This document shows positions 1 to 64,000 of a DNA stretch of 64,000 nucleotides, one piece after another. A program made the translations under genes and the position numbers. The notes below the pieces were generated by a model. That model did no database searches. It saw nothing but the letters and a program-made list of their open reading frames with translations, and was not told where the DNA came from. The DNA comes from Rhodobacteraceae bacterium Alg238-R152 (lineage in GTDB: Bacteria; Pseudomonadota; Alphaproteobacteria; Rhodobacterales; Rhodobacteraceae): assembly GCA_900537125.1 (NCBI GenBank), contig UNRJ01000001.1, positions 62,001-126,000 on the forward strand, given 5' to 3'. Positions within the stretch are counted from its first letter, which is position 1; each line of letters starts with the position of its first letter.

Positions 1-1148
1 AATGTGCGCTGGTTGAAGCGCCGTTTGGTGGGTCCAAAGGGGGGCTTTGCATTGATCCTCGTAAATATGACGAGCATGAATTGGAACGCATCACACGGCG
101 CTTTGCCTATGAGCTTGCCAAGCGTGACCTGATCCACCCATCGCAAAACGTTCCTGCGCCTGACATGGGCACCGGCGAGCGTGAGATGGCCTGGATTGCA
201 GACCAATATGCCCGCATGAACACCACAGACATCAACGCACGTGCCTGTGTGACCGGTAAGCCGCTCAATGCCGGGGGTATCTCCGGTCGTGTCGAGGCTA
301 CGGGGCGTGGCGTGCAATATGCGCTGCGCGAGTTCTTCAGAGATGAGCGCGGCGTCGAAAAAGCAGGCCTTGAAGGCACGCTGGATGGCAAGCGCATCAT
401 TGTGCAGGGGCTTGGCAATGTGGGGTTCCACGCAGCGAAGTTCCTGTCTGATGAAGATGGGTCCAAAATTGTGGGCATTATCGAGCGTGACGGCGCCCTC
501 TACAATGATGATGGCATTGACGTGGACGCGGTTCAGCAGTGGCTGGCCAAACACGGCGGTGTGTCTGGTTATCCGGACGCGACCTATACGCGTGAAGGCG
601 GTAAGGTTTTGGAGGAAGCCTGTGACATCCTAATTCCAGCGGCGCTGGAAGGGGTGATCAACATGGAGAATGCCGCGCGCATTCAAGCCCCGTTGGTCAT
701 CGAAGCGGCGAACGGTCCTGTGACCGCTGGCGCGGATGAGATTCTACGCAAGAAAGGCACTGTGATCATTCCGGATATGTATGCCAACGCTGGTGGTGTG
801 ACAGTGTCCTACTTTGAGTGGGTGAAAAACCTCAGCCACATTCGCTTTGGTCGTATGCAGCGCCGCCAGGAAGAAGCACGTCACCAGTTGGTGGTGGATG
901 AGCTTGAGCAGATCAGTCAAGCGTTGGGCAATCAGTACAGCTTGACCGACAACTTCAAGCAGAAGTACCTGCGCGGTGCAGACGAGTTGGAACTTGTGCG
1001 CTCTGGCCTTGATGACACCATGCGCATTGCCTATCAATCTATGCGAGATGTATGGCACGACCGTGCCGATGTAGAGGATTTGCGTACAGCAGCCTACCTC
1101 GTGTCAATTGACAAGGTGGCAGCCAGCTATCGCGCAAAAGGGCTTTGA
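1..1148 (+). CDS. Glu/Leu/Phe/Val dehydrogenase family protein, 5' end cut by window
   Basis: The reading frame is open from base 3, so the gene starts upstream of the window; 381 residues are visible. The first visible residues contain the family's glycine- and lysine-rich substrate-binding motif (PFGGSKGG), followed by the PAPDMGTGEREM motif. A Rossmann segment (IVQGLGNVGFHAAKFL) lies in the middle. These are hallmarks of NAD(P)-dependent glutamate dehydrogenases, which interconvert glutamate and 2-oxoglutarate plus ammonia in the cytoplasm. A leucine or phenylalanine dehydrogenase cannot be fully excluded without the N-terminus. The stop codon overlaps the next gene's ATG by one base, suggesting co-transcription. 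Confidence 0.9.
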   Translation, partial: CALVEAPFGGSKGGLCIDPRKYDEHELERITRRFAYELAKRDLIHPSQNVPAPDMGTGEREMAWIADQYARMNTTDINARACVTGKPLNAGGISGRVEATGRGVQYALREFFRDERGVEKAGLEGTLDGKRIIVQGLGNVGFHAAKFLSDEDGSKIVGIIERDGALYNDDGIDVDAVQQWLAKHGGVSGYPDATYTREGGKVLEEACDILIPAALEGVINMENAARIQAPLVIEAANGPVTAGADEILRKKGTVIIPDMYANAGGVTVSYFEWVKNLSHIRFGRMQRRQEEARHQLVVDELEQISQALGNQYSLTDNFKQKYLRGADELELVRSGLDDTMRIAYQSMRDVWHDRADVEDLRTAAYLVSIDKVAASYRAKGL

Positions 1149-1735
1149 TGGTTGATTTGGCAATCGGCTGCCGATGTGGGCAGTTTGGTGCAAAAGTAAA
1201 GAATGTGAGCCCGAAAACGGGCTCACATGTGCAATGTTACTGTAAAGATTGTCAGGCAGGCGCACATGCGCTGGGCGCGGAAGACACGTTGATGCCGCGG
1301 GGCGGCTCTGACATCTATCAGACCATTCCGGCAAATTTGGCAATCACCAAAGGACAAGAGCATTTGTCCTGTCTGCGGTTGTCTCCTAAGGGGCTGATGC
1401 GGTGGTATGCGAGTTGTTGTGACACGCCGCTGTTCAACACGCTGGGCGGCACCAAGCTGGCCTTTGTCGGCGTGTCAGTGCCCGCAATGCGGGGCGACGG
1501 GATCGAAAAGGCCATCGGCAAGGTGATTGCGGTGGTGCATACCAAAGATGCGCCATTTGGTACGGAGCCTCTCAAAGACTATGGATTCAACAAGGCGGGC
1601 TTCAATGTGCTGGCGCGGCATTTTGGAGCGTTGATGCGCGGCCAAGTAAAGGACAATCCTTTGTTTGATGATGGGGCACCCGTCGTGGAGCCGCGCGTGT
1701 TGAGCAAAGCGGAACGCAAGGCCGCGACGCCATAA
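1148..1735 (+). CDS. DUF6151 family (GFA-like) protein
   Basis: A 195-residue protein. The N-terminus carries a CRCG motif and a CYCKDCQAGAHALG motif, the paired-cysteine arrangement of GFA-type zinc proteins; a later ASCC motif could complete a metal site. Layout and length fit the uncharacterised DUF6151 family. The ATG shares one base with the upstream dehydrogenase stop, so translation is probably coupled. A TTG just upstream is less likely as start. The function is unknown; formaldehyde or glutathione chemistry is only suggested by the GFA resemblance. Confidence 0.7.
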   Translation: MVDLAIGCRCGQFGAKVKNVSPKTGSHVQCYCKDCQAGAHALGAEDTLMPRGGSDIYQTIPANLAITKGQEHLSCLRLSPKGLMRWYASCCDTPLFNTLGGTKLAFVGVSVPAMRGDGIEKAIGKVIAVVHTKDAPFGTEPLKDYGFNKAGFNVLARHFGALMRGQVKDNPLFDDGAPVVEPRVLSKAERKAATP

Positions 1736-1901
1736 ATCTGTGATTCTACTGATGTGAGAGGCAGGCCGCATTTCAAGAATGCAGCGCATGGGCACTTGTC
1801 TTTAAAGCGAAGTTTGACACTGTCAAGTTGCCCCTTTAAGTAGTCTTTGTGCATGGCAGGTTTTGTGTCTGCCAACCAATTTTGAACAAAGGACACTACT
1901 G

Positions 1902-2783
1902 ATGAAATATCTCATGTCGCTTGCCGCAATTGGTGCAGGGCTTGGCACGCAAGCGATGGCGCAGTCTCCGGAGGGTTGGGTGTTTCAGGTGGAGAGTGCC
2001 TTCCTCAATCAGAGTGACGCTGATCTTTCGGCCACTAGTTCGTTCTCTGCAAATCGGGCCTACCTGCGATTAAGCGGTTTCAATCGGAGGCCAAGCGGAT
2101 TGTCCTATGGGATCACTGCGACAGCAGGCCAGTCCGACTATGATTTTAGTGGCACTGCGCCTTGGGGACGGATCAGAGAAGATTCACTTTCTTTCCTTGT
2201 TGGTGGAGGCAACGCCTCTGGCATGAAATGGTTTGTGGCGCCGTCGATCGATCGACGTGCAGAATCCGGGGCCTCCAGTAGTGATGGTCTTACCGCTGGC
2301 GTTTTTGCGGGTGTGAGCTGGCAGTTAAGCGAGCGTCTTAACATTGGTCCTGCAATTGGTGCATTCAGTGGGCTTGGCAGCGAGAGCACAAGCATCTTTC
2401 CCTTTTTCCTTTTGGACTGGGAAATGACAGATCGGCTGAGCTTGACCACCGGTCCATCACTTGGGGCAAGCCAGGGGCCAGGCCTCTCTTTGAAATACAA
2501 GTTGGATGACAGTTGGGGGCTTGCTCTGTCCGCCAGGAAAGAGTTCAACCGGTTTGCGCTGTCAAATTCGGGACCGACACCCGGTGGTGTTGGGCAGGAC
2601 ACCAGCGTGCCTGTCATTGTGAGTTTGAACTATGATCCCAATCCGGGATTAAGCTTCGCGCTGTTTGCCGGGGCAGAGTTTGATGGGCAACTTGAGGTCG
2701 AGAATGCCGGTGGCTCTACTGTTAGTTCGCAACGCTATGACACGGCACCTTTGGTTGGTGTCGCGTTTTCATTGTCGTTCTAA
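1902..2783 (+). CDS. predicted outer-membrane beta-barrel protein
   Basis: A 293-residue protein with a clear signal peptide (hydrophobic core, cleavage after AMA near residue 20). The mature part is rich in alternating polar/hydrophobic stretches with many Gly, Ser and aromatic residues, and it ends in phenylalanine (VAFSLSF), the terminal residue typical of BAM-assembled barrels. I place it in the outer membrane by inference; no specific family is recognised. The ATG is chosen because it starts the signal peptide. A short dyad (TTGAC, 3 bases, GTCAA) at 1814-1826 lies about 75 bases upstream. Confidence 0.6.
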   Translation: MKYLMSLAAIGAGLGTQAMAQSPEGWVFQVESAFLNQSDADLSATSSFSANRAYLRLSGFNRRPSGLSYGITATAGQSDYDFSGTAPWGRIREDSLSFLVGGGNASGMKWFVAPSIDRRAESGASSSDGLTAGVFAGVSWQLSERLNIGPAIGAFSGLGSESTSIFPFFLLDWEMTDRLSLTTGPSLGASQGPGLSLKYKLDDSWGLALSARKEFNRFALSNSGPTPGGVGQDTSVPVIVSLNYDPNPGLSFALFAGAEFDGQLEVENAGGSTVSSQRYDTAPLVGVAFSLSF

Positions 2784-2812
2784 TATCTGCAGATAGCCTG
2801 ATTGCAATTGAA

Positions 2813-2841
2813 CGCTTAGCGACGCATTCTGTCGCTAAGCG
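2813..2841. other. perfect 11-bp inverted repeat (possible terminator or operator)
   Basis: CGCTTAGCGAC at 2813-2823 and its exact complement at 2831-2841 are separated by 7 bases. It lies 30 bases after the beta-barrel stop. No T-run follows on either side, so a classical intrinsic terminator is uncertain. Confidence 0.5.
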
Positions 2842-2932
2842 ACCATCCTTACGCGTGATTTTTGCGCCTGATGTCGGGAGGTCGTGTCGGATTTGATGGC
2901 ACGCCAGAGATGGGCATTCAGGGGACAAAGAT

Positions 2933-4189
2933 ATGCGGTTTTCCGGCCTCAAGGTTTTGGCAGAAGGGTTGACCGGCAACAAAGGCTGGACCGCGCATTG
3001 GCGCGATGCGCAGCCGAAGCCGGAATATGACATGGTGATCATTGGCGGCGGCGGGCATGGTCTGTCGACCGCCTATTACCTCGCCAAGAACCATGGCATG
3101 ACCAACATCGCGGTGCTGGAAAAAGGCTACTTGGGTGGCGGCAACGTGGGGCGTAATACCACCATTGTGCGCGCCAACTACTTCCTGCAGGGCAACAGCG
3201 AGTTTTATTCCCATTCGATGAAGCTCTGGGAAGGACTGGAACAAGAGCTGAACTACAACGTGATGTTTTCCCAGCGCGGCTTGATCAACCTGTTTCACAG
3301 TGATGGACAGCGCGATGCTTTTGCCCGGCGTGGCAATATGATGATCAATCAGGGCGATGATGCGCAGTTGTTGGATCGGGAAGCCGTGCGCAAAAAGCTG
3401 CCCTACCTTGATTTTGAACAGGGGCGGTTTCCGATTTATGGAGGGCTCTATCACCCGCGTGGCGGTACAGCGCGCCATGATGCGGTGGCCTGGGGGTATG
3501 CGCGGGGGGCCTCGGATCGGGGTGTCGATCTGGTGCAGAACTGCGAAGTGACCGGCATCGATATTGAGGGCGGTGTTGTGAAAGGCGTGCAGACCACGCG
3601 AGGTGCTATTCGGGCAAAGAAGGTTGGGATCATTGTGGCCGGGCGCTCAGGGCTGGTTGCGGGCATGGCGGGGCGGCGGTTGCCGATTGAGAGCCATGTG
3701 TTGCAGGCCTTTGTGACCGAGGGGCTGAAGCCGGTGATGGATCATGTGATTAGCTTTGGCATGGGGCATTTTTATATCAGCCAGTCTGACAAAGGTGGTT
3801 TGGTGTTTGGTGGGGATCTGGATTTTTACAGCTCTTATGCGCAACGCGGGAACCTGCCGATGAAAGAGCATGTCATGGAGGCAGGCATGACGTTGATGCC
3901 GATGATCGGCAAAGCGAAGGTGCTACGCTCCTGGGGCGGGATCATGGATATGACGCCGGATGGTTCCCCCATTATTGATAAGATGGACGGCATTGACGGG
4001 CTCTATATCGATTGTGGTTGGAACTACGGCGGGTTCAAAGCGGTGCCGGCCTCGGGCTGGTGTATGGCGCATTTGATGGCGACGGATCAGTCGCACGACT
4101 ATGCCGCCAAATTTCGGATGGATCGATTCCGCACCGGCGTGGGGATTATGGACGAAGAGGGCACCGGCTCTCAGCACAATTTGCATTGA
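2933..4189 (+). CDS. soxB: sarcosine oxidase subunit beta
   Basis: A 418-residue flavoprotein of the heterotetrameric sarcosine oxidase, which demethylates sarcosine to glycine, passing the methyl group to tetrahydrofolate and producing hydrogen peroxide. A dinucleotide-binding GGGGHG motif sits at about residues 38-43 and the NVGRNTT region follows. A TARHDA motif with His182 is the likely site of covalent FMN attachment, by analogy with known beta subunits. The C-terminus carries the DMTPDGSPIID and DCGWNYGGFKAVPASGW motifs of the family. It is the first gene of a five-gene operon. Confidence 0.95.
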   Translation: MRFSGLKVLAEGLTGNKGWTAHWRDAQPKPEYDMVIIGGGGHGLSTAYYLAKNHGMTNIAVLEKGYLGGGNVGRNTTIVRANYFLQGNSEFYSHSMKLWEGLEQELNYNVMFSQRGLINLFHSDGQRDAFARRGNMMINQGDDAQLLDREAVRKKLPYLDFEQGRFPIYGGLYHPRGGTARHDAVAWGYARGASDRGVDLVQNCEVTGIDIEGGVVKGVQTTRGAIRAKKVGIIVAGRSGLVAGMAGRRLPIESHVLQAFVTEGLKPVMDHVISFGMGHFYISQSDKGGLVFGGDLDFYSSYAQRGNLPMKEHVMEAGMTLMPMIGKAKVLRSWGGIMDMTPDGSPIIDKMDGIDGLYIDCGWNYGGFKAVPASGWCMAHLMATDQSHDYAAKFRMDRFRTGVGIMDEEGTGSQHNLH

Positions 4190-4199
4190 GGAGGCAGCC

Positions 4200-4760
4200 A
4201 TGAAGACTGTGATTATGAGTTTGACGTTGAGTGGCGCTGTGCTGGCGGGACCTGTGTGGGCCGATGGGCCGGATGCGGGCTGTTACGTAAGGGACTATTC
4301 GGATGCGCATTTGGCAGGGCAACCGGCGCAGGTGGTCGATTGGATGCAGCTGTGGATCTATCAAGATGACAATCAGAACAAGCTGGCCAATATGCTGGTT
4401 GGGTTTTCCAATCAGGGGCATGTGGCAAGCACTAAGCATGCGGGGCAGGTGCTCGATCAGTTTTTGCTGTGCTTCGACTATGACGGTCGCCAAGGCTGTA
4501 CCGTGGAATGTGATGGCGGCAACTTCTTTGTGACGCGGGAAACCGGTGACGCTATGACCATCGAGACGGATTATCTGATGGTGGGAGAGACCGACAGCTG
4601 TGGTGGCGCGGTGGATTTGGCCGAGGTGCCAGGCAAGGCGGTGCGGTACAAATTGAACCGGGTGGTTGCGAGCCAATGTGATGCCGCGCGTACGGTTTAT
4701 GATGTGGGTGATACCGTTGCCTCGGAAGCCGAGCAGAGCAGCGACGGGGACAGCAAATGA
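4200..4760 (+). CDS. secreted protein of unknown function embedded in the sarcosine oxidase operon
   Basis: A 186-residue protein with a signal peptide (cleavage near WADG, about residue 19), so probably periplasmic. It has several Cys residues (AGCYVRDY, LLCFDYDGRQGCTVECDGG, TDSCGG, SQCDA) that could form disulfides, and an acidic, Ser-rich C-terminus. It starts 10 bases after soxB, with GAGGAGGCAGCC as ribosome-binding site, and its stop overlaps the soxD start in ATGA. The tight coupling implies co-expression with a cytoplasmic enzyme, which is unexpected for an exported protein. I recognise no named family. Confidence 0.85.
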   Translation: MKTVIMSLTLSGAVLAGPVWADGPDAGCYVRDYSDAHLAGQPAQVVDWMQLWIYQDDNQNKLANMLVGFSNQGHVASTKHAGQVLDQFLLCFDYDGRQGCTVECDGGNFFVTRETGDAMTIETDYLMVGETDSCGGAVDLAEVPGKAVRYKLNRVVASQCDAARTVYDVGDTVASEAEQSSDGDSK

Positions 4761-5029
4761 GGCTGACCTGTCCGCACTGTGGCGAGCGTGACCGGCGCGA
4801 GTTTTATTATCAAGGGGATGCGGTCGCGTTGAACCGTCCTGGTCCCGATGCGAGTGATGTTGTGTGGGACGACTACCTGCACAACCGCGACAACCCTGCC
4901 GGCATGACGCGGGACCTTTGGTATCACGAGGGAGGCTGCGGTGCCTGGATCGTTGTGACACGCAACACGCTGACCCATGAGGTGCTTGCAACTGAGCTGG
5001 CGTCTGACGTGAAGGAGGTCAGTGCATGA
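4757..5029 (+). CDS. soxD: sarcosine oxidase subunit delta
   Basis: A 90-residue protein beginning with the zinc-binding CPHCGERDRREF motif of SoxD. It also has the conserved YLHNRDNPAG and WYHEGGCGAWIVVTRNT segments; the His and second Cys there complete the structural zinc site seen in heterotetrameric sarcosine oxidases. It overlaps the previous gene by 4 bases (ATGA) and soxA by 4 bases, so translation is coupled on both sides. Confidence 0.95.
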   Translation: MRLTCPHCGERDRREFYYQGDAVALNRPGPDASDVVWDDYLHNRDNPAGMTRDLWYHEGGCGAWIVVTRNTLTHEVLATELASDVKEVSA

Positions 5030-7956
5030 GGGTTGCGGGCAAGGGGCAGGTGGACCGTGGCAAGCGGGTCAACTTCACCTTCGACGGACATCGAGTACAA
5101 GGGTTTGCGGGCGACACGGTGGCCTCGGCCTTGTTGGCCAACGACATCAAGCTGGTGGCGCGGTCGTTTAAGTATCATCGGCCACGGGGCGTGATAGGCG
5201 CAGGCTCGGAAGAGGCCAATGCATTGGTCACGGTTGGGCGCGGCGCGCATCAGGAGCCCAACGTGCGCGCGACGGTGCAGGAAATTTATGACGGGCTGGA
5301 AGTACGTAGTCAGAACCGTTGGCCCAGTCTGAATGTGGACCTGCTGGCGATCAATGATTTGGCTGCGCCGTTTTTGGGGGCGGGTTTTTATTACAAGACG
5401 TTCATGTGGCCCAAGGCATTTTGGGAGCGGGTGTATGAGCCGATCATTCGGCGCTCCGCCGGATTGGGTGCCTTGTCCGGCGCACACAACGAAGACCTGT
5501 ATGAAAAAGCCTTTGCCCGCTGTGATGTGCTGGTGATTGGCGCGGGGCCTGCCGGGTTGATGGCGGCATTGACGGCAGCGCGGGCCGGCGCAGAGGTTTT
5601 GCTGGCCGATGAGGACAGTGTGTTTGGCGGGCGTTTGAACAGCGAGCGCGAAGAAATCGATGGCATAGCGGCGGCGGAATGGGCCGCGGATGTGGTTGAT
5701 GAGTTGGCTGCTTTGCCCAATGTACGCCTGATGCTGCGCACGACGGTGACCGGGGCTTATGACCAAGGCACGTTTGGCGCGCTGGAACGGGTGAGCCATC
5801 ACCTCAGCGACGCCGCTGGACGACCGTTGGAGTGTTTTTGGCGCATTGTGGCCAAGCGCACGATCTTATGTGCGGGGGCCATTGAGCGCCCGATTGCGTT
5901 TCGCAATAATGACCGGCCGGGCATCATGAGCGCGGCGGCCGTGCGCACCTATGTGACCCGTTATGGTGTGGCGCCGGGACGGGCGGTGACGGTGTTCACC
6001 AACAATGATGACGGACACCGCACAGCGCGTGATCTCAAAGCTGCGGGAGTGCATGTGACCGCCGTGTTGGACAGCCGGAAAGACGGACCTGTGGGGCAAG
6101 GTTATCCAGTGATCCGGGGGGCTGAAGTTTGTGATGCGGGCGGGCGCAAGGCGCTTGAGAGTGTCACCTACCGAACGGTCAGCGGCGAAGAGAAGCTTGG
6201 CACGGATTGTCTAGCGGTGTCTGGCGGTTGGAACCCATCGGTGCATTTGACCTGCCATATGAATGGGCGGCCGGAGTGGCGTGAGGACATTCAGAGTTTT
6301 GGTCCCGTGGAGGGTATGGTGCCGGGTTTGACCACGGCAGGGGCTTGTAACGGGACGTTCTCCACTTTGGGCGCATTGCTGGAGGGGGCTTCGAAAGCCA
6401 GAGAAGCTGTCGAGGTGCTTGGCTTTGAGCGCGGTGCGATGGATCTGCCAACAGCGGAAGATGCGCCGTATAATTTGACGCCGCTTTGGGCGGTGGCCGG
6501 GAACGGGCGCGCGTGGCTGGATTTTCAGAACGACGTGACCGTGAAGGATGTAAAGCAGGCGGCGAAGGAAAACTTCCGCTCTGTAGAACATATGAAACGC
6601 TACACCACGCAGGGTATGGCGCCGGATCAGGGCAAAATCTCCAGCATGGGCGCGCTTGCCGTGCTCGCAGATGCCACGGGGCGCGGGATACCCGAGACAG
6701 GCACAACAACCTTTCGACCTCCGTTTGTGCCGGTGAGCATTGCAGCGCTGGGCGCGGGGGCGCAGGGTATTGGCTTTGCCCCAGAGAGGTTTACCACCAG
6801 CCATGCAGTTAGCGTCTCGGACGGCGCACCGATGATTGAGGCAGGGCTGTGGTATCGGCCGAGCTATTACCCAAAAGCGGGCGAAACCAAATGGCGGCAG
6901 AGTTGTGACCGGGAGGTTCAGTTGGTGCGCAATGCGGTTGGGGTGTGTGATGTCTCGACGCTTGGTAAGATTGACATACAGGGGCCGGATGCAGGCGCGC
7001 TGCTCGATTTTGTCTACACCAATACTTTCAGCACGCTGAAAGCGGGCAAGGTGCGCTATGGTTTGATGCTGCGAGAAGACGGCACGGTGATGGACGACGG
7101 TACCTGCGCGCGGTTGGGCAAAGATCATTTTGTCATGACCACCACCACGGCGGCGGCCGGTCCTGTGATGCGGCATTTGGAGTATGTGTACCAATGTCTG
7201 CGGCCCGAGCTGGATGTGTCTATGGTGTCTGTGACGGAGCAATGGGCGCAGTTTGCTGTGGCCGGTCCAAAGTCGCGGGAGTTGTTGGCTGGCATTGTGG
7301 GTGAGGAGATCGACAACGAGAGCTTCCCGTTCATGGGCTGTGGAGAGGTCACAGTTGGTGGCGTGCGGGGGCGGTTGTTCCGGATTTCGTTCAGTGGTGA
7401 GTTGGCTTACGAGATTGCCGTGCCTGCGCGCTATGGAGAGAGCCTGTATCAGGTGCTGGTGCAGAAGGCGGAGGCTCTGGGCGGCGGGGCATATGGCATG
7501 GAGGCGCTCAATGTGCTGCGTATTGAGAAAGGCTTCATCACTCATTCCGAGATTCACGGGCGCACCACGGCCTTTGACATTGGCATGGAGCGCATGGTCA
7601 GCGCCAAGAAAGACTGCATTGGCAAAACCATGAGTGAGCGACCGGGGCTCTCTGGCGCCGAGCGGGAGCAGTTGGTGGGCCTAAAGCCGGTGGGGGCGGT
7701 GAAGCAACTAACCGCCGGGGCGCATTTGTTTGAGCCGGATGCGGAGCCGGTGCGAGAGAACGAGCAGGGGTACACCACCTCGGTTGGATTTTCGCCAACG
7801 ACTGAGTGCTTTCTTGGGCTGGCATTTTTGCGCAATGGCCGCGCGCGGCACGGGCAACAGGTGGTGATGGTGGATCATCTGCGTGGTGTGACAGCCCGGT
7901 GTGAAGTGTGTGATCCGGTGTTCTTTGATCCAGAGGGAGGGCGGATGCGTGGTTGA
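5026..7956 (+). CDS. soxA: sarcosine oxidase subunit alpha
   Basis: A 976-residue subunit of full family length. The N-terminal 100 residues have the ubiquitin-like domain with FKYHRPRG. A dinucleotide-binding motif (VLVIGAGPAGLMAA) begins near residue 168 and a second nucleotide-binding region with ERPIAFRNNDRPGIM follows. The C-terminal third, from about residue 600, is a GcvT-like folate-binding domain (CDVSTLGKIDIQGPDA, EKGFITHSEIHGRTTAFDIGM) that receives the formaldehyde equivalent. The start is fixed by the 4-base overlap with soxD. Confidence 0.96.
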   Translation: MRVAGKGQVDRGKRVNFTFDGHRVQGFAGDTVASALLANDIKLVARSFKYHRPRGVIGAGSEEANALVTVGRGAHQEPNVRATVQEIYDGLEVRSQNRWPSLNVDLLAINDLAAPFLGAGFYYKTFMWPKAFWERVYEPIIRRSAGLGALSGAHNEDLYEKAFARCDVLVIGAGPAGLMAALTAARAGAEVLLADEDSVFGGRLNSEREEIDGIAAAEWAADVVDELAALPNVRLMLRTTVTGAYDQGTFGALERVSHHLSDAAGRPLECFWRIVAKRTILCAGAIERPIAFRNNDRPGIMSAAAVRTYVTRYGVAPGRAVTVFTNNDDGHRTARDLKAAGVHVTAVLDSRKDGPVGQGYPVIRGAEVCDAGGRKALESVTYRTVSGEEKLGTDCLAVSGGWNPSVHLTCHMNGRPEWREDIQSFGPVEGMVPGLTTAGACNGTFSTLGALLEGASKAREAVEVLGFERGAMDLPTAEDAPYNLTPLWAVAGNGRAWLDFQNDVTVKDVKQAAKENFRSVEHMKRYTTQGMAPDQGKISSMGALAVLADATGRGIPETGTTTFRPPFVPVSIAALGAGAQGIGFAPERFTTSHAVSVSDGAPMIEAGLWYRPSYYPKAGETKWRQSCDREVQLVRNAVGVCDVSTLGKIDIQGPDAGALLDFVYTNTFSTLKAGKVRYGLMLREDGTVMDDGTCARLGKDHFVMTTTTAAAGPVMRHLEYVYQCLRPELDVSMVSVTEQWAQFAVAGPKSRELLAGIVGEEIDNESFPFMGCGEVTVGGVRGRLFRISFSGELAYEIAVPARYGESLYQVLVQKAEALGGGAYGMEALNVLRIEKGFITHSEIHGRTTAFDIGMERMVSAKKDCIGKTMSERPGLSGAEREQLVGLKPVGAVKQLTAGAHLFEPDAEPVRENEQGYTTSVGFSPTTECFLGLAFLRNGRARHGQQVVMVDHLRGVTARCEVCDPVFFDPEGGRMRG

Positions 7957-8494
7957 GTTGATTGCCAAGACACCATGTGAGGGTTTGTTGCCGCTGACCG
8001 TTGGTGGTGTGTCGTTGACCGAAGACTTGCCGGTGAGCCTGACAATGATAACTGTGCGCAAGGAACGGTTGGAGGCCTGTTCTGAATTGCTAAAGTCCGC
8101 GCATGGCATGGCCATGCCAAAGCCCAATCGGGCAACTGGCACGACGGACGCTCGGGCGGTATGGTTTGGGCGTGATCAAGCCTTGCTGGTTGGGCCAGCT
8201 GTAAACTGGAGCCTCAAGAACGAGGCAACTGTGGTGGATCAGAGTGACGCCTGGGCGGTTGCACGGCTTGAAGGTGGGGGCGCCGAGGAGGTGTTGGCGC
8301 GGTTGGTGCCGGTGGATTTGCGGGGGGCATCTTTCAAACGCGGACACACGGCGCGCACGATGCTGGGGCATATGATGGTGTCGGTTACCCGTGTAGGGGA
8401 ACAGGCGTTTCAGATCATGACTTTCCGCTCGATGGCGAAGACACTTGTTCACGATTTGCAAAGGGCCATGGAAAGCGTCGCGTCACGCGGGTAG
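7949..8494 (+). CDS. soxG: sarcosine oxidase subunit gamma
   Basis: A 181-residue protein in the SoxG position and size range. It has the moderately conserved GTTDARAVWFGRDQALLVGP and GHTARTMLGHMM segments. I chose the GTG at 7949 because it overlaps the soxA stop and follows an AGAGGGAGGGCGG ribosome-binding sequence; the next ATG would remove conserved N-terminal sequence. SoxG resembles the aminomethyltransferase fold and completes the heterotetramer. Confidence 0.9.
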   Translation: MVELIAKTPCEGLLPLTVGGVSLTEDLPVSLTMITVRKERLEACSELLKSAHGMAMPKPNRATGTTDARAVWFGRDQALLVGPAVNWSLKNEATVVDQSDAWAVARLEGGGAEEVLARLVPVDLRGASFKRGHTARTMLGHMMVSVTRVGEQAFQIMTFRSMAKTLVHDLQRAMESVASRG

Positions 8495-8528
8495 TCTCGT
8501 TGGGTCTAAAGTGATTCAGGAGGCCTTG

Positions 8529-8864
8529 ATGGTCCGTTATACTCTCGTGGCGCTGATGCTGAGCAGTGCAGCCTATGCAGCCGATGGCAAAGAAGACACC
8601 TGCAAATATCAGGGTCAAGTGATCAAGGCGATCCAAGATGCCCGTCTTGAGAAGGTGAAAGCCAAAGACTTAGAAGAGTATCTGCTTGCCAATGAGCCGA
8701 CCTGGCCGGAGAACTACAACGCGGCAATCTTGCATTTTGCGCCGGTGGTCTATGGTGCCAAAAAACGGGACCTGAAAAAAATCGATCTGGGCGCACAAGT
8801 TGAACAACAGTGTCTGGACAATTGGGAGCAAATTCAGGAAATGCAGAAGTCCGCTTCAAACTGA
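8529..8864 (+). CDS. small secreted protein, unknown function
   Basis: A 111-residue protein with a signal peptide (cleavage after AYA, about residue 17). The mature part is charged, contains two cysteines (DTCKYQ and QQCLDNW) that may pair, and has no recognised domain. It starts 34 bases after soxG on a CAGGAGG ribosome-binding site and ends 15 bases before dnaG, so it could be the last gene of the sox operon or part of the dnaG transcript. Confidence 0.75.
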   Translation: MVRYTLVALMLSSAAYAADGKEDTCKYQGQVIKAIQDARLEKVKAKDLEEYLLANEPTWPENYNAAILHFAPVVYGAKKRDLKKIDLGAQVEQQCLDNWEQIQEMQKSASN

Positions 8865-8879
8865 CTTAATCGGATCAAC

Positions 8880-10841
8880 ATGTCCCTACCGCCCGGATTC
8901 TTAGATGAGCTTCGCAGCCGTACCTCCATCGTTCAGGTGGTGGGGCGCAAGGTCATGTGGGAAGCGCGCAAGTCCAATCAGGGCAAAGGCGACATGTGGG
9001 CGCCGTGTCCGTTTCACCATGAGAAAACCGCGTCTTTTCATGTGGATGATCGCAAGGGGTACTACTACTGCTTTGGCTGCCAGGCCAAAGGCGACGCGAT
9101 CAAATTTGTGACCGAAACCGAGAATGTTGGGTTTATGGAGGCGGTGGAAATTCTGGCCGAAGAAGCCGGGATGACCATGCCCAAGCGCGACCCACAGGCG
9201 CAGCAGAAAGCCGACCGCCGCACACAGCTGTCGGATGTCATGGAAATGGCGGTGCAGCATTTCCGGCTGATGTTGAACGCCGGGGCAGGGAGCGAGGCGC
9301 GAGCCTATCTTGATCGGCGCGGTATGGCGCAGGAGACGCGGGATCGATTTGACATTGGCTTTGCACCGGATGGCTGGCAGGGCCTTTGGGATGCGCTGAC
9401 CGGCAAAGGGGTGGACCCTGATCTGATCATTGGCGCTGGGCTGGCAAAACCGTCCAACAAAGGTGGCAAACCCTACGATACGTTCCGCAATCGCATAATG
9501 TTTCCCATTCGCGATGCGCGGGGTAAGTGCATCGCCTTTGGCGGGCGGGCGATGGACCCCAATGATAACGCCAAATATCTCAACAGCCCAGAGACCGAGT
9601 TGTTTGATAAAGGGCGTAGCCTCTACAATCACGGTCCGGCACGGGAAGCCGCAGGCAAAGGCCAACCGCTGATTGTGGCTGAGGGCTACATGGATGTGAT
9701 TGCCCTGTGCGACGCGGGATTTGGTGCGTCTGTGGCGCCGCTAGGGACTGCTGTGACCGAAAATCAATTGCAGTTGTTATGGCGCATCAGCGATGAGCCA
9801 ATTATCGCGTTGGATGGAGACAAGGCCGGCATTCGGGCCGCGATGCGGGTTGTTGATCTTGCGTTGCCGCTTCTTGAGGCGGGCAAGTCTCTGCGCTTTG
9901 CAGTGATGCCGGAGGGGCAAGACCCGGACGATCTGATCAAAGCCAAAGGTGCAAGCGCTGTGCAGAAGGTTCTGGATGCCGCGATGCCAATGGTCAACCT
10001 GCTGTGGCAACGCGAGATAGAAGGCAAGGTGTTTGACAGTCCTGAGCGGCGGGCGGCATTGGACAAACTTCTTAAAGAGAAGATCAAGCTGATCAAAGAT
10101 CCGTCGATCCGTAGTCACTATGGCGAAGCAATCAAGGAGTTGCGGTTCCAACTGTTTCGTCCCCAACGGGGCGGCGGAAAAGGCAGTTTTAAGCGCGGTA
10201 AATGGAATGCCGAGCCCGTGGTTATGTCCAGCTCAAAAGTCTCGATGTTGGCCGCCAGCGAAGGTCCGGTGGAACTGCGGGTGCGCGAAGCGGTAGTCCT
10301 TGCCGTGGCTTTGGTGAACCCTGAGCTCCTGGATGACTTTGAGTACGAAATCGAAAGCATGAACTGCCTGGACTATGACAACGCTCAGTTGCGCGATGTT
10401 CTATTGCGCTATGCCAATACACCGGATCCGCGCGGCAACGTAGAAATGGCTTTGGGACCGGAGATGGTTGAAAACCTGCTGCGCCAACCCCATGTGGCGA
10501 TTACCCCGGCTGTTCGTAAACCTGGCGACATGGCACTTGCCCGTATGACGCTGACCGAAGAGCTCGCAAAGCTCAAGACAGCGCGGGGACTGAGCGAAGA
10601 AATCGCCGAAGCCGAAGAAGACTTGATGGGTGTTGTTGACGAAGCAATGACCTGGCGGTTGGGCCAAGCGGCGGAGGCACGAAACAAGGCGATGAAAAGC
10701 GGTCTCGACGAAGAAGGCGGGGGCGATTTTGCTGTTGGGGACAACGGCGCGCCAATTGACAAAGATGAACGCGCAGCGCTGGATGCGTTGCGTGAAATGA
10801 TCGATTTTACGAGGGGTGGGAAGCCGCCACGCCGGGGATAA
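8880..10841 (+). CDS. dnaG: DNA primase
   Basis: A 653-residue primase that makes RNA primers for replication. The N-terminal CHC2 zinc-binding domain has Cys43, His46, Cys64 and Cys67. The catalytic core with its TOPRIM segment (VAEGYMDVIALCDAGF and ALDGDKAG) lies near residues 262-330. The C-terminal part, from about residue 440, is the DnaB-interacting region. It precedes rpoD, the common macromolecular-synthesis order. Confidence 0.97.
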   Translation: MSLPPGFLDELRSRTSIVQVVGRKVMWEARKSNQGKGDMWAPCPFHHEKTASFHVDDRKGYYYCFGCQAKGDAIKFVTETENVGFMEAVEILAEEAGMTMPKRDPQAQQKADRRTQLSDVMEMAVQHFRLMLNAGAGSEARAYLDRRGMAQETRDRFDIGFAPDGWQGLWDALTGKGVDPDLIIGAGLAKPSNKGGKPYDTFRNRIMFPIRDARGKCIAFGGRAMDPNDNAKYLNSPETELFDKGRSLYNHGPAREAAGKGQPLIVAEGYMDVIALCDAGFGASVAPLGTAVTENQLQLLWRISDEPIIALDGDKAGIRAAMRVVDLALPLLEAGKSLRFAVMPEGQDPDDLIKAKGASAVQKVLDAAMPMVNLLWQREIEGKVFDSPERRAALDKLLKEKIKLIKDPSIRSHYGEAIKELRFQLFRPQRGGGKGSFKRGKWNAEPVVMSSSKVSMLAASEGPVELRVREAVVLAVALVNPELLDDFEYEIESMNCLDYDNAQLRDVLLRYANTPDPRGNVEMALGPEMVENLLRQPHVAITPAVRKPGDMALARMTLTEELAKLKTARGLSEEIAEAEEDLMGVVDEAMTWRLGQAAEARNKAMKSGLDEEGGGDFAVGDNGAPIDKDERAALDALREMIDFTRGGKPPRRG

Positions 10842-10900
10842 TTCCCAATGGGCGCAGCCTCGTAAGCAACACATGAAGAAAACGGACGCGATGGGGTTGC

Positions 10901-10926
10901 GAATCACCCCGTCGCGGGGTTGATTC
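10901..10926 (+). promoter_or_regulatory. hairpin in the rpoD leader
   Basis: GAATCACCCC at 10901-10910 can pair with GGGGTTGATTC at 10916-10926, leaving one bulged T and a 5-base loop. It ends 43 bases before the rpoD ATG and has no T-run, so a leader structure is more likely than a terminator. Confidence 0.4.
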
Positions 10927-10969
10927 GGAGCCAGCGAATCACCTCAGCCCGAACTTGCAGGAGCATTGA

Positions 10970-12976
<2,007 letters not shown>

Positions 12977-12979
12977 GCG

Positions 12980-13264
12980 ATGTCTTTGTTGAAAAAGCTT
13001 TTTGGTGGCGGCGACAGCAAAAGCGCTGCCTCCGAAAAAACGGCACAGCCGGTGGAGTATAAAGGGTTCCAAATCACCCCTTGCCCGATTTCAGAAGGGG
13101 GTCAGTTTCGCATCTCAGCGCGGATTGACGGTGTTGTGAACGGTGAGGCCAAGAGCCACACGTTGATCCGAGCGGACGTGATCCGGGACCAGGGCGAGGC
13201 TGTAGAGGCCTCTATTGGCAAAGCAAAACAGATGGTTGACCAAATGGGCGATCAAATTTTCTAA
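12980..13264 (+). CDS. HlyU family protein
   Basis: A 94-residue protein starting 3 bases after the rpoD stop. It contains the HlyU-family pattern of a small beta-rich domain (VEYKGFQITPCPISEGGQFRISARIDG) and a C-terminal helix (KAKQMVDQMGDQIF). HlyU proteins were named as regulators of haemolysin in Vibrio, but the role in alphaproteobacteria is not established. It is followed by a strong terminator, so it probably ends the rpoD transcript. Confidence 0.8.
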   Translation: MSLLKKLFGGGDSKSAASEKTAQPVEYKGFQITPCPISEGGQFRISARIDGVVNGEAKSHTLIRADVIRDQGEAVEASIGKAKQMVDQMGDQIF

Positions 13265-13305
13265 ATGTATCTCGGGCGATGGCTCGGGCATATGCAGTAA
13301 TTGTG

Positions 13306-13335
13306 AAAAGGCCAGCAGCTTTGCTGGCCTTTTCT
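13306..13335 (+). terminator. Rho-independent terminator after rpoD-hlyU
   Basis: A perfect 12-bp stem, AAAAGGCCAGCA at 13306-13317 with its complement at 13322-13333, has a GCTT loop and ends in a T-rich tail. The A/T ends make it functional in both directions. Confidence 0.9.
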
Positions 13336-13404
13336 CTTATGGCGTTTGCGGGTAAGTTGATCACGTTCGCCACGTTGGGTGGACGACAACTCCAGAGTTT
13401 TTTG

Positions 13405-13830
13405 ATGAAACGACTTTCCGCTTTAGCGATTTTTCTGGCTGCTGGCTGTTCCGAGGCTGGTGGTTTGGGGGCTAGCGATTTTACGACTGTAGGCAATATT
13501 CGTGTGAACCAAGTATCCGCGGATGTATTTGAAGTGGCTCCAAGGCCTGGCGGTAATCCAAACGCGCAGCTGTGGTGTGGGGCCGGCAACTATGCGGGGC
13601 AAGTGCTTGGCGCGCCTGCAGGTGCAAGAGTTTACGTGGTTGGTGAAGCTGGACCAGGCGTGACCAGTGACGCGCGCGACACAGCACAGTTTTCCCTAAA
13701 GCCAGCGGGGCAAGCCGCTGGCGCGACAGGGCGCAAAGGGACGTTCGGCCCGCGCATTGGTGAAGATGAATTTGTGGCTGATGCGCGGCGGTATTGCCGT
13801 ATTATTGGCGACCCTTTCGCGGTTTTCTAA
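13405..13830 (+). CDS. tandem lipoprotein paralogue 1
   Basis: A 141-residue predicted lipoprotein: a short signal peptide ends in a lipobox with the lipidated Cys in AAGCSE. The mature domain has a pattern shared with the next two genes: V-x-x-V-x-ADVFEV, WCGAG-x-YA, LGAP, ARVYVVG-x-x-GPG, AQFSL-x-P, GATGR, GP-x-x-G, and a final Cys. The ATG at 13405 is chosen because it begins the lipoprotein signal; an upstream extension would cross the terminator. The function is unknown. Confidence 0.8.
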   Translation: MKRLSALAIFLAAGCSEAGGLGASDFTTVGNIRVNQVSADVFEVAPRPGGNPNAQLWCGAGNYAGQVLGAPAGARVYVVGEAGPGVTSDARDTAQFSLKPAGQAAGATGRKGTFGPRIGEDEFVADARRYCRIIGDPFAVF

Positions 13831-13896
13831 TTCTGCGCCAATGAATTTTTTCGGGACACGGGTCCTCTAGAACATCCACTGCAATGGAGAAAAAGA

Positions 13897-14316
13897 ATGA
13901 AGACACTCTCAGTTTGTGCGTTGGTTGGGTCCCTCGCGTTGAGCGCCTGTATGGATGCCAGCGGCGGCGGATTTGTCTCTCGTGGTGGCGTGCAGGTGAC
14001 ACCCGTGAACGCTGACGTTTTTGAGGTGGGAGTGCGTGCCAATGCCATAGAGGCAAACTTTTGGTGCGCTGCCGGTGACTATGCCAGCCGCAGGCTGGGT
14101 GCGCCTAACAATGCGCGGGTTTATGTCGTTGGCGGTACCGGTCCGGGGACGGTAACAGCCAACCCCGAAACAGCTCAGTTTTCCCTAAATCCTCCGCAGG
14201 CTGCACAAGGGGCCACAGGGCGATCGGGCCGCTGGGGGCCTCGATTGGGATCTAGCAAGTCGGTTGGATCTGCGCGGCAGGACTGCAATATCGACCAGAA
14301 CAGTTTCTGGTCCTGA
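13897..14316 (+). CDS. tandem lipoprotein paralogue 2
   Basis: A 139-residue predicted lipoprotein with lipobox LSAC and the same mature-domain pattern as its neighbours (PVNADVFEV, WCAAGDYASRRLGAP, RVYVVGGTGPG, AQFSLNPP, GATGRSGRWGPRLG). It starts after a GGAGAAAAAG ribosome-binding site, 66 bases after paralogue 1. Function unknown; the conserved Cys pair suggests a disulfide-stabilised envelope domain. Confidence 0.82.
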   Translation: MKTLSVCALVGSLALSACMDASGGGFVSRGGVQVTPVNADVFEVGVRANAIEANFWCAAGDYASRRLGAPNNARVYVVGGTGPGTVTANPETAQFSLNPPQAAQGATGRSGRWGPRLGSSKSVGSARQDCNIDQNSFWS

Positions 14317-14337
14317 TAGCTCACAATAGGTAGGGAA

Positions 14338-14763
14338 ATGAAACGTGACTTACTAACAGGTATCGCTGGATTGGCGCTCTTGTCTTTGGTCGCATGTCAG
14401 ACCGGTGGCAGTGCGGCATTTACGGCGCGCAACGGTGTGCGCGTGAACCCGGTGAATGCCGATGTGTTTGAGGTTATTGCGCGGCCAAATGGGCGGAAGT
14501 CCGATTTTTGGTGTGGGGCTGGGTCCTATGCGAGCCGTCAGCTTGGCGCATCCGACAGTGCGCTGGTTTACACGGTTGGAGGTGCCGGGCGTGGGGTCAC
14601 GATGAACAGCCCTGATGCGGCACAGTTTTCCCTAAAGCCGCCAGAGCAGGTTTCTGGAGCAACTGGGCGTGCAGGAAATTGGGGGCCAAGTGTTGGGCAG
14701 GCGTCGACCGTGGGACGGTCACGCAACAGCTGCGCTCCGCCTCGAAACAGCGATACCAGCTAG
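14338..14763 (+). CDS. tandem lipoprotein paralogue 3
   Basis: A 141-residue predicted lipoprotein with lipobox LVAC. It shares PVNADVFEV, FWCGAGSYASRQLGA, YTVGGAGRGV, AQFSLKPP and GATGRAGNWGPSVG with paralogue 2, and is 21 bases downstream of it. The three genes also share the DNA stretch CAGTTTTCCCTAAA at the AQFSL codons, indicating fairly recent duplication or gene conversion. Function unknown. Confidence 0.82.
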   Translation: MKRDLLTGIAGLALLSLVACQTGGSAAFTARNGVRVNPVNADVFEVIARPNGRKSDFWCGAGSYASRQLGASDSALVYTVGGAGRGVTMNSPDAAQFSLKPPEQVSGATGRAGNWGPSVGQASTVGRSRNSCAPPRNSDTS

Positions 14764-14776
14764 TAAGCAATTGCCA

Positions 14777-15193
14777 ATGCAGACTGAGTTTCAAATTTCC
14801 ACCCGAGGACCAGGGCTTTATGAGTTTACGCCCGACGTTCAGCGTTGGGTTGGAAATGCTGGCGTTACAGGGCTTTTGACGTTGTTTGTGCGACATACAT
14901 CCTGCAGCTTGCTGATTCAGGAAAATGCGGATCCTGAGGTGCAGGCCGACTTGCAAAACTTTTTCCATCGGTTGGTGCCGCCAACAACCGATCCGTCAAT
15001 GCGCTACCTGACACATACCTACGAAGGCCCGGACGATATGCCCGCACACATTAAGGCGGCTATGATGCCCGTTTCGCTTTCTATCCCGGTGACGGAGGGG
15101 CGGTTGGCGCTGGGAACCTGGCAGGGGATTTATCTGTTTGAACACAGGAATGCGCCGCACACGAGGGGTGTGACGGCGCATTTAGGTGCATGA
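14777..15193 (+). CDS. YjbQ family protein (UPF0047)
   Basis: A 138-residue protein of typical family length. The signature region with HTSCSLLIQENADPEV, the central HIKAAMM segment and the C-terminal LGTWQGIYLFEHRN motif are all present. The family is a small trimeric fold with a histidine-rich pocket; weak thiamin-phosphate-synthase activity has been reported for members, but the true role is unsettled. The ATG at 14777 begins the conserved domain. Confidence 0.88.
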   Translation: MQTEFQISTRGPGLYEFTPDVQRWVGNAGVTGLLTLFVRHTSCSLLIQENADPEVQADLQNFFHRLVPPTTDPSMRYLTHTYEGPDDMPAHIKAAMMPVSLSIPVTEGRLALGTWQGIYLFEHRNAPHTRGVTAHLGA

Positions 15194-15422
15194 TTGGAAA
15201 GACCGTTGGGCCTATGAATTCCATATAGCGGCGTTGCGAAAAACCTTCAGGGGGAAACATAAGCGTGGTTTCCCAGTATCGCCTATCTTGGGGTGGCTTT
15301 TTGCCTCTACCCAAAGAGTTGTAGCTCTCCTATAGTGCCTGTGGATAACTTGGGAAAATACCCAACCCACGCCGTAACCTGTTGCGGCACAGGCAAAGAG
15401 CAGTTGGAACAAGGGGAAGTCT

Positions 15423-15890
15423 ATGCGCTGTCCGTTTTGCGGAAACATCGACACTCAGGTGAAAGATTCACGACCTGCGGAGGATCATGTTTCGATCCGG
15501 CGCCGGCGGTTTTGTCCAGCATGTGGCGGACGGTTCACAACCTATGAACGCGTGCAGCTGCGCGATTTGGTTGTGGTGAAAACCAACGGCCGACGCGAAG
15601 ATTTTGACCGCGACAAGCTTGAACGTTCGATCCGTATTTCCATGCAGAAGCGCCCGGTTGAACCAGAGCGTATTGATCAGATGATCAGTGGCATCGTGCG
15701 GCGATTGGAGAGTATGGGCGAGACCGACATCCCATCAAAGACCATTGGTGAGATTGTGATGGAATCCTTGGCGCGGATTGATACCGTGGCCTATGTGCGC
15801 TTTGCCAGCGTCTATAAAAACTTCCAAGCAGCCGACGACTTTGATAAATTTGTAAGCGAACTGCGTCCCGACCAAACTCCTGAGGAGTGA
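15423..15890 (+). CDS. nrdR: transcriptional repressor NrdR
   Basis: A 155-residue repressor of ribonucleotide reductase genes. The zinc-ribbon is complete (MRCPFCGN, then [14 protein letters not shown]). The ATP-cone follows from about residue 49 ([20 protein letters not shown]). It starts after an AAGGGGAAG ribosome-binding sequence and leads into ribD, a frequent gene order. I saw no clear NrdR-box pair in its own upstream 229 bases. Confidence 0.97.
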
Positions 15891-15892
15891 AC

Positions 15893-17002
15893 GTGACTGA
15901 TCGCCGTTACATGGCGTTGGCCCTGTCGTTGGGCCGACGCGGGCAAGGCGTGTGCTGGCCCAATCCCGCCGTGGGATGTGTCATTGTGAAAGATGGACGT
16001 GTTGTTGGTCGCGGCTGGACCCAGCCGAGTGGGCGACCACATGCGGAACCTGTGGCGTTGGCGCAGGCAGGGGGGGCAGCGCAGGGGGCAACCGCTTATG
16101 TGACGCTGGAACCATGTGCGCATCATGGACAAACGCCGCCCTGTGCGGAGGCCTTGATTGCCGCAAAAGTGGCGCGGGTTGTGGTTGCCGTGGAAGACAG
16201 CGACGCGCGCGTGTCCGGGCGCGGATTGGTGATGTTACGCGATGCGGGCATTGAGGTGACTACAGGTGTTTTGGCGGATGAGGCGGCCCGCGACCTGCAG
16301 GGGTTTTTTCTAAAAACTGATCTTGGGCGACCATTTTTGACCCTCAAGCTGGCAACCACATTGGATGGGCGCATCGCCACGGCCACGGGCGAAAGCCGTT
16401 GGATCACCGGTCCGGAGTCGCGCCGTGCCGTGCATGGAATGCGCCTGCGTCATGACGCGGTGATGGTTGGTGGCGGCACGGCGCGGGCGGACGATCCGTC
16501 GCTGACGGTACGTGAGTTTGGCGAGGTGGCGCAACCCGTGCGGGTGGTGGTGTCCCGGCGGTTGGACCTGCCGCTGATGAGCGCGTTGGCGCGAACCGCC
16601 AAAGATGTTCCCCTTTGGATCGTGCATGGCGCGGATGCCGATGCGTCGTTGCAACAGACCTGGCGCGACCTTGGTGCTGAGTTGCTGTCTTGCCCATTGG
16701 ATGGTGTGCATCTGTCCGCCAGAGGTGTGCTAGAAACGCTTGGTAAACAGGGGCTTACGCGGGTGTTTTGTGAAGGTGGCGGAGCGCTGGCCGCGTCGTT
16801 GCTAGCCGCTGATGTTGTGGATGAGCTGATAACATTTTCAGCCGGTGTGGCGATCGGGGCCGAGGGTCATCCAGCGATTGGCGCCATGGGATTGGCGCGG
16901 CTGCGTGAAGCGCCGCGGTTTGACTTGGTGTCACACCAACGTATGGGGCAGGACATCATGAGTGTCTGGCACCGCATCGAAGCGCAGCGCCATCCGCGCT
17001 AG
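15893..17002 (+). CDS. ribD: bifunctional riboflavin biosynthesis deaminase/reductase RibD
   Basis: A 369-residue two-domain enzyme for steps 2 and 3 of riboflavin synthesis. The N-terminal deaminase has the zinc motifs HAEPVALAQAG and CAHHGQTPPCAEALI. The C-terminal reductase starts near residue 150 (PFLTLKLATTLDGRIATATGESRWITG). I chose GTG at 15893 rather than the GTG at 15887 because TGAGGAG at 15881-15887 is then a correctly spaced ribosome-binding site. It ends 4 bases from the convergent kpsC stop. Confidence 0.95.
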   Translation: MTDRRYMALALSLGRRGQGVCWPNPAVGCVIVKDGRVVGRGWTQPSGRPHAEPVALAQAGGAAQGATAYVTLEPCAHHGQTPPCAEALIAAKVARVVVAVEDSDARVSGRGLVMLRDAGIEVTTGVLADEAARDLQGFFLKTDLGRPFLTLKLATTLDGRIATATGESRWITGPESRRAVHGMRLRHDAVMVGGGTARADDPSLTVREFGEVAQPVRVVVSRRLDLPLMSALARTAKDVPLWIVHGADADASLQQTWRDLGAELLSCPLDGVHLSARGVLETLGKQGLTRVFCEGGGALAASLLAADVVDELITFSAGVAIGAEGHPAIGAMGLARLREAPRFDLVSHQRMGQDIMSVWHRIEAQRHPR

Positions 17003-17006
17003 GCTT

Positions 17007-19013
17007 TCAGCGCCAGAGTGATTGATAGCTGGCAAAGCGGCCTTGCAGTTTGGACAAGATGCGGTTGCTCCAACCGGGGTGAGGGATTTCGCCAGTAGCC
17101 AAGCGCTCCAGAGCCACTTCGACGGCGCAGGGCAGGCCTGAGACCGGATCGCGGTAACGCGGGTAGTCAATCAATGCGGCATGGGTGAGACCTTCGAGGG
17201 CAGGCTGCGCTTTGCGACGCTGTGGGACATCACCCAAATCATGTGTCAGACCCCAGCCAGCGTAGAATGGTGCACCGAGGGTTGTCACTTTGCAGCCTTG
17301 CAAAAGAGCTTCAAAACCCGTGAGCGAGGTCATGGTCCAAACTTCCTGCACCTCGTCGAGCAAGGTCGCCATATCGGCCTGATCCAAGACCATATCGGCA
17401 TAGGCCTCCGCTTCTTCTCGAGGGATATGGCCTTTGCGCAAGCCGGATTCGACATCGGGGTGCGGCTTGTAGAGGATGCGTGCATTTGGGTTCGCGACGC
17501 GGGTGGCTTTGAGTAGATCGAGGTTGGTCTTGACGTCGGTGGTACCGGTCAGGATGGAGGCATCATCCTCGACTTGGCCGGGCACCAGAATGCGGTGACC
17601 TTCAGGTAGATCAAAAGCGGTTCCGCCGAGATTATACTTGGTAATACGGTGCTGTTTCAGAGACTTGATGAGCCGCTCCGCGCGCAGCAGCTGGTCGGGC
17701 CGCAAGGACGCGCGTTTGGTGATCAGCTGTTCGAGACGGCTTTCCCGAGTGGGGTCGTAGTAGATGCCGAGATCATCGCAGACCAGAGACAGTGGCGGCA
17801 CCAGCTCCGCACCAAGGCCACGAGAGCGTAGGAAGCCGTCTTCAACACGGGTGGCGCCTTCTGGGCCCCGCTTGCTGGCCCAAACCATGGCTGGGCGTGC
17901 TGAGCGGCGTTTGTCAAACGTGAGCGCTTTATGACGACCAAAGAAACCTTGCAGGGGTTTGCGCTTCCACAGGCGCATGCCAAAGGCGTTCCAACCGATG
18001 TTGTCTTCTTGCCATGCCCGGGACTGTGCGGCGAGTTGCTCAAGGCTGTCTTCGAGTTCGCAGAGCTGGTCGCGACAGGGAGCATACCACGTCGGGTAGA
18101 GGATCATTGCGGCGGCAAAGAGCTGTGCGCGGGTCAGGCGGCGTTGGCGGCGGTAAAGGGGGAATTCGTCTTGAGTGAGCTCCCAACCGGCATAGAACGG
18201 CTGCCCAAAAACGCGCGGTTTGTGACCGGCGAGGATGGCTTCGAAACCCAACTGAGAGGACACGGTGTAAACAGCGATGGCGCCGTCTAGCAGCACCCAA
18301 GGGCTGATTGAATCGGTGAAGAGACTGACGTTGTCGCGGGTGTCTGCGTCGCTGTAATATCCAGCGCGTGCCCCGCTTTGGGTTTCGGGGTGGGTTTTGA
18401 TCAGGACATGTGCGCCGGGATTTTCTTCCTGCGCAAGCACCAGCATTTCTTGAAATCGCAACCTGTCTGCTCCGCTGGCTGTTACGGCGGCGTCGTCACG
18501 TGTTTGGTCGATCACCAGCACATAGCCAGGATCTGGGGCAGGGCAATCGAGATCGACCGCGGCGTATTTGGTGAGGCTGGCTTCCTTGAGACGCTCAATG
18601 GCCCCACGTGCCCGGTTGAGCAGGACTGTGTCGTCTAAGGGTTCGTGTTTAAGGAGGTGTTCAAGATCAGAGGGTTGGCTGGGATCAAAGTGCGGACACG
18701 TATTGTCAATTAGTAAACCAATCGGTGGTTCTTTCCCGACGCGCCCGGGGAAGAGGGAGCGCAGGAAGGCATCTTCGACGTAGAGCTGAGACGCGCCAGT
18801 TTTCTCTGACATCGCACGGCCACGATGGGCGGTTGGGCTGTTGCCCCAGATCGCAATCAAATCGTCTTCTGTGGGACGCCCAAAGCGCAGCTCATACCCG
18901 GCGAGGGATAAGATGCGGCGTAGGCGTTTTTGCAAAAAGAAACCGCCGTTGAATGCAAAAAGCCGCCGAGGGTCATCGCCCCCGGCGGCTTGATTTTCAG
19001 AATACCTCTGCAC
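17007..19013 (-). CDS. kpsC: capsular polysaccharide biosynthesis protein KpsC (dual Kdo transferase)
   Basis: A 668-residue protein built of two homologous halves. Each has the same signature: VSSQLGFEAILAGHKPRVFG followed by QPFYAGWELTQDE in the first, and TSLTGFEALLQGCKVTTLG then APFYAGWGLTHD in the second. KpsC of group 2 capsules adds alternating beta-linked Kdo residues to a phosphatidylglycerol lipid anchor at the inner membrane. The GTG at 19013 is used because the conserved RRLFAFNGGF segment needs an upstream start, but its first codons overlap a terminator-like hairpin. Confidence 0.92.
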   Translation of the reverse strand: MQRYSENQAAGGDDPRRLFAFNGGFFLQKRLRRILSLAGYELRFGRPTEDDLIAIWGNSPTAHRGRAMSEKTGASQLYVEDAFLRSLFPGRVGKEPPIGLLIDNTCPHFDPSQPSDLEHLLKHEPLDDTVLLNRARGAIERLKEASLTKYAAVDLDCPAPDPGYVLVIDQTRDDAAVTASGADRLRFQEMLVLAQEENPGAHVLIKTHPETQSGARAGYYSDADTRDNVSLFTDSISPWVLLDGAIAVYTVSSQLGFEAILAGHKPRVFGQPFYAGWELTQDEFPLYRRQRRLTRAQLFAAAMILYPTWYAPCRDQLCELEDSLEQLAAQSRAWQEDNIGWNAFGMRLWKRKPLQGFFGRHKALTFDKRRSARPAMVWASKRGPEGATRVEDGFLRSRGLGAELVPPLSLVCDDLGIYYDPTRESRLEQLITKRASLRPDQLLRAERLIKSLKQHRITKYNLGGTAFDLPEGHRILVPGQVEDDASILTGTTDVKTNLDLLKATRVANPNARILYKPHPDVESGLRKGHIPREEAEAYADMVLDQADMATLLDEVQEVWTMTSLTGFEALLQGCKVTTLGAPFYAGWGLTHDLGDVPQRRKAQPALEGLTHAALIDYPRYRDPVSGLPCAVEVALERLATGEIPHPGWSNRILSKLQGRFASYQSLWR
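18957..18991 (-). terminator. intrinsic terminator-like hairpin overlapping the 5' end of kpsC
   Basis: On the minus strand AAGCCGCCGGGGG pairs with CCCTCGGCGGCTT (one G-T wobble), closing a 6-base loop, and the stem runs straight into TTTTT. It lies 25 bases past the stop of the export lipoprotein gene, where a terminator is expected, but inside codons 8-19 of the kpsC frame. Confidence 0.75.
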
Positions 19014-19015
19014 GT

Positions 19016-20152
19016 TTAGAGACCGCCGAGGCTGCTCAGTGTGTCAGCAGATGTCAGAGTACCCGTGACGGCCGAGATGGTTTTATCCCATGTGGTGATC
19101 GGGGCTTCGGTCACGTAGAGCGTGTCGCTGTCGCGGATGATGAAGTCGCGCGCCATAAACATGCCATTGGGCTTTGTCAGATCAAGCACGTAGACCATAC
19201 GTTGCGCCCCAATCAGGTCTTTGCGACCCAAAACGTTGTTGGCGACTTTGTCCGCTTCGTTACGAAAAATGAACACACCAGTTGGGTCAGAGCTGGTCGG
19301 GGTTAAGCCGCCCACCTGCGCCAAAGCTTCAATTGCGGAGAGGTCTTTGGTGAAGAAGTTTACGCGGCTCTGGGTGCCCGTGGCACCAAGTGCGGTAAAG
19401 GCGCGGGTGTCCTCTTCGACCAAAATGCGATCCCCGCCACGTAGAGCGATGTCGAGCTGAGGGTTGTCATAGAGATCCTGAAACCAGATGTGCCCGGTTT
19501 CTTTGCCACGCAATACGGTGATCTGTGCGATCTCTGGAACAATGGTCACACCGCCAGCTTGTGCCAGCATGGTGGAGAGTGTGCGGGTGGGGCGCTCAAT
19601 CGGATAGACGCCTTGGGCGCCAACCGCGCCAACCAAAGAAACGGTGGCACCGTCGCCAGCAGCGCGACGCACTTCGACCTGTGGATCAGGTGTTTGTTCT
19701 TCGAGCTTGGAAGAGATGATGCGACGAATGCCTTCCGGCGTGTTACCGGCGGCGCGGATGCGACCTGCGTAAGGCACAAAGATAAAGCCAGCCCCGTCGA
19801 CCTGAACTTCTTCAAGCACGGCAGCCACTTGGCCTTCTGGACCGAGAAGCGGTTTGTCGACGTTTTCCCAAATGGTCAGCGCCAGAATATCGCCGGGACG
19901 AATCGTATCGGAGCCAAGCTGTCCGGCGTTTTGGAAGCCATCAGAAAAGCCAAGCGCTGGAACAACTGCGGTGGCGCGGGAGACGCGGTCGTTCACGGCA
20001 ACAATGAAGGCATCACCCTCTCGCTGCACTGAGCCTGCGTAGATTTCGCGTTTGTTGGGGCCGGAGCGCGGCACAAGGCTACACGACGCCAAAACGGTCG
20101 CCATGGTCAGCACGACGGCGCACTTCCCCAGTCGGGATGCAAAGGATTTCAC
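19016..20152 (-). CDS. polysaccharide export outer-membrane lipoprotein (Wza/KpsD type)
   Basis: A 378-residue predicted lipoprotein (lipobox LASC near residue 24). The polysaccharide-export domain begins around residue 85 (LGSDTIRPGDILALTIWENVD), with SLBB-like repeats after it (VSLVGAVGAQGVYPIERPTRTLSTMLAQAGG, and a second at IEALAQVGGLTP). Such proteins form the outer-membrane channel for capsule. The GTG start has an AGGAGA ribosome-binding site 6-7 bases upstream. It lies between kpsS and kpsC. Confidence 0.9.
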   Translation of the reverse strand: MKSFASRLGKCAVVLTMATVLASCSLVPRSGPNKREIYAGSVQREGDAFIVAVNDRVSRATAVVPALGFSDGFQNAGQLGSDTIRPGDILALTIWENVDKPLLGPEGQVAAVLEEVQVDGAGFIFVPYAGRIRAAGNTPEGIRRIISSKLEEQTPDPQVEVRRAAGDGATVSLVGAVGAQGVYPIERPTRTLSTMLAQAGGVTIVPEIAQITVLRGKETGHIWFQDLYDNPQLDIALRGGDRILVEEDTRAFTALGATGTQSRVNFFTKDLSAIEALAQVGGLTPTSSDPTGVFIFRNEADKVANNVLGRKDLIGAQRMVYVLDLTKPNGMFMARDFIIRDSDTLYVTEAPITTWDKTISAVTGTLTSADTLSSLGGL

Positions 20153-20246
20153 TGCTCGGTCTCCTCGACCTGATTATTCTGCCTCAGTTTTTTGAGACAA
20201 CTTACAGAAATCCTAACTAAAAATCCAGCGCTAGACCTTATGGGGG

Positions 20247-21539
20247 TCACTTCACGAGGCGCAACTGTTGCCGTGGTGCCGCTGTGCCAGCCGCGAGAGC
20301 CTGATACGGGTCGTCATCTGAGAGCATCATATCAACCACTTGGCGCATCAAACGTCGACGGCCGCGTGCGGAGTAGAAACCGCCGGGAACCTGACTGGTT
20401 TCAAGCAGATAGCGACGGTAGGTCTTGTAAGCGCGACTGTCGGGCCGGGTCGCGGCGGCGAAAAACTCGGTCAAAGGTTGTGTGCTGACAAATTCCGGTT
20501 GGTTATACACCGCACTGCCAAATGCTTTGATCGGAATGCCGCGCCACAGCACCTGTTGCGCGGCAGTCGAGTTCACGGTGACCGCCGTCCGCGTGTCGTT
20601 GAGAAGCTGGGCCAGTTTGCCGCCACGCACGTAATGTACACGTTTGGGGACGCCAAAAGTCTCTGAGAGTTGTCGAATTTCTTTGCGCAGGGGCACACGG
20701 CCATCTTCAAGTGGATGGGCTTTGAACACCAGATGATGATGTTTGGGCGCGCTTTTGGCAAAGTTTTCGATCACCAGCGACAAAAAGTCGGTCATGGTGT
20801 CAAACGGCGAGTGTTGTTGAAAGCTGCTGTCATGTTCGAGTTGAAGCAGTGCCAGGTGATAGGGGAAGCCGCCGTAACGAATGCGCAGGGTCGCGATGCG
20901 ACGCTCAATAGCGTGGAATGGCATCAGGAGGAGGCGTTGCAAATATAGACGAAATTCACGGGTGACCGACAAGGATCGGTGTGGGCGAAAGTTGCGGAAC
21001 TTGCGGTTGGTGAACATCACAAACCAATGGTAGAGAGCGCCGTAAAAGACATGGTGGCGCATGTCCCCCCAATGGCCGGGTGGCATTGGAGTCTCCATGT
21101 CGGAGCCCTCAAGGGCTTTCTCCATCTGCGTAATATCCATACCCATCAGGCGTGAATTGCCATTGGAGCCACCGCGCTCATAGGTGACCCAATAGGGGCG
21201 CAGGTAGCCTTCTTCAAAGACATGTACACGGACGCCAGAAGCCTTGGCGATTTCTACGGCTTGGGCGTGAATTGGGCGCACATCTCCGTACAAAACAATG
21301 TCGGTAACGCCTTTATCTAAAAAGATATTTTTGAATGTGGCTGGCCAGTTTTCCGGCGCGCCCAGATAAGGTAAGAAACTCTTTTGATGGGGCCAAAACG
21401 CCCGATCCCCCGCGTTAAACCCAACGCGCCAAGCGGTGGCGCCCGACCGTCGCAACATGCGCGCCAACGCTGCAAAAAACGGGCCATGCGGCCCTTGCAG
21501 GAATAGGAACACTTTGTTGTCACCGGACGGAATTGTCAT
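20247..21539 (-). CDS. kpsS: capsular polysaccharide biosynthesis protein KpsS
   Basis: A 430-residue Kdo-transferase-like protein. KpsS adds the first Kdo to the capsule lipid anchor, before KpsC. It opens with FLFLQGPHGPFFAALARML and has the family's VFEEGYLRPYW motif, an HPLEDGR segment, and VTVNSTAAQQVLWRGIPIKAFG near the C-terminus. ATG 21539 is preferred over a TTG nine bases upstream. The 94 bases before the lipoprotein gene may hold a promoter (TTGTCT, 16 bases, AATAAT on the minus strand). No kpsM/T/E genes are in the window. Confidence 0.9.
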   Translation of the reverse strand: MTIPSGDNKVFLFLQGPHGPFFAALARMLRRSGATAWRVGFNAGDRAFWPHQKSFLPYLGAPENWPATFKNIFLDKGVTDIVLYGDVRPIHAQAVEIAKASGVRVHVFEEGYLRPYWVTYERGGSNGNSRLMGMDITQMEKALEGSDMETPMPPGHWGDMRHHVFYGALYHWFVMFTNRKFRNFRPHRSLSVTREFRLYLQRLLLMPFHAIERRIATLRIRYGGFPYHLALLQLEHDSSFQQHSPFDTMTDFLSLVIENFAKSAPKHHHLVFKAHPLEDGRVPLRKEIRQLSETFGVPKRVHYVRGGKLAQLLNDTRTAVTVNSTAAQQVLWRGIPIKAFGSAVYNQPEFVSTQPLTEFFAAATRPDSRAYKTYRRYLLETSQVPGGFYSARGRRRLMRQVVDMMLSDDDPYQALAAGTAAPRQQLRLVK

Positions 21540-21689
21540 AACGGTCAACCCTATACGCCTTCTGTTAAGGGAATGTTAGCCTAACGGCGTGGCAAAATTG
21601 TGGTCGCTGTTTGCCGCAGTCTGGACAGCTTGTCTTGAGGCGGTTCGGCCTGTAGATCTTGGGCAAATCACAGCTATGGAGCGCGGCCC

Positions 21690-22280
21690 GTGTTTACCGG
21701 AATCATCACTGACGTTGGCGAAATTGTTGCGCTGGAACAGCGCGGCGACCTGAAGGCACGCATCAAGACGGCCTATGACACCAGCGGGATCGAACTTGGG
21801 GCGTCTATTGCCAGCGAGGGGGTGTGCCTGACGGTGATCGCCTTGGGTGATGATTGGTATGACGTTGAAATTTCAGCGGAAACCGTCTCCAAGACCAACC
21901 TCGGAGATTGGTGCGAAGACCGGCCTGTGAACTTGGAGCGCGCGTTAAAAGTGGGTGACGAGCTGGGTGGGCATATCGTGTCCGGCCATGTGGATGGCGT
22001 GGCGGAAATTGTGGCCATGAAAGATGAAGGCGACAGCACGCGGTTCACCTTTAGGGCCCCTGAAAGCTTGGCAAAATTCATCGCACCAAAGGGCTCTGTG
22101 GCGCTCAATGGGACGTCTTTGACTGTGAATGAAGTGGATGGATGTGATTTTGGTGTGAACATCATTCCGCACACCAAAGAGGTCACCACCTGGGGCCACG
22201 CGAAGGTGGGTGACAAGATCAACCTCGAGATCGACACGTTGGCACGCTATGTGGCGCGACTGGCAGAGATGTCGTCTTAA
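21690..22280 (+). CDS. ribE: riboflavin synthase (alpha subunit type)
   Basis: A 196-residue enzyme with the classical duplicated lumazine-binding domains: MFTGIITDVGEI at the N-terminus and its repeat after GHIVSGHVDGVAEI near residue 98. It converts two molecules of 6,7-dimethyl-8-ribityllumazine to riboflavin. The GTG start matches the invariant N-terminal MFTGI. It is separated from ribD by the capsule genes and from ribB/ribH by about 3 kb. Confidence 0.96.
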   Translation: MFTGIITDVGEIVALEQRGDLKARIKTAYDTSGIELGASIASEGVCLTVIALGDDWYDVEISAETVSKTNLGDWCEDRPVNLERALKVGDELGGHIVSGHVDGVAEIVAMKDEGDSTRFTFRAPESLAKFIAPKGSVALNGTSLTVNEVDGCDFGVNIIPHTKEVTTWGHAKVGDKINLEIDTLARYVARLAEMSS

Positions 22281-22412
22281 GCCACCGAACGGTGCGGGCA
22301 ACAAGTCGGTATTGCGTCTGTATCACGGCTGTTTTGCGGAGGTGCGATTTTGGTGCCTGTTGCCTGGGCGGTATGCGTTAAGATTTGACGGACTGGGGGC
22401 CAGCCCTCAGAC

Positions 22413-22435
22413 CCCCGGGATATTTGTGGAATGAG
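22413..22435 (-). repeat. dispersed intergenic repeat, copy A
   Basis: On the minus strand this reads as CTCATTCC followed by ACAAATATCCCGGGG, matching copies at 25194-25218 and 32347-32371. A GC-rich inverted segment (GGGGGC and GCCCTC) flanks it at 22395-22409. Confidence 0.6.
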
Positions 22436-22523
22436 AAAGCTGGGCAGCGCTTTGGGCGGCGGCTCTTGCAGTCTTTCATCCAACGCCCCAGTTTTGGGGA
22501 GTGAGGCACGCGAGGCAGGTGAG

Positions 22524-23069
22524 ATGCAGCTTGAGCAGATTTGGCAGGACTACAGTGGCGCGCTACGTGGGTTTCTGCGCAAGCGGGTGGCCAGTGAGGC
22601 GGATGTCGACGACCTGCTGCAAGACATCCTGATCAAGACCCATGCGCATTTGTCCGACGTCCGTGATCCGGCGGCGCTGAGGGCTTGGCTGTTTCAGGTG
22701 GCGCGCAATGCAACGATTGATTTCTACCGCGTGCGCGGCAAGGCGCAAGGCATTCAGGCTGACGATCTTTGGTATGGCGCAGAGGAAGAGGCCAGCGTTC
22801 TGAGCGAGTTGGAGGGCTGTGTCACACCGTTTTTGGCAGCCTTGACTGATGAGGATGCGGCGTTGTTGCGGGCGGTTGATCTTGATGGACGTCCGCAAAA
22901 AGACGTCGCCGCCGAAATGGGGCTGGCCTACAGCACGTTAAAATCGCGTGTCACGGCAGCCCGCGCAAAGCTGGCCGATCAATATCGGGCTTGCTGTGCG
23001 ATGGAGCTGGGCGCCAAAGGAGAGATCCTAGAGGTGACGCCCAGAAAGAAACGCTGTGGCGGCTGTTGA
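22524..23069 (+). CDS. SigZ-like ECF RNA polymerase sigma factor
   Basis: A 181-residue ECF sigma factor. Region 2 (EADVDDLLQDILIKTHAHLSD through WLFQVARNATIDFYR) is at about residues 26-75 and region 4 (LDGRPQKDVAAEMGLAYSTLKSRVTAARAKL) at about 117-150. The closest family I know is SigZ. The C-terminal tail ends in a Cys cluster (KKRCGGC) preceded by CCAMELG, possibly metal- or redox-sensing. No anti-sigma gene is adjacent. The ATG at 22524 is selected because it begins the sigma domain after a GAGGCAGGTGAG sequence. Confidence 0.85.
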   Translation: MQLEQIWQDYSGALRGFLRKRVASEADVDDLLQDILIKTHAHLSDVRDPAALRAWLFQVARNATIDFYRVRGKAQGIQADDLWYGAEEEASVLSELEGCVTPFLAALTDEDAALLRAVDLDGRPQKDVAAEMGLAYSTLKSRVTAARAKLADQYRACCAMELGAKGEILEVTPRKKRCGGC

Positions 23070-23075
23070 GGTAGA

Positions 23076-24323
23076 TCAGCGGTTGAAGAATTTACCTTCA
23101 AGCTCCTGACGCAGGCGCAGGCGTTCCGGGTATTCCTGCAAGAATTGTTCTGGCGGTTTACCTTCCCAGACCTGCGCAAAGACCCGCATTTTGTTGCCGC
23201 CGTAAATTTTGGCGAGGTCCTCGTTGGTGTAGCCACGCGCCCACAGATCATCGGTGATGGCGGCCAGCATTTTAGCCAGCTCTCCGTTGCCGGTGGCGCC
23301 TTTGTTGAACGCGTCGATCATATAGCCGCCGTCGTTGTACATGTCCGCGTTGGCGGTGGCAAAGTCGACCACCAGCTTGGTGGAGAACATGTCGTCGGTG
23401 GCAATGCCAACATGGTCCACGCCAACCAACTTCACGTAGTAGTCGATCATATCTGCCGCTTGTTTGGGCGAGATGTCATCGGGCCAGATGCCATCCAACA
23501 TCCATTCAGTAAATGTTGGTGAAATGTAGCCGCCAGATTTGGCAGCTCGTAGCGCCTCGTCATCGGGGATGGCGCGGTAGCAGCCTTGGGGTGTGGCATT
23601 GGGTTCATCCTTGTAGAGACCCGCCGGGACAGAATGGGTGTAGACGTAGGGCACGTCGGGGTAGGTTTCATCCATGTAGTCCATGGCATCATTGGCGGTT
23701 TTGGAACCGGTGTGACTGAGATCCAGCAGGATGCCAAAGCGCACCATCTCGTCGATCACTTTTTTGCCCCAAGGGGTCAACCCAATGTCGCGGCCGTTTT
23801 GGGCGGCCAACTGACCAGATCCGGTGCGGAAGATGTCGTTATAGGCGAGGATCATGGATTTCACGCCAATGTCCTTGAGCGCGGCCATCTTCTTCAGATC
23901 GCCGTTGAGGATGGTGGCGGTCTGGCTGTTCCAGATCACCGCGGTTTTGCCTTGTAGATGCGCGGCCTCAATGTCGCGGGTCTCGTTCACGATCAGGTAG
24001 TTTTCAGGTTGCTGCGCCATGGCGGCGCGAAAGTGGTAGTGCTGTTCCAGAAAGGTTTCCCAAGACATGTCGGCGGCGGCCAGGGTCATTTCATGGCCGG
24101 TGATGCCATTGTCGCGCGCGCGTTGGAAGTAGGTGTGCAGCTGCTCATATTCGGTCCAGCCGGTGCCGTAGGGGCTGGCGAGCATACCCAGCACAATGGT
24201 GTCTTTCACAAACTGTGTGGCCTGCGGGCTGGCCTCCCAGGTTTTGCTTTCTTCGCTGCCAAAGGCGGGCAGGGCCAAGCAGGCGGCGGTCAGGGCGGCA
24301 AAAGAGACAGTACGTAAGGACAT
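23076..24323 (-). CDS. M19 family (membrane) dipeptidase, exported
   Basis: A 415-residue protein with a signal peptide (cleavage after AFG, about residue 22). It shows M19 family motifs: [17 protein letters not shown] with the zinc His, [18 protein letters not shown], and [15 protein letters not shown]19 enzymes are binuclear zinc dipeptidases; here it would act in the periplasm on small peptides. The start is fixed by a GGAGAG ribosome-binding site. It is convergent with the sigma factor gene, 6 bases away. Confidence 0.88.
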
Positions 24324-24473
24324 AAAGCTCTCCAAAGAAATGCATGAAATTTGAATGAAGTATGCGGTGCGTTTGCAGAAAAACAAAGAGTGCAGGAAAA
24401 AAGTTTGAGAGATTTGTCGTCTTTTTTTGATCTCGTACGTCTTCAGGTCAAAGAGATCAAAAGGACAAAGACA

Positions 24474-25190
24474 ATGATCAAAATTGTGAGCTTCAAAATC
24501 TGCCCGTTTGTGCAGCGGGTGACTGCGCTCTTGGAGGCCAAAGGGCTGGACTATCAGGTCGAGTATATCTCGCTGTCTGATAAGCCGCAGTGGTTTTTGG
24601 ACATTTCGCCCAACGGGCAGGTGCCGGCGATGGTGACCGAGGGTGGCGTGGCGCTGTTTGAGAGTGAGGCCATCATTGAATATATTGAGGAGGCTTATAC
24701 GCCGCTGGAGGCGGATGTCTCACTGGAGCGGAAGGCGTTGAACCGCGCGTGGAGCTATCTGGCGGCGAAAAACTACCTTGTGCAATGTGGCACAATGCGC
24801 AGCCGGGATGCGGAGACCTTGGCAGAGAAATCGAACAAGTTGGGCACAGCCTTTGATAAGATCGAGAAGGTTCTGGGCGATGGGCCGTTTTTTGGTGGCA
24901 CGCAGATTGGGCTGGTGGATATCGCCTGGTTGGTTCTGCTGCACCGGGCGCAGATCATCAAAGACCACACCGGGTATGATTTCCTTGCAGGCCACCCCAA
25001 GGTGCAGGCGTGGCAAAAGGCGATCATGGATACTGGCTTGGCGCAGAAGGCGGGTGCTGAAGATTTTGAAGAGGCCTTCACCAACTTCTATTTGGCGGAT
25101 GTGACTTATCTCGGGCGCGGTTTGACAGGGGACGCGCCACAGCCGGTTGCGGCAGGCGGATGTGGCACTGCAAACGCCGGGTGCTGCTGA
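24474..25190 (+). CDS. glutathione S-transferase family protein with Cys-rich tail
   Basis: A 238-residue GST. The thioredoxin-like domain has the active-site CPFVQRV (Cys10, omega-like) and the cis-Pro NGQVPAM and [11 protein letters not shown] motifs. The helical domain includes [14 protein letters not shown]. The last residues read GGCGTANAGCC, an unusual Cys-rich tail that could bind metal or form mixed disulfides. The start at 24474 follows an AAGGAC ribosome-binding site. A terminator hairpin follows. Confidence 0.85.
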
Positions 25191-25193
25191 TCA

Positions 25194-25218
25194 TTCATTG
25201 TCCCCAAATATCCCGGGG
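25194..25218 (+). repeat. dispersed intergenic repeat, copy B
   Basis: TTCATTGTCCCCAAA followed by TATCCCGGGG, found just after the GST stop. Two GC-rich hairpins follow immediately, as after copy C. Confidence 0.6.
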
Positions 25219-25237
25219 ATGAATTGGTGACACCAAG

Positions 25238-25283
25238 AAGGGGCGGCGCCCCTTGCAGGCTCAGCATCAGCTGAGCCTGCTTT
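25238..25283 (+). terminator. tandem hairpins and probable terminator after the GST gene
   Basis: The first stem is AAGGGGC/GCCCCTT (25238-25254). The second is a perfect 11-bp stem, GCAGGCTCAGC at 25255-25265 and complement at 25270-25280 with an ATCA loop, followed by TTT. The short T-run makes strength uncertain. Confidence 0.6.
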
Positions 25284-25429
25284 GCGCTCTGAGTTTGGGC
25301 GCTAACACCTGCGGCCGTCCTGCATGCGCGCACAGTGTCGTTGCGTTTTTGAGCCGTCGGGTGTCGTGGCTGCACTTTTATTTGTGGCCCGCATGGGCTA
25401 TCTGAGCCGCAACACAGCGGAGAGACCCC

Positions 25430-26551
25430 ATGTCCTTTGAACAGCCCGGACCCGTCGAGCACAGCCTGCGTGACGCGATCAGCCCCATTGAAGAAATCAT
25501 CGAAGAGGCGCGTCAGGGCCGTATTTACATTCTTGTGGATCATGAGGATCGCGAAAACGAAGGCGACTTTATCATCCCCGCCGAATTTGCCGACGCCGCT
25601 GCGGTGAACTTCATGGCCACTTTTGGCCGGGGGTTGATTTGTCTGCCTATGACTGCGGAGCGCATCGACAGCCTCAACTTGCCAATGATGGCGGTGAACA
25701 ACTCGTCGCGGCATGAGACAGCTTTCACTGTGTCGATTGAAGCACGTGAAGGTGTGAGCACCGGGATTTCCGCCGGTGACCGGGCATTGACCATTGCCAC
25801 GGCAATCAATGAGCAGAACACCATGGCGTCTTTGGCCACGCCGGGGCATGTGTTCCCGCTGCGCGCCAAGCGTGGTGGCGTGCTGGTGCGGGCTGGCCAT
25901 ACGGAAGCCTCCGTAGACATTTCCCGTCTGGCGGGATGTCACCCAAGCGCGGTGATCTGCGAGATCATGAACGACGACGGCACTATGGCGCGCCTTCCGG
26001 AGCTGGTTGAGGTGGCCAAGAAACACGGTCTGAAAATTGGCACCATCAGTGATTTGATTGCCTACCGCTCGCGGGTGGACAATGAGGTTGTCGAGACCTC
26101 ACGTGAAACCGTGACCTCTGAATATGGGGGCGACTGGGATATGCGGATTTTCACCGATCAGATCCACGGTGTGGAACATGTGGTGATGATCAAAGGGGAC
26201 ATCAGCACAGACGCGCCAGTGCTGGTGCGCACCCACGCGCTGCATGAGGCGGGCGATGTGTTGGGGTTGGGGCCAAAGTCGGTCAATGAGCTGCCGTCCG
26301 CGATGCGGGCGATTGCCAAAGAAGGCCGGGGGGCTGTGTGTCTGTTCCGCGAGCCGCGTCACAGCCTCTATGCCGATGACGACGAAGGACCTCGGATTGT
26401 GAAACGCACCGGTTTGGGCGCGCAAATTCTGTCCAACCTTGGCTGTAAGGAGCTGATCCTGCTGACAGACAGCCCACAAACAAAGTATCTTGGTCTAGAC
26501 GCTTACGGGCTGTCTATTGTGGGCACACGCCCAATCCTGACGGAGGAATAA
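25430..26551 (+). CDS. ribB: 3,4-dihydroxy-2-butanone 4-phosphate synthase with degenerate GTP cyclohydrolase II-like domain (RibBX type)
   Basis: A 373-residue protein. The N-terminal RibB domain is intact (VDHEDRENEGDFIIPAEF, TMASLATPGHVFPLRA, HTEASVDISRLAG). The C-terminal half aligns in layout with GTP cyclohydrolase II but lacks its zinc cysteines: where RibA has the Cys-x-x-Gly-Asp...Cys-x-Cys motif, this protein reads THALHEAGDVLGLGPKS, with no Cys. It therefore probably makes only the four-carbon unit, as in RibBX proteins, and GTP cyclohydrolase II must be encoded elsewhere. It heads the ribB-ribH-nusB operon. Confidence 0.93.
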   Translation: MSFEQPGPVEHSLRDAISPIEEIIEEARQGRIYILVDHEDRENEGDFIIPAEFADAAAVNFMATFGRGLICLPMTAERIDSLNLPMMAVNNSSRHETAFTVSIEAREGVSTGISAGDRALTIATAINEQNTMASLATPGHVFPLRAKRGGVLVRAGHTEASVDISRLAGCHPSAVICEIMNDDGTMARLPELVEVAKKHGLKIGTISDLIAYRSRVDNEVVETSRETVTSEYGGDWDMRIFTDQIHGVEHVVMIKGDISTDAPVLVRTHALHEAGDVLGLGPKSVNELPSAMRAIAKEGRGAVCLFREPRHSLYADDDEGPRIVKRTGLGAQILSNLGCKELILLTDSPQTKYLGLDAYGLSIVGTRPILTEE

Positions 26552-26554
26552 GTC

Positions 26555-27106
26555 ATGGCTGGCGCTGAACAACATTACATCATGCCACGTGCGGAATTTG
26601 ATAAGCCGGTGAAATTGGCGATTGTCATCTCGCCTTACTATAAAGACATCGCTGACAATATGCTGGCCGGTGCTGTGGCTGAGATCGAGGCTGCGGGCGG
26701 CACCTATGAAGTGGTGCAAGTGCCCGGTGCGCTGGAAATCCCGACGGCAATCGGCATTGCCGAACGTATGAGCAACTTTGATGGTTATGTGGCCTTGGGC
26801 TGCGTCATTCGCGGTGAGACCACCCACTATGAGACCGTGTGCAACGACAGCAGCCGCGCCATACAGATGCTGGGCCTACAAGGACTGTGCATCGGCAACG
26901 GCATCCTGACTGTGGAAAACCGCACGCAGGCGGAAGTGCGCGCGGATCCGGCAGACCAAAACAAAGGTGGCGGGGCGGCAGCAGCGGCCTTGCATCTTGT
27001 GGCGTTGAGCCGTAAGTGGGGCGCTCAGCGCAAGGGCGTTGGGTTTTTGCCCGATGCTGAGGAATATAAGCTGGCAGGCGAACTCAAGGACAACCCAACG
27101 GCATGA
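26555..27106 (+). CDS. ribH: 6,7-dimethyl-8-ribityllumazine synthase
   Basis: A 183-residue lumazine synthase that condenses the RibB and RibD/RibA products. It has the family signatures VQVPGALEIPTAIGIA and GYVALGCVIRGETTHYETVCNDSSRAIQML (catalytic His in the latter) and the GNGILTVEN segment. A GGAGGAATAAG ribosome-binding site precedes the ATG, and the stop overlaps the nusB start in ATGA. Confidence 0.96.
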   Translation: MAGAEQHYIMPRAEFDKPVKLAIVISPYYKDIADNMLAGAVAEIEAAGGTYEVVQVPGALEIPTAIGIAERMSNFDGYVALGCVIRGETTHYETVCNDSSRAIQMLGLQGLCIGNGILTVENRTQAEVRADPADQNKGGGAAAAALHLVALSRKWGAQRKGVGFLPDAEEYKLAGELKDNPTA

Positions 27107-27573
27107 CCCTATCCGGTAACCAGAAACGCAAGATGAAATCCGCCTCCCGCCTTTATGCGGTGCAGGCGCTCTTTCAGATGGAGCACTCCGATCAGACCGT
27201 GGATCAGGTGCGGGTGGAGTTTCTGGATCACCGGTTTGGCGCTGAAGTGGATGACAATGCCGACATGATTGAAGGCGACGCGGATCATTTCCGCAAGACC
27301 CTTGAGGATGCGGTGAACTATCAGGCGCCCATCGACCAGATGACCGACCGTGCGTTGGTGGCCGCTTGGCCAATTGACCGGATCGATCCTACGATCCGGG
27401 CGTTGTTACGTGCGGCTGGCGCTGAACTGCTGCAGAGTGACGTGCCCGCCAAGGTGGCGATCACGGAATATGTGGCCATTGCCAATGCTTTCTTCCCAGA
27501 AGGTAAAGAGGGCAAGTTTGTGAACGCTGTGCTGGATCACATGGCGCGCGAAGCCAAGCCGGAAGACTTTTAG
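27103..27573 (+). CDS. nusB: transcription antitermination factor NusB
   Basis: A 156-residue all-helical protein with the conserved N-terminal ASRLYAVQALFQMEHSD and C-terminal INEYVAIA-like segment (ITEYVAIANAFFPEGKEGKFVNAVLD). NusB acts with NusE in rRNA antitermination. Overlap with ribH and the ribH-nusB order are common in bacteria. Confidence 0.95.
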   Translation: MTLSGNQKRKMKSASRLYAVQALFQMEHSDQTVDQVRVEFLDHRFGAEVDDNADMIEGDADHFRKTLEDAVNYQAPIDQMTDRALVAAWPIDRIDPTIRALLRAAGAELLQSDVPAKVAITEYVAIANAFFPEGKEGKFVNAVLDHMAREAKPEDF

Positions 27574-27584
27574 GCTTGCCCGGA

Positions 27585-27977
27585 TCAGGCTGGCGGTTCT
27601 GCGCCGGCCTCTGCCGCTTGTTGCGGCGTCATGTCCATAAAATAGGCCGGGGGGGTCCAGGTGTGCGGTAGATGCGCATTGGACCAGCGCGTGAGGCTTT
27701 GCACCAGTGGTAGTAAATCCGCGCCTTTGGGCGTGAGGTGATAGCTGTGCCGCACCGGGTTGGTTTGATATTGCCGTTTCATCACCAGCCCATTTTCGAC
27801 CATCAGTGACAGCCGTGACGCCAGAATATTGGTGGTGATCTTCTCCGGGCTGTCGAGAAAGTCGGCGTATTTGGATTTGCCGGTCAGCAGGTCCCGCAGG
27901 ATCACCAGCGTCCACCGATCTCCGACAATTTCGAGGCCTGAGGCAATTGGGCATCCCGATCTGTTTTTCTTGGTCAT
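27585..27977 (-). CDS. HxlR family winged-helix transcriptional regulator
   Basis: A 130-residue regulator. The HxlR signature is clear: CPIASGLEIVGDRWTLVILRDLLTGKSKYADF, then ITTNILASRLSLMVENGLV and the wing with YHLTPKGADLLPLVQSLTRW. The Cys near the N-terminus could be a redox or electrophile sensor, as in some family members. It is divergent from the GFA gene at 28067, and a dyad at 28004-28028 between them is a likely operator. Confidence 0.9.
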   Translation of the reverse strand: MTKKNRSGCPIASGLEIVGDRWTLVILRDLLTGKSKYADFLDSPEKITTNILASRLSLMVENGLVMKRQYQTNPVRHSYHLTPKGADLLPLVQSLTRWSNAHLPHTWTPPAYFMDMTPQQAAEAGAEPPA

Positions 27978-28003
27978 CTGAGGCTTTCTCTGCCTGTTTC
28001 AAA

Positions 28004-28028
28004 AGTCACTTGCATTTTGCAAGCGACT
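28004..28028. promoter_or_regulatory. putative HxlR operator between divergent genes
   Basis: AGTCACTTGCA at 28004-28014 and TGCAAGCGACT at 28018-28028 are inverted repeats with one mismatch per 11-base arm and a TTT centre. It lies 26 bases before the HxlR start and 38 before the GFA start, where it could control both. Confidence 0.65.
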
Positions 28029-28066
28029 CACTCTAGGGTCAAGACCATTCAGTGAGGAGAGATGGT

Positions 28067-28510
28067 ATGACGGTTGAATTTTCGGGAAGCTGCCTGTGTG
28101 GCGCGGTGACATTTGAGAGCACAATGGAGCCGATTGCGGTGGGGCATTGCCATTGTGTGGATTGCCGCAAGTCCAGTGGCACTGGGCATTGCACCCATGT
28201 GGCGGTGCGTGAAGACGCGCTGTCTTTGAGCGGCGTGGTGACGGCGTTTGAGAAACCAGCGGACAGTGGCAATCTTGTGAGCCGGCATTTCTGCGGCACC
28301 TGTGGCTCACCGGTGTATTCCACCAATGCCGCGCGGCCGGGGAACATTTTTCTGCGGGCGTCGATTGTGGATCAGCCGGAGAAATTTGAGGCCCAGCTTG
28401 CGGTGTGGACCAAACGCGCCACGGCCTTTGATCCGGTCGACAAAAAGCTGATGGGGTTTGAGGCGGAGATTCCGCCAGAGGTCATGGCGGAGATGATGGC
28501 GGCGGAGTGA
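28067..28510 (+). CDS. GFA family (glutathione-dependent formaldehyde-activating-like) protein
   Basis: A 147-residue zinc protein with the GFA signature: GSCLCGAVTFES, HCHCVDCRKSSGTGH and HFCGTCGSPVY, giving two zinc-binding Cys sets. Members are named for formaldehyde-glutathione conjugation, but most have unknown substrates. The ATG at 28067 is preferred over a GTG 15 bases upstream, as it starts the conserved domain. Probably regulated by the divergent HxlR gene. Confidence 0.88.
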   Translation: MTVEFSGSCLCGAVTFESTMEPIAVGHCHCVDCRKSSGTGHCTHVAVREDALSLSGVVTAFEKPADSGNLVSRHFCGTCGSPVYSTNAARPGNIFLRASIVDQPEKFEAQLAVWTKRATAFDPVDKKLMGFEAEIPPEVMAEMMAAE

Positions 28511-28654
28511 AGCTGTTTTAAACAGTTGTTAAGGACGGTGGGGCAGGGTGGCGCGCAAAGCGGGCTGCCCTGTGTCATTCTGGCGCGTGTCGCGCAGCTG
28601 TGACTTGCCGTTTTAGGGCGGCTGTCGTTTAATGGTTTGCGAGGAGGCACTGCC

Positions 28655-28984
28655 ATGCCAAAGCTGATTTCGCTCTACATTCGTCAGGTGGCCATTGGGT
28701 TTGCCATTTCCGCGGCTTTTGTTGCGATGCTGCTGTACTTTAACATTGCCAATCTCTGGCATCTGGTGAGCAGCAGCCCTGAAGGCATTTTGGCGGTTGT
28801 CGTGATGTGGGTCCTGAATGGCATTGTGTTTGCTGGGGTACAGTTTGGCATCGCGATCATGCGCATGAAAGAGGATGACCATCCGGGTGGCGGCAAGCGC
28901 GATGCGCTGCCGGTGATGCTGGCGGAGCCGGTGCCGGTCAAGATTGACCGCCGCACCCCGCACCAGCGTCAGATCCGTCGCTGA
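28655..28984 (+). CDS. small inner-membrane protein, unknown function
   Basis: A 109-residue protein with two predicted transmembrane helices (VAIGFAISAAFVAMLLYF near residues 10-29 and ILAVVVMWVLNGIVFAGVQF near 41-60) and a basic, Pro-rich cytoplasmic tail. A GAGGAGG ribosome-binding site precedes the ATG. Its stop touches the stop of the convergent nitroreductase gene. No family name recognised. Confidence 0.8.
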   Translation: MPKLISLYIRQVAIGFAISAAFVAMLLYFNIANLWHLVSSSPEGILAVVVMWVLNGIVFAGVQFGIAIMRMKEDDHPGGGKRDALPVMLAEPVPVKIDRRTPHQRQIRR

Positions 28985-29677
28985 TCACTCCCAGACTGTT
29001 AGGATCTCTTCCAAAGGTTTTTTGATTTTTGCCACCGAGGGCACTTGGGCGTCTTCACGTGCCTTTCCGACGGCAAGGATCATGATCGGCTTTTCAGAGG
29101 CCGGACGGTTCAGCGTGCCGTTCAGGAACTTCATGGGATTGGGGGTGTGCGTCAGCACCGACAGACCTGCGTGGTGCAGCGCGGCGATCAAGAAACCGCA
29201 GGCAATGCCCACGCTTTCCGGCACGTAGTAGTTTTTGTACCGTGTGCCGTCTTCAAACTCGCCATAGCGTTGGGCAAAAACCACAATCAGCCAAGGTGCA
29301 TCTGTCAGGTGCGGTTTGTGGTCATTGGTGCCAATCGGTTCTAGCGCTTTGATCCACTCATCCCCGGCGCCGCCATCGTAGAACCGACGTTCTTCCTCCT
29401 CTGCTTCAGCCCGGATGCGGGCTTTCAGCTCCGGATTGGAAATCGCGGCAAAACTCCACGGCTGATGGTTGGCGCCAGATGGCGCGCGGCCAGCGGTTTT
29501 GATGCAGGTTTCGATGATGTCACGCGGGATAGGTGTGGTGTCATAGTCACGCACCGTGTGGCGCTGTGCCATGACATCAAAAAACGCCTGCGCCGCTTTG
29601 CGGGATGCTTCGTCATTGAGCTCAACATGATCGGGCAGGGGGATGGGATCATAGGCGAGGGCGTCGCGGGAAAACAT
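28985..29677 (-). CDS. nitroreductase-superfamily protein resembling iodotyrosine deiodinase
   Basis: A 230-residue FMN-dependent protein. The FMN-binding start is RHTVRDYDTTPIP and the APSGANHQPWSF segment follows. The region EEEERRFYDGGAGDEWIK through HKPHLTDAP matches the lid of animal iodotyrosine deiodinase: Glu96, Tyr100 and Lys121 have the same spacing (4 and 21) as the substrate-binding Glu-Tyr-Lys set of the human enzyme. The C-terminal HTPNPMKFLNGTLNRPASEKPIMILAVG also fits. It may dehalogenate halogenated tyrosines, though substrate and activity are inferred. The start follows a good ribosome-binding site (AAAGGAGCC). Confidence 0.82.
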   Translation of the reverse strand: MFSRDALAYDPIPLPDHVELNDEASRKAAQAFFDVMAQRHTVRDYDTTPIPRDIIETCIKTAGRAPSGANHQPWSFAAISNPELKARIRAEAEEEERRFYDGGAGDEWIKALEPIGTNDHKPHLTDAPWLIVVFAQRYGEFEDGTRYKNYYVPESVGIACGFLIAALHHAGLSVLTHTPNPMKFLNGTLNRPASEKPIMILAVGKAREDAQVPSVAKIKKPLEEILTVWE

Positions 29678-29749
29678 GGCTGGCTCCTTTAAGTTGCCGG
29701 CAAGCTTAGGGATGTGGCGCGGCGACACAAGGGGCCGCCGCCGCCGGGA

Positions 29750-30187
29750 TCATTGCATGTCGTGCAGATTGCCCAAGAAACCGTGCCAGCCTTTGTCCAG
29801 CGCCATAACCAGTCCAAAGCCGTCGACATTGCTTGGCAGGCCGGAGTGGATCAACGTCAGCCGCGTGCCGCCGGGGACTTCTGCGAGTTGCCATTCCACC
29901 GAGGACATTTGGCCGTTCATCGGACCCACGGTGAAATCCCATTTCATGTAGTCGTGCGGGGTGGCCTGCACCACTTTGCCCCAGCACATGCGGTCACCGT
30001 CTTTTTGTGAAACCAGCGTGTAGTCTTCGCCCTCGACCAAGTCTTTATCGGCAGGATGGAACCATTCGTTGAGCAGGTCAGCTTTGGTCAGGAAGTCCCA
30101 GACGCGGGCTTTGGGCGCCGCCAGAAAGACCGATTTGCGAATGGTGGTGTCTTGGGAAAGCTCAGCCATTGTTGTGTCCAGTGTCAT
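29750..30187 (-). CDS. SRPBCC / AHSA1-like domain protein
   Basis: A 145-residue START-like protein of the AHSA1 type often paired with ArsR regulators (IRKSVFLAAPKARVWDFLTKADLLNEWFHPA, then GGTRLTLIHSGL and KGWHGFLGNL). These bind small hydrophobic ligands; no enzyme activity can be assigned. The ATG at 30187 follows AAAAGGA at suitable spacing; ATG 30169 is an alternative. It overlaps the 3' end of the arsR-like gene, so the two are co-expressed. Confidence 0.85.
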   Translation of the reverse strand: MTLDTTMAELSQDTTIRKSVFLAAPKARVWDFLTKADLLNEWFHPADKDLVEGEDYTLVSQKDGDRMCWGKVVQATPHDYMKWDFTVGPMNGQMSSVEWQLAEVPGGTRLTLIHSGLPSNVDGFGLVMALDKGWHGFLGNLHDMQ

Positions 30188-30506
30188 CTGTCGTGTCCTT
30201 TTCAATTGCGGTTTTCAATGCGTCGAGACGCTCATCCCAGAACTGGTCAAACCAGCCCATCCACTCCAGCGCTGGTTTCAGCGCCAAGGCGTTGAGAGAG
30301 TTGACCTTTTCGCGGCCACGTGGGGCCACCTTGATCAAGCCGCCATCACTGAGCACCACAAGGTGCTTTTTCACGGCAGCGCGGGTCATGGCAAAGTTGT
30401 CGGCAACCTCGGCGATGGTCATTGGCTCCCGGCCCAAGAGGCGCAAGATGTCGCGACGGGTAGGGTCGCCAAGGGCGCGGAACACGGGTTGTAAGTGATC
30501 GGGCAT
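30162..30506 (-). CDS. ArsR family transcriptional regulator
   Basis: A 114-residue winged-helix repressor: FRALGDPTRRDILRLLGREPMTIAEVADNFAMTRAAVKKHLVVLSDGGLI, then RGREKVNSLN. No metal-binding CxC motif is seen in the recognition helix, so it is of the ArsR/SRPBCC-associated type rather than a metal sensor. ATG 30506 is preferred to a TTG upstream. Two operator-like dyads lie directly upstream, implying autoregulation of the pair. Confidence 0.9.
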   Translation of the reverse strand: MPDHLQPVFRALGDPTRRDILRLLGREPMTIAEVADNFAMTRAAVKKHLVVLSDGGLIKVAPRGREKVNSLNALALKPALEWMGWFDQFWDERLDALKTAIEKDTTDDTGHNNG

Positions 30507-30523
30507 AACTGTCTCGCTCAAGT

Positions 30524-30566
30524 GATACCATTTGGTATCTCAATGCATATGATACTATTTGGTATT
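30524..30566. promoter_or_regulatory. tandem operator-like dyads upstream of the ArsR gene
   Basis: GATACCATTTGGTATC at 30524-30539 is a near-perfect palindrome, and a variant (GATACTATTTGGTATT) sits at 30551-30566. The two start 27 bases apart, just upstream of the regulator start codon. Confidence 0.7.
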
Positions 30567-30637
30567 GAGTCAAGTGTGATTGACGAGAGCTGGAGCGGCG
30601 CTATCGTCCTGATTTGAGACAAACGCGGGTTGATGCG

Positions 30638-31423
30638 ATGCAATGGTTGCTGCAAGATTTTGAAGACACACGGAAATTGGGCGATGTGCTGACAGCTATG
30701 GGGCGCGATGTCCGTTGGTGTAAGATCGTGCCATTTGTCGGGGATCTTGTCCCGCCCCCTGTAATTCAATACAAGCACTCTGTTGTGTTGTTTGGCGCTT
30801 ACAGCATGTGGAAATACGCTGAGTCGCATGGGTTGAGGCCAGGCGTATTTCGTATCGCGCCGTTTCTTCAGCAGTCCGTTTGGCACCCGTTTTTGCTCAA
30901 TGGCACGAATGCTCATGTGATGCCGTTTGGCGAGTGCTCAGACCGTCTGGCCGGGATGGACAGGCTTTGGTTTTTGCGTCCAGTGGAAGACAGTAAAGAA
31001 GTTCCCGGACGTGTGATGACCGCGCAAGACATTGCCGCGTTGTCGGCACGTGTGTCTGCGTTGCCAGAAGAGGATTTGCCAATCGGTTCCTTACGGGCTG
31101 ACACTTTGGTCATGTTGAGTGAACCGCAATCGATTTACGAAGAGTGGCGGCTTTGGATCGTTAGTGACCGCATTGTCACCTATTCGCGCTATAAACAGGC
31201 GGGGCAGGTGGCGTATGTGCATGACATCCCGGATGATGCGTTCAACTTTGGTCAGGAGATGGCGCAGCTCAATAGCGGCTATTCGCCGGCTTATGTTATG
31301 GACATTTGCCGAACGGATGCTGGGCTGCGGATCATCGAGACAAACAGTATCAACTCCGCTGGGTTTTACGCGGCGGAATTGGAGCCTTTGATTCTTGCGA
31401 TAGAAGGTTTGTCTGAAGAGTAA
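30638..31423 (+). CDS. ATP-grasp domain-containing protein (DUF4343-like)
   Basis: A 261-residue protein. The C-terminal part has the ATP-grasp look: EEWRLWIVSDRIVTYSRYKQAG, then AYVMDICRTDAGLRIIETNSINSAGFY, where the Asp, Glu and Asn are likely Mg-ATP ligands. It resembles DUF4343-type ATP-grasp proteins, predicted to ligate an amine to a carboxylate; substrate unknown. The ATG at 30638 is uncertain (a TTG at 30614 is in frame) and no strong ribosome-binding site is visible. It is divergent from the arsR pair, and a structured region follows. Confidence 0.72.
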   Translation: MQWLLQDFEDTRKLGDVLTAMGRDVRWCKIVPFVGDLVPPPVIQYKHSVVLFGAYSMWKYAESHGLRPGVFRIAPFLQQSVWHPFLLNGTNAHVMPFGECSDRLAGMDRLWFLRPVEDSKEVPGRVMTAQDIAALSARVSALPEEDLPIGSLRADTLVMLSEPQSIYEEWRLWIVSDRIVTYSRYKQAGQVAYVHDIPDDAFNFGQEMAQLNSGYSPAYVMDICRTDAGLRIIETNSINSAGFYAAELEPLILAIEGLSEE

Positions 31424-31427
31424 AAGT

Positions 31428-31589
31428 GGCGGGCCCGCAAACGCAGCCGTAGGGTTATCTCATTCCCGAGGACCTGTATGTACAGGTGGGTGCCAGGTAA
31501 TCAGGCCAGGACCAGAACAGAGCCAGCTCCCTCGGAATTGCTTAAGGCCACCGGAATGCAACCGTATTACGAGAAGGGCAGAACCCGCC
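31428..31589 (+). ncRNA. candidate structured RNA of unknown class
   Basis: A nested set of perfect stems spans the space between the ATP-grasp gene and mmcB. GGCGGG (31428-31433) pairs with CCCGCC (31584-31589), GGTT (31453) with AACC (31560), CATTCC (31461-31466) with GGAATG (31553-31558), CCGAGG (31466-31471) with CCTCGG (31530-31535; one C shared with the previous stem), and ACCTGT (31472-31477) with ACAGGT (31482-31487) around an ATGT loop. Size and nesting resemble a small stable RNA, but I recognise no conserved family core. It could also be a 3' UTR structure. Confidence 0.4.
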
Positions 31590-31682
31590 GCCCTCTATCT
31601 ATGCCCGAGGGGGGCGTGGTGCAAGGGGCACAGCGGGAAATTGCTTCTTGCGTTTTGTTCTTGAAATGTTCACGTTGGACGT

Positions 31683-32156
31683 ATGAGTGACACAGCAACA
31701 CAGACCTTACAGCCAGGGCAGTTACTGGCCCGTGGCGTGAGCCGCCATCTGCGCAGCCATGGCTATGTGTCGATTGAGGAATTTGTGCCCGCACGCGGAT
31801 TGCGCGTGGATGTGATGGCGCTGGGGCCTAAAGGTGAGCTTTGGGTGATTGAGTGCAAATCCAGCCGCGCGGATTTTCAATCGGATAGCAAATGGGAAGG
31901 CTATCTGGAGTGGTGTGACCGGTATTTTTGGGCGGTGGACACCGAGTTTCCGACCGATTTGTTGCCCGAGGGCACGGGGCTGATTTTTGCCGATGCCTAT
32001 GATGCGGAAATCATTCGCATGGCGCCGGAAGATAAGCTGGCCCCGGCGCGGCGCAAAAAGATGATCCAGAAATTTGCCACCGATGCGGCGCGGCGTTTGC
32101 AGCGGTATCGAGACCCCAAACTGGCCCCAATGCCGCATGAGGAGGACGGCCCATGA
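31683..32156 (+). CDS. mmcB: MmcB family DNA repair protein
   Basis: A 157-residue PD-(D/E)XK nuclease-like protein. Asp43 (LRVDVMAL) and Glu57-x-Lys59 (LWVIECKSSRADF) form the expected active-site pattern, and KWEGYLEWCDRYFWAVD follows, as in MmcB. In Caulobacter this family is linked to ImuABC mutagenic repair after mitomycin C damage. No lexA box was evident. The stop overlaps the next start in ATGA. Confidence 0.88.
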   Translation: MSDTATQTLQPGQLLARGVSRHLRSHGYVSIEEFVPARGLRVDVMALGPKGELWVIECKSSRADFQSDSKWEGYLEWCDRYFWAVDTEFPTDLLPEGTGLIFADAYDAEIIRMAPEDKLAPARRKKMIQKFATDAARRLQRYRDPKLAPMPHEEDGP

Positions 32157-32338
32157 TGGTCAAATTCTACTACCCAGACGGAGACTGGTGTTACCGCGCG
32201 ATACAAACAGTGCATGCAGTGTTTCACAACGCCGAAGGCACGTTGATTGCCCGCGCGGAAAAAGGGGATCGCACCGGCTATTATGAATTTGAAATCACAG
32301 GTTTCGAACTCAAAGGCCCCGGTGAGATCCTCACTTAG
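32153..32338 (+). CDS. small conserved-looking protein coupled to mmcB
   Basis: A 61-residue protein (MMVKFYYPDGDWCYRAIQTV at its start) with a compact beta-rich pattern and no membrane segment. It starts in an ATGATG that overlaps the mmcB stop, so it is probably translated with it; the second ATG is an equally possible start. No function can be assigned. Confidence 0.65.
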   Translation: MMVKFYYPDGDWCYRAIQTVHAVFHNAEGTLIARAEKGDRTGYYEFEITGFELKGPGEILT

Positions 32339-32346
32339 CTTCGGTA

Positions 32347-32371
32347 TTCATTGTCCCAAAATATCCCGGGG
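32347..32371 (+). repeat. dispersed intergenic repeat, copy C
   Basis: TTCATTGTCCCAAAA followed by TATCCCGGGG. Two hairpins follow: AGCACAG/CTGTGCT (32376-32393) and GGAGGGGC/GCCCCTCC (32394-32411), the latter possibly ending the small gene's transcript. Confidence 0.6.
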
Positions 32372-32421
32372 TGGGAGCACAGCGGGCTGTGCTGGAGGGG
32401 CTGGCCCCTCCTAACGCCGGT

Positions 32422-32610
32422 CTATTTGGCCATCTGACGCGCGGTTGCGGCAGCAGCGCGAATTTCTTCGGCAATTTCTTCCGCTTCTTCGGGGTCAAAA
32501 TCCATCGGGATTTCCAAGCCATTGGCTTCAATAAAGATGCGCACAAAGCCATGATCTGTGGGGCCAATTTGAATGTTGGCTTCGATGTCGCTTTCGGTGT
32601 TGATGCCCAT
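32422..32610 (-). CDS. DUF6324 family protein
   Basis: A 62-residue acidic protein (MGINTESDIEANIQIGPTDH at its start; MDFDPEEAEEIAEEIRAAA later) matching the short DUF6324 family of Rhodobacterales. A GGGAGA ribosome-binding site precedes the ATG. Function unknown. Confidence 0.8.
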   Translation of the reverse strand: MGINTESDIEANIQIGPTDHGFVRIFIEANGLEIPMDFDPEEAEEIAEEIRAAAATARQMAK

Positions 32611-32733
32611 GGTGATCTCCCGGCCGTTTGATGCTGTCTGACTGACGCGTTCTCATGTGGTGGCAATTCGGGTATCGTGATCATGGCTCAAAGGCAAGAA
32701 TGCGGATGCCCAGAAGGGGCAGGGAGGCAGGAA

Positions 32734-33222
32734 ATGTTTGGCAATATCGCGTTGCGCCCTTTTCAGGACACGGATTTGGACTGGTTGGTGGAAGCACATG
32801 CCACGCATTATGCGCGCGAAGAGGGGTTTGATGATAGTTTTGGTCCGCTGGTGGAGAGCATTCTGCAACGGTACCTGCTGGACCATGATTCTGCGCGGGA
32901 GCGAGGCTGGGTTGCGGAGCATGACGCGCATCGGATTGGCAGCATTTTTTGTGTGCAGGGGGCGCAGCCAAGCTGGGCCAAGTTGCGTCTGTTTTTGGTG
33001 CTGCCCCAAGCGCGTGGATTCGGCTTGGGGCAGCACCTGCTTGACACCTGTCTAAGCTTTGCTGGCGGTGTGGGCTATGATGGCGTGACGCTTTGGACCC
33101 ACAAAAGCCATGAAGCAGCCTGCGCGCTTTATGAAAAAAACGGCTTTGTTTTGGAGGCGGAGAAGCCAGTGAGGAGTTTTGGCTGCGATCTCATCGAACA
33201 AACCTACAAAATTGTGTTTTAG
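32734..33222 (+). CDS. GNAT family N-acetyltransferase
   Basis: A 162-residue acetyltransferase. The acetyl-CoA loop is LFLVLPQARGFGLGQHLLD and the C-terminal ALYEKNGFVLEAEKPV is typical of GNAT folds. The domain also occurs fused to MarR regulators; no such fusion is present here. ATG 32734 is chosen for the GGGAGGCAGGA sequence just upstream; an in-frame GTG at 32677 would add a non-conserved extension. Substrate unknown. Confidence 0.85.
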   Translation: MFGNIALRPFQDTDLDWLVEAHATHYAREEGFDDSFGPLVESILQRYLLDHDSARERGWVAEHDAHRIGSIFCVQGAQPSWAKLRLFLVLPQARGFGLGQHLLDTCLSFAGGVGYDGVTLWTHKSHEAACALYEKNGFVLEAEKPVRSFGCDLIEQTYKIVF

Positions 33223-33264
33223 GCGCTTGCAATCCGCCATCGGGGGCGGTAAATCGCCCTTGTT

Positions 33265-33341
33265 GCCGCCTTAGCTCAGTTGGTTAGAGCACTGGTTTGT
33301 GGAACCAGGGGTCCCCCGTTCGAGCCGGGGAGGCGGTACCA
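33265..33341 (+). tRNA. tRNA-His (GTG anticodon)
   Basis: A complete 77-base cloverleaf: acceptor GCCGCCT/AGGCGGT, D-arm AGCTCAGTTGGTTAGAGC, anticodon stem CTGGT with loop TTGTGGA, and T-arm with GTTCGAG. The CCA is encoded. The base at -1 is T, not G, the discriminator is A, and base pair 1-72 is G-T. Loss of G-1 in tRNA-His is an established alphaproteobacterial trait. Confidence 0.96.
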
Positions 33342-33417
33342 CCCCCCTCCAAATAGATACTAAGTTCTTCTGCCTGCGCACGTGGTGTTGCGGGCTGCTT
33401 GTTGTCCCAAAATTTGA

Positions 33418-33517
33418 GGCAGTTGCTGGGGGACAGACCCAGCAACTGCCCCGGATGTTGAAACACCAATGGGGATGTAAGTGTCTCAACAGATGCTGAT
33501 GGGGGGATGACCCATCA
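33418..33517. other. three consecutive hairpins downstream of tRNA-His
   Basis: Hairpin 1 is a perfect 13-bp stem, GGCAGTTGCTGGG at 33418-33430 with complement at 33438-33450. Hairpin 2 pairs TGTTGAAACAC (33456-33466) with GTGTCTCAACA (33481-33491), one mismatch. Hairpin 3 pairs TGATGGG (33497-33503) with CCCATCA (33511-33517). No T-runs follow. The region lies between tRNA-His and the convergent 209-residue gene. Confidence 0.7.
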
Positions 33518-33561
33518 ACAGGGAGGAACGCGGCGTTTTTGGTGCTTGCCACGTTTGGTGT

Positions 33562-34191
33562 TTACGGCGCCTTGCCCTGTGCCAACCAATGTTCAAAAAG
33601 TGCAATGTCGCTGGCTGGCCAAGGGCCATCACTTGGCATTGTGCCATCTTTCAAACGGGCTAGGATCAATTCTCCATATTGGCAAACCGCCTCATACGAC
33701 CCGAGATCCAGATCGCGCACCATGATCATCATCGCAATGTCATAGGGGCGAAAGAGGGGGCGAATGTCGCGCGCATATTGAGGTCGGATGTCCTCAGATA
33801 AAGTCAGTTTGGGCAGCTCAAGGATCTCTGGAGAGCCGATCCTAGGCTGCAAAAGCATCTGTTTGGTGTTGCTCTGTGCGTGACAGCACACCCCCGCCAG
33901 CGGTTGGTCTGGTCCCCAGAAATTGGCGAGATCCACAGCTTTTAGAACGGTGTCAGCGCTGACGCGGGTCAGCACCGGCAAAGACGTGGCAAAAGAGTCC
34001 GGTGGGGTGCCAGTCAGATCATAAGCAAGAATACCGTCCTTGGGTGGCAGGCGGTAGTGATGCGCGGTGAGTGTGGGCGCGCGCCAGCCGGAGGAAATGG
34101 CGCGCGCATCCACCTGTATCAGCAGATTGGGGGGCTGTGTCTCTTGCAACGATAGCGTGACGGCATCAATGGCGTAGATGCGTTGGTTCAT
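33562..34191 (-). CDS. 209-residue protein of unknown function, companion of the S1 protease
   Basis: No signal peptide. The C-terminal 75 residues read DIRPLFRPYDIAMMIMVRDL, then a YEAV segment, ILARLKDGTMPSDGPWP and IALFEHWLAQGKAP. I know similar C-terminal segments only as an unassigned domain found near oxidative enzymes, so this is a loose recognition. A GVCCHAQ stretch is not a haem-binding CXXCH. It begins 40 bases after the protease stop, so the two are likely co-transcribed. The upstream in-frame extension overlaps the protease and is rejected. Confidence 0.7.
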   Translation of the reverse strand: MNQRIYAIDAVTLSLQETQPPNLLIQVDARAISSGWRAPTLTAHHYRLPPKDGILAYDLTGTPPDSFATSLPVLTRVSADTVLKAVDLANFWGPDQPLAGVCCHAQSNTKQMLLQPRIGSPEILELPKLTLSEDIRPQYARDIRPLFRPYDIAMMIMVRDLDLGSYEAVCQYGELILARLKDGTMPSDGPWPASDIALFEHWLAQGKAP

Positions 34192-34231
34192 GGGCAGGCG
34201 TCCTTTGGCAATCCTTGTGCACTTGGCGTGG

Positions 34232-35629
34232 TCAGGCGGTGACGCAATAGCCGCGGGCGCGGTACGCTTCGGCGATCCGGAAACACACGCCGCGGAAAGT
34301 GACCTCTTTGGACAGCACATCGATGTCCGGAATAACACCGTCGCGCAGGAAGTCGGTTGAGGCCAAAATGATGGTATGCAGTGCCTCTCCGGTTTCGCCG
34401 TAGTCAAAGTAGTCGGCCACGGCATCTTCAATATCGAACGGGATTTGAGAGAATTCCGGGTGTTGCGCATGTAAACTGTGCAGGAGTTCTGACCAGATAT
34501 TGCCTTGGACGCTGTACACCTGATTGGAGTCAGTGACGCTGTGCGGCACAAATGGATGGGTTGGGCGCAGCATGCCGGTCATCAACGACATGTGTGGCGT
34601 GGTTTTGGCAGAGGCAGCATTGTCTTTTGGCTTGGAAACTTGGTTTTGCACGTCACAAACAGTTGCAAGCCGCAGGTCAAGCCGCTCAAGCACACGGTCC
34701 ATGTGGCAGGCCAAAGCGCAGTCGCCTTCGGGCCAGTCGTCTCCTTCGCCGGCCATATGCAAACCCACGGCGGCCCCGGTATCAGGATCTACCCAGCAGG
34801 CCCCGCTGTCCCCAGGCAGGGACAGTGCTGTTTTGGGAGCAGCAATGTCCTGGGGTACGAGGCGGAACCCATCCACTTCCACAGTCTTGGTTGTGCCGTT
34901 TGTTTGGCTGTGTACCACTTTATAGGTGCCAATCCCGTCTACACGCGCTTGGGTCAACCCGGTGGTGCGGCCATATTTGCAGAGAACCCGCCCGAGCGCG
35001 GTTGGCGCCACGCCGGTCAGCGACAGATTGAGTTGCTTGAGAGCGGGTTGCCATGGAGTAGCCCCCGTCAATAAGGCAAAAGCGGCATCGCCATGGTGCG
35101 ATAACATAGATTTGCTCAGGCGGGCAATTGGCAGGTCGGAGATGCTGTTGCCATAGACCAGATCGCTGTCAGCCCCGTCTGGGGAGGACAACACATGCCA
35201 GTTGGATAGGATGCCTGGCGCACCGGTTGTGCGGTCAATGGCAATGGCGCCAATGGTGCCTGCCTCTGCGCCGCGCCGTTGACAGGGGCTACCGGACAGA
35301 AGGGCGGGCGCATAGGTGCTGTGGCCATCACCTTGATCGCGATGAACTTTATAGGTGCCGGCGACCACATCGACCGGAAAGCCGTTGATTCTGCTTACAA
35401 TGCACTGGCCAGGATCAAGTTCGTCTTCAGGAAGTTTGGCATCGACGTGAACGCGTAGACTTACTTTGTTGGTTGGAAGCCCGCCCATATGTTTGAAGCC
35501 AATGTCGTAACCCGTCACCTCAGGATGATTGCGGTACATGTCACGCAGCGCCTCTAACGCGTCTTGGCGGAGATCTATGGCAACGGAATGTGCCACGGCA
35601 TTGTGGTCTGTTGGGCGGGGCTGGGACAT
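34232..35629 (-). CDS. trypsin-like (S1 family) serine protease
   Basis: A 465-residue protein with no obvious signal peptide. The catalytic triad is readable: His145 in LSNWHVLSS, Asp181 in HHGDAAFALL, and Ser275 in LPGDSGACWVD. GRTTGLTQARVDGIG is the usual mid-domain motif and AAVGLHMAG follows the Ser loop. An N-terminal domain of about 115 residues (KVSLRVHVDAKLPEDEL) and a C-terminal 140 residues have no recognised family. A GGAGGTTCC ribosome-binding site precedes the ATG. Divergent from the ycaO-like gene. Confidence 0.85.
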   Translation of the reverse strand: MSQPRPTDHNAVAHSVAIDLRQDALEALRDMYRNHPEVTGYDIGFKHMGGLPTNKVSLRVHVDAKLPEDELDPGQCIVSRINGFPVDVVAGTYKVHRDQGDGHSTYAPALLSGSPCQRRGAEAGTIGAIAIDRTTGAPGILSNWHVLSSPDGADSDLVYGNSISDLPIARLSKSMLSHHGDAAFALLTGATPWQPALKQLNLSLTGVAPTALGRVLCKYGRTTGLTQARVDGIGTYKVVHSQTNGTTKTVEVDGFRLVPQDIAAPKTALSLPGDSGACWVDPDTGAAVGLHMAGEGDDWPEGDCALACHMDRVLERLDLRLATVCDVQNQVSKPKDNAASAKTTPHMSLMTGMLRPTHPFVPHSVTDSNQVYSVQGNIWSELLHSLHAQHPEFSQIPFDIEDAVADYFDYGETGEALHTIILASTDFLRDGVIPDIDVLSKEVTFRGVCFRIAEAYRARGYCVTA

Positions 35630-35776
35630 TGGAACCTCCTGTTTGGTAGTCTTTGAGATAAACTTGCCAAACCAAGCGTTATTCTTGCGTGATTTGCGTT
35701 AATCACCTTGTAGAGTTGAGCGAGGCGCGCGCCGTTTGACGGCAACTAAGGGCGTGGCAACAGGGAATCAGGCATT

Positions 35777-36829
35777 ATGTTCAAGGAGTTACGGGAGTTT
35801 GAGCGGCCGCAGGGTGGGGACTTGCGCTTGCCCACAGTGACTCCGGCCTTTTGTGTGCCTGTCTTGCAGCAGCTTGCGTATGTGTTTCTTGGGCGGCCCC
35901 GGTGTATACCAGCGATGGTTGTCGCAGGCGGTGTGCTGGTCGATGGTACGCCGGTCACGGGCGCTGGAGACACGCACTCGGCGGCGTTGGTCCGGCTGGC
36001 TGGTGAGGCGGCAGAGCAATTGGGGTTGCGGGCTGTGGTGCCGGGATTGGCCAAGGAGGGGCCAATTGAGGCACGGGGATTTGCCGGACAGACAGTTGTT
36101 CAGGTGGCTCGCGAGATATTGCCGGTCGCGGACACCGAGACCGCTGGGTTTTCCGAAGGTCTGGCGGCGCATACGGACGCGATGGCAGCTCAGCGACATG
36201 GGGCCTTGGAGTTGTTTGAAAGAGACGCCGCTGCGCATTGGTGGGCCGGGATAACCCAGGCTGTGGATTTGTTGGGTGTTGAAACGCTTGTTACCGAGGT
36301 TTTGGGGGCACGTCAGAGCCGTCACACGCGGGTGCTTGATGTAACCTGTGACACGGGGGTTCCGGTGGTCGTGGCAGCATCATTTGATGAAAGCGGCAGC
36401 GGGTTTTGTTTTGGCGCGGCGGCTGGGGGAACGTTGCAGGCAGCCGCAACTTCGGCATTGCGGGAATTGGGGGCGTCAGAGTTTGGCCAGCTCTTAGAAC
36501 AATCGCGGGGAGGAACTGCGGCGCAGACAAGTGGCGCGCTCACCGTTGAGACGCTGACATTGGACGCACTTGATGCCCTGTTTGTGGCACGCAAAGTTCC
36601 TCTTGAGACACAATTCCAAGTGCGCGGCCAAATCAGCGAAGGCCGCTGGCCAAAAGTTTTTGCAGCGAATGGGATTGGTATTGTCGATCTGGGTTGTGTT
36701 GCGGGGCAGTTTTGGGTCATCAAAGCAGTGAGCGCTACATTGCAGCCGGGGCGGGAAACACAGGTTTGCCAACGGTTTCAGACAGCGCTATTGGGGACAA
36801 AACGACGGACGCAGGGACCTCTTTACTGA
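35777..36829 (+). CDS. YcaO-like family protein
   Basis: A 350-residue protein. The two YcaO ATP-binding segments are present: GAGDTHSAALVRLAGEAAEQ at residues 62-81, and GFSEGLAAHTDAMAAQRHGA then LELFERDAAAHWW at 124-156. YcaO enzymes use ATP to cyclise or thioamidate peptide backbones, or act in ribosomal protein S12 thiolation. No TfuA, dehydrogenase or E1-like partner, and no precursor peptide, is seen nearby. The next gene's ATG overlaps its stop, so they form an operon. Confidence 0.82.
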   Translation: MFKELREFERPQGGDLRLPTVTPAFCVPVLQQLAYVFLGRPRCIPAMVVAGGVLVDGTPVTGAGDTHSAALVRLAGEAAEQLGLRAVVPGLAKEGPIEARGFAGQTVVQVAREILPVADTETAGFSEGLAAHTDAMAAQRHGALELFERDAAAHWWAGITQAVDLLGVETLVTEVLGARQSRHTRVLDVTCDTGVPVVVAASFDESGSGFCFGAAAGGTLQAAATSALRELGASEFGQLLEQSRGGTAAQTSGALTVETLTLDALDALFVARKVPLETQFQVRGQISEGRWPKVFAANGIGIVDLGCVAGQFWVIKAVSATLQPGRETQVCQRFQTALLGTKRRTQGPLY

Positions 36830-38856
36830 TGGAGCAGAACCAGACCAATTCTGCGCAGCTCGGCACGGTTTCGGAGCGGCTTCAGATTGACATCATCGGC
36901 GGGTTTCAGGCCCACTGCGCCGATGCGCGTGTGACCATCAAAAAGAAAAAAGCTGCCGCGATATTGGTGCTGTTGTCGTTGTCACCGGACTTGCGTTTGT
37001 CACGCGAAAAACTGCGCGGGGTTTTGTGGCCTGACAGCGCCGAGTCAGCAGCCCAAACCAGTTTGCGCAATGCGGTTTGGGCACTCAAGTCGTCTTTGGT
37101 GGAAGCCGGATTTGACGGTGTATTTACCGATCGCAATGACATCTGGCTTGCGCAGGAGCGGGTTGATGTTGATCTGGACAGGCTATTGGAGGCCGCAGAA
37201 CAGGGCGAGATGGCCCTGGTTTTGCGGGTTGATCCTCAGAAAGTGACGCAGTTTGATCGCGATCAGATGGAGATCAACGATGTATTTGCCGCGCGGGTGA
37301 CAGAGGCGGTACAGCATGTGAGCGGGCTGATGCGGCATCGTTTGAATGCTGCCGCTGATGCGGCAAGCACCCAAGACTCGCGCTTAGACATTCTACAATT
37401 TGTGGCGGGCATGGACTCGGCTGACGAAGGTGCAGCGCGGCGGCTGATCAAGGCCTATTGGCAGAATGGTCAAATGGCAAACGCGCTGACGGTGTATCAG
37501 TCGCTTTGGAGCTTGCTGGATCAAGAGTATGGTGAAGAGCCGTCGGACGAAACTCAGCAGCTGATTGTTGATATCAAGACAGGTGGTGGCACACAGGCCC
37601 CCAAGACGTTGCGGCCCTGTATTGTGGTCGCGCAGGCCACCTATGGCCACCTCACAGCCCAAATGGCCGGCGATGCGGAGCAACTGCGCCAAGCGCTTTG
37701 CGCCAATTTGGCGCGGTTCCGGGAGTGGCAGATATTTGACGCCGCTTTGATGGCGCCAGATGCCCAAGTGGGGGAGCTGGGCGCGGCAAGCTATTCGCTG
37801 GTGTTGCAGTCGCAGGATCGCGGCGAGGGTTTGTCTTGCCGTGTGGTGCTGTCAGATCGCAGCAGTGGTGAGCTGTTGTGGTCGGAGGTGTTGACGGATG
37901 CTGGGCACATGGCCTTGGCGGAAGGGCCGGGTGCGGCGGAGCGGTTGGCGGTGGCGTTGAACTTGCATCTCTCAGCCTTCAAGGGGCCTCTGTCCGCCAC
38001 CAACACAACCGCAGCCAGTGCCTACGAACGTTGGGTCGAGGCGCAAGGGCATATTCTGCAATTTACGCTGGGGAGTTGGCAAACAGCCGAAGGGTTGCTC
38101 GACGCGCTGATCCGAGATTATCCGGACTTTAGTCGGGCTTACTCCAGCCGCGCGTCGATCGAGAACATGCGCCAGATTTCATTCCCTGGGCTCTATAGCT
38201 CGCCTGACTTACATGTCGAAGGGTTGCGATTGGCGCGGCGGGCAATTGAGTTGGATCCCATGGACAGCCGTGGGCAGTTGGCGATGGGCTGGTCTGCAGC
38301 CATGTCACGGCAGTTTGAGCAAGCAGAATTGGCGTTTGATCTGGCGTTTCAATACAATGAAAACGACCCTTGGACGATGACGTCCTCGGCCGTTGGGCTG
38401 GCGTTTTGTGATCAGCTGGACGCCTCAAATCGATTGTTGGATCTGCTGTTCAAGTTGAACTTTCGACTACAGCCTTCGCATTGGAGCTATGTGGCAGCGA
38501 CGCGGTTTTTGGCTGGAGACTATGCGGGTTGTATTGCGGCATCAGAGAAGTCTGAAGAGATTTCTCATGATGTGCCTGCCTGGCACGCGGCTGCACTTGG
38601 GTTGGTTGGACGATTGTCTGAGGCAGCGTCTGTGGCGCGCCGGTTCGAAACCATTGCGCGGGCCAACTGGGTGGCGGATGGCGCACCGGAACGCGCGGAA
38701 ATCACACGCTGGCTGGTATCCGGTTTTCCAATCCGAAATCGCAAAGCTTGGCTTGCGTTGCGTGATGGGTTGCGCTTGGCGGATATGCCGGTGCCTGACT
38801 TGATTCAAAGCGACAAAATTGCACTTGGATATCAATTGGATCCCGGCACATCCTAA
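36829..38856 (+). CDS. SARP/BTAD-type transcriptional activator with TPR-like C-terminus
   Basis: A 675-residue protein. Residues 17-110 look like an OmpR/SARP winged helix (KKKAAAILVLLSLSPDLRLS, then EKLRGVLWPDS and LRNAVWALKSSL). Residues 118-270 resemble the bacterial transcriptional activator domain (AARRLIKAYWQNGQMANALTVY). From about 420 on there are helical TPR-like repeats (ARRAIELDPMDSRGQLAMGW). Such regulators usually control a neighbouring biosynthetic cluster. Translation is coupled to the ycaO-like gene. Confidence 0.8.
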   Translation: MEQNQTNSAQLGTVSERLQIDIIGGFQAHCADARVTIKKKKAAAILVLLSLSPDLRLSREKLRGVLWPDSAESAAQTSLRNAVWALKSSLVEAGFDGVFTDRNDIWLAQERVDVDLDRLLEAAEQGEMALVLRVDPQKVTQFDRDQMEINDVFAARVTEAVQHVSGLMRHRLNAAADAASTQDSRLDILQFVAGMDSADEGAARRLIKAYWQNGQMANALTVYQSLWSLLDQEYGEEPSDETQQLIVDIKTGGGTQAPKTLRPCIVVAQATYGHLTAQMAGDAEQLRQALCANLARFREWQIFDAALMAPDAQVGELGAASYSLVLQSQDRGEGLSCRVVLSDRSSGELLWSEVLTDAGHMALAEGPGAAERLAVALNLHLSAFKGPLSATNTTAASAYERWVEAQGHILQFTLGSWQTAEGLLDALIRDYPDFSRAYSSRASIENMRQISFPGLYSSPDLHVEGLRLARRAIELDPMDSRGQLAMGWSAAMSRQFEQAELAFDLAFQYNENDPWTMTSSAVGLAFCDQLDASNRLLDLLFKLNFRLQPSHWSYVAATRFLAGDYAGCIAASEKSEEISHDVPAWHAAALGLVGRLSEAASVARRFETIARANWVADGAPERAEITRWLVSGFPIRNRKAWLALRDGLRLADMPVPDLIQSDKIALGYQLDPGTS

Positions 38857-38872
38857 AGTAGTTATCTATCCC

Positions 38873-39244
38873 TTACACACATTTGCGCAGGGCGTAATCT
38901 GCAATGCGTTTGGAGCGAAAATTATGCTCTTCTTCGGATGGTGTGACCAAGGTTGCGTTGTAAGCTTCGTCATAGAAATCCGGCAGCGTGTACGGGCTGG
39001 GTGGGGGCAGATCGAGGTCGTCAGGGTGCGGCAGCATGATGCTCACCACTTTTTGGTCCGGTGCGTTGAAGATTTGCAGCAGTTCCGTGTCTTTGAACTC
39101 TTCTGCCAGCTCGGCGACATTGCTGGGCACTTGGGCGCGGAAATCACCCACGGTTTTAGGCACGCTCTTAGCATCGCGTGCCCAACCTTGAAGGACTTCT
39201 CCCATCTTCAGGTAGTTTTTGATTTTAATTTCATAAGGGTCCAT
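38873..39244 (-). CDS. 123-residue protein of unknown function, companion of the haem peroxidase
   Basis: A soluble, acidic protein with no signal peptide or membrane segment; the Pro-rich LPHPDDLDLPPPSPYTLPDF is its most distinctive part. It starts 32 bases after the peroxidase stop with a GGAGGAAG ribosome-binding site, so it is co-transcribed and may be a chaperone, subunit or substrate of the peroxidase. No family recognised. Confidence 0.75.
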   Translation of the reverse strand: MDPYEIKIKNYLKMGEVLQGWARDAKSVPKTVGDFRAQVPSNVAELAEEFKDTELLQIFNAPDQKVVSIMLPHPDDLDLPPPSPYTLPDFYDEAYNATLVTPSEEEHNFRSKRIADYALRKCV

Positions 39245-39276
39245 TTGTGTTCTTCCTCCGTGTTTGAACAGTGTTT

Positions 39277-40854
39277 TTAAGTGATTTGAGTGGCTGCAAT
39301 CAGCGAAGGCATGTCGCGGATTGGCGTGTCGCCATAGGCCGCGACTTCAAGCGCTTGGGCAATTTTTTCGTCGTCGGTTGTGGGGGTGTCATCCGCAAAG
39401 GCGGGTGCAAAAGCCGCGCCAAGGATCAACCCTCCAAGCGGGCCATAGGTGGCGCCATTGTTCCCATCAATCTGCGCTTCCAGCGCGAGGAAAGTGACCA
39501 GCGGCAGGTTGGCGGTGATGGTGGCCTTATCGGCATCCGACATGGGTGGTTTGTGGCCGGGACGCACAGCCGCTTCGAGCGCAGCCATGCCGGTGGTGGC
39601 GATCCGGTCATAATGCGTGGCGGCATCAAACGGCACCGCGAGGCCGTGGGCGCGCATTGTCTCTGCGGCGGAGTGGATGAGATCTTGTACTCGGCCCAGA
39701 CCAATCCACTTCTCGCGCACCAGATCGCGCATGGCTGTGCCGGCCGGATAGATGTCTTTGGTTGGTTTGCCTGCGGTGGCAAGCGTCATGCCATCGGCAG
39801 TATGTGGGCCGAAGCGGATCGCCCAATTGAAGTTTTCTGGCAAGGGAGCGCCGGGAACGGTGAAGAAGAGCTTCCAGTCGATTTTCCAGTCAATAGGCGT
39901 GGGCACCATGCCCGGTTCATGCAGGGAAGAATGGTTGATGATCTTGCGCAGTTCCACTTCGCCGAGGGTGTGATCCCCAACACCGTTGTTAAGCATGTAC
40001 TCCGGGCGCACCATGCTGTGGGCCATGCGGGCGATACCGTAGGCAAACAGATCGTTGGTTTCAGAGGGCGTGCGGCCAAGCGGTTGCAGAGTTGATGTGC
40101 CGTCAAACAAGCTGATGATGTCCTTGGGCATAATGCGCGGCAACAGGTCGTGGCGCAGGATACGACGGTAAATGCGGGCAGTGGCAAGGCGCGCCACGCG
40201 GGCGCGGTGGTGGTTTGGAATTGGAGTTTGGCTGCCGGGCATCATGGCGGTGGCGGATTTGCCCACCAGCGTGTTGTAGACGGCGTGAAAAAACGCAGTG
40301 AGCTGGGCCAAAATGTTGTTGTCGTCGTTGCGCGGGTCCGGGATCAACACGTCGGTAAATGGACCATCCGCGTCGGGACCATCCGCGCTGTAGCGGTTGC
40401 GTGGCAGATCCGCAGACGGTGCCAAACGGTCATCAGACATCGTCCCCGCCGGGCGGAATTTGCCCAGCCGCAAGCGGTGCGTGCCGTCTTGATGTTGCAT
40501 GTCAAAGACGTGGGGGCAGACAACAGGGCCGCCACCAAACAAAGTTTCCAAGGCCAGTTTTTCTTGCCGAAGGTTTTGTGAGCGCCCGCCGAAGTCGTCA
40601 AAAGTACGCGGGACCAGTGAGCTGAACACCAGATCATGACCCGCCAGCTGAAAGAGATAGGAATACCCCGCAGGGACACCGAGGTGATCGCCCTGCGGCT
40701 GATTGAGAAACCCACGAGACGCGGTGGTGGCGCTGTTGTTGTTGTTGAGCAATGTGGCGAGGTAGATGGTCATCTCTTCGGTGAGAGCAGATGGCTGCGT
40801 GGTGTCGCCGGTTGCGGCGAATACATCATCAACTTCGAGATCTCGGTGCGACAT
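39277..40854 (-). CDS. animal-type haem peroxidase
   Basis: A 525-residue protein of the peroxidase-cyclooxygenase superfamily. The distal His region is YLFQLAGHDLVFSS (His73), the catalytic Arg is probably Arg175 in DPRNDDNNILAQL, and the proximal His is His279 in ARMAHSMVRPEY. A long C-terminal region follows. No signal peptide is seen, so export, if any, is by another route. Family members oxidise halides or organic donors with peroxide. The ATG at 40854 is preferred over a GTG 30 bases upstream. Confidence 0.85.
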   Translation of the reverse strand: MSHRDLEVDDVFAATGDTTQPSALTEEMTIYLATLLNNNNSATTASRGFLNQPQGDHLGVPAGYSYLFQLAGHDLVFSSLVPRTFDDFGGRSQNLRQEKLALETLFGGGPVVCPHVFDMQHQDGTHRLRLGKFRPAGTMSDDRLAPSADLPRNRYSADGPDADGPFTDVLIPDPRNDDNNILAQLTAFFHAVYNTLVGKSATAMMPGSQTPIPNHHRARVARLATARIYRRILRHDLLPRIMPKDIISLFDGTSTLQPLGRTPSETNDLFAYGIARMAHSMVRPEYMLNNGVGDHTLGEVELRKIINHSSLHEPGMVPTPIDWKIDWKLFFTVPGAPLPENFNWAIRFGPHTADGMTLATAGKPTKDIYPAGTAMRDLVREKWIGLGRVQDLIHSAAETMRAHGLAVPFDAATHYDRIATTGMAALEAAVRPGHKPPMSDADKATITANLPLVTFLALEAQIDGNNGATYGPLGGLILGAAFAPAFADDTPTTDDEKIAQALEVAAYGDTPIRDMPSLIAATQIT

Positions 40855-41296
40855 TGGCTCAGTCCTTTTGGTTGCTGAGACCACTCTAACGAGAAATTCG
40901 CATTTGAGATAAATTCAAAACAAGCCGCGCAAGGACAAACATTCTCGAAGAAAATAAGGGGAAAAGTAGGGTGATGCTGCCATATGTGATGAAGTTACGT
41001 GAACGGAATCACGATTTATTAACGCCCGATACGAGCAAATCACCACGCTAGATGCTGCCATTTCTGTCAGGGTATCAGGATGATTTTGGCGTGGAAAACC
41101 GTTGGAAAAACGCAGATCAGCGCGTAAACTGTTTCCCTGTTGGGTAAAATGACGCAAATTTAGCGTCACTGTTTCCCTGATGGAGCCGGTGGACGCCCAA
41201 CGCAGCAAAATCCTTGCGTGGCGTTCCAAGCTGTTGGACGATCAAGATGAACTATTAACCATAATTTCTTTTCTCGGCGCTTTTGGGAGAGCAGGC
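40855..41296. other. 442-base intergenic region between the peroxidase and FecR operon
   Basis: This AT-richer region separates divergent transcripts. It holds two direct repeats, ACTGTTTCCCTGTTGG at 41128-41143 and ACTGTTTCCCTGATGG at 41168-41183, 40 bases apart and each preceded by GCGT. A minus-strand open frame (40915-41229) has no visible ribosome-binding site or domain. Promoters for both flanking operons are probably here; no convincing -35/-10 pair was singled out. Confidence 0.6.
41128..41183 (+). repeat. pair of 16-base direct repeats upstream of the FecR/PKD/cyclase operon
   Basis: The copies at 41128-41143 and 41168-41183 differ at one base and are spaced 40 bases start to start, about four helical turns. 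This is compatible with a regulator binding one DNA face. Confidence 0.55.
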
Positions 41297-43657
41297 ATGC
41301 GACCCCCTGCGGACGACCAAAATCCAATGAAGACAATTATGCGTTGGTTGGGCCTGCTGGCCGCCTGCGTTGTGGGATTCTGTGTGCTGCCGGTACGGGC
41401 AGAGGTGGACCCGCTCGATACACCCTATTTAGAAGTGGCCTATGACGGGGATGAGACCCTGCGCGATTTTGTGGCGCGGCATTTGAATGATCCTGACTTA
41501 TGGCCAACAGTGCTCAAACTTAACAATTTGGGCTCACCTGCGGATTTGGTTCCCGGGGCTGTGCTGCACTTACCTGTGGCCCAGGTGGCGGCGGCAGATG
41601 CGGCGTTGGCGGAAGCGTTGGTGGCCATTCAGAAAGCCACCTCTGAGGGCGCGCGGCTGTTTGCACCACAGGAAATTGGTGCGGCCATCGTCAATCGGGA
41701 TGCTGCGCTTGGCTTTCGGGGCGATGGCGCGTGGCGCAATGTTGTGCGCTTTGCTGGTACGGCCACCGAGCACGCAACCGAGGCGTTTGAGATTGCGCTG
41801 GCACAGCGGGATCGGGCCGCAGAGGCGCTCATTACGGACATTCACGGGCGGGTTGAGGGACGGGAGCCTGTGGAGGCCGCTTGGACCAACCGGTCCCTCA
41901 ACGATGTGTTAATTGAGTTTGAAAAACTTCGCACGCTGACCAACTCCACCACACAGGTGACGTTTCGCGATCTAAGCCGGCTGCGGCTGAACCCCAATTC
42001 CAACGCCACAATTCAGCGCATGCGATCAGATCCGCTGACCGGCAAAGAGGTCACTAAAGTGTCGCTGGCCAATGGCGATTTTTATGCGTTGCTCAATCAG
42101 CTCTCGGATCGGGACAGTTTTGAAATTGATGTGCCTGGTATTCAAACCACCACCGACAGTGATGATTTCTGGATCAAGAAAGAGGCCGATAAGGCGCTCT
42201 TTGTGAACTACGATGCGGCGGCTTTGGACATCGAAGCAGCGGCAACCCGGGTCTCGCTAGGTCAGGATGAAGGGGTGGTCATAACGGAAGCGGGTGTTGC
42301 GACGCGGGCAGAGGTGTTGGACCGGCCGCTATTAAGTGCCCCAATGGACCTCGAGGATGTCTATGGGGCAGGGGTGCGATTGGCGTGGCAGCTGTATCCG
42401 GAGGCAAGTGGCTACTGGTTTGAGGTGGCGGGGGATCCGGGATTTAATCAGATGATTGCGACGGAATGGGGCATCAAGGAGCTTGGCTTTGAGGTGGCTG
42501 GGTTGGCTCCGGGGGCGTATTATTGGCGCGTGGCGGCGCTGGATGAGTTGGGTCTGCCTGGCAAGTGGAGCGAAGTGCGCGGGTTTGAGATGCGCCAGGA
42601 CAGCACACCGCCGTTTTTGACTTTGTTGGCTCCCTCCAATGGCGTGCTCGTAGAGCTGCCGGAGGTGGAGGTGTTGGGTGCCTCGGAAGTGGGTGTGGTG
42701 CTGACCGTGAATGGTGTTCCCACAGACGTGGCGGCGGACGGCGGGTTTGCAACCACCTTGACCCTGTTGCCCGGTGCCAATCAGATCGTGCTGAAAGCTG
42801 TTGATCCAGCGGGGAATGTTTCTCAAAAACGCGGGCAGTTGCGCTATGTACCGCGGCTGGCGACAACCATGACGCTTAACCCGGATATGGCACGGGATCG
42901 CGATGAGCGGTTGGTGAGCCGCAATACGGAGATGACGGTCTATGGGGCGACCTCGGCAAAACCTGGCCAGCAGGTGGTCTTGCGAGACGCCGCGGGTGCC
43001 GAAGTGGGAACCACACGGATCTCGGCTGGGGGAGTGCTGGCGATCACTGTGCCGGTGGCCGACAATGTGGCTGAGTATCAGGTGGAGGTCTTGTCCGAAG
43101 GGGGTGTCTCAACCGGCACACTGATGTTTGCGGTTGTGCGTGACAACGAGGCACCACAAGTGTTGTTAGATGTGCCTCCACCGCGCGCAACCTTAGACAC
43201 TGCGCTCGATCTGACGGGCACATTGGGGGACGCGGTGTCACTGCAGCTCAACGGGGCTCCACAAGATATTTTTGACGGCAGTTTTGCCATGCAGGTGGCC
43301 CTCGCCGAAGGCCAAAACATGCTGGAACTGCGCGCGACTGATGCGGCCGGAAACGTGGGAGTTTTGGTGTTGGAGACCCGTTTGGATCTGACCCCTCCGG
43401 AGATTGTAGATGTTCGCATATGGCGCCCTCAGGGAGAGGTGGGGCCGGTGGAGATTGTGGTGGAGGCGCTAGACGACGGTGGCCTGCGCCAAGCCGCACC
43501 GTATTTGGCGCAGGTCGGCGACCAAGAGTTTGAAGGGTATCTGCGCTGTGACAGTAGGCGCGGGATTTGCCGCGCCACGGTGCCGCCGACACCGGGCGAG
43601 ATGCGGATAATTGAAGTGGTGGTACAGGACTATGCGGGCAATGAGGTGATCCAGTGA
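41297..43657 (+). CDS. LysM/FecR/Ig-like repeat envelope protein
   Basis: A 786-residue exported protein (hydrophobic signal, cleavage near VRAE, residue 35). A LysM-like domain lies at 44-94 (GDETLRDFVARHLNDPDLWPTV, ending LVPGAVLHLP). A FecR-like domain is at about 215-335, with VSLANGDFYALLNQLSDRDSF. A fibronectin-like segment (350-430) and several Ig-like modules (VDPAGNVSQKRG; TDAAGNVGVLVLETRLDLTPP) complete it. I prefer ATG 41297 because GGGAGAGCAGGC precedes it; ATG 41327 lacks a ribosome-binding site. First gene of a three-gene operon, probably binding peptidoglycan or glycans. Confidence 0.78.
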   Translation: MRPPADDQNPMKTIMRWLGLLAACVVGFCVLPVRAEVDPLDTPYLEVAYDGDETLRDFVARHLNDPDLWPTVLKLNNLGSPADLVPGAVLHLPVAQVAAADAALAEALVAIQKATSEGARLFAPQEIGAAIVNRDAALGFRGDGAWRNVVRFAGTATEHATEAFEIALAQRDRAAEALITDIHGRVEGREPVEAAWTNRSLNDVLIEFEKLRTLTNSTTQVTFRDLSRLRLNPNSNATIQRMRSDPLTGKEVTKVSLANGDFYALLNQLSDRDSFEIDVPGIQTTTDSDDFWIKKEADKALFVNYDAAALDIEAAATRVSLGQDEGVVITEAGVATRAEVLDRPLLSAPMDLEDVYGAGVRLAWQLYPEASGYWFEVAGDPGFNQMIATEWGIKELGFEVAGLAPGAYYWRVAALDELGLPGKWSEVRGFEMRQDSTPPFLTLLAPSNGVLVELPEVEVLGASEVGVVLTVNGVPTDVAADGGFATTLTLLPGANQIVLKAVDPAGNVSQKRGQLRYVPRLATTMTLNPDMARDRDERLVSRNTEMTVYGATSAKPGQQVVLRDAAGAEVGTTRISAGGVLAITVPVADNVAEYQVEVLSEGGVSTGTLMFAVVRDNEAPQVLLDVPPPRATLDTALDLTGTLGDAVSLQLNGAPQDIFDGSFAMQVALAEGQNMLELRATDAAGNVGVLVLETRLDLTPPEIVDVRIWRPQGEVGPVEIVVEALDDGGLRQAAPYLAQVGDQEFEGYLRCDSRRGICRATVPPTPGEMRIIEVVVQDYAGNEVIQ

Positions 43658-43670
43658 GGAGGGGGCACGA

Positions 43671-46600
43671 ATGAATGTTCTGAAACTTGGGATTGCAGTT
43701 TTGTCCATCTGTGGGGGCTGGCTGCATGTGGCAAAGGCACAGGATTTGGCGCCGCCGGCGGAATTTGGACAGCTGGTGGTCTATGGGTCCGCAGCCCCCA
43801 CACGCGAGGGAGATGTTGATCACAAAGAGGTTGTATTTTTCAGCATTCCCAAGCAATTGCAGAAAAGAGTTTATGTGCGTGTGTTTGATCCAGAGATGTG
43901 GGGGCAGCATGATTTCCGCTATGGTGGCGGGGGCAATTCACACACGTTGTACAATGTGTATGGCGGAGAAGGCGCGCGCAGTGCGGTGGCGCTGCCCACC
44001 CCGGTGGCGGATGGCAGCACACCCATAAAACTGCGCCGCGAGGAGATACTAGCCCCGCAACCGGGAAAGATTTTGCGCACCGCAGAATTTGGCTCTGACG
44101 CACAGACGGATCAGACGTGGGTGTCATTGGGCAGTGTGCGTGCACGGCAAGGGGACGTGATTGGCGATCGGGCGTGGTTCCGATTGGAGGTGATTGGCGC
44201 AGACGGCGATGACGGCAATGGGTTCAATGTAGATGTGAGCCTGTTAAGAGATGCGCATCGGCGGCCTGACGGGCTAGAGATGATTGCCTATCAACCGACC
44301 ATTCGATGGCCTGGGTCAGGGCCAGGCACACGGGTGGAGTTTACTGCGCCTAAGGGCGACTTAACAGTGCAGAACTTCGACGGCGCGCGCGGGGATTTGC
44401 GGCTCAACCGGATGTATTCTGACTACGCGCTGCAGGCGTCAGGGCAGAATGTTTGGGCCAGCGAGATTGTGGCGGCAGGGGACTTAGCCGGGGAGGATAT
44501 ACTATCGCTGACTTTGCAGGGGGGATTTGAGACACCCAATGATGTGACCCTGAGCCTGTTTGATGGTGACGGGCACGCTGTGCCGGTGTTGATGCCGCCC
44601 CGGTTGGCCCCGGTGCCGGAGCGACCAGAAGCGCTGCCACGCGCACGCGAATTGGCGGATTGTTCCAGCGTGGCGTTTGATGGCAGCGTGCCCGGCGCTG
44701 ATCCGCTACTGGCTTACCAATGGGATTATGGGGACGGAGCCAGCTCTGAGGAGCCGGTGATTGTGTACAGCTACGGGATGCCGGGAACGCATGATGCGCG
44801 GTTGCGAGTGCGCTTGCCAGGCACGCGGGCAGCGCGCGGGGCAGAGGCCAAGGTGCCCGTGCATGTGCGGGTTGCGCCACGGGCGGTGGCGGGGGACGCG
44901 GTCACCGTGGCACCGGGCGAAGTGGTGCGGTTTTCTGGTGCGGGGTCGCTGCCGTCTGACAGTCCAATCACACATTACGGGTGGGCTTTTGGCGATGGCG
45001 CGGTGGCGGACACGTTAGAGGCCAGCCATGAGTATTCGGAACCGGGGGCCTATCGCGCGGTGTTGCGTGTGATGGATGACAGCCCACATCCCTGTAATTT
45101 TGGTGTGGCAACGCGGTTGGTGACAGTGAACTTCCCGCCAGTTGCTGAGGCTGGAACGGATGTACGCACCATCGTGGGGCGCGCGGTCTCCTTGGATGGG
45201 GCGGCAAGCTATGATGTCGACGGCAGCATCACGGGGTACACTTGGGACATGGGAGATGGTCAAAGTTCGGATGGCAGCCACGTGACCCATGTGTATCAGG
45301 AACCGGGTGTCTATCAGGTTGGTTTGACCGTTCGCGATGACAGCGGCGTGGCCAATGCCGCAAGCGCCGATCAGCTGACCATTTGGGTGAACGCACCGCC
45401 GATCCCGTTGATAGAGGGGCCAACTGATCCGGTGGCAATTGGCCAGGCGGTGATCCTTGATGGCAGTGGGTCCAGCGATGCCGATGGCGTGATCCTGTCC
45501 CATCTATGGGACTTTGGTGATGGTGCCATGGGCGAGGGGCCGGTGGCGGAATACGCTTGGGCCAACCCCGGTGTCTATGAGGTCACGCTGACGGTGACAG
45601 ATGACAGCGGCACACAATCAGCAACGCAACAAACGCAGTTTGAGATGGTTGTGAACAGGCGACCGATGGCAGACGCAGGGCCGGATCAATTTGTGACCAG
45701 CTCCGAAGTTCAATTTGACGGCAGCGCCTCACGCGACAGTGACGGTCAGATTACGCGCTATGTATGGGAATTTGGAGATGGGCAAGCATTGGAAGGATTA
45801 AGTCCGCGTCATTTCTATGAGACTTCAGGAATTTACGAGGTGTCTTTAACGGTTTTTGATGACAGCGGTGCGCCTCAAAGCAGCCATCGGGACACGCTGC
45901 AGGTGGTGGTCAACAGCCGGCCAATTGCCGATGCAGGGCCAGCCCTGACAGTGGCACCTGGAGAGGAATTTGTGCTCGACGGGGGGGCATCGGTGGATCC
46001 AGATGGCGGGGTGGCACGGTTTCTGTGGCAGTTTGAAGATGGTCGTACCCAGGACGGCATGAGAGTGTCGCAGCGGTTTGACACGCCGGGGGTGCAGCGC
46101 GTGCTCTTGCAAGTCACGGATGACTTTGTTGGGGGCGGTGCGGTGGATGAAAGTGAAGTGCTGATCACCGTCAACGCCCCCCCAGTGGCGCAGGCTGGTC
46201 CGGACCTGCGTGTCGCGCCGGATGAGACCGTGCGGTTTGATGCGCGTTCCAGCTTTGATAGCGACGGTGGGCTGATGGATTACCGATGGGAGTTTGACGA
46301 TTTGCAAGCGCCCTTGGAGGCCGCGGTTGTGGAGCGGGCCTGGCCGGTGGGGGGCGTGTACAGCGCGCGGTTGGTGGTGCGTGACGGAAGTGGCGTGGCG
46401 AATTCCACGGCGCAGGACAACGTGACCATTTGGGTGAACCATCGCCCAGAGGCCGATGCGGGACCGGTGATTGATACGGACCGTTTGCTGGTGACTTTGG
46501 ATGCCAGCGGCAGCAGTGATGCGGATGGGGATGCCCTGATGTATCGCTGGGACTTTGGCGACGGCACGCCAACTGTCGCTGGACGGCAGGTCAGCCATGT

Positions 46601-48548
46601 GTTTCCCCGTGCAGGCAGTTACCCTGTTACGTTGCGCGTGGATGATGGTACCGGGGTGTCTAATGCACAGGATGTGGACGCCACCACGGTCATCATAAAC
46701 GCCGCGCCGGTGGCCAACGCCGGCGGCAACAAAGAGGTCTGCTCTGGGCAGTCGATCTTGTTTGATGCCTCTGCCAGCGGGGATGAGGACGGTGACCTTT
46801 TGAAGTACCTCTGGGACTTCGGAGATGGCACCCAATCTGATGTGATTAACCCGACAAAAAAATATGAAATGCCAGGGTCTTACCCTGTGACTCTTAAGGT
46901 GGAAGACGAAAGCGGCGGCCAGCGCGGTGCGGACTTGGATCGGATTGCCGTTATTGTGCGCGAGGGTCCAATTTCGGATGCTGGACCGGATATGACTGTG
47001 TGTGTCAATCAAGACGTGCGCATGGATGGCAGTGGCTCCACAGATGCCGATGGTTCGGTGAATGCATTTGAGTGGACGTTTGGCGATGGCAGTCGGGCCA
47101 GCGGGGCGCGCCCTGTTAAGAGTTTTGACCGGCCCGGAGACTATGCCGTCACGCTGACCATCACGGGGGATGCGATTGGAGATTGTAGCCCATTGGACAC
47201 GGATACGGTGTCCGTGCGGGTCTTGCCGGCGCGCAGTCAAACAATTGATGCGGTGGCGCGGGCAGCGGTGGCCAGTGACGTGAGATTTGCCGCCGTGCTG
47301 GGGGACGAAACCGGCGCAGGTGAGCCGGTGCGGTATGATTGGGCGTTTTCTGACGGAGGCACCGCCAAAGGCGCGGAGGTGGCATATGCCTTTGCCGAGC
47401 CGGGCGCGTATTTGGCCACGCTGACCACCACGCTTGAGGGGGGCACGCAGGATTGCGGTCAACTGGTTTCGCGTCACAAAATTACGATTAACGCGGCGCC
47501 ATCTCCGGTGGCGGAGGCTCCAGACCAGGTTGCCGCCGGTGTGTTGGCACGGTTTGATGCCAGTGCGGCTCAGGATAGTGACGGGGTGATCACGCGCTAC
47601 CTTTGGGACTTTGGCGATGGAACGAAGGCCGAAGGTGTTTCGGTGACACATCGTTATGAGACGGCTGGGCTTTATTCTCTATCGCTGGAGGTGATTGACG
47701 ACGCGGGCGTGGCCAACAGCCGGGCCACTTGGTCGCGAGAGGTGGTTGTCAATCCGGCGCCTTTGACCGGAGTCGATGTGGCGGGCGCGCTCTGTGCCGG
47801 TGTCGCGAATGACTGGGCGCTGTCGGTTGGCACCGACGTTTCGGTGGCCTGGGACTTTGGTGACGGGACCACAGGGAAAGGCGCCGCTGTGACACATCAG
47901 TATGAGGTGCCAGGTCTCTATCCAATCACGGTGTCTACCGATGACGGCAGAAGCTTGGCCAACTCAAATCAGTTGGAGCAGGTTTATGCACGGGTGAACG
48001 CACCCCCTACGGCTGATGCGGGGCCGGATCGTGTGGTCTGTCCCGGTGACGAGGTGGTATTTCGGTCGGGGGCCTATGATTTGGATGGCAAGATCACAGA
48101 CATGCTGTGGCGGTTTTCGGATGGGGTGGATCTCAGCGGGGAGATGGTCAGCCGACGTTTTGACACGGCCGGCCTTGTCACTGCCACTTTGATTGTGACG
48201 GACGACAGTGGAGCAAGCTGTGCAACCGGAGCAGATACTGCGGACATTTTGGTGAATTCTGCTCCTGTTGTCAGTGCCGGAAAGGATCGGACCACACCGG
48301 TGGGCGCGGTGCATGATGTACTGCGGTTTGACGCCACCGATGTCAGCGACCCGGACGGACATGGCGTGGAAATCAGCTGGCAATTTGGCGATGGCGCAGG
48401 TGGCTACGGCGCGGTGGTGCGGCATGGTTATGGTGCGCCGGGGACCTATACGGCCACAGTGACCGCGCAAGACAGCACGGGGCTGGCCTGTGGGGTTGCG
48501 CAAGACAGCGTGCAGGTGGAGGCCGTGGCGCGCCATGAGGAGCAGTGA
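43671..48548 (+). CDS. giant secreted PKD-repeat protein
   Basis: A 1625-residue protein with a signal peptide (cleavage after AKA, about residue 23). An N-terminal 300-residue region of unknown fold is followed from about residue 330 by about 15 PKD-like repeats of 80-95 residues. Each has a variant of DGSxSxDxDG, WDFGDG, PGxYxVTLTVxDDSG and VNxxPxAxAGPD. No C-terminal sorting signal, calcium-binding RTX nonapeptide or membrane anchor is seen. A GAGGAGGGGG site precedes the ATG, 13 bases after the previous gene; the stop overlaps the cyclase ATG. Likely an extracytoplasmic adhesin-like or sensing component. Confidence 0.88.
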   Translation: MNVLKLGIAVLSICGGWLHVAKAQDLAPPAEFGQLVVYGSAAPTREGDVDHKEVVFFSIPKQLQKRVYVRVFDPEMWGQHDFRYGGGGNSHTLYNVYGGEGARSAVALPTPVADGSTPIKLRREEILAPQPGKILRTAEFGSDAQTDQTWVSLGSVRARQGDVIGDRAWFRLEVIGADGDDGNGFNVDVSLLRDAHRRPDGLEMIAYQPTIRWPGSGPGTRVEFTAPKGDLTVQNFDGARGDLRLNRMYSDYALQASGQNVWASEIVAAGDLAGEDILSLTLQGGFETPNDVTLSLFDGDGHAVPVLMPPRLAPVPERPEALPRARELADCSSVAFDGSVPGADPLLAYQWDYGDGASSEEPVIVYSYGMPGTHDARLRVRLPGTRAARGAEAKVPVHVRVAPRAVAGDAVTVAPGEVVRFSGAGSLPSDSPITHYGWAFGDGAVADTLEASHEYSEPGAYRAVLRVMDDSPHPCNFGVATRLVTVNFPPVAEAGTDVRTIVGRAVSLDGAASYDVDGSITGYTWDMGDGQSSDGSHVTHVYQEPGVYQVGLTVRDDSGVANAASADQLTIWVNAPPIPLIEGPTDPVAIGQAVILDGSGSSDADGVILSHLWDFGDGAMGEGPVAEYAWANPGVYEVTLTVTDDSGTQSATQQTQFEMVVNRRPMADAGPDQFVTSSEVQFDGSASRDSDGQITRYVWEFGDGQALEGLSPRHFYETSGIYEVSLTVFDDSGAPQSSHRDTLQVVVNSRPIADAGPALTVAPGEEFVLDGGASVDPDGGVARFLWQFEDGRTQDGMRVSQRFDTPGVQRVLLQVTDDFVGGGAVDESEVLITVNAPPVAQAGPDLRVAPDETVRFDARSSFDSDGGLMDYRWEFDDLQAPLEAAVVERAWPVGGVYSARLVVRDGSGVANSTAQDNVTIWVNHRPEADAGPVIDTDRLLVTLDASGSSDADGDALMYRWDFGDGTPTVAGRQVSHVFPRAGSYPVTLRVDDGTGVSNAQDVDATTVIINAAPVANAGGNKEVCSGQSILFDASASGDEDGDLLKYLWDFGDGTQSDVINPTKKYEMPGSYPVTLKVEDESGGQRGADLDRIAVIVREGPISDAGPDMTVCVNQDVRMDGSGSTDADGSVNAFEWTFGDGSRASGARPVKSFDRPGDYAVTLTITGDAIGDCSPLDTDTVSVRVLPARSQTIDAVARAAVASDVRFAAVLGDETGAGEPVRYDWAFSDGGTAKGAEVAYAFAEPGAYLATLTTTLEGGTQDCGQLVSRHKITINAAPSPVAEAPDQVAAGVLARFDASAAQDSDGVITRYLWDFGDGTKAEGVSVTHRYETAGLYSLSLEVIDDAGVANSRATWSREVVVNPAPLTGVDVAGALCAGVANDWALSVGTDVSVAWDFGDGTTGKGAAVTHQYEVPGLYPITVSTDDGRSLANSNQLEQVYARVNAPPTADAGPDRVVCPGDEVVFRSGAYDLDGKITDMLWRFSDGVDLSGEMVSRRFDTAGLVTATLIVTDDSGASCATGADTADILVNSAPVVSAGKDRTTPVGAVHDVLRFDATDVSDPDGHGVEISWQFGDGAGGYGAVVRHGYGAPGTYTATVTAQDSTGLACGVAQDSVQVEAVARHEEQ

Positions 48549-50278
48549 TGCGGTTCCCGCTGCCGCTTAAGTTTTTCCTGTTTGCGACATTGATTGCCGT
48601 GGGGCCGTTGGCGCTTGTGGGCAACAATTTGGTGCGGATTGCGCGGGATGAACTCAAAAGTGCGGTGAACGAAGACCTCACCGGTGTCGCAGGGCAGTTG
48701 CGTGGTGAATTTGACAGCCTCTACCAAGGCCGTTGGTTGGCGCCTTTGATGGTGATCCGGTCAGGGGTGGACAACCCTGATCTGGATGTGTCGCTCAAAG
48801 TGGCGCTTTTGACCGAAGGTATGGCGCAGCTGCCGGACGTTGTAGCCTTGCAATTGAGTGTGGAGGGGTCCGACATTCCGGTGTTGGTGACCAGCGAGGA
48901 TTTTGGCGCGCAACTTGCGGAGATTGGAGTTGATCCGGTTGAGACCTTGTCGATCGGCAACACACTTATCGCCAATATTGAAGCCACCGGGCAATTTGGC
49001 CGCCCACTGATCAGCCAATTGCCGGACACTGGCGATTGGCTGGCCACGTTGGCTTTGCCGATGGACAGCACAATTGCGGGGCGCAGGCTCACGATGGGCG
49101 CGCGCATCAACCTCAGCACCTTGCAGCGCCGGGTGTTGCGGCACCCATTTGCGGCGCGTGGCGAGATCACCATTGTAGATCACGCCGGGCGCGCGGTGCT
49201 TGTGGATGCGCCAGAGTTGATTGCCGACCGCACCATTGTGGCCTCTGCCATGCCGTTGATTGTGGCAGGGGCGCGGGCGGATGCGCTGGAGGCTTACGCG
49301 CGACCCGATGGCACCGCCATGTTGGGCGCTTATGCCTTTCCTGAATGGTTTCCATTTGCGGTGATTGCGGAGTTGAGTGAAGAAACCGCTTATGCGGTGG
49401 TTACCCAAATGATGCAGCGTGTTCTGATTGTTGGCGGATTGGGCTTTGCGGCAGCCTCAGTAGGCGCGCTGATCTTTTCACGCCAACTGACCCGACCTAT
49501 CCTGAAAATTGGTCGTGTCGCGGATGCCGTGGGTGAGGGCGACTACTCCCAGCGGGTCGAAGGCGTAAAATCGCGCGATGAGATTGGTGATCTGGCGGGG
49601 CGGATCAATGTGATGGCAGGGCAATTGGGGGAACGGCTGGAGCTGATGAAGTTTGTCAGCCGTGAAACCATGTCCGCCATTCAGAACCGGGAGGGCGACC
49701 GTATGCGACGCGGCGGGGAGCGGCGTGAGGTGACTATGTTGTTTACAGACATTCGCGGCTACACGGCATTTTCCGAGACCGTTGCACCTGAAGAAGTGAT
49801 TGACGTGCTCAATCGTTACTTTGAAATTCAATCGTCAATTGTGGAGCGTCACGGTGGTGACATTGATAAGTTTGTCGGTGACGAGTTGATGGCGATGTTT
49901 GTGGGCGAGGACAAAGAAGACCGCGCGGTGCGCTGTGGTGTGGAGATCAAGGAGGCGCTGGCCGCGTCTTTTGGAGCAGATAGTGGACGTGAGCTGGCGG
50001 TTGGAATCGGCATTGCGTCAGGGGCTGTGGTTTTGGGGGCGATGGGCGCGCGGGAGCGTATGGATTTCACCGTGCTAGGCTCAACGGTGAACCTCGCAGC
50101 GCGGCTCTGCGCTCAGGCTGGGCCATGGCAGGTATTGGTGGATCGGGAGACTTGCGATTTGGTCGATGAGGGGGTGGAGCTTAGTGAGCTGCGTCCCGTG
50201 ACTTTGAAAGGCTACGCAGATCCAATTCCAGTGTTCTTGGCAAAGGCAGATACCAAGCACGCGGGGCAGCTTTTGTAG
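48548..50278 (+). CDS. membrane-bound class III adenylate cyclase with HAMP domain
   Basis: A 576-residue signalling protein. One membrane helix (about 8-27), a periplasmic sensor of about 260 residues, a second helix (about 290-312), HAMP (about 312-365), then a class III cyclase domain. Metal-binding Asp401 (LFTDIRGYTAFS) and Asp445 (KFVGDELMAMF) are present. Lys441 and Asp507 are the adenine-selecting pair, and Asn515 and Arg519 (VNLAARL) complete the active site, so ATP to cAMP is expected. Translation is coupled to the PKD protein. Confidence 0.92.
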   Translation: MRFPLPLKFFLFATLIAVGPLALVGNNLVRIARDELKSAVNEDLTGVAGQLRGEFDSLYQGRWLAPLMVIRSGVDNPDLDVSLKVALLTEGMAQLPDVVALQLSVEGSDIPVLVTSEDFGAQLAEIGVDPVETLSIGNTLIANIEATGQFGRPLISQLPDTGDWLATLALPMDSTIAGRRLTMGARINLSTLQRRVLRHPFAARGEITIVDHAGRAVLVDAPELIADRTIVASAMPLIVAGARADALEAYARPDGTAMLGAYAFPEWFPFAVIAELSEETAYAVVTQMMQRVLIVGGLGFAAASVGALIFSRQLTRPILKIGRVADAVGEGDYSQRVEGVKSRDEIGDLAGRINVMAGQLGERLELMKFVSRETMSAIQNREGDRMRRGGERREVTMLFTDIRGYTAFSETVAPEEVIDVLNRYFEIQSSIVERHGGDIDKFVGDELMAMFVGEDKEDRAVRCGVEIKEALAASFGADSGRELAVGIGIASGAVVLGAMGARERMDFTVLGSTVNLAARLCAQAGPWQVLVDRETCDLVDEGVELSELRPVTLKGYADPIPVFLAKADTKHAGQLL

Positions 50279-50334
50279 TTTCGATAAATGTCCTGAGGGG
50301 GCCCATTGCCGATCTAACCGTGGGCTAGGCTCAA

Positions 50335-50658
50335 TTATTCAGTCACCGTTGCGCCAAATGCGCCATTGGACAAGATGATCTCCTGGCGCAATGCGCCCGT
50401 GATGCGGTCGTGGATCAGGATGCGATTGTCGCTGGTGACAATCGCCATCCAACCGTCCCCCATGGTCACCGCTTGCGCCTCGACTCCCGCGTCCAATGTG
50501 AGGTTTTCCGGCAGGATTGGGCCATCGTCACGGAAGCGCATGACAATCAGTGCAACCACCGTTACAAGCCCGACCATCATCACCACCGTCAGCCCTGTCA
50601 CCAGCAGGCGCAGGAAGCGCAGGTTGGCAGGTTCAATTGGTTCCGGAGACTCATCCAT
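50335..50658 (-). CDS. single-pass membrane protein (DUF6476-like)
   Basis: A 107-residue protein with one transmembrane helix (about 17-40, LLVTGLTVVMMVGLVTVVAL) and a C-terminal periplasmic domain with WMAIVTSDNRILIHDRITG. Size, topology and position next to an RluD-type gene match DUF6476 proteins of Rhodobacterales; I am moderately sure of the name. Its ATG overlaps the divergent pseudouridine synthase ATG at 50656-50659. Confidence 0.75.
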   Translation of the reverse strand: MDESPEPIEPANLRFLRLLVTGLTVVMMVGLVTVVALIVMRFRDDGPILPENLTLDAGVEAQAVTMGDGWMAIVTSDNRILIHDRITGALRQEIILSNGAFGATVTE

Positions 50659-51688
50659 GGCAGAGGCCCTTGTAGAATTTGTGATCGCGGACAATCCGCC
50701 CAAGCGCCTTGATAAGGCGCTTTCTCGGGATGTGCCAGTGGAAGCGAGCTTAAGCCGCACAAGGCTGGCCAAGCTGATCGCCCAAGGCAGTGTTACGCTG
50801 GATGGCGGCGTGGTCACTGACCCTAAGCACAAGGTCGCAGGTGGCGAAGCCGTGGTGATCATGGTGCCCGTGGCGGAAGACAGCCACATTGGGCCAGAAG
50901 ATATTCCGCTGGAGGTGATCTGGGAAGACGACGACCTCATTGTGATCAGCAAGCCTGCTGGCATGGTGGTGCATCCGGCGCCTGGTACCCCCAATGGCAC
51001 GCTGGTGAACGCGTTGCTGCATCACTGCGGCGATACGCTGTCTGGTGTGGGCGGCATGAAACGTCCGGGCATTGTGCATCGCATCGACAAAGAGACCAGC
51101 GGCCTGCTGGTCGTGGCCAAAACCGACGCCGCCCATCAGGGGCTTGCGGCGCAATTTGAGGCGCATACCGTTGAGCGATATTATCAGGCGGTGTGTTACG
51201 GGGTGCCAGACGCCAACGATCCACGCTTGCGCGGCGTGCGTGGGGTGAATTTTGAACCGGGCAATATCATGAAGGTCACAACCCATCTGGCGCGGCACAA
51301 AACTGACCGGCAACGACAGGCGGTGTTGTTCGAAGGCGGACGCCATGCGGTTACGCGCGTGCGGATTGTAGAGCCGCTCGGCGATCCGGCGGTGGCCTGT
51401 TTGGTGGAATGCTGGCTCGAAACCGGGCGCACACACCAAATTCGCGTGCACATGACCCACGCCGGACACGGGTTGATTGGTGACCCGGTGTATGGAGGAC
51501 GGCGCAAACTGGCGGAGAAAGCCATTGGCCCCAAAGGTGTCGCTGCGGCCAAGTCTTTTTCCCGACAGGCGCTGCATGCGGCCGTATTGGGGTTTGAGCA
51601 TCCGGTGACCGGCGAGGACTTGAGGTTTGAAGCGCCATTGCCAGACGACATGGCGCAATTGATCGCGGATTTGCAGGGTTCCCAATAA
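50657..51688 (+). CDS. RluA family pseudouridine synthase (RluD-type)
   Basis: A 343-residue enzyme. The N-terminal S4 domain (RTRLAKLIAQGSVTLDGGVV) is followed by the synthase core with the catalytic Asp in PGIVHRIDKETSGLLVVAKT and the C-terminal ETGRTHQIRVHMTHAGHGLIGDPVYG. It modifies uridines in 23S rRNA if truly RluD. The ATG overlaps the divergent gene's start; a GTG about 24 bases downstream is an alternative that would leave a shared leader. Confidence 0.92.
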   Translation: MAEALVEFVIADNPPKRLDKALSRDVPVEASLSRTRLAKLIAQGSVTLDGGVVTDPKHKVAGGEAVVIMVPVAEDSHIGPEDIPLEVIWEDDDLIVISKPAGMVVHPAPGTPNGTLVNALLHHCGDTLSGVGGMKRPGIVHRIDKETSGLLVVAKTDAAHQGLAAQFEAHTVERYYQAVCYGVPDANDPRLRGVRGVNFEPGNIMKVTTHLARHKTDRQRQAVLFEGGRHAVTRVRIVEPLGDPAVACLVECWLETGRTHQIRVHMTHAGHGLIGDPVYGGRRKLAEKAIGPKGVAAAKSFSRQALHAAVLGFEHPVTGEDLRFEAPLPDDMAQLIADLQGSQ

Positions 51689-51710
51689 GCGATTCTTTGC
51701 GATTGGAAAT

Positions 51711-51752
51711 GCGACTTGGCAGATGGCCACACAACCGACGCCAAGTCGCTTT
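51711..51752. terminator. bidirectional terminator-like hairpin between convergent genes
   Basis: GCGACTTGGC at 51711-51720 and its exact complement at 51740-51749 form a 10-bp stem with a 19-base loop, followed by TTT on the plus strand. Confidence 0.6.
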
Positions 51753-51756
51753 GACA

Positions 51757-52155
51757 TCACTTTGGGAGAGGCATGACGTTGGTCACGGTTTCGCGAAAGA
51801 AATCTACTTGGCCGTTGGTCTCATGTGAAATGATGTAAGTGATGCTGTTGCACAGGCAGTCGCGGATTCCGTAAAAAAACTCCTGCTCAAAGGTGGTCAT
51901 AACCCAGCCAGATAGATCTAACGGTGTGCTTATGATGCGTATGGCTTTGGTGCCTTGTGGAAACACCTCTTTGGCGAGGCGTTGCAATAGCGGCCCCATC
52001 GCGTCCAGGCCCTGGCCGGATTGCCAGCTGACATCCGCGTCGTCGTGAAAATGATCGATGCGGAAGTCGATGTCTGCGGACATGTGGGTGAGTAAAGTGG
52101 GGTCACCGGCGGCAAATTTCTGAAGCAGGGTTTCGATGGCTGTAGGGGTGGTCAT
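51757..52155 (-). CDS. SnoaL-like / NTF2-like protein
   Basis: A 132-residue protein with the NTF2-like pattern (IETLLQKFAAGDPTLLTHMSADIDFRIDH) and a Trp- and Phe-rich sheet. Such proteins are small-molecule binding or isomerase folds; the substrate cannot be predicted. It starts after GGAGATCC and is divergent from a LysR gene 98 bases away, which may regulate it. Confidence 0.7.
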   Translation of the reverse strand: MTTPTAIETLLQKFAAGDPTLLTHMSADIDFRIDHFHDDADVSWQSGQGLDAMGPLLQRLAKEVFPQGTKAIRIISTPLDLSGWVMTTFEQEFFYGIRDCLCNSITYIISHETNGQVDFFRETVTNVMPLPK

Positions 52156-52253
52156 GTTGGATCTCCGTAAATGCGTGTCATTACAGTGGAAATCGCAGAG
52201 ATTTTTGCTATAAACAATTCAGGCGAATCTTATGGGGTGTATAGGCAGTGGCT

Positions 52254-53081
52254 ATGATTGAGCTGACTCCTTTGACCTATTTCAAAAGCGCGTTTGAGAC
52301 CGGCTCCTTTAGTGGTGCAGCCCGTGCCAACGGCGTGCGTCAACCAAGCGTGTCTACGGCAATTCAAAAGTTGGAGGAGACGCTCGGGGGCGCGGTCTTT
52401 CTGAGAGAACGGCGGGGGTTGGTGGCAACCGAACTAGGCAACAGCCTTTATGCCGAAATCTCGGAGCCAGTTCAGAGGCTTGCCGGCGTGGCAGAGCGGT
52501 TGCGGCCCAAACCGCGCCAAACGTTGCGTATATTTTGCCAGCCGGACATTCTGGTGGCTCCTTATGTGCCTCTGTTGCGCCGATTGCGCCAGAGCGTGCC
52601 GGAATTGGTTTTGGCTTTCTGTGACAGCGCTGAAGATGCGGAAGTTGGGCTTGTCTCAAACCGCTGTTGTCCCCCAGGCCATACTTTTGAAATGCTGCGC
52701 GAAGAGGTCTATGGCGTGGCGGTTGCCAGGGATCATGAATTGGCCCAAGCTCAGTCTTTGAAATTGGGCGATATCGCGCACGAACCGCGGATCGACCGCC
52801 CGTACTGCCCCGAAGCCAACCGTTTGCAGGGGTTGGAAGCGGAGGCAGAAATCGCACCCGCACAGGCAACCAATGACCAGCAAGTTCTTGATTTGGTGGC
52901 GGCCGGTCTGGGCATTGCGTTTGTGCCTTTGTCACACGGTGAGGCCCATGCGGGCATTGTTGTGCGGCCGGTGCAGCAGGTGCAGGATATTCGGCGGATT
53001 GTGGGTGTGTCCGCCCGCAAAACCGTGTTTGCGCAGGATATTGCCCAACGGATTTGCGCTCTGTTCAGGCAAGACGGATAA
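52254..53081 (+). CDS. LysR family transcriptional regulator
   Basis: A 275-residue regulator. The helix-turn-helix is TPLTYFKSAFETGSFSGAARANGVRQPSVSTAIQKLEETLG; the effector domain follows from about residue 85. ATG 52254 is preferred over a GTG two codons upstream. It is divergent from the SnoaL-like gene, the usual layout for a LysR target. The effector is unknown. Confidence 0.88.
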   Translation: MIELTPLTYFKSAFETGSFSGAARANGVRQPSVSTAIQKLEETLGGAVFLRERRGLVATELGNSLYAEISEPVQRLAGVAERLRPKPRQTLRIFCQPDILVAPYVPLLRRLRQSVPELVLAFCDSAEDAEVGLVSNRCCPPGHTFEMLREEVYGVAVARDHELAQAQSLKLGDIAHEPRIDRPYCPEANRLQGLEAEAEIAPAQATNDQQVLDLVAAGLGIAFVPLSHGEAHAGIVVRPVQQVQDIRRIVGVSARKTVFAQDIAQRICALFRQDG

Positions 53082-53207
53082 CACGTGGCGCCAGTGGCGC
53101 TGCTTTACCGTTGCAACAATGCGCACATGGTTGTGAGAGTGAGTGACAGGCATGGCTTGGCGTGGCAAAAAACCTTACTCTAGAAGTCAGAAATTTGCGC
53201 GTGCTGG

Positions 53208-53235
53208 TTGAAACCTTCTGTTAGCGTCCTACATT
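53208..53235 (+). promoter_or_regulatory. candidate promoter for rpoH
   Basis: TTGAAA (53208-53213) and TACATT (53230-53235) are separated by 16 bases and lie about 65 bases upstream of the rpoH start. The CCTACAT overlap with the -10 could also fit a heat-shock sigma promoter, so the sigma factor used is open. Confidence 0.45.
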
Positions 53236-53300
53236 GATGTTAACGACATAAACATACGCCCAAGACAATCAGCGTAAGACAGACAAGGGAGGCATTCGCC

Positions 53301-54197
53301 ATGAGCAATTACAAAAATCTGCCGGCACCCACACCAGAAGGTGGTCTCAACCGGTATCTCCAGGAAATCCGCAAATTCCCGCTTTTGGAGCCGGAAGAAG
53401 AGTACATGTTGGCCAAGCGCTGGGTAGAAGAGCAAGACGCAGATTCTGCCCATAGAATGGTGACGTCTCACCTGCGACTGGCGGCGAAAATCGCCATGGG
53501 ATACCGCGGCTATGGCTTGCCGCAGGCTGAGGTGATTTCGGAAGCAAATGTGGGCCTGATGCAGGCTGTGAAGAAGTTTGACCCGGAAAAAGGCTTCCGT
53601 TTGGCAACCTATGCCATGTGGTGGATCCGCGCGAGCATTCAGGAATATGTGCTGCGCAGCTGGTCCATGGTGAAGCTCGGAACCACGTCGGCGCAGAAGA
53701 AGTTGTTCTTCAACCTGCGCAAGGCAAAAGCCCGTATTGGCGCGCTGGAAGATGGCGATTTGCGTCCGGAAAACGTACAGCGCATTGCCACCGATCTTGG
53801 GGTGACCGAGAAAGAGGTGATCTCGATGAACCGGCGCATGTCTGGCGGCGATGCTTCGCTGAACGCGCAGGTTGGCTCTGATGGTGAAGGCACCATGGAG
53901 TGGCAGGATTGGCTGGAGGATGAAACCGCCAACCAAGCCGCAGACTATGAGGCCAAAGACGAGCTGGATGCCCGTCGTGAGCTGCTGGTCGAAGCGATGG
54001 AGGTGCTCAATGATCGGGAGAAAGACATCTTGAATCAACGCCGTTTGAAAGAGAAAGCGGTGACGCTCGAAGATCTTAGCGGTCAATACTCTGTGAGCCG
54101 TGAACGTATCCGTCAAATTGAGGTGCGGGCGTTTGAGAAGTTGCAAAAGCGGATGCGGGAGCTGGCTGCGACCCGTGGGATGCTGAGCACCCACTGA
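53301..54197 (+). CDS. rpoH: RNA polymerase heat-shock sigma factor RpoH (sigma-32)
   Basis: A 298-residue alternative sigma factor. Region 2 (AKIAMGYRGYGLPQAEVISEANVGLMQAVKKFDPEKGFRLATYAMWWIRASIQEYVLRSWSMVK) spans about 55-130, the RpoH-box region follows, and region 4 ([26 protein letters not shown]) is near residues 255-285. It directs heat-shock transcription. The start follows an AAGGGAGG ribosome-binding site. A strong terminator follows. Confidence 0.95.
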   Translation: MSNYKNLPAPTPEGGLNRYLQEIRKFPLLEPEEEYMLAKRWVEEQDADSAHRMVTSHLRLAAKIAMGYRGYGLPQAEVISEANVGLMQAVKKFDPEKGFRLATYAMWWIRASIQEYVLRSWSMVKLGTTSAQKKLFFNLRKAKARIGALEDGDLRPENVQRIATDLGVTEKEVISMNRRMSGGDASLNAQVGSDGEGTMEWQDWLEDETANQAADYEAKDELDARRELLVEAMEVLNDREKDILNQRRLKEKAVTLEDLSGQYSVSRERIRQIEVRAFEKLQKRMRELAATRGMLSTH

Positions 54198-54217
54198 CGA
54201 CGATCTGTTTGACATGC

Positions 54218-54254
54218 AAAGCCTCCGTTGATGAAGGTCAGCGGAGGCTTTTGC
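54218..54254 (+). terminator. Rho-independent terminator after rpoH
   Basis: AAAGCCTCCG (54218-54227) pairs with CGGAGGCTTT (54242-54251), 14-base loop, followed by a T-run. Confidence 0.85.
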
Positions 54255-54306
54255 TTGTGCCCAGAGTGCAAGGAGGTAGGGTAACCTTCAAAATGGGAGC
54301 GCTATC

Positions 54307-55275
54307 ATGACCAATTCACCTGTTCGTTGGGGTATTCTCGGTGCCGCCAATTTTGCCAAAACCACAATGGCCCCTGCGATACACGCGGCGCAGGGGGCAG
54401 AGCTTGCGGCTGTGGCCTCCTCCAGTGCGGAGAAGGTGGCCGGGTTTGCCGCCTTTGCGCCACGGGTGCGACATCATCAGAGTTATGAGGATCTGCTTGC
54501 CGATCCTGAGATTGACGCGGTTTACATCCCGCTGCCCAATCATTTGCATGTGGAGTGGGGTATCAAAGCGCTTGAAGCGGGCAAGCCTGTGTTGATCGAA
54601 AAACCTGTGGGCATGGATGTGGCTGAAATCGACAGGTTGATTGCGGCGCGGGATACGGCCGGGCTTCTGGCTGCGGAGGCATACATGATTGTGCATCACC
54701 CGCAGTGGCAGCGCGCGAAGGCGTTGCTGGCTGAAGGCGAGATCGGCAGGCTTGTGCATGTGAACGGGGCGTTTTCGTTTTTCAATGACGACACCGGTAA
54801 CATACGCAATCAGGCGGCTTCTGGCGGTGGTGGGCTGCGCGACATTGGCGTGTATGTGATGGGCGGCGTGCGTTTTGCAACCGGGCAGGAGCCGGTGCAG
54901 CTCGACTATGCCCGTGTGCAATGGGAGCATGGGGTCGACATATTTGCTGACATGGGGTTTGCCTTCGAAGGGTTCACCTATCAGGCGTATACCTCGATCC
55001 GATCTGCACCACGACAGGAGATGCATTTTCATGGGGAGAAAGGGTTGATGACGCTGACCTGCCCATTCAACGCCGGTAAGTTTGATCAGGCGGAATTGCA
55101 TCTGTCGATGCCAGATCAAACCGTGCGCATTGAGCGGTTCCCAGTGGTGAACCAATATGTGCAACAGGTGGAGGCCTTTGGTCGGGCGATGTGTGCGGGT
55201 GAGACCTATGCCTGGCCGCTGGAGCAAGCGCGTGGCACGCAGGCAATGATGGATCAAGTATTGGCGGCAGGATAG
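54307..55275 (+). CDS. Gfo/Idh/MocA family oxidoreductase
   Basis: A 322-residue NAD(P)-dependent oxidoreductase. The Rossmann fold starts at WGILGAANFAKTTM; DAVYIPLPNHLHVEWGIKALEAGKPVLIEKPVG contains the conserved EKP lysine. The C-terminal domain (GALRD-like GGGLRDIGVYVMGGVRF) completes the family layout. Sugars or polyols are usual substrates, but the specific one is unknown. It stands alone between rpoH and the DUF4167 gene. Confidence 0.9.
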   Translation: MTNSPVRWGILGAANFAKTTMAPAIHAAQGAELAAVASSSAEKVAGFAAFAPRVRHHQSYEDLLADPEIDAVYIPLPNHLHVEWGIKALEAGKPVLIEKPVGMDVAEIDRLIAARDTAGLLAAEAYMIVHHPQWQRAKALLAEGEIGRLVHVNGAFSFFNDDTGNIRNQAASGGGGLRDIGVYVMGGVRFATGQEPVQLDYARVQWEHGVDIFADMGFAFEGFTYQAYTSIRSAPRQEMHFHGEKGLMTLTCPFNAGKFDQAELHLSMPDQTVRIERFPVVNQYVQQVEAFGRAMCAGETYAWPLEQARGTQAMMDQVLAAG

Positions 55276-55291
55276 GCCCGCCTGCCATCCC

Positions 55292-55328
55292 GAAAGAAAA
55301 CCCCTCGCAGGTGCGAACTTGCGAGGGG
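55292..55328 (-). terminator. Rho-independent terminator for the minus-strand DUF4167 gene
   Basis: CCCCTCGCA (55301-55309) and TGCGAGGGG (55320-55328) form a 9-bp stem; on the minus strand TTTTCTTTC follows. It also lies after the oxidoreductase stop. Confidence 0.8.
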
Positions 55329-55353
55329 GGCTGTCTTACTTTCAGGCGACCGG

Positions 55354-56028
55354 TTATTCGGCGGCTTTGCTGTCTTCAGCCGGAGCCGCAGCAGGCTCTG
55401 CTGCGGCCTCAGTCTTTTTGGGTGCACGGCGCGGCTTCTTCTCGGGTTTATCACCGGAAGCCTCTGCCTTGTCTTCAGGTTTCTTGCGCGGTGCGCGTTT
55501 GCGCGGCGGCTTTTTGGGAGCAGGCGCTTCCGCTTCGGGCGTGTCCACCACCAAATTGCTTTCGGCCACGTCCACGATCAGATCTGGCTGATCGGCTTCA
55601 GAGAGGTCAACTGGCGCGGCGGGTGTGTCTTGCGGGGCAGGGGCTTTGTCGCGGGTGCCACCACCACCGCCAGAATTGCCTTCACGTTCCTGACGGTCCA
55701 TACGTTCGCGCCGCTCGCGGTCTCGCTCAGCCTGACGTTCGCGGTTTTGCCGGTCCTGTTCCTCGCGGCGCGCCTCTTGTTCGCGCTGCGCCACGTTCAA
55801 CATGCGCTGGTAATGCTCGGCGTGCTGCTGGAAGTTTTCGGTGGCAACGCGGTCATTGCCCAGCTGGCTGTCGCGCGCAAGCTGATTGTATTTGTCGATC
55901 ACCTGTTGAGGGGTGCCGCGCACTTTTCCTTCCGGGCCAGAGCTGTCAAATACCCGGTTGACGACGTTGCCCGACGTTGGGCGATTGCGGTTTGATTTAT
56001 TCCGCGAGCGTGACTTCGAAGATCTCAT
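55354..56028 (-). CDS. DUF4167 domain-containing protein
   Basis: A 224-residue protein with the DUF4167 domain at the N-terminus (NRVFDSSGPEGKVRGTPQQVIDKYNQLARD, then NFQQHAEHYQRMLNVA). A highly charged Arg/Glu-rich coiled-coil-like stretch (about 80-125) is followed by a low-complexity Ala/Pro/Lys-rich tail. It lies downstream of prfA-prmC on the same strand, a conserved alphaproteobacterial order. Nucleic-acid binding is plausible but unproven. Confidence 0.9.
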   Translation of the reverse strand: MRSSKSRSRNKSNRNRPTSGNVVNRVFDSSGPEGKVRGTPQQVIDKYNQLARDSQLGNDRVATENFQQHAEHYQRMLNVAQREQEARREEQDRQNRERQAERDRERRERMDRQEREGNSGGGGGTRDKAPAPQDTPAAPVDLSEADQPDLIVDVAESNLVVDTPEAEAPAPKKPPRKRAPRKKPEDKAEASGDKPEKKPRRAPKKTEAAAEPAAAPAEDSKAAE

Positions 56029-56250
56029 TTTATCTGCAATCCAGCCTTGATCAATTGCGGTCGCTCATCCCGTTTCACGCCTCTTGCGATCAGTATTCCG
56101 GGGGCGACAATTTGTGGCTTGATGTCCAATCGGGACCGCCCGCAAAACGGGCATCCACCAATAGGACACGAACTTGATATTGCGCCTTGGACGTTCGCAC
56201 AAGTGCTTTTATCGCGCCAAAGCTTGCAAAAAGGAAAATTTGTGTGGGTT

Positions 56251-57084
56251 TTAGCCCTTTTGGCCGATTACAACCCGATCGCGGTGGTCCAGATCGGCGT
56301 GAATGGCAACATTCTGGAAGTCGGCCTTGTGAAAAAGGGCTTCTACAGCGGGACCTTGTTTCCAGCCGATTTCCACCATCAACCAGCCGTCTGAGTTGAG
56401 GTGCGCTGCGGCTCCGCCAATGATTGTGCGGTAGGCGGATAGGCCGTCACTTTCATCGGTGAGGGCCATGCGTGGCTCGTAAGACAGTTCAGGGGCCAGC
56501 GACGGCATCTCGTCGAGCGCGATGTAAGGCGGGTTAGAGATGATCAGGTCGAAGGTGCCTGTCACTGCGGAGTACCAGTCGCTTTCAAGCAGGATCAGCC
56601 GATCGGTGACGCCAATTTGCTCTGCGTTCTGATGGGCAACTTTGAGTGCGGTGGGAGACCGGTCGGTCGCCACGCCTATTGCCTCAGGCCGTTCAGCAAG
56701 CAGCGAAAGGATGATTGCGCCTGTACCTGTGCCCAAATCAAGTACGGTTGAAAACCGCGCTCCAAGCGCCTGCAGGACAAGTGCCTCAGTGTCGGGGCGC
56801 GGGTCCAGGGCATCCGGAGTGACAATAAATTCGTGATTAAAGAAGGCGCGTTTGCCAAGCATATGAGAGACTGGCTCACGGGCGGTGCGCCGTGCGAGAA
56901 GGGTCTCCAGTGCCGCTTCCTGGGCCTCTGTGGCAGCTTCGCGCAACTCCAGCGTCAAGCGATCAACGGGAATGCCGGTCGCGTGCCCCACAAGAAGACG
57001 CGCCTCACCTACGGGATTGTCGACGGGGATGTCCTGCAACACGGTTACGGCACGTTTCACCAAGGCTGCGATGGTGCCTTTCAC
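56251..57084 (-). CDS. prmC: peptide chain release factor N5-glutamine methyltransferase
   Basis: A 277-residue SAM-dependent enzyme that methylates the GGQ glutamine of release factors. The SAM motif [15 protein letters not shown] and the active-site [10 protein letters not shown] are present. The GTG start overlaps the prfA stop by 2 bases, so it is translationally coupled to its substrate gene. A 222-base space to the next gene holds a small GCCCG/CGGGC hairpin (56138-56152) and nothing else I can name. Confidence 0.95.
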
Positions 57085-58130
57085 CCGTTCATCTCCGCCA
57101 GCGCAGTGGCTTGGGCGTCAGCCGTCAGTGCGTCGATGATTTCATCAAGGTCACCCTGCATGATCTGATCCAGCTTATAGAGCGTCAGGTTGATGCGGTG
57201 GTCGCTCATGCGGCCTTGCGGGAAATTGTAGGTGCGGATGCGTTCAGAGCGGTCACCGGAGCCAACTTGGCCTGCGCGATCAGCGGCGCGCTCATCGTCG
57301 ATGCGCTGGCGTTCCAGATCAAACAGGCGGGTTTTTAACACCTGCATCGCAATCTCGCGGTTGCGGTGTTGGGATTTTTCCGAGCTGACCACAATGATGC
57401 CGGTGGGCAAGTGGCTGATGCGCACGGCGGAATCGGTGGTGTTCACGTGCTGACCACCAGAGCCTGAGGCGCGCATGGTGTCGATGCGGATGTCATTTGG
57501 GTCAATTTTCACGTCGACGTCTTCGGCTTCGGGCAATACCGCCACGGTGGCTGCCGAGGTGTGAATGCGTCCGCCGCTTTCAGTGGTGGGCACGCGCTGC
57601 ACCCGATGCACGCCGGATTCGTATTTCATGCGGGCAAAAACGTTTTCGCCTTTGATATGCGCAACAACCTCTTTGACACCACCAAGCTCGGTGGCGTTCT
57701 CTTCAAGGATGTCGAGTTTCCAGCCGCGGTTTTCGGCGTAGCGCTGGTACATGCGCAGCAGGTCGCCAGCAAAGAGTGCCGCCTCATCGCCGCCGGTGCC
57801 GGGGCGGATTTCGAGAATGGCGGGGCGGGCGTCGGCGGCGTCTTTGGGCAACAAAGACAGCTGCAGGGCGTGTTCCGCTTCGGGCAGGGCGGTGCGAAGC
57901 TCTGGTAGCTCCTCTTCCGCCAGATCTTTCATGTCGGGATCAGCCAACATTTCCTCGGCTTCTTCGATGTCACTGAGCAGCTTTTGGTAGGCAAGAACTT
58001 GCTCTACCACGGGCTTGAGGTCGGAATACTCTTTGGCGAGCGCAGCAATATCGCCGCTGCCTTCGGCCATTTGCGCCTCAAGGAACTCAAAACGTTGGGT
58101 GATCTGATGCAGTCGTTCTATTGGTACCAT
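57081..58130 (-). CDS. prfA: peptide chain release factor 1
   Basis: A 349-residue RF1. The catalytic GGQ is at residues 225-227 in [19 protein letters not shown], and the codon-recognition domain is [22 protein letters not shown]. It terminates translation at UAA and UAG. No clear ribosome-binding site precedes the ATG. Divergent from the small secreted-protein gene at 58192. Confidence 0.97.
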
Positions 58131-58191
58131 GTCGCTAAGTGAGACAATACGCGGGTTTGGTCAAGGGCGCGGTTTGCGCTATACTGGGCTT

Positions 58192-58503
58192 ATGCGACAC
58201 CTGACCCTGATATTTGCTCTGCTGGCATCCTCCGCGACAGCTGATGGGATGATGAATGGTGTGCCGGTGGATTGTTATTGCACCGACAAACAAGGCCAGC
58301 GCATTGAGGTTGGCGAGACCATCTGTTTACAGGTGGATGGGCGCATGTTTATGGCGCAGTGTCAGATGTCATTGAACGTGCCAATGTGGCGGGAGATTTC
58401 GCCAGGCTGTTTGAGTTCAAGTTTGGACGCGCCGTTACAGAGCGTCGATCCAAGCCTCAACCCGGTTGGCGTTCACGCCAAAATCCTTGCGTCCAAATCG
58501 TGA
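58192..58503 (+). CDS. small secreted Cys-rich protein
   Basis: A 103-residue protein with a signal peptide (cleavage after ATA, about residue 16). The mature part has GVPVDCYCTDKQGQRIEVGE, TICLQVDGR, AQCQMSL and SPGCLSS, so up to five cysteines. Its C-terminal 22 codons overlap the 3' end of the convergent DUF1499 gene; a start at 58129 is possible but would remove the signal peptide's N-terminal position. Function unknown. Confidence 0.75.
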   Translation: MRHLTLIFALLASSATADGMMNGVPVDCYCTDKQGQRIEVGETICLQVDGRMFMAQCQMSLNVPMWREISPGCLSSSLDAPLQSVDPSLNPVGVHAKILASKS

Positions 58504-58830
58504 GCGACCGTAGATTTTGAGCATGTCACCGTCTTGATAGGCGGTGGTGTAGTCCGGGTAGGCCATAAGTTTGGAGCGGGTCACATAGGTGACCATGCCA
58601 TCTTCAACAGAGCCTGCAAGGACAGTGGTGCGTGGGGTGCCAACGGCCACCTGATGAAACCGGGCCAGGCCCTCGCGGCCGGACATTACCAACCGCCGCA
58701 CGGAGTTTTCGTTGTCGCTGTTATGGTCGACCTTCGGTTCTTTGTGCCATTTGGCAAGATCGCTTGGTGCAACGCGCACATAGCCGGTAAAGCCAACGGC
58801 CAATACTATAATTAACCAGAGAAACGTCAT
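58435..58830 (-). CDS. DUF1499 domain-containing protein
   Basis: A 131-residue protein with one N-terminal membrane helix (FLWLIIVLAVGFTGYV) and the DUF1499 pattern (VTYVTRSKLMAYPDYTTAYQDGDMLKIYGRSRFGRKDFGVNANRVEAWI). ATG 58830 follows GAGGT at suitable spacing; a GTG 9 bases upstream is in frame. The stop overlaps the convergent gene. Function unknown. Confidence 0.82.
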   Translation of the reverse strand: MTFLWLIIVLAVGFTGYVRVAPSDLAKWHKEPKVDHNSDNENSVRRLVMSGREGLARFHQVAVGTPRTTVLAGSVEDGMVTYVTRSKLMAYPDYTTAYQDGDMLKIYGRSRFGRKDFGVNANRVEAWIDAL

Positions 58831-58963
58831 TTTATGCACCTCACACTCACAGGCCGAAGCGCTGCGCCCCCATTTTAGAGATCATACGCTTGGGCAGGCC
58901 GAGTAGATCACTCGATGCCTGCAACCTAAGCGGCGGTTGTGTTGATTTCCAGAGGGGTGCGTA

Positions 58964-59923
58964 CTAACGCCGCGTCCATCCCCAGAGACAGATCAGCTCC
59001 AAAGCAATATGCGCCCCTGCTATGGCGGTGGCGCCGGTGGTGTCAAATGGGGGAGAGACCTCCACCACGTCACCGCCGACAAGGTTTATGCCAGCAATGT
59101 CGCGCAGGATGATGCTGGCCTGACCGCTGGTCAATCCACCCCAGACCGGTGTGCCGGTGCCGGGCGCAAAAGCCGGGTCCAACCCGTCAATGTCAAAGGT
59201 CAGATAGGTCGGGTGGTCGCCAAGGATGTCGCGGATTTTTTGTGCTACGGCCACGGGACCGGTCTCATGCACTTCGCGCGCGTCAATGATGTTGAAGCCC
59301 AATGTGTCCGGGTTTTCGGTGCGGATGCCAACTTGCACGGAGCGCTTGGGGTCGATCAGACCGTCTTTGACGGCTTTGTAGAACATGGTGCCATGGTCGA
59401 TGCGGTTGGGCTCGTCATCGGCCCAGGTGTCGGTGTGGGCGTCAAATTGCAACAGGCTCAGCGGGCCAAACTTCTCTGCATAGGCTTTGAGGATGGGGTA
59501 GGTGATGTAGTGATCGCCGCCCAAAGCAATGCTCGCCGCGCCGCCCGCGAGAATGTCGCGAATGTGATTGGTCAGCGCCTCGGGGAAGCCAGCCACACGG
59601 GCGTAGTCAAACGCCACATCGCCATAATCCACGATATTGAGGTCGCTCATCGGGTCGTAGCCCCAGCCGTAAGGCGGATCAAACGCTTGAATCGCACTGG
59701 CTTCGCGGATGGCGCGGGGGCCAAGGCGTGTGCCGGGGCGGTTGGTGACGGCTTGGTCAAAGGGGATGCCGGTCACGGCAATGTCCACGCCGGTTAGGTC
59801 TTTGGAATAACGACGGCGCAGGAAAGAGGTGGCCCCGCCAAAGGTGTTTTCAAAGCTCAGGCCACGTGGGTTGTCACGGGTGAAGGCCATATCAACTTGG
59901 GTTTTGGCATCTTCCAGAGCCAT
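58964..59923 (-). CDS. speB: agmatinase / ureohydrolase family protein
   Basis: A 319-residue Mn-dependent ureohydrolase. The metal motifs are GGDHYITYPI, LLQFDAHTDTWAD and LTFDIDGLDPAFAPGTGTP. Agmatine to putrescine plus urea is the usual assignment; guanidinobutyrase or guanidinopropionase cannot be excluded by sequence alone. A GGAAGGAAC ribosome-binding site precedes the ATG and a 14-base palindrome lies 20 bases upstream. The M20 gene follows upstream on the same strand. Confidence 0.85.
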   Translation of the reverse strand: MALEDAKTQVDMAFTRDNPRGLSFENTFGGATSFLRRRYSKDLTGVDIAVTGIPFDQAVTNRPGTRLGPRAIREASAIQAFDPPYGWGYDPMSDLNIVDYGDVAFDYARVAGFPEALTNHIRDILAGGAASIALGGDHYITYPILKAYAEKFGPLSLLQFDAHTDTWADDEPNRIDHGTMFYKAVKDGLIDPKRSVQVGIRTENPDTLGFNIIDAREVHETGPVAVAQKIRDILGDHPTYLTFDIDGLDPAFAPGTGTPVWGGLTSGQASIILRDIAGINLVGGDVVEVSPPFDTTGATAIAGAHIALELICLWGWTRR

Positions 59924-59943
59924 GGGCGTGTTCCTTCCTGCAG

Positions 59944-59957
59944 AATTTGATCAAATT
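59944..59957. promoter_or_regulatory. 14-base palindrome upstream of the agmatinase gene
   Basis: AATTTGATCAAATT is a perfect palindrome 20 bases before the start codon. Such an AT-rich dyad could be an operator (Lrp/AsnC-like), but no regulator gene is adjacent. Confidence 0.4.
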
Positions 59958-60032
59958 TCGCAAATTCATCAGAAAGGTCAAGCCAGAAGGCGCGGTGCGG
60001 GCGATCTTATGCCAAGACCGCCCGCAAATTGC

Positions 60033-61193
60033 TTACAGAGGCTGCGCTGTTTCCACCAGACGGGCGAAGAAAGACGCGCCGATCGGGGAGATGTCGTCAT
60101 TAAAATCGAACGCCGGGTGGTGAAGACCTGCGCCTTCGCCTGCGCCCAGGAAGAGGTAGGCGCCCGGACGGGCTTCAAGCATGTAGGAGAAATCCTCTGC
60201 GCCCATTTCCATGCCTTGGTCTGCGTTCACAGCCACATCACCAGCAATGTCACGCGCTACATCGGCGGCAAAGGCGGTTTGTGTTTCATGGTTCACGGTT
60301 GCGGGGTAGCCGATGTCGATGTCGAGCACGGCTTCGAGACCGTAGGCGGCGGCTGTGCCAGTGGTGATCTCGTTCAGGCGTTGATGAATCATCGCCTGCA
60401 CCTCTTTGTCAAAGGTGCGAATGGTGCCGTTGATGAAGCCGCCATCGGGGATCACATTGTCGGCGGAGCCTGCGTGGATTTGGGTGACAGAGACAACACA
60501 TTCGTTGCGGGTGTCGTGGTTGCGGCTGACGATGGTTTGGATGGCGTTGACCATGGCGACAGCGGCCACCACCGGATCAACAGTGTCCTGCGGATAAGCG
60601 CCATGGCCACCTTTGCCCTGTAGCTTGATGGTAAAACTGTCCACGGCGGCCATGATTGGGCCGGGGGTGGTGTGGAACTCGCCAAGCGGCAGGCCTGGCA
60701 CGTTGTGGATGGCATAAACGTCCTTCACGCCAAAGGTGTCCATGACACCTTCTTCGACCATGACACCTGCACCGCCACCGTCTTCTTCAGCTGGCTGGAA
60801 GATCAGCGCGACACGGCCAGCGAACTTGCGAGTCTCCGTGAGGTATTTCGCGGCCCCCAAAAGCATGGTGGTGTGGCCGTCATGGCCGCAGGCGTGCATC
60901 TTGCCCTCGACTGTGCTCGCGTATTCGACGCCAGTGATTTCATCCATTGGCAGCGCGTCCATGTCGGCGCGCAGGCCTAGGGTGGGTCCGTCGCCTTGAC
61001 CGTTGATGATCGCGACAACGCCAGATGTGGCGATGCCCTCGTGGATTTCATCGACGCCAAACTCTTTTAGGCGCTGCACCACAAAGGCGGCGGTCTCATG
61101 GCAATTGAACTCAAGTTCGGGGTGGGCGTGCAGGTGGCGACGCCAGCCCTTCATTTCGTCGGAAAAATCGGCAATACGGTTTACTACAGGCAT
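60033..61193 (-). CDS. M20 family amidohydrolase (aminoacylase/hippurate hydrolase-like)
   Basis: A 386-residue metallohydrolase. The metal ligands are in RRHLHAHPELEF, LRADMDALPM, ACGHDGHTTMLLGAAK, FQPAEEDGGGAGVM (catalytic Glu) and the late LHHPAFDFNDDISPIG. Members cleave N-acyl amino acids or auxin-like conjugates. It lies upstream of the agmatinase gene on the same strand with a 109-base gap, so co-transcription is possible and a joint role in arginine/agmatine-derived amide breakdown is an inference. Confidence 0.9.
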   Translation of the reverse strand: MPVVNRIADFSDEMKGWRRHLHAHPELEFNCHETAAFVVQRLKEFGVDEIHEGIATSGVVAIINGQGDGPTLGLRADMDALPMDEITGVEYASTVEGKMHACGHDGHTTMLLGAAKYLTETRKFAGRVALIFQPAEEDGGGAGVMVEEGVMDTFGVKDVYAIHNVPGLPLGEFHTTPGPIMAAVDSFTIKLQGKGGHGAYPQDTVDPVVAAVAMVNAIQTIVSRNHDTRNECVVSVTQIHAGSADNVIPDGGFINGTIRTFDKEVQAMIHQRLNEITTGTAAAYGLEAVLDIDIGYPATVNHETQTAFAADVARDIAGDVAVNADQGMEMGAEDFSYMLEARPGAYLFLGAGEGAGLHHPAFDFNDDISPIGASFFARLVETAQPL

Positions 61194-61258
61194 GGGTGGA
61201 CACCTTCTCTGAATGGTCGTTCAGTTAACATCAAAAGCAAATTCTGGAGCGCGACGCA

Positions 61259-62092
61259 ATGGCCGAAGATCCCCTTATCCTCAATCCCAACGGCGGATTG
61301 CCGCGTCTTTTGGAAATTATGCGGCGTTTGCGCGATCCGGAGACCGGCTGTCCGTGGGATATTGAGCAGGATTTTGCGACCATCGCGCCCTACACCATCG
61401 AAGAGGCCTATGAGGTTGCCGATGCCATTGAGCGTGAGGCGTGGGATGAGCTGAAGGGCGAGCTGGGCGATTTGTTGTTTCAGTCGGTGTTTCATGCGCA
61501 GATGGCCAGCGAGCGGGGCTTGTTCACCTTTGACGAGGTGGCGGACACGATGTCGGACAAGATGGTCGCGCGTCATCCACATGTGTTTGGCGAGGAGAGC
61601 CGGGAAAAGTCCGCTGAGCAACAAACCCGCGATTGGGAAGCCGTGAAAGCGGCCGAGCGGGCAGGGAAGGCGCAGCAAGGCACGTTGGATGGCGTGGCTT
61701 TGGGATTGCCTGCCTTGTTGCGCGCGGTGAAGTTGCAAAACCGGGCGGCACGCGTGGGGTTTGACTGGCCGGATATCTCGCAGGTGGTCGACAAGATTGT
61801 TGAGGAGGCCGGCGAGCTGGCCGAGGCCCGAGACAAGCTGACGCAGGCAGAGGTTGAGGAAGAGTTTGGCGACATGTTGTTTGTGATTGCCAACCTGGCG
61901 CGGCATCTGAAGATCGAGCCTGAGGCAGCCTTGCGGGCCACAAATGCCAAGTTTGTCAGGCGGTTTGAGGGGGTCGAGGCCAAGCTCAACGCACGTGGGA
62001 AGACACCCCAAGAGAGTGATTTGGAAGAGATGGATGCGCTGTGGGATGAGGTCAAGGTTGAGGAAAAGGCACGCAAAACCAATCCTGAATAA
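61259..62092 (+). CDS. mazG: nucleoside triphosphate pyrophosphohydrolase MazG
   Basis: A 277-residue protein with two MazG domains: LRDPETGCPWDIEQDF then EEAYEVADAIEREAWDELKGELGD (residues 24-73), and VEEAGELAEARDKLTQAEVEEEFGDMLF (about 180-208). Both carry the EExxE and ExxD metal motifs. It hydrolyses NTPs to NMP and pyrophosphate. The ATG follows CTGGAGCG; divergent from the M20 gene. Confidence 0.95.
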   Translation: MAEDPLILNPNGGLPRLLEIMRRLRDPETGCPWDIEQDFATIAPYTIEEAYEVADAIEREAWDELKGELGDLLFQSVFHAQMASERGLFTFDEVADTMSDKMVARHPHVFGEESREKSAEQQTRDWEAVKAAERAGKAQQGTLDGVALGLPALLRAVKLQNRAARVGFDWPDISQVVDKIVEEAGELAEARDKLTQAEVEEEFGDMLFVIANLARHLKIEPEAALRATNAKFVRRFEGVEAKLNARGKTPQESDLEEMDALWDEVKVEEKARKTNPE

Positions 62093-62102
62093 AATATTCA
62101 GG
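62084..62102. promoter_or_regulatory. iron-box-like dyad upstream of the Fe(III)-binding protein gene
   Basis: CCTGAATA, AAA, TATTCAGG at 62084-62102 is a perfect inverted repeat overlapping the mazG stop. The core TGA-N9-TCA (62086-62100) fits the RirA IRO-box pattern. A related half-site (CCTGATTAAAA) follows at 62109. It lies 68 bases upstream of the next start. Confidence 0.5.
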
Positions 62103-62169
62103 TATTGACCTGATTAAAAAACTCGGATTAAAGGTGCGTCATCGAAACCGTTCCACCGTGAGTGATGAC

Positions 62170-63183
62170 ATGACCAAATTTCTTTCCACGTCGATCTTCT
62201 TTACAGCCGCTGCAGCCGTCGCCGCGCCAGTTCTGGCTGATGAAGTCAACGTATATTCCTACCGCCAGCCTGAGCTGATCAAGCCGCTGACCGATGCCTT
62301 CACCGCCGAAACCGGCATCAAAGTGAACGTGGCTTACCTGAAAAAAGGCATGATCGAGCGTCTGGAAGCTGAGGGCGACCGTTCGCCTGCGGACATGGTT
62401 CTGACCGTGGACATCTCCCGTCTGGCTGGTGTTGTGAATGCGGGTCTGACTCAGCCGGTTGTCAGCGAAAGCATCAACGCAAACGTGCCCGCGCAGTACC
62501 GTGACCCAGAGAACCACTGGTTTGGTCTGACCACCCGTGCACGTATCGTTTATGCCTCCAAAGACCGCGTCGCAGACGGCGAAGTTACCACTTACGAAGA
62601 TCTGGCAGATCCAAAGTGGGCAGGCCGCATCTGCACCCGTTCCGGCACCAACGCCTATAACGTGGCACTAACCTCCGCCATGATCGAGCACCACGGTGAA
62701 GAAGGTGCCAAAACTTGGCTAGAAGGCGTAAAAGCCAACCTCGCACGTAAGCCACAGGGCAACGACCGCGCACAGGTGAAAGCGATCTGGGCTGGCGAAT
62801 GTGACATCTCCGTGGGCAACACCTACTACATGGGCAAAATGCTGTCTGACGAAGAGCAAAAAGAATGGGCCGACAGCGTGCGCATCGTGTTCCCGACTTT
62901 CGAGAACGCAGGCACCCACGTGAACGTGTCTGGCGTGGCGCTGACCAAAGCCGCACCAAACAAAGAAAACGCCATCAAGATGATGGAATTCCTGGCCTCT
63001 CCGAAAGCGCAGGAAATCTACGCCAAAGCCAACTACGAGTACCCGATTGCACCAGGCACCGAAGCCGACGCGCTGGTTCAAGGCTGGGGTGAGTTCACTG
63101 CAGATGACGTGAACCTGATGACCCTTGCTGGTCACCGTTCCCAGGCACTGAAAATCACCGAGCAGGTTGATTTTGACGGCTAA
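62170..63183 (+). CDS. Fe(III) ABC transporter periplasmic substrate-binding protein
   Basis: A 337-residue protein with a signal peptide (cleavage after VLA, about residue 23). The mature sequence has the ferric-binding FutA/FbpA-type layout: VNVYSYRQPELIKPLTDAF, KKGMIERLEAEGDRSPADMV, WFGLTTRARIVYASKDRV and the C-terminal NYEYPIAPGT. The Tyr residues in NTYYMGKM probably bind iron. No permease or ATPase gene is in the window. It contains more Arg CGT and Pro-Lys-optimal codons than its neighbours, suggesting high expression. Confidence 0.92.
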   Translation: MTKFLSTSIFFTAAAAVAAPVLADEVNVYSYRQPELIKPLTDAFTAETGIKVNVAYLKKGMIERLEAEGDRSPADMVLTVDISRLAGVVNAGLTQPVVSESINANVPAQYRDPENHWFGLTTRARIVYASKDRVADGEVTTYEDLADPKWAGRICTRSGTNAYNVALTSAMIEHHGEEGAKTWLEGVKANLARKPQGNDRAQVKAIWAGECDISVGNTYYMGKMLSDEEQKEWADSVRIVFPTFENAGTHVNVSGVALTKAAPNKENAIKMMEFLASPKAQEIYAKANYEYPIAPGTEADALVQGWGEFTADDVNLMTLAGHRSQALKITEQVDFDG

Positions 63184-63207
63184 ACCAGCTGTTGAGTGAG
63201 ACGAGAG

Positions 63208-63232
63208 AGGCGGCCTTTGGGCCGCCTTTTTT
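63208..63232 (+). terminator. Rho-independent terminator after the iron-binding protein gene
   Basis: AGGCGGC (63208-63214) pairs with GCCGCCT (63221-63227), extended by a C-G pair, followed by a T-run. Confidence 0.88.
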
Positions 63233-63365
63233 ACGTTTGCAGAGAACGTCCGTTTTCGTGGTGCAAACGCTCAGAGGATTTCGAGCGAGTTATCAAAACT
63301 CCACCCTTGTGCTTTCAACAAAGTCCGTTTTGGTTACCGGAGCTGGTAGTAAAAAGGTACACGGT

Positions 63366-63707
63366 ATGCCCAGACGGACGATCAAAGACACGGATAAGTC
63401 TCGTAATATTCAAGTTGAGGTCACAGGTGAGCTGAGCCTGGACGCCATGGAGGAGGTCTTGAGCGGCGCGGCTTCGGTGCTGGGGCTGACCATGTCACAT
63501 ATCACCACATTGAGCCGCAAAAAGTACCCCAACAACCGGCATTGGCATTTCAAAGAAGACCTCAAGGCCAAAGGCAATTTGGATGTGACCTATTGGCCTG
63601 CGGGACCGTTGTTTTGGGTCACCATCAGGAATTATGAACCTGATTGGGTTCATCGGTCGGGGGAGAGGTTGGCGTCGTTGATGGAAGAGTGGTTGGCGGA
63701 GGTATGA
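63366..63707 (+). CDS. hypothetical protein (113 residues)
   Basis: A soluble 113-residue protein. It begins MPRRTIKDTDKSRNIQVEVTG and has ASVLGLTMSHITTLSRKKYPNNRHWHFK and YWPAGPLFWVTIRNYEPDW; no recognised domain. It sits between the iron-binding gene and the remnant of its paralogue, so it may have been inserted between two tandem copies. The ATG at 63366 is chosen over upstream in-frame starts that run into the terminator. Confidence 0.7.
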   Translation: MPRRTIKDTDKSRNIQVEVTGELSLDAMEEVLSGAASVLGLTMSHITTLSRKKYPNNRHWHFKEDLKAKGNLDVTYWPAGPLFWVTIRNYEPDWVHRSGERLASLMEEWLAEV

Positions 63708-63761
63708 CTGTGCGGTTTCGGTCATTGGTCAAGCAGGCTTGTCCCATAGCGTGTTTCCAGC

Positions 63762-63911
63762 GCTAACGCGGGAGAACCAAACTCAGCAGAAGCCTCTAGT
63801 CTGGTGAAAAGCTGGGGTGAGTTCACCGCTGATGACGTGAACCTGATGACCCTTGCCGGTCACCGCTCCCAGGCACTGAAAATCACCGAGCAGGTTGATT
63901 TCGACGGCTAA
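63762..63911 (+). pseudogene. 3' remnant of a second Fe(III)-binding protein gene
   Basis: The last 50 codons of a paralogue of the 62170-63183 gene are preserved. The frame reads GEFTADDVNLMTLAGHRSQALKITEQVDFDG then TAA, identical in protein to the complete gene's C-terminus. Upstream of this the match weakens (SSLVKSWG against DALVQGWG) and then stops at about 63762. The five base differences in the identical segment are all at third codon positions. No start codon or signal-peptide part remains. Confidence 0.88.
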
Positions 63912-63934
63912 ATTGGCTGTCGCGTGAGACGAGA

Positions 63935-63961
63935 AAGGCGGTCCTTGGGCCGCCTTTTTTT
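63935..63961 (+). terminator. terminator belonging to the remnant gene
   Basis: AGGCGG (63936-63941) and CCGCCT (63950-63955) with intervening TCCTTGGG, followed by a T-run. It is a diverged copy of the 63208-63232 terminator with the same flanking GAGACGAGA sequence. Confidence 0.85.
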
Positions 63962-64000
63962 GCTAAAGTTCTCGCCACGCCAGAATCGCCGAAACGACAT

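Follow-up and report, generated by a model that had tools for sequence, protein, structure and literature searches.

The locus described here raises the question of what a YcaO-domain enzyme acts on when it is encoded beside a SARP-type regulator, an animal-type haem peroxidase and a trypsin-like protease. The initial annotation of the window (the whole 64,000-nucleotide stretch of DNA analysed) saw three gene pairs on alternating strands and proposed a single pathway producing or maturing a modified peptide or protein. Checked against the sequence, all six ORFs are present in the order and on the strands it had given, and the cassette is laid out as follows (window positions).

33562..34191, minus strand: 209-aa accessory protein without a known family (ORF, homologue comparison)
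34232..35629, minus strand: trypsin-like protease, NARROW LEAF 1-like (NAL1-like), accessory and lineage-restricted (family profile)
35677..35694, plus strand: first copy of the putative common operator, CGTTA-N6-CGTGATT, within the divergent promoter region
35777..36829, plus strand: YcaO-domain enzyme without an E1-like domain (Pfam, profile)
36829..38856, plus strand: SARP-type regulator, BTAD plus TPR (Pfam)
38873..39244, minus strand: small protein of 123 aa, predicted to fold, candidate substrate/precursor, ending in ...KRIADYALRKCV
38876..38908, minus strand: conserved C-terminal motif R113-IADYALRKC-V123 of the 123-aa protein
38879-38881, minus strand: Cys122 codon of the 123-aa protein
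39277..40854, minus strand: animal-type haem peroxidase (family profile)
41007..41024, minus strand: second copy of the putative common operator, ahead of the peroxidase operon

Gaps of 40 bp separate the 209-aa gene from the protease gene and of 32 bp the 123-aa gene from the peroxidase gene, and the SARP start codon sits in a TGATG overlap with the YcaO stop. The cassette is flanked by a tRNA-His (33265-33341), and a FecR/Ig-like protein and then a 1625-aa protein with many PKD-like repeats are encoded at 41180-48548, where the Pfam scan covered the FecR/Ig-like protein only.

The YcaO, SARP/TPR regulator and peroxidase genes occur together at about 109 alphaproteobacterial loci, not all of which are independent because the collections overlap (85 distinct peroxidases entered the distance analysis). 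These core loci are found in Rhodobacterales, Bradyrhizobium, Mesorhizobium, Roseomonas, Belnapia, Stappia, Reyranella and others, with plasmid-borne modules in Phaeobacter inhibens, Mesorhizobium huakuii and Paroceanicella. Gene order varies between module types, and no exporter, partner or other extra gene recurs in the modules across genera. In a phylum sample, peroxidase matches outside the Alphaproteobacteria lack YcaO and SARP neighbors.

Pairwise distances of the four core proteins (the small protein included) are correlated over 85 loci (r = 0.92-0.97; 0/500 permutations). Given that several module types occur in Shimia (three within the genus) and that some modules are located on plasmids, these matched distances do not reflect vertical descent only. 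Gene fusions are also present: the Shimia relative L283 encodes a YcaO-peroxidase fusion of 818 aa (7453-9909), followed by a Cys-X small gene and the SARP, and in L033 the small protein is fused to the peroxidase. The L283 fusion may reflect a sequencing error that removed a stop. The cassette is thus one conserved, often mobile system and not a chance cluster. The earlier proposal of linkage as one unit is supported by a core that recurs across many genera, by a YcaO-peroxidase fusion and by a putative operator common to both promoters. The operative unit, however, is not the three pairs; it consists of four genes—i.e. YcaO, SARP, peroxidase and small protein. Two loci run against this reading: on a Paracoccus plasmid, YcaO, peroxidase and the Cys-X gene have no SARP close by, and at L105, where YcaO, SARP and the Cys-X protein occur together, the 20 kb examined contain no peroxidase.

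Among 25 genomes sampled from the genus, five others carry the cassette in the same order, with a homologue of the 209-aa protein detected in 3 of the 5. Identities among the Shimia cassettes are 81-87% for the peroxidase, 82-84% for the SARP, 89-92% for the 123-aa protein, 71-75% for the protease and 58-63% for the YcaO, which diverges faster than its neighbors (71-92%). Three further relatives (L057, L051 and L283) carry other module types, and S. sagamensis DSM 29734 has a close relative, L203. A tRNA-His adjoins all six Shimia cassettes (the window and L052-L056) and none of the other module types sampled, and because it recurs in this way the site suggests an insertion hot spot. The same recurrence could mean that unrelated gene pairs merely share this hot spot and that their association is incidental. 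This is very improbable, as the four-gene core also occurs on plasmids and at sites other than this one, across many genera, and shows fusions and matched divergence.

The YcaO-like and SARP/BTAD identities first proposed are confirmed by Pfam (E = 2.7e-18 for YcaO and 2.5e-8 for BTAD). The YcaO profile matches the cyanobactin heterocyclases LynD (7e-30), TruD (2e-29) and MusD (7e-30 to 2e-22 for the three), with which, as the proposed check of catalytic residues called for, the conserved Glu/Arg positions align. Specifically, E77, E80, E145, E148, R149, E230 and E235 are conserved in at least 98% of module YcaOs, and from the alignment and the known features of YcaO enzymes these Glu/Arg residues are candidate ATP/Mg ligands. 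Domain and residues together place the enzyme in the YcaO superfamily. None of the usual YcaO partners is recognized in the window, as had been noted: for an azoline-forming assignment, scans at the Pfam/NCBIfam level find no E1-like domain or recognized partner there, and the modules share no additional gene that recurs; for a thioamidating one, there is no TfuA in the window and, again, no such gene in the modules. The SGKG lysine of LynD and TruD is mostly replaced in module YcaOs, which, like the lack of a recognized E1-like partner, counts against the RiPP-like reading given below.

For the peroxidase, the window sequence alone has no match in Pfam/NCBIfam, and its proposed identity was confirmed through relatives only: An_peroxidase is matched by 18 of 21 module relatives, and the family profile matches bacterial lactoperoxidase, EPO, MPO and peroxinectin A in the PDB (1e-16 to 1e-11). 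Among its candidate catalytic residues, distal Q69/H73 and proximal H279 are invariant and R175 nearly so; this similarity and these residues place it in the animal haem peroxidase superfamily. The trypsin-like protease likewise has no Pfam/NCBIfam match from the single sequence and owes its confirmation to the family profile only (NARROW LEAF 1, 5e-6), with an invariant candidate triad (H145, D181 and S275). Apart from Shimia and Tateyamaria, only a few loci have it. The 209-aa protein has no Pfam/NCBIfam family from the single sequence, and its homologues are limited to some Shimia cassettes, Tateyamaria, L210 and L129; by eye, its C-terminal part recalls planctomycete-type cytochrome c domains without CXXCH. 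Both proteins are accessory, non-core and lineage-restricted. The single pathway first proposed is supported insofar as YcaO and peroxidase appear to act together on a peptide or protein; these two, which most modules lack, are not part of its core. PADLOC returned no matches, which gives no sign of a catalogued defence system.

What, then, is the substrate? The initial annotation saw no precursor peptide, which is probably wrong, as the 123-aa gene behaves like one. An ORF with Cys at position -2 or -3 directly follows the peroxidase gene in 103 of 109 core loci, compared with 3 of 44 usable peroxidase loci without YcaO/SARP, where it arises by chance. Cys at -2 has a background of about 2% (28/1442 ORFs of the fetched loci) and is seen in 0/109 YcaO, 0/109 SARP and 1/109 peroxidase proteins, the one being the fusion. 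The downstream Cys ORFs of L141 and L142 are shadow ORFs and were removed from the raw count (105 to 103); these two loci hold a YcaO, peroxidase and SARP variant whose small protein ends in C-A-x-C, not C-x. Searched as DNA, R-[IV]-[GA]-[DE]-Y-x4-C-x-stop has four matches in 385 alphaproteobacterial genomes, three of which are modules; the fourth is a chance match that reads TGG in place of the stop.

The 123-aa protein has no Pfam/NCBIfam family from its single sequence, nor did a family search yield a library match. Three groups of small proteins show no significant homology to one another (hhalign), yet all share the C-terminal Cys-X. AlphaFold predicts for groups I and II a folded domain, a terminal long helix and a free C-terminal tail, and a fold search with two models (pLDDT 85.5 and 79.2) gave no PDB match. 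Like a RiPP precursor, the protein has a dedicated gene and a conserved C-terminal core and adjoins modifying enzymes, and we consider it the best candidate, and very likely the substrate, of the system. Against a RiPP-like reading, candidate leaders, at 120-250 aa, are of unusual length and apparently folded and, unlike many RiPP clusters, the core has no conserved protease or exporter.

Two other roles for the small protein must be weighed. It could serve the peroxidase as an accessory subunit or maturation factor, with a functional Cys (haem contact, redox relay or disulphide) and the YcaO substrate encoded elsewhere, as its usual place directly downstream of the peroxidase and the L033 fusion might suggest. 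We regard this as unlikely, since L105 keeps the Cys-X protein beside YcaO and SARP although no peroxidase lies nearby, the small gene lies elsewhere in the module in L038, L089 and L090, and the sampled non-module peroxidases have no such partner. Alternatively, the peroxidase could be the main modifier, forming a Tyr(-7)-Cys(-2) cross-link (a macrocycle), with YcaO responsible for a second change or for something else. Haem peroxidases are capable of producing tyrosyl radicals, and Y117 and C122 are two of the three residues invariant over an alignment of 56 small proteins, although members were chosen partly by motif and this invariance is therefore biased, which the downstream-ORF tally is not. 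By contrast, group III tails (L057, L097-L100 and L190) keep the Cys without a Tyr at -7, which is thus not universal, a point that also counts against the substrate reading; with L105 again lacking a nearby peroxidase, a cross-link is unlikely too.

Joint regulation, plausibly by the SARP, had been anticipated, and a putative operator common to both promoters supports it. All six Shimia cassettes carry CGTTA-N6-CGTGATT between protease and YcaO and again upstream of the peroxidase, an 18-bp, direct-repeat-like element with CGTTA/CGTGA repeats spaced by 11 bp. The exact pattern has two sites in the 4.27-Mb genome of the window, both at module promoters, where a random 12-base pattern would be expected about 0.5 times. 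At L091, L208, L209 and in Stappia loci the operator also lies close to the start of YcaO, and L210 has it upstream of the peroxidase gene; the exact site was not found in more distant modules. A direct-repeat operator suits a SARP. The window protein has the BTAD domain by Pfam, with the winged-helix Trans_reg_C matched weakly, in relatives, and we infer that it controls both operons through this putative site.

Taken together, we consider it probable that the four genes form a SARP-controlled, RiPP-like system in which a dedicated folded protein has its C-terminal Cys modified first by the YcaO and then by the peroxidase. Specifically, the small protein would fold, its terminal long helix presenting a flexible tail with the near-invariant penultimate Cys. 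YcaO would use ATP to activate the backbone amide beside this Cys, with a thiazoline or a related backbone modification derived from the Cys as the most likely result, and an intracellular peroxidase with H2O2 would then oxidize the product, e.g. thiazoline to thiazole, or make an oxidative Cys/Tyr change; both this order of steps and the bond made are what we infer. The SARP/TPR protein would control both operons via CGTTA-N6-CGTGATT, and in Shimia and a few relatives the NAL1-like protease and the 209-aa protein would be added, perhaps for trimming. No modified product is known, which counts against this reading. The outcome may be a released peptide or a modified protein, and we tentatively consider that the Cys could become a backbone-derived group kept on the protein, which would then carry its own redox or metal-binding cofactor and yield no secreted peptide. 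If true, YcaO and an animal-type haem peroxidase would define a new class of post-translational modification in which the group is retained on the protein.

Among known systems, LynD, TruD and MusD are the best solved relatives of the module YcaO and also act on Cys in a genetically encoded substrate. In contrast to them, the module enzyme has no fused E1-like domain and has mostly lost the SGKG lysine, the protein it would act on is folded and has one C-terminal Cys, and its partner is a haem peroxidase. The peroxidase belongs with bacterial lactoperoxidase (8s6c), MPO, EPO and peroxinectin A in one superfamily and keeps the candidate Gln/His/Arg/His, but differs in being part of a conserved operon or fusion with YcaO and the Cys-X protein. 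In the open-access literature (subscription papers and preprints lay outside the search), we found no description of YcaO with a haem peroxidase. For a YcaO that has no recognized partners, the system supplies a defined candidate substrate, one residue as the target and a candidate partner for oxidation. Its range within the Alphaproteobacteria is broad and takes in Bradyrhizobium, Mesorhizobium and marine roseobacters; several carry it on plasmids, and it is thus of ecological relevance and readily transferred to a test host.

TfuA-YcaO thioamidation systems are similar in being YcaO-centred modifications of encoded substrates, and their survey includes Bradyrhizobium, with the word "peroxidase" absent from the paper (PMC8120280). 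The window module differs in having no TfuA. At L145 (8363-10454), by contrast, a YcaO gene lies beside a TfuA-like and a SARP-like gene, with no peroxidase within the stretch and no Cys-X gene, which suggests a separate SARP-associated YcaO system.
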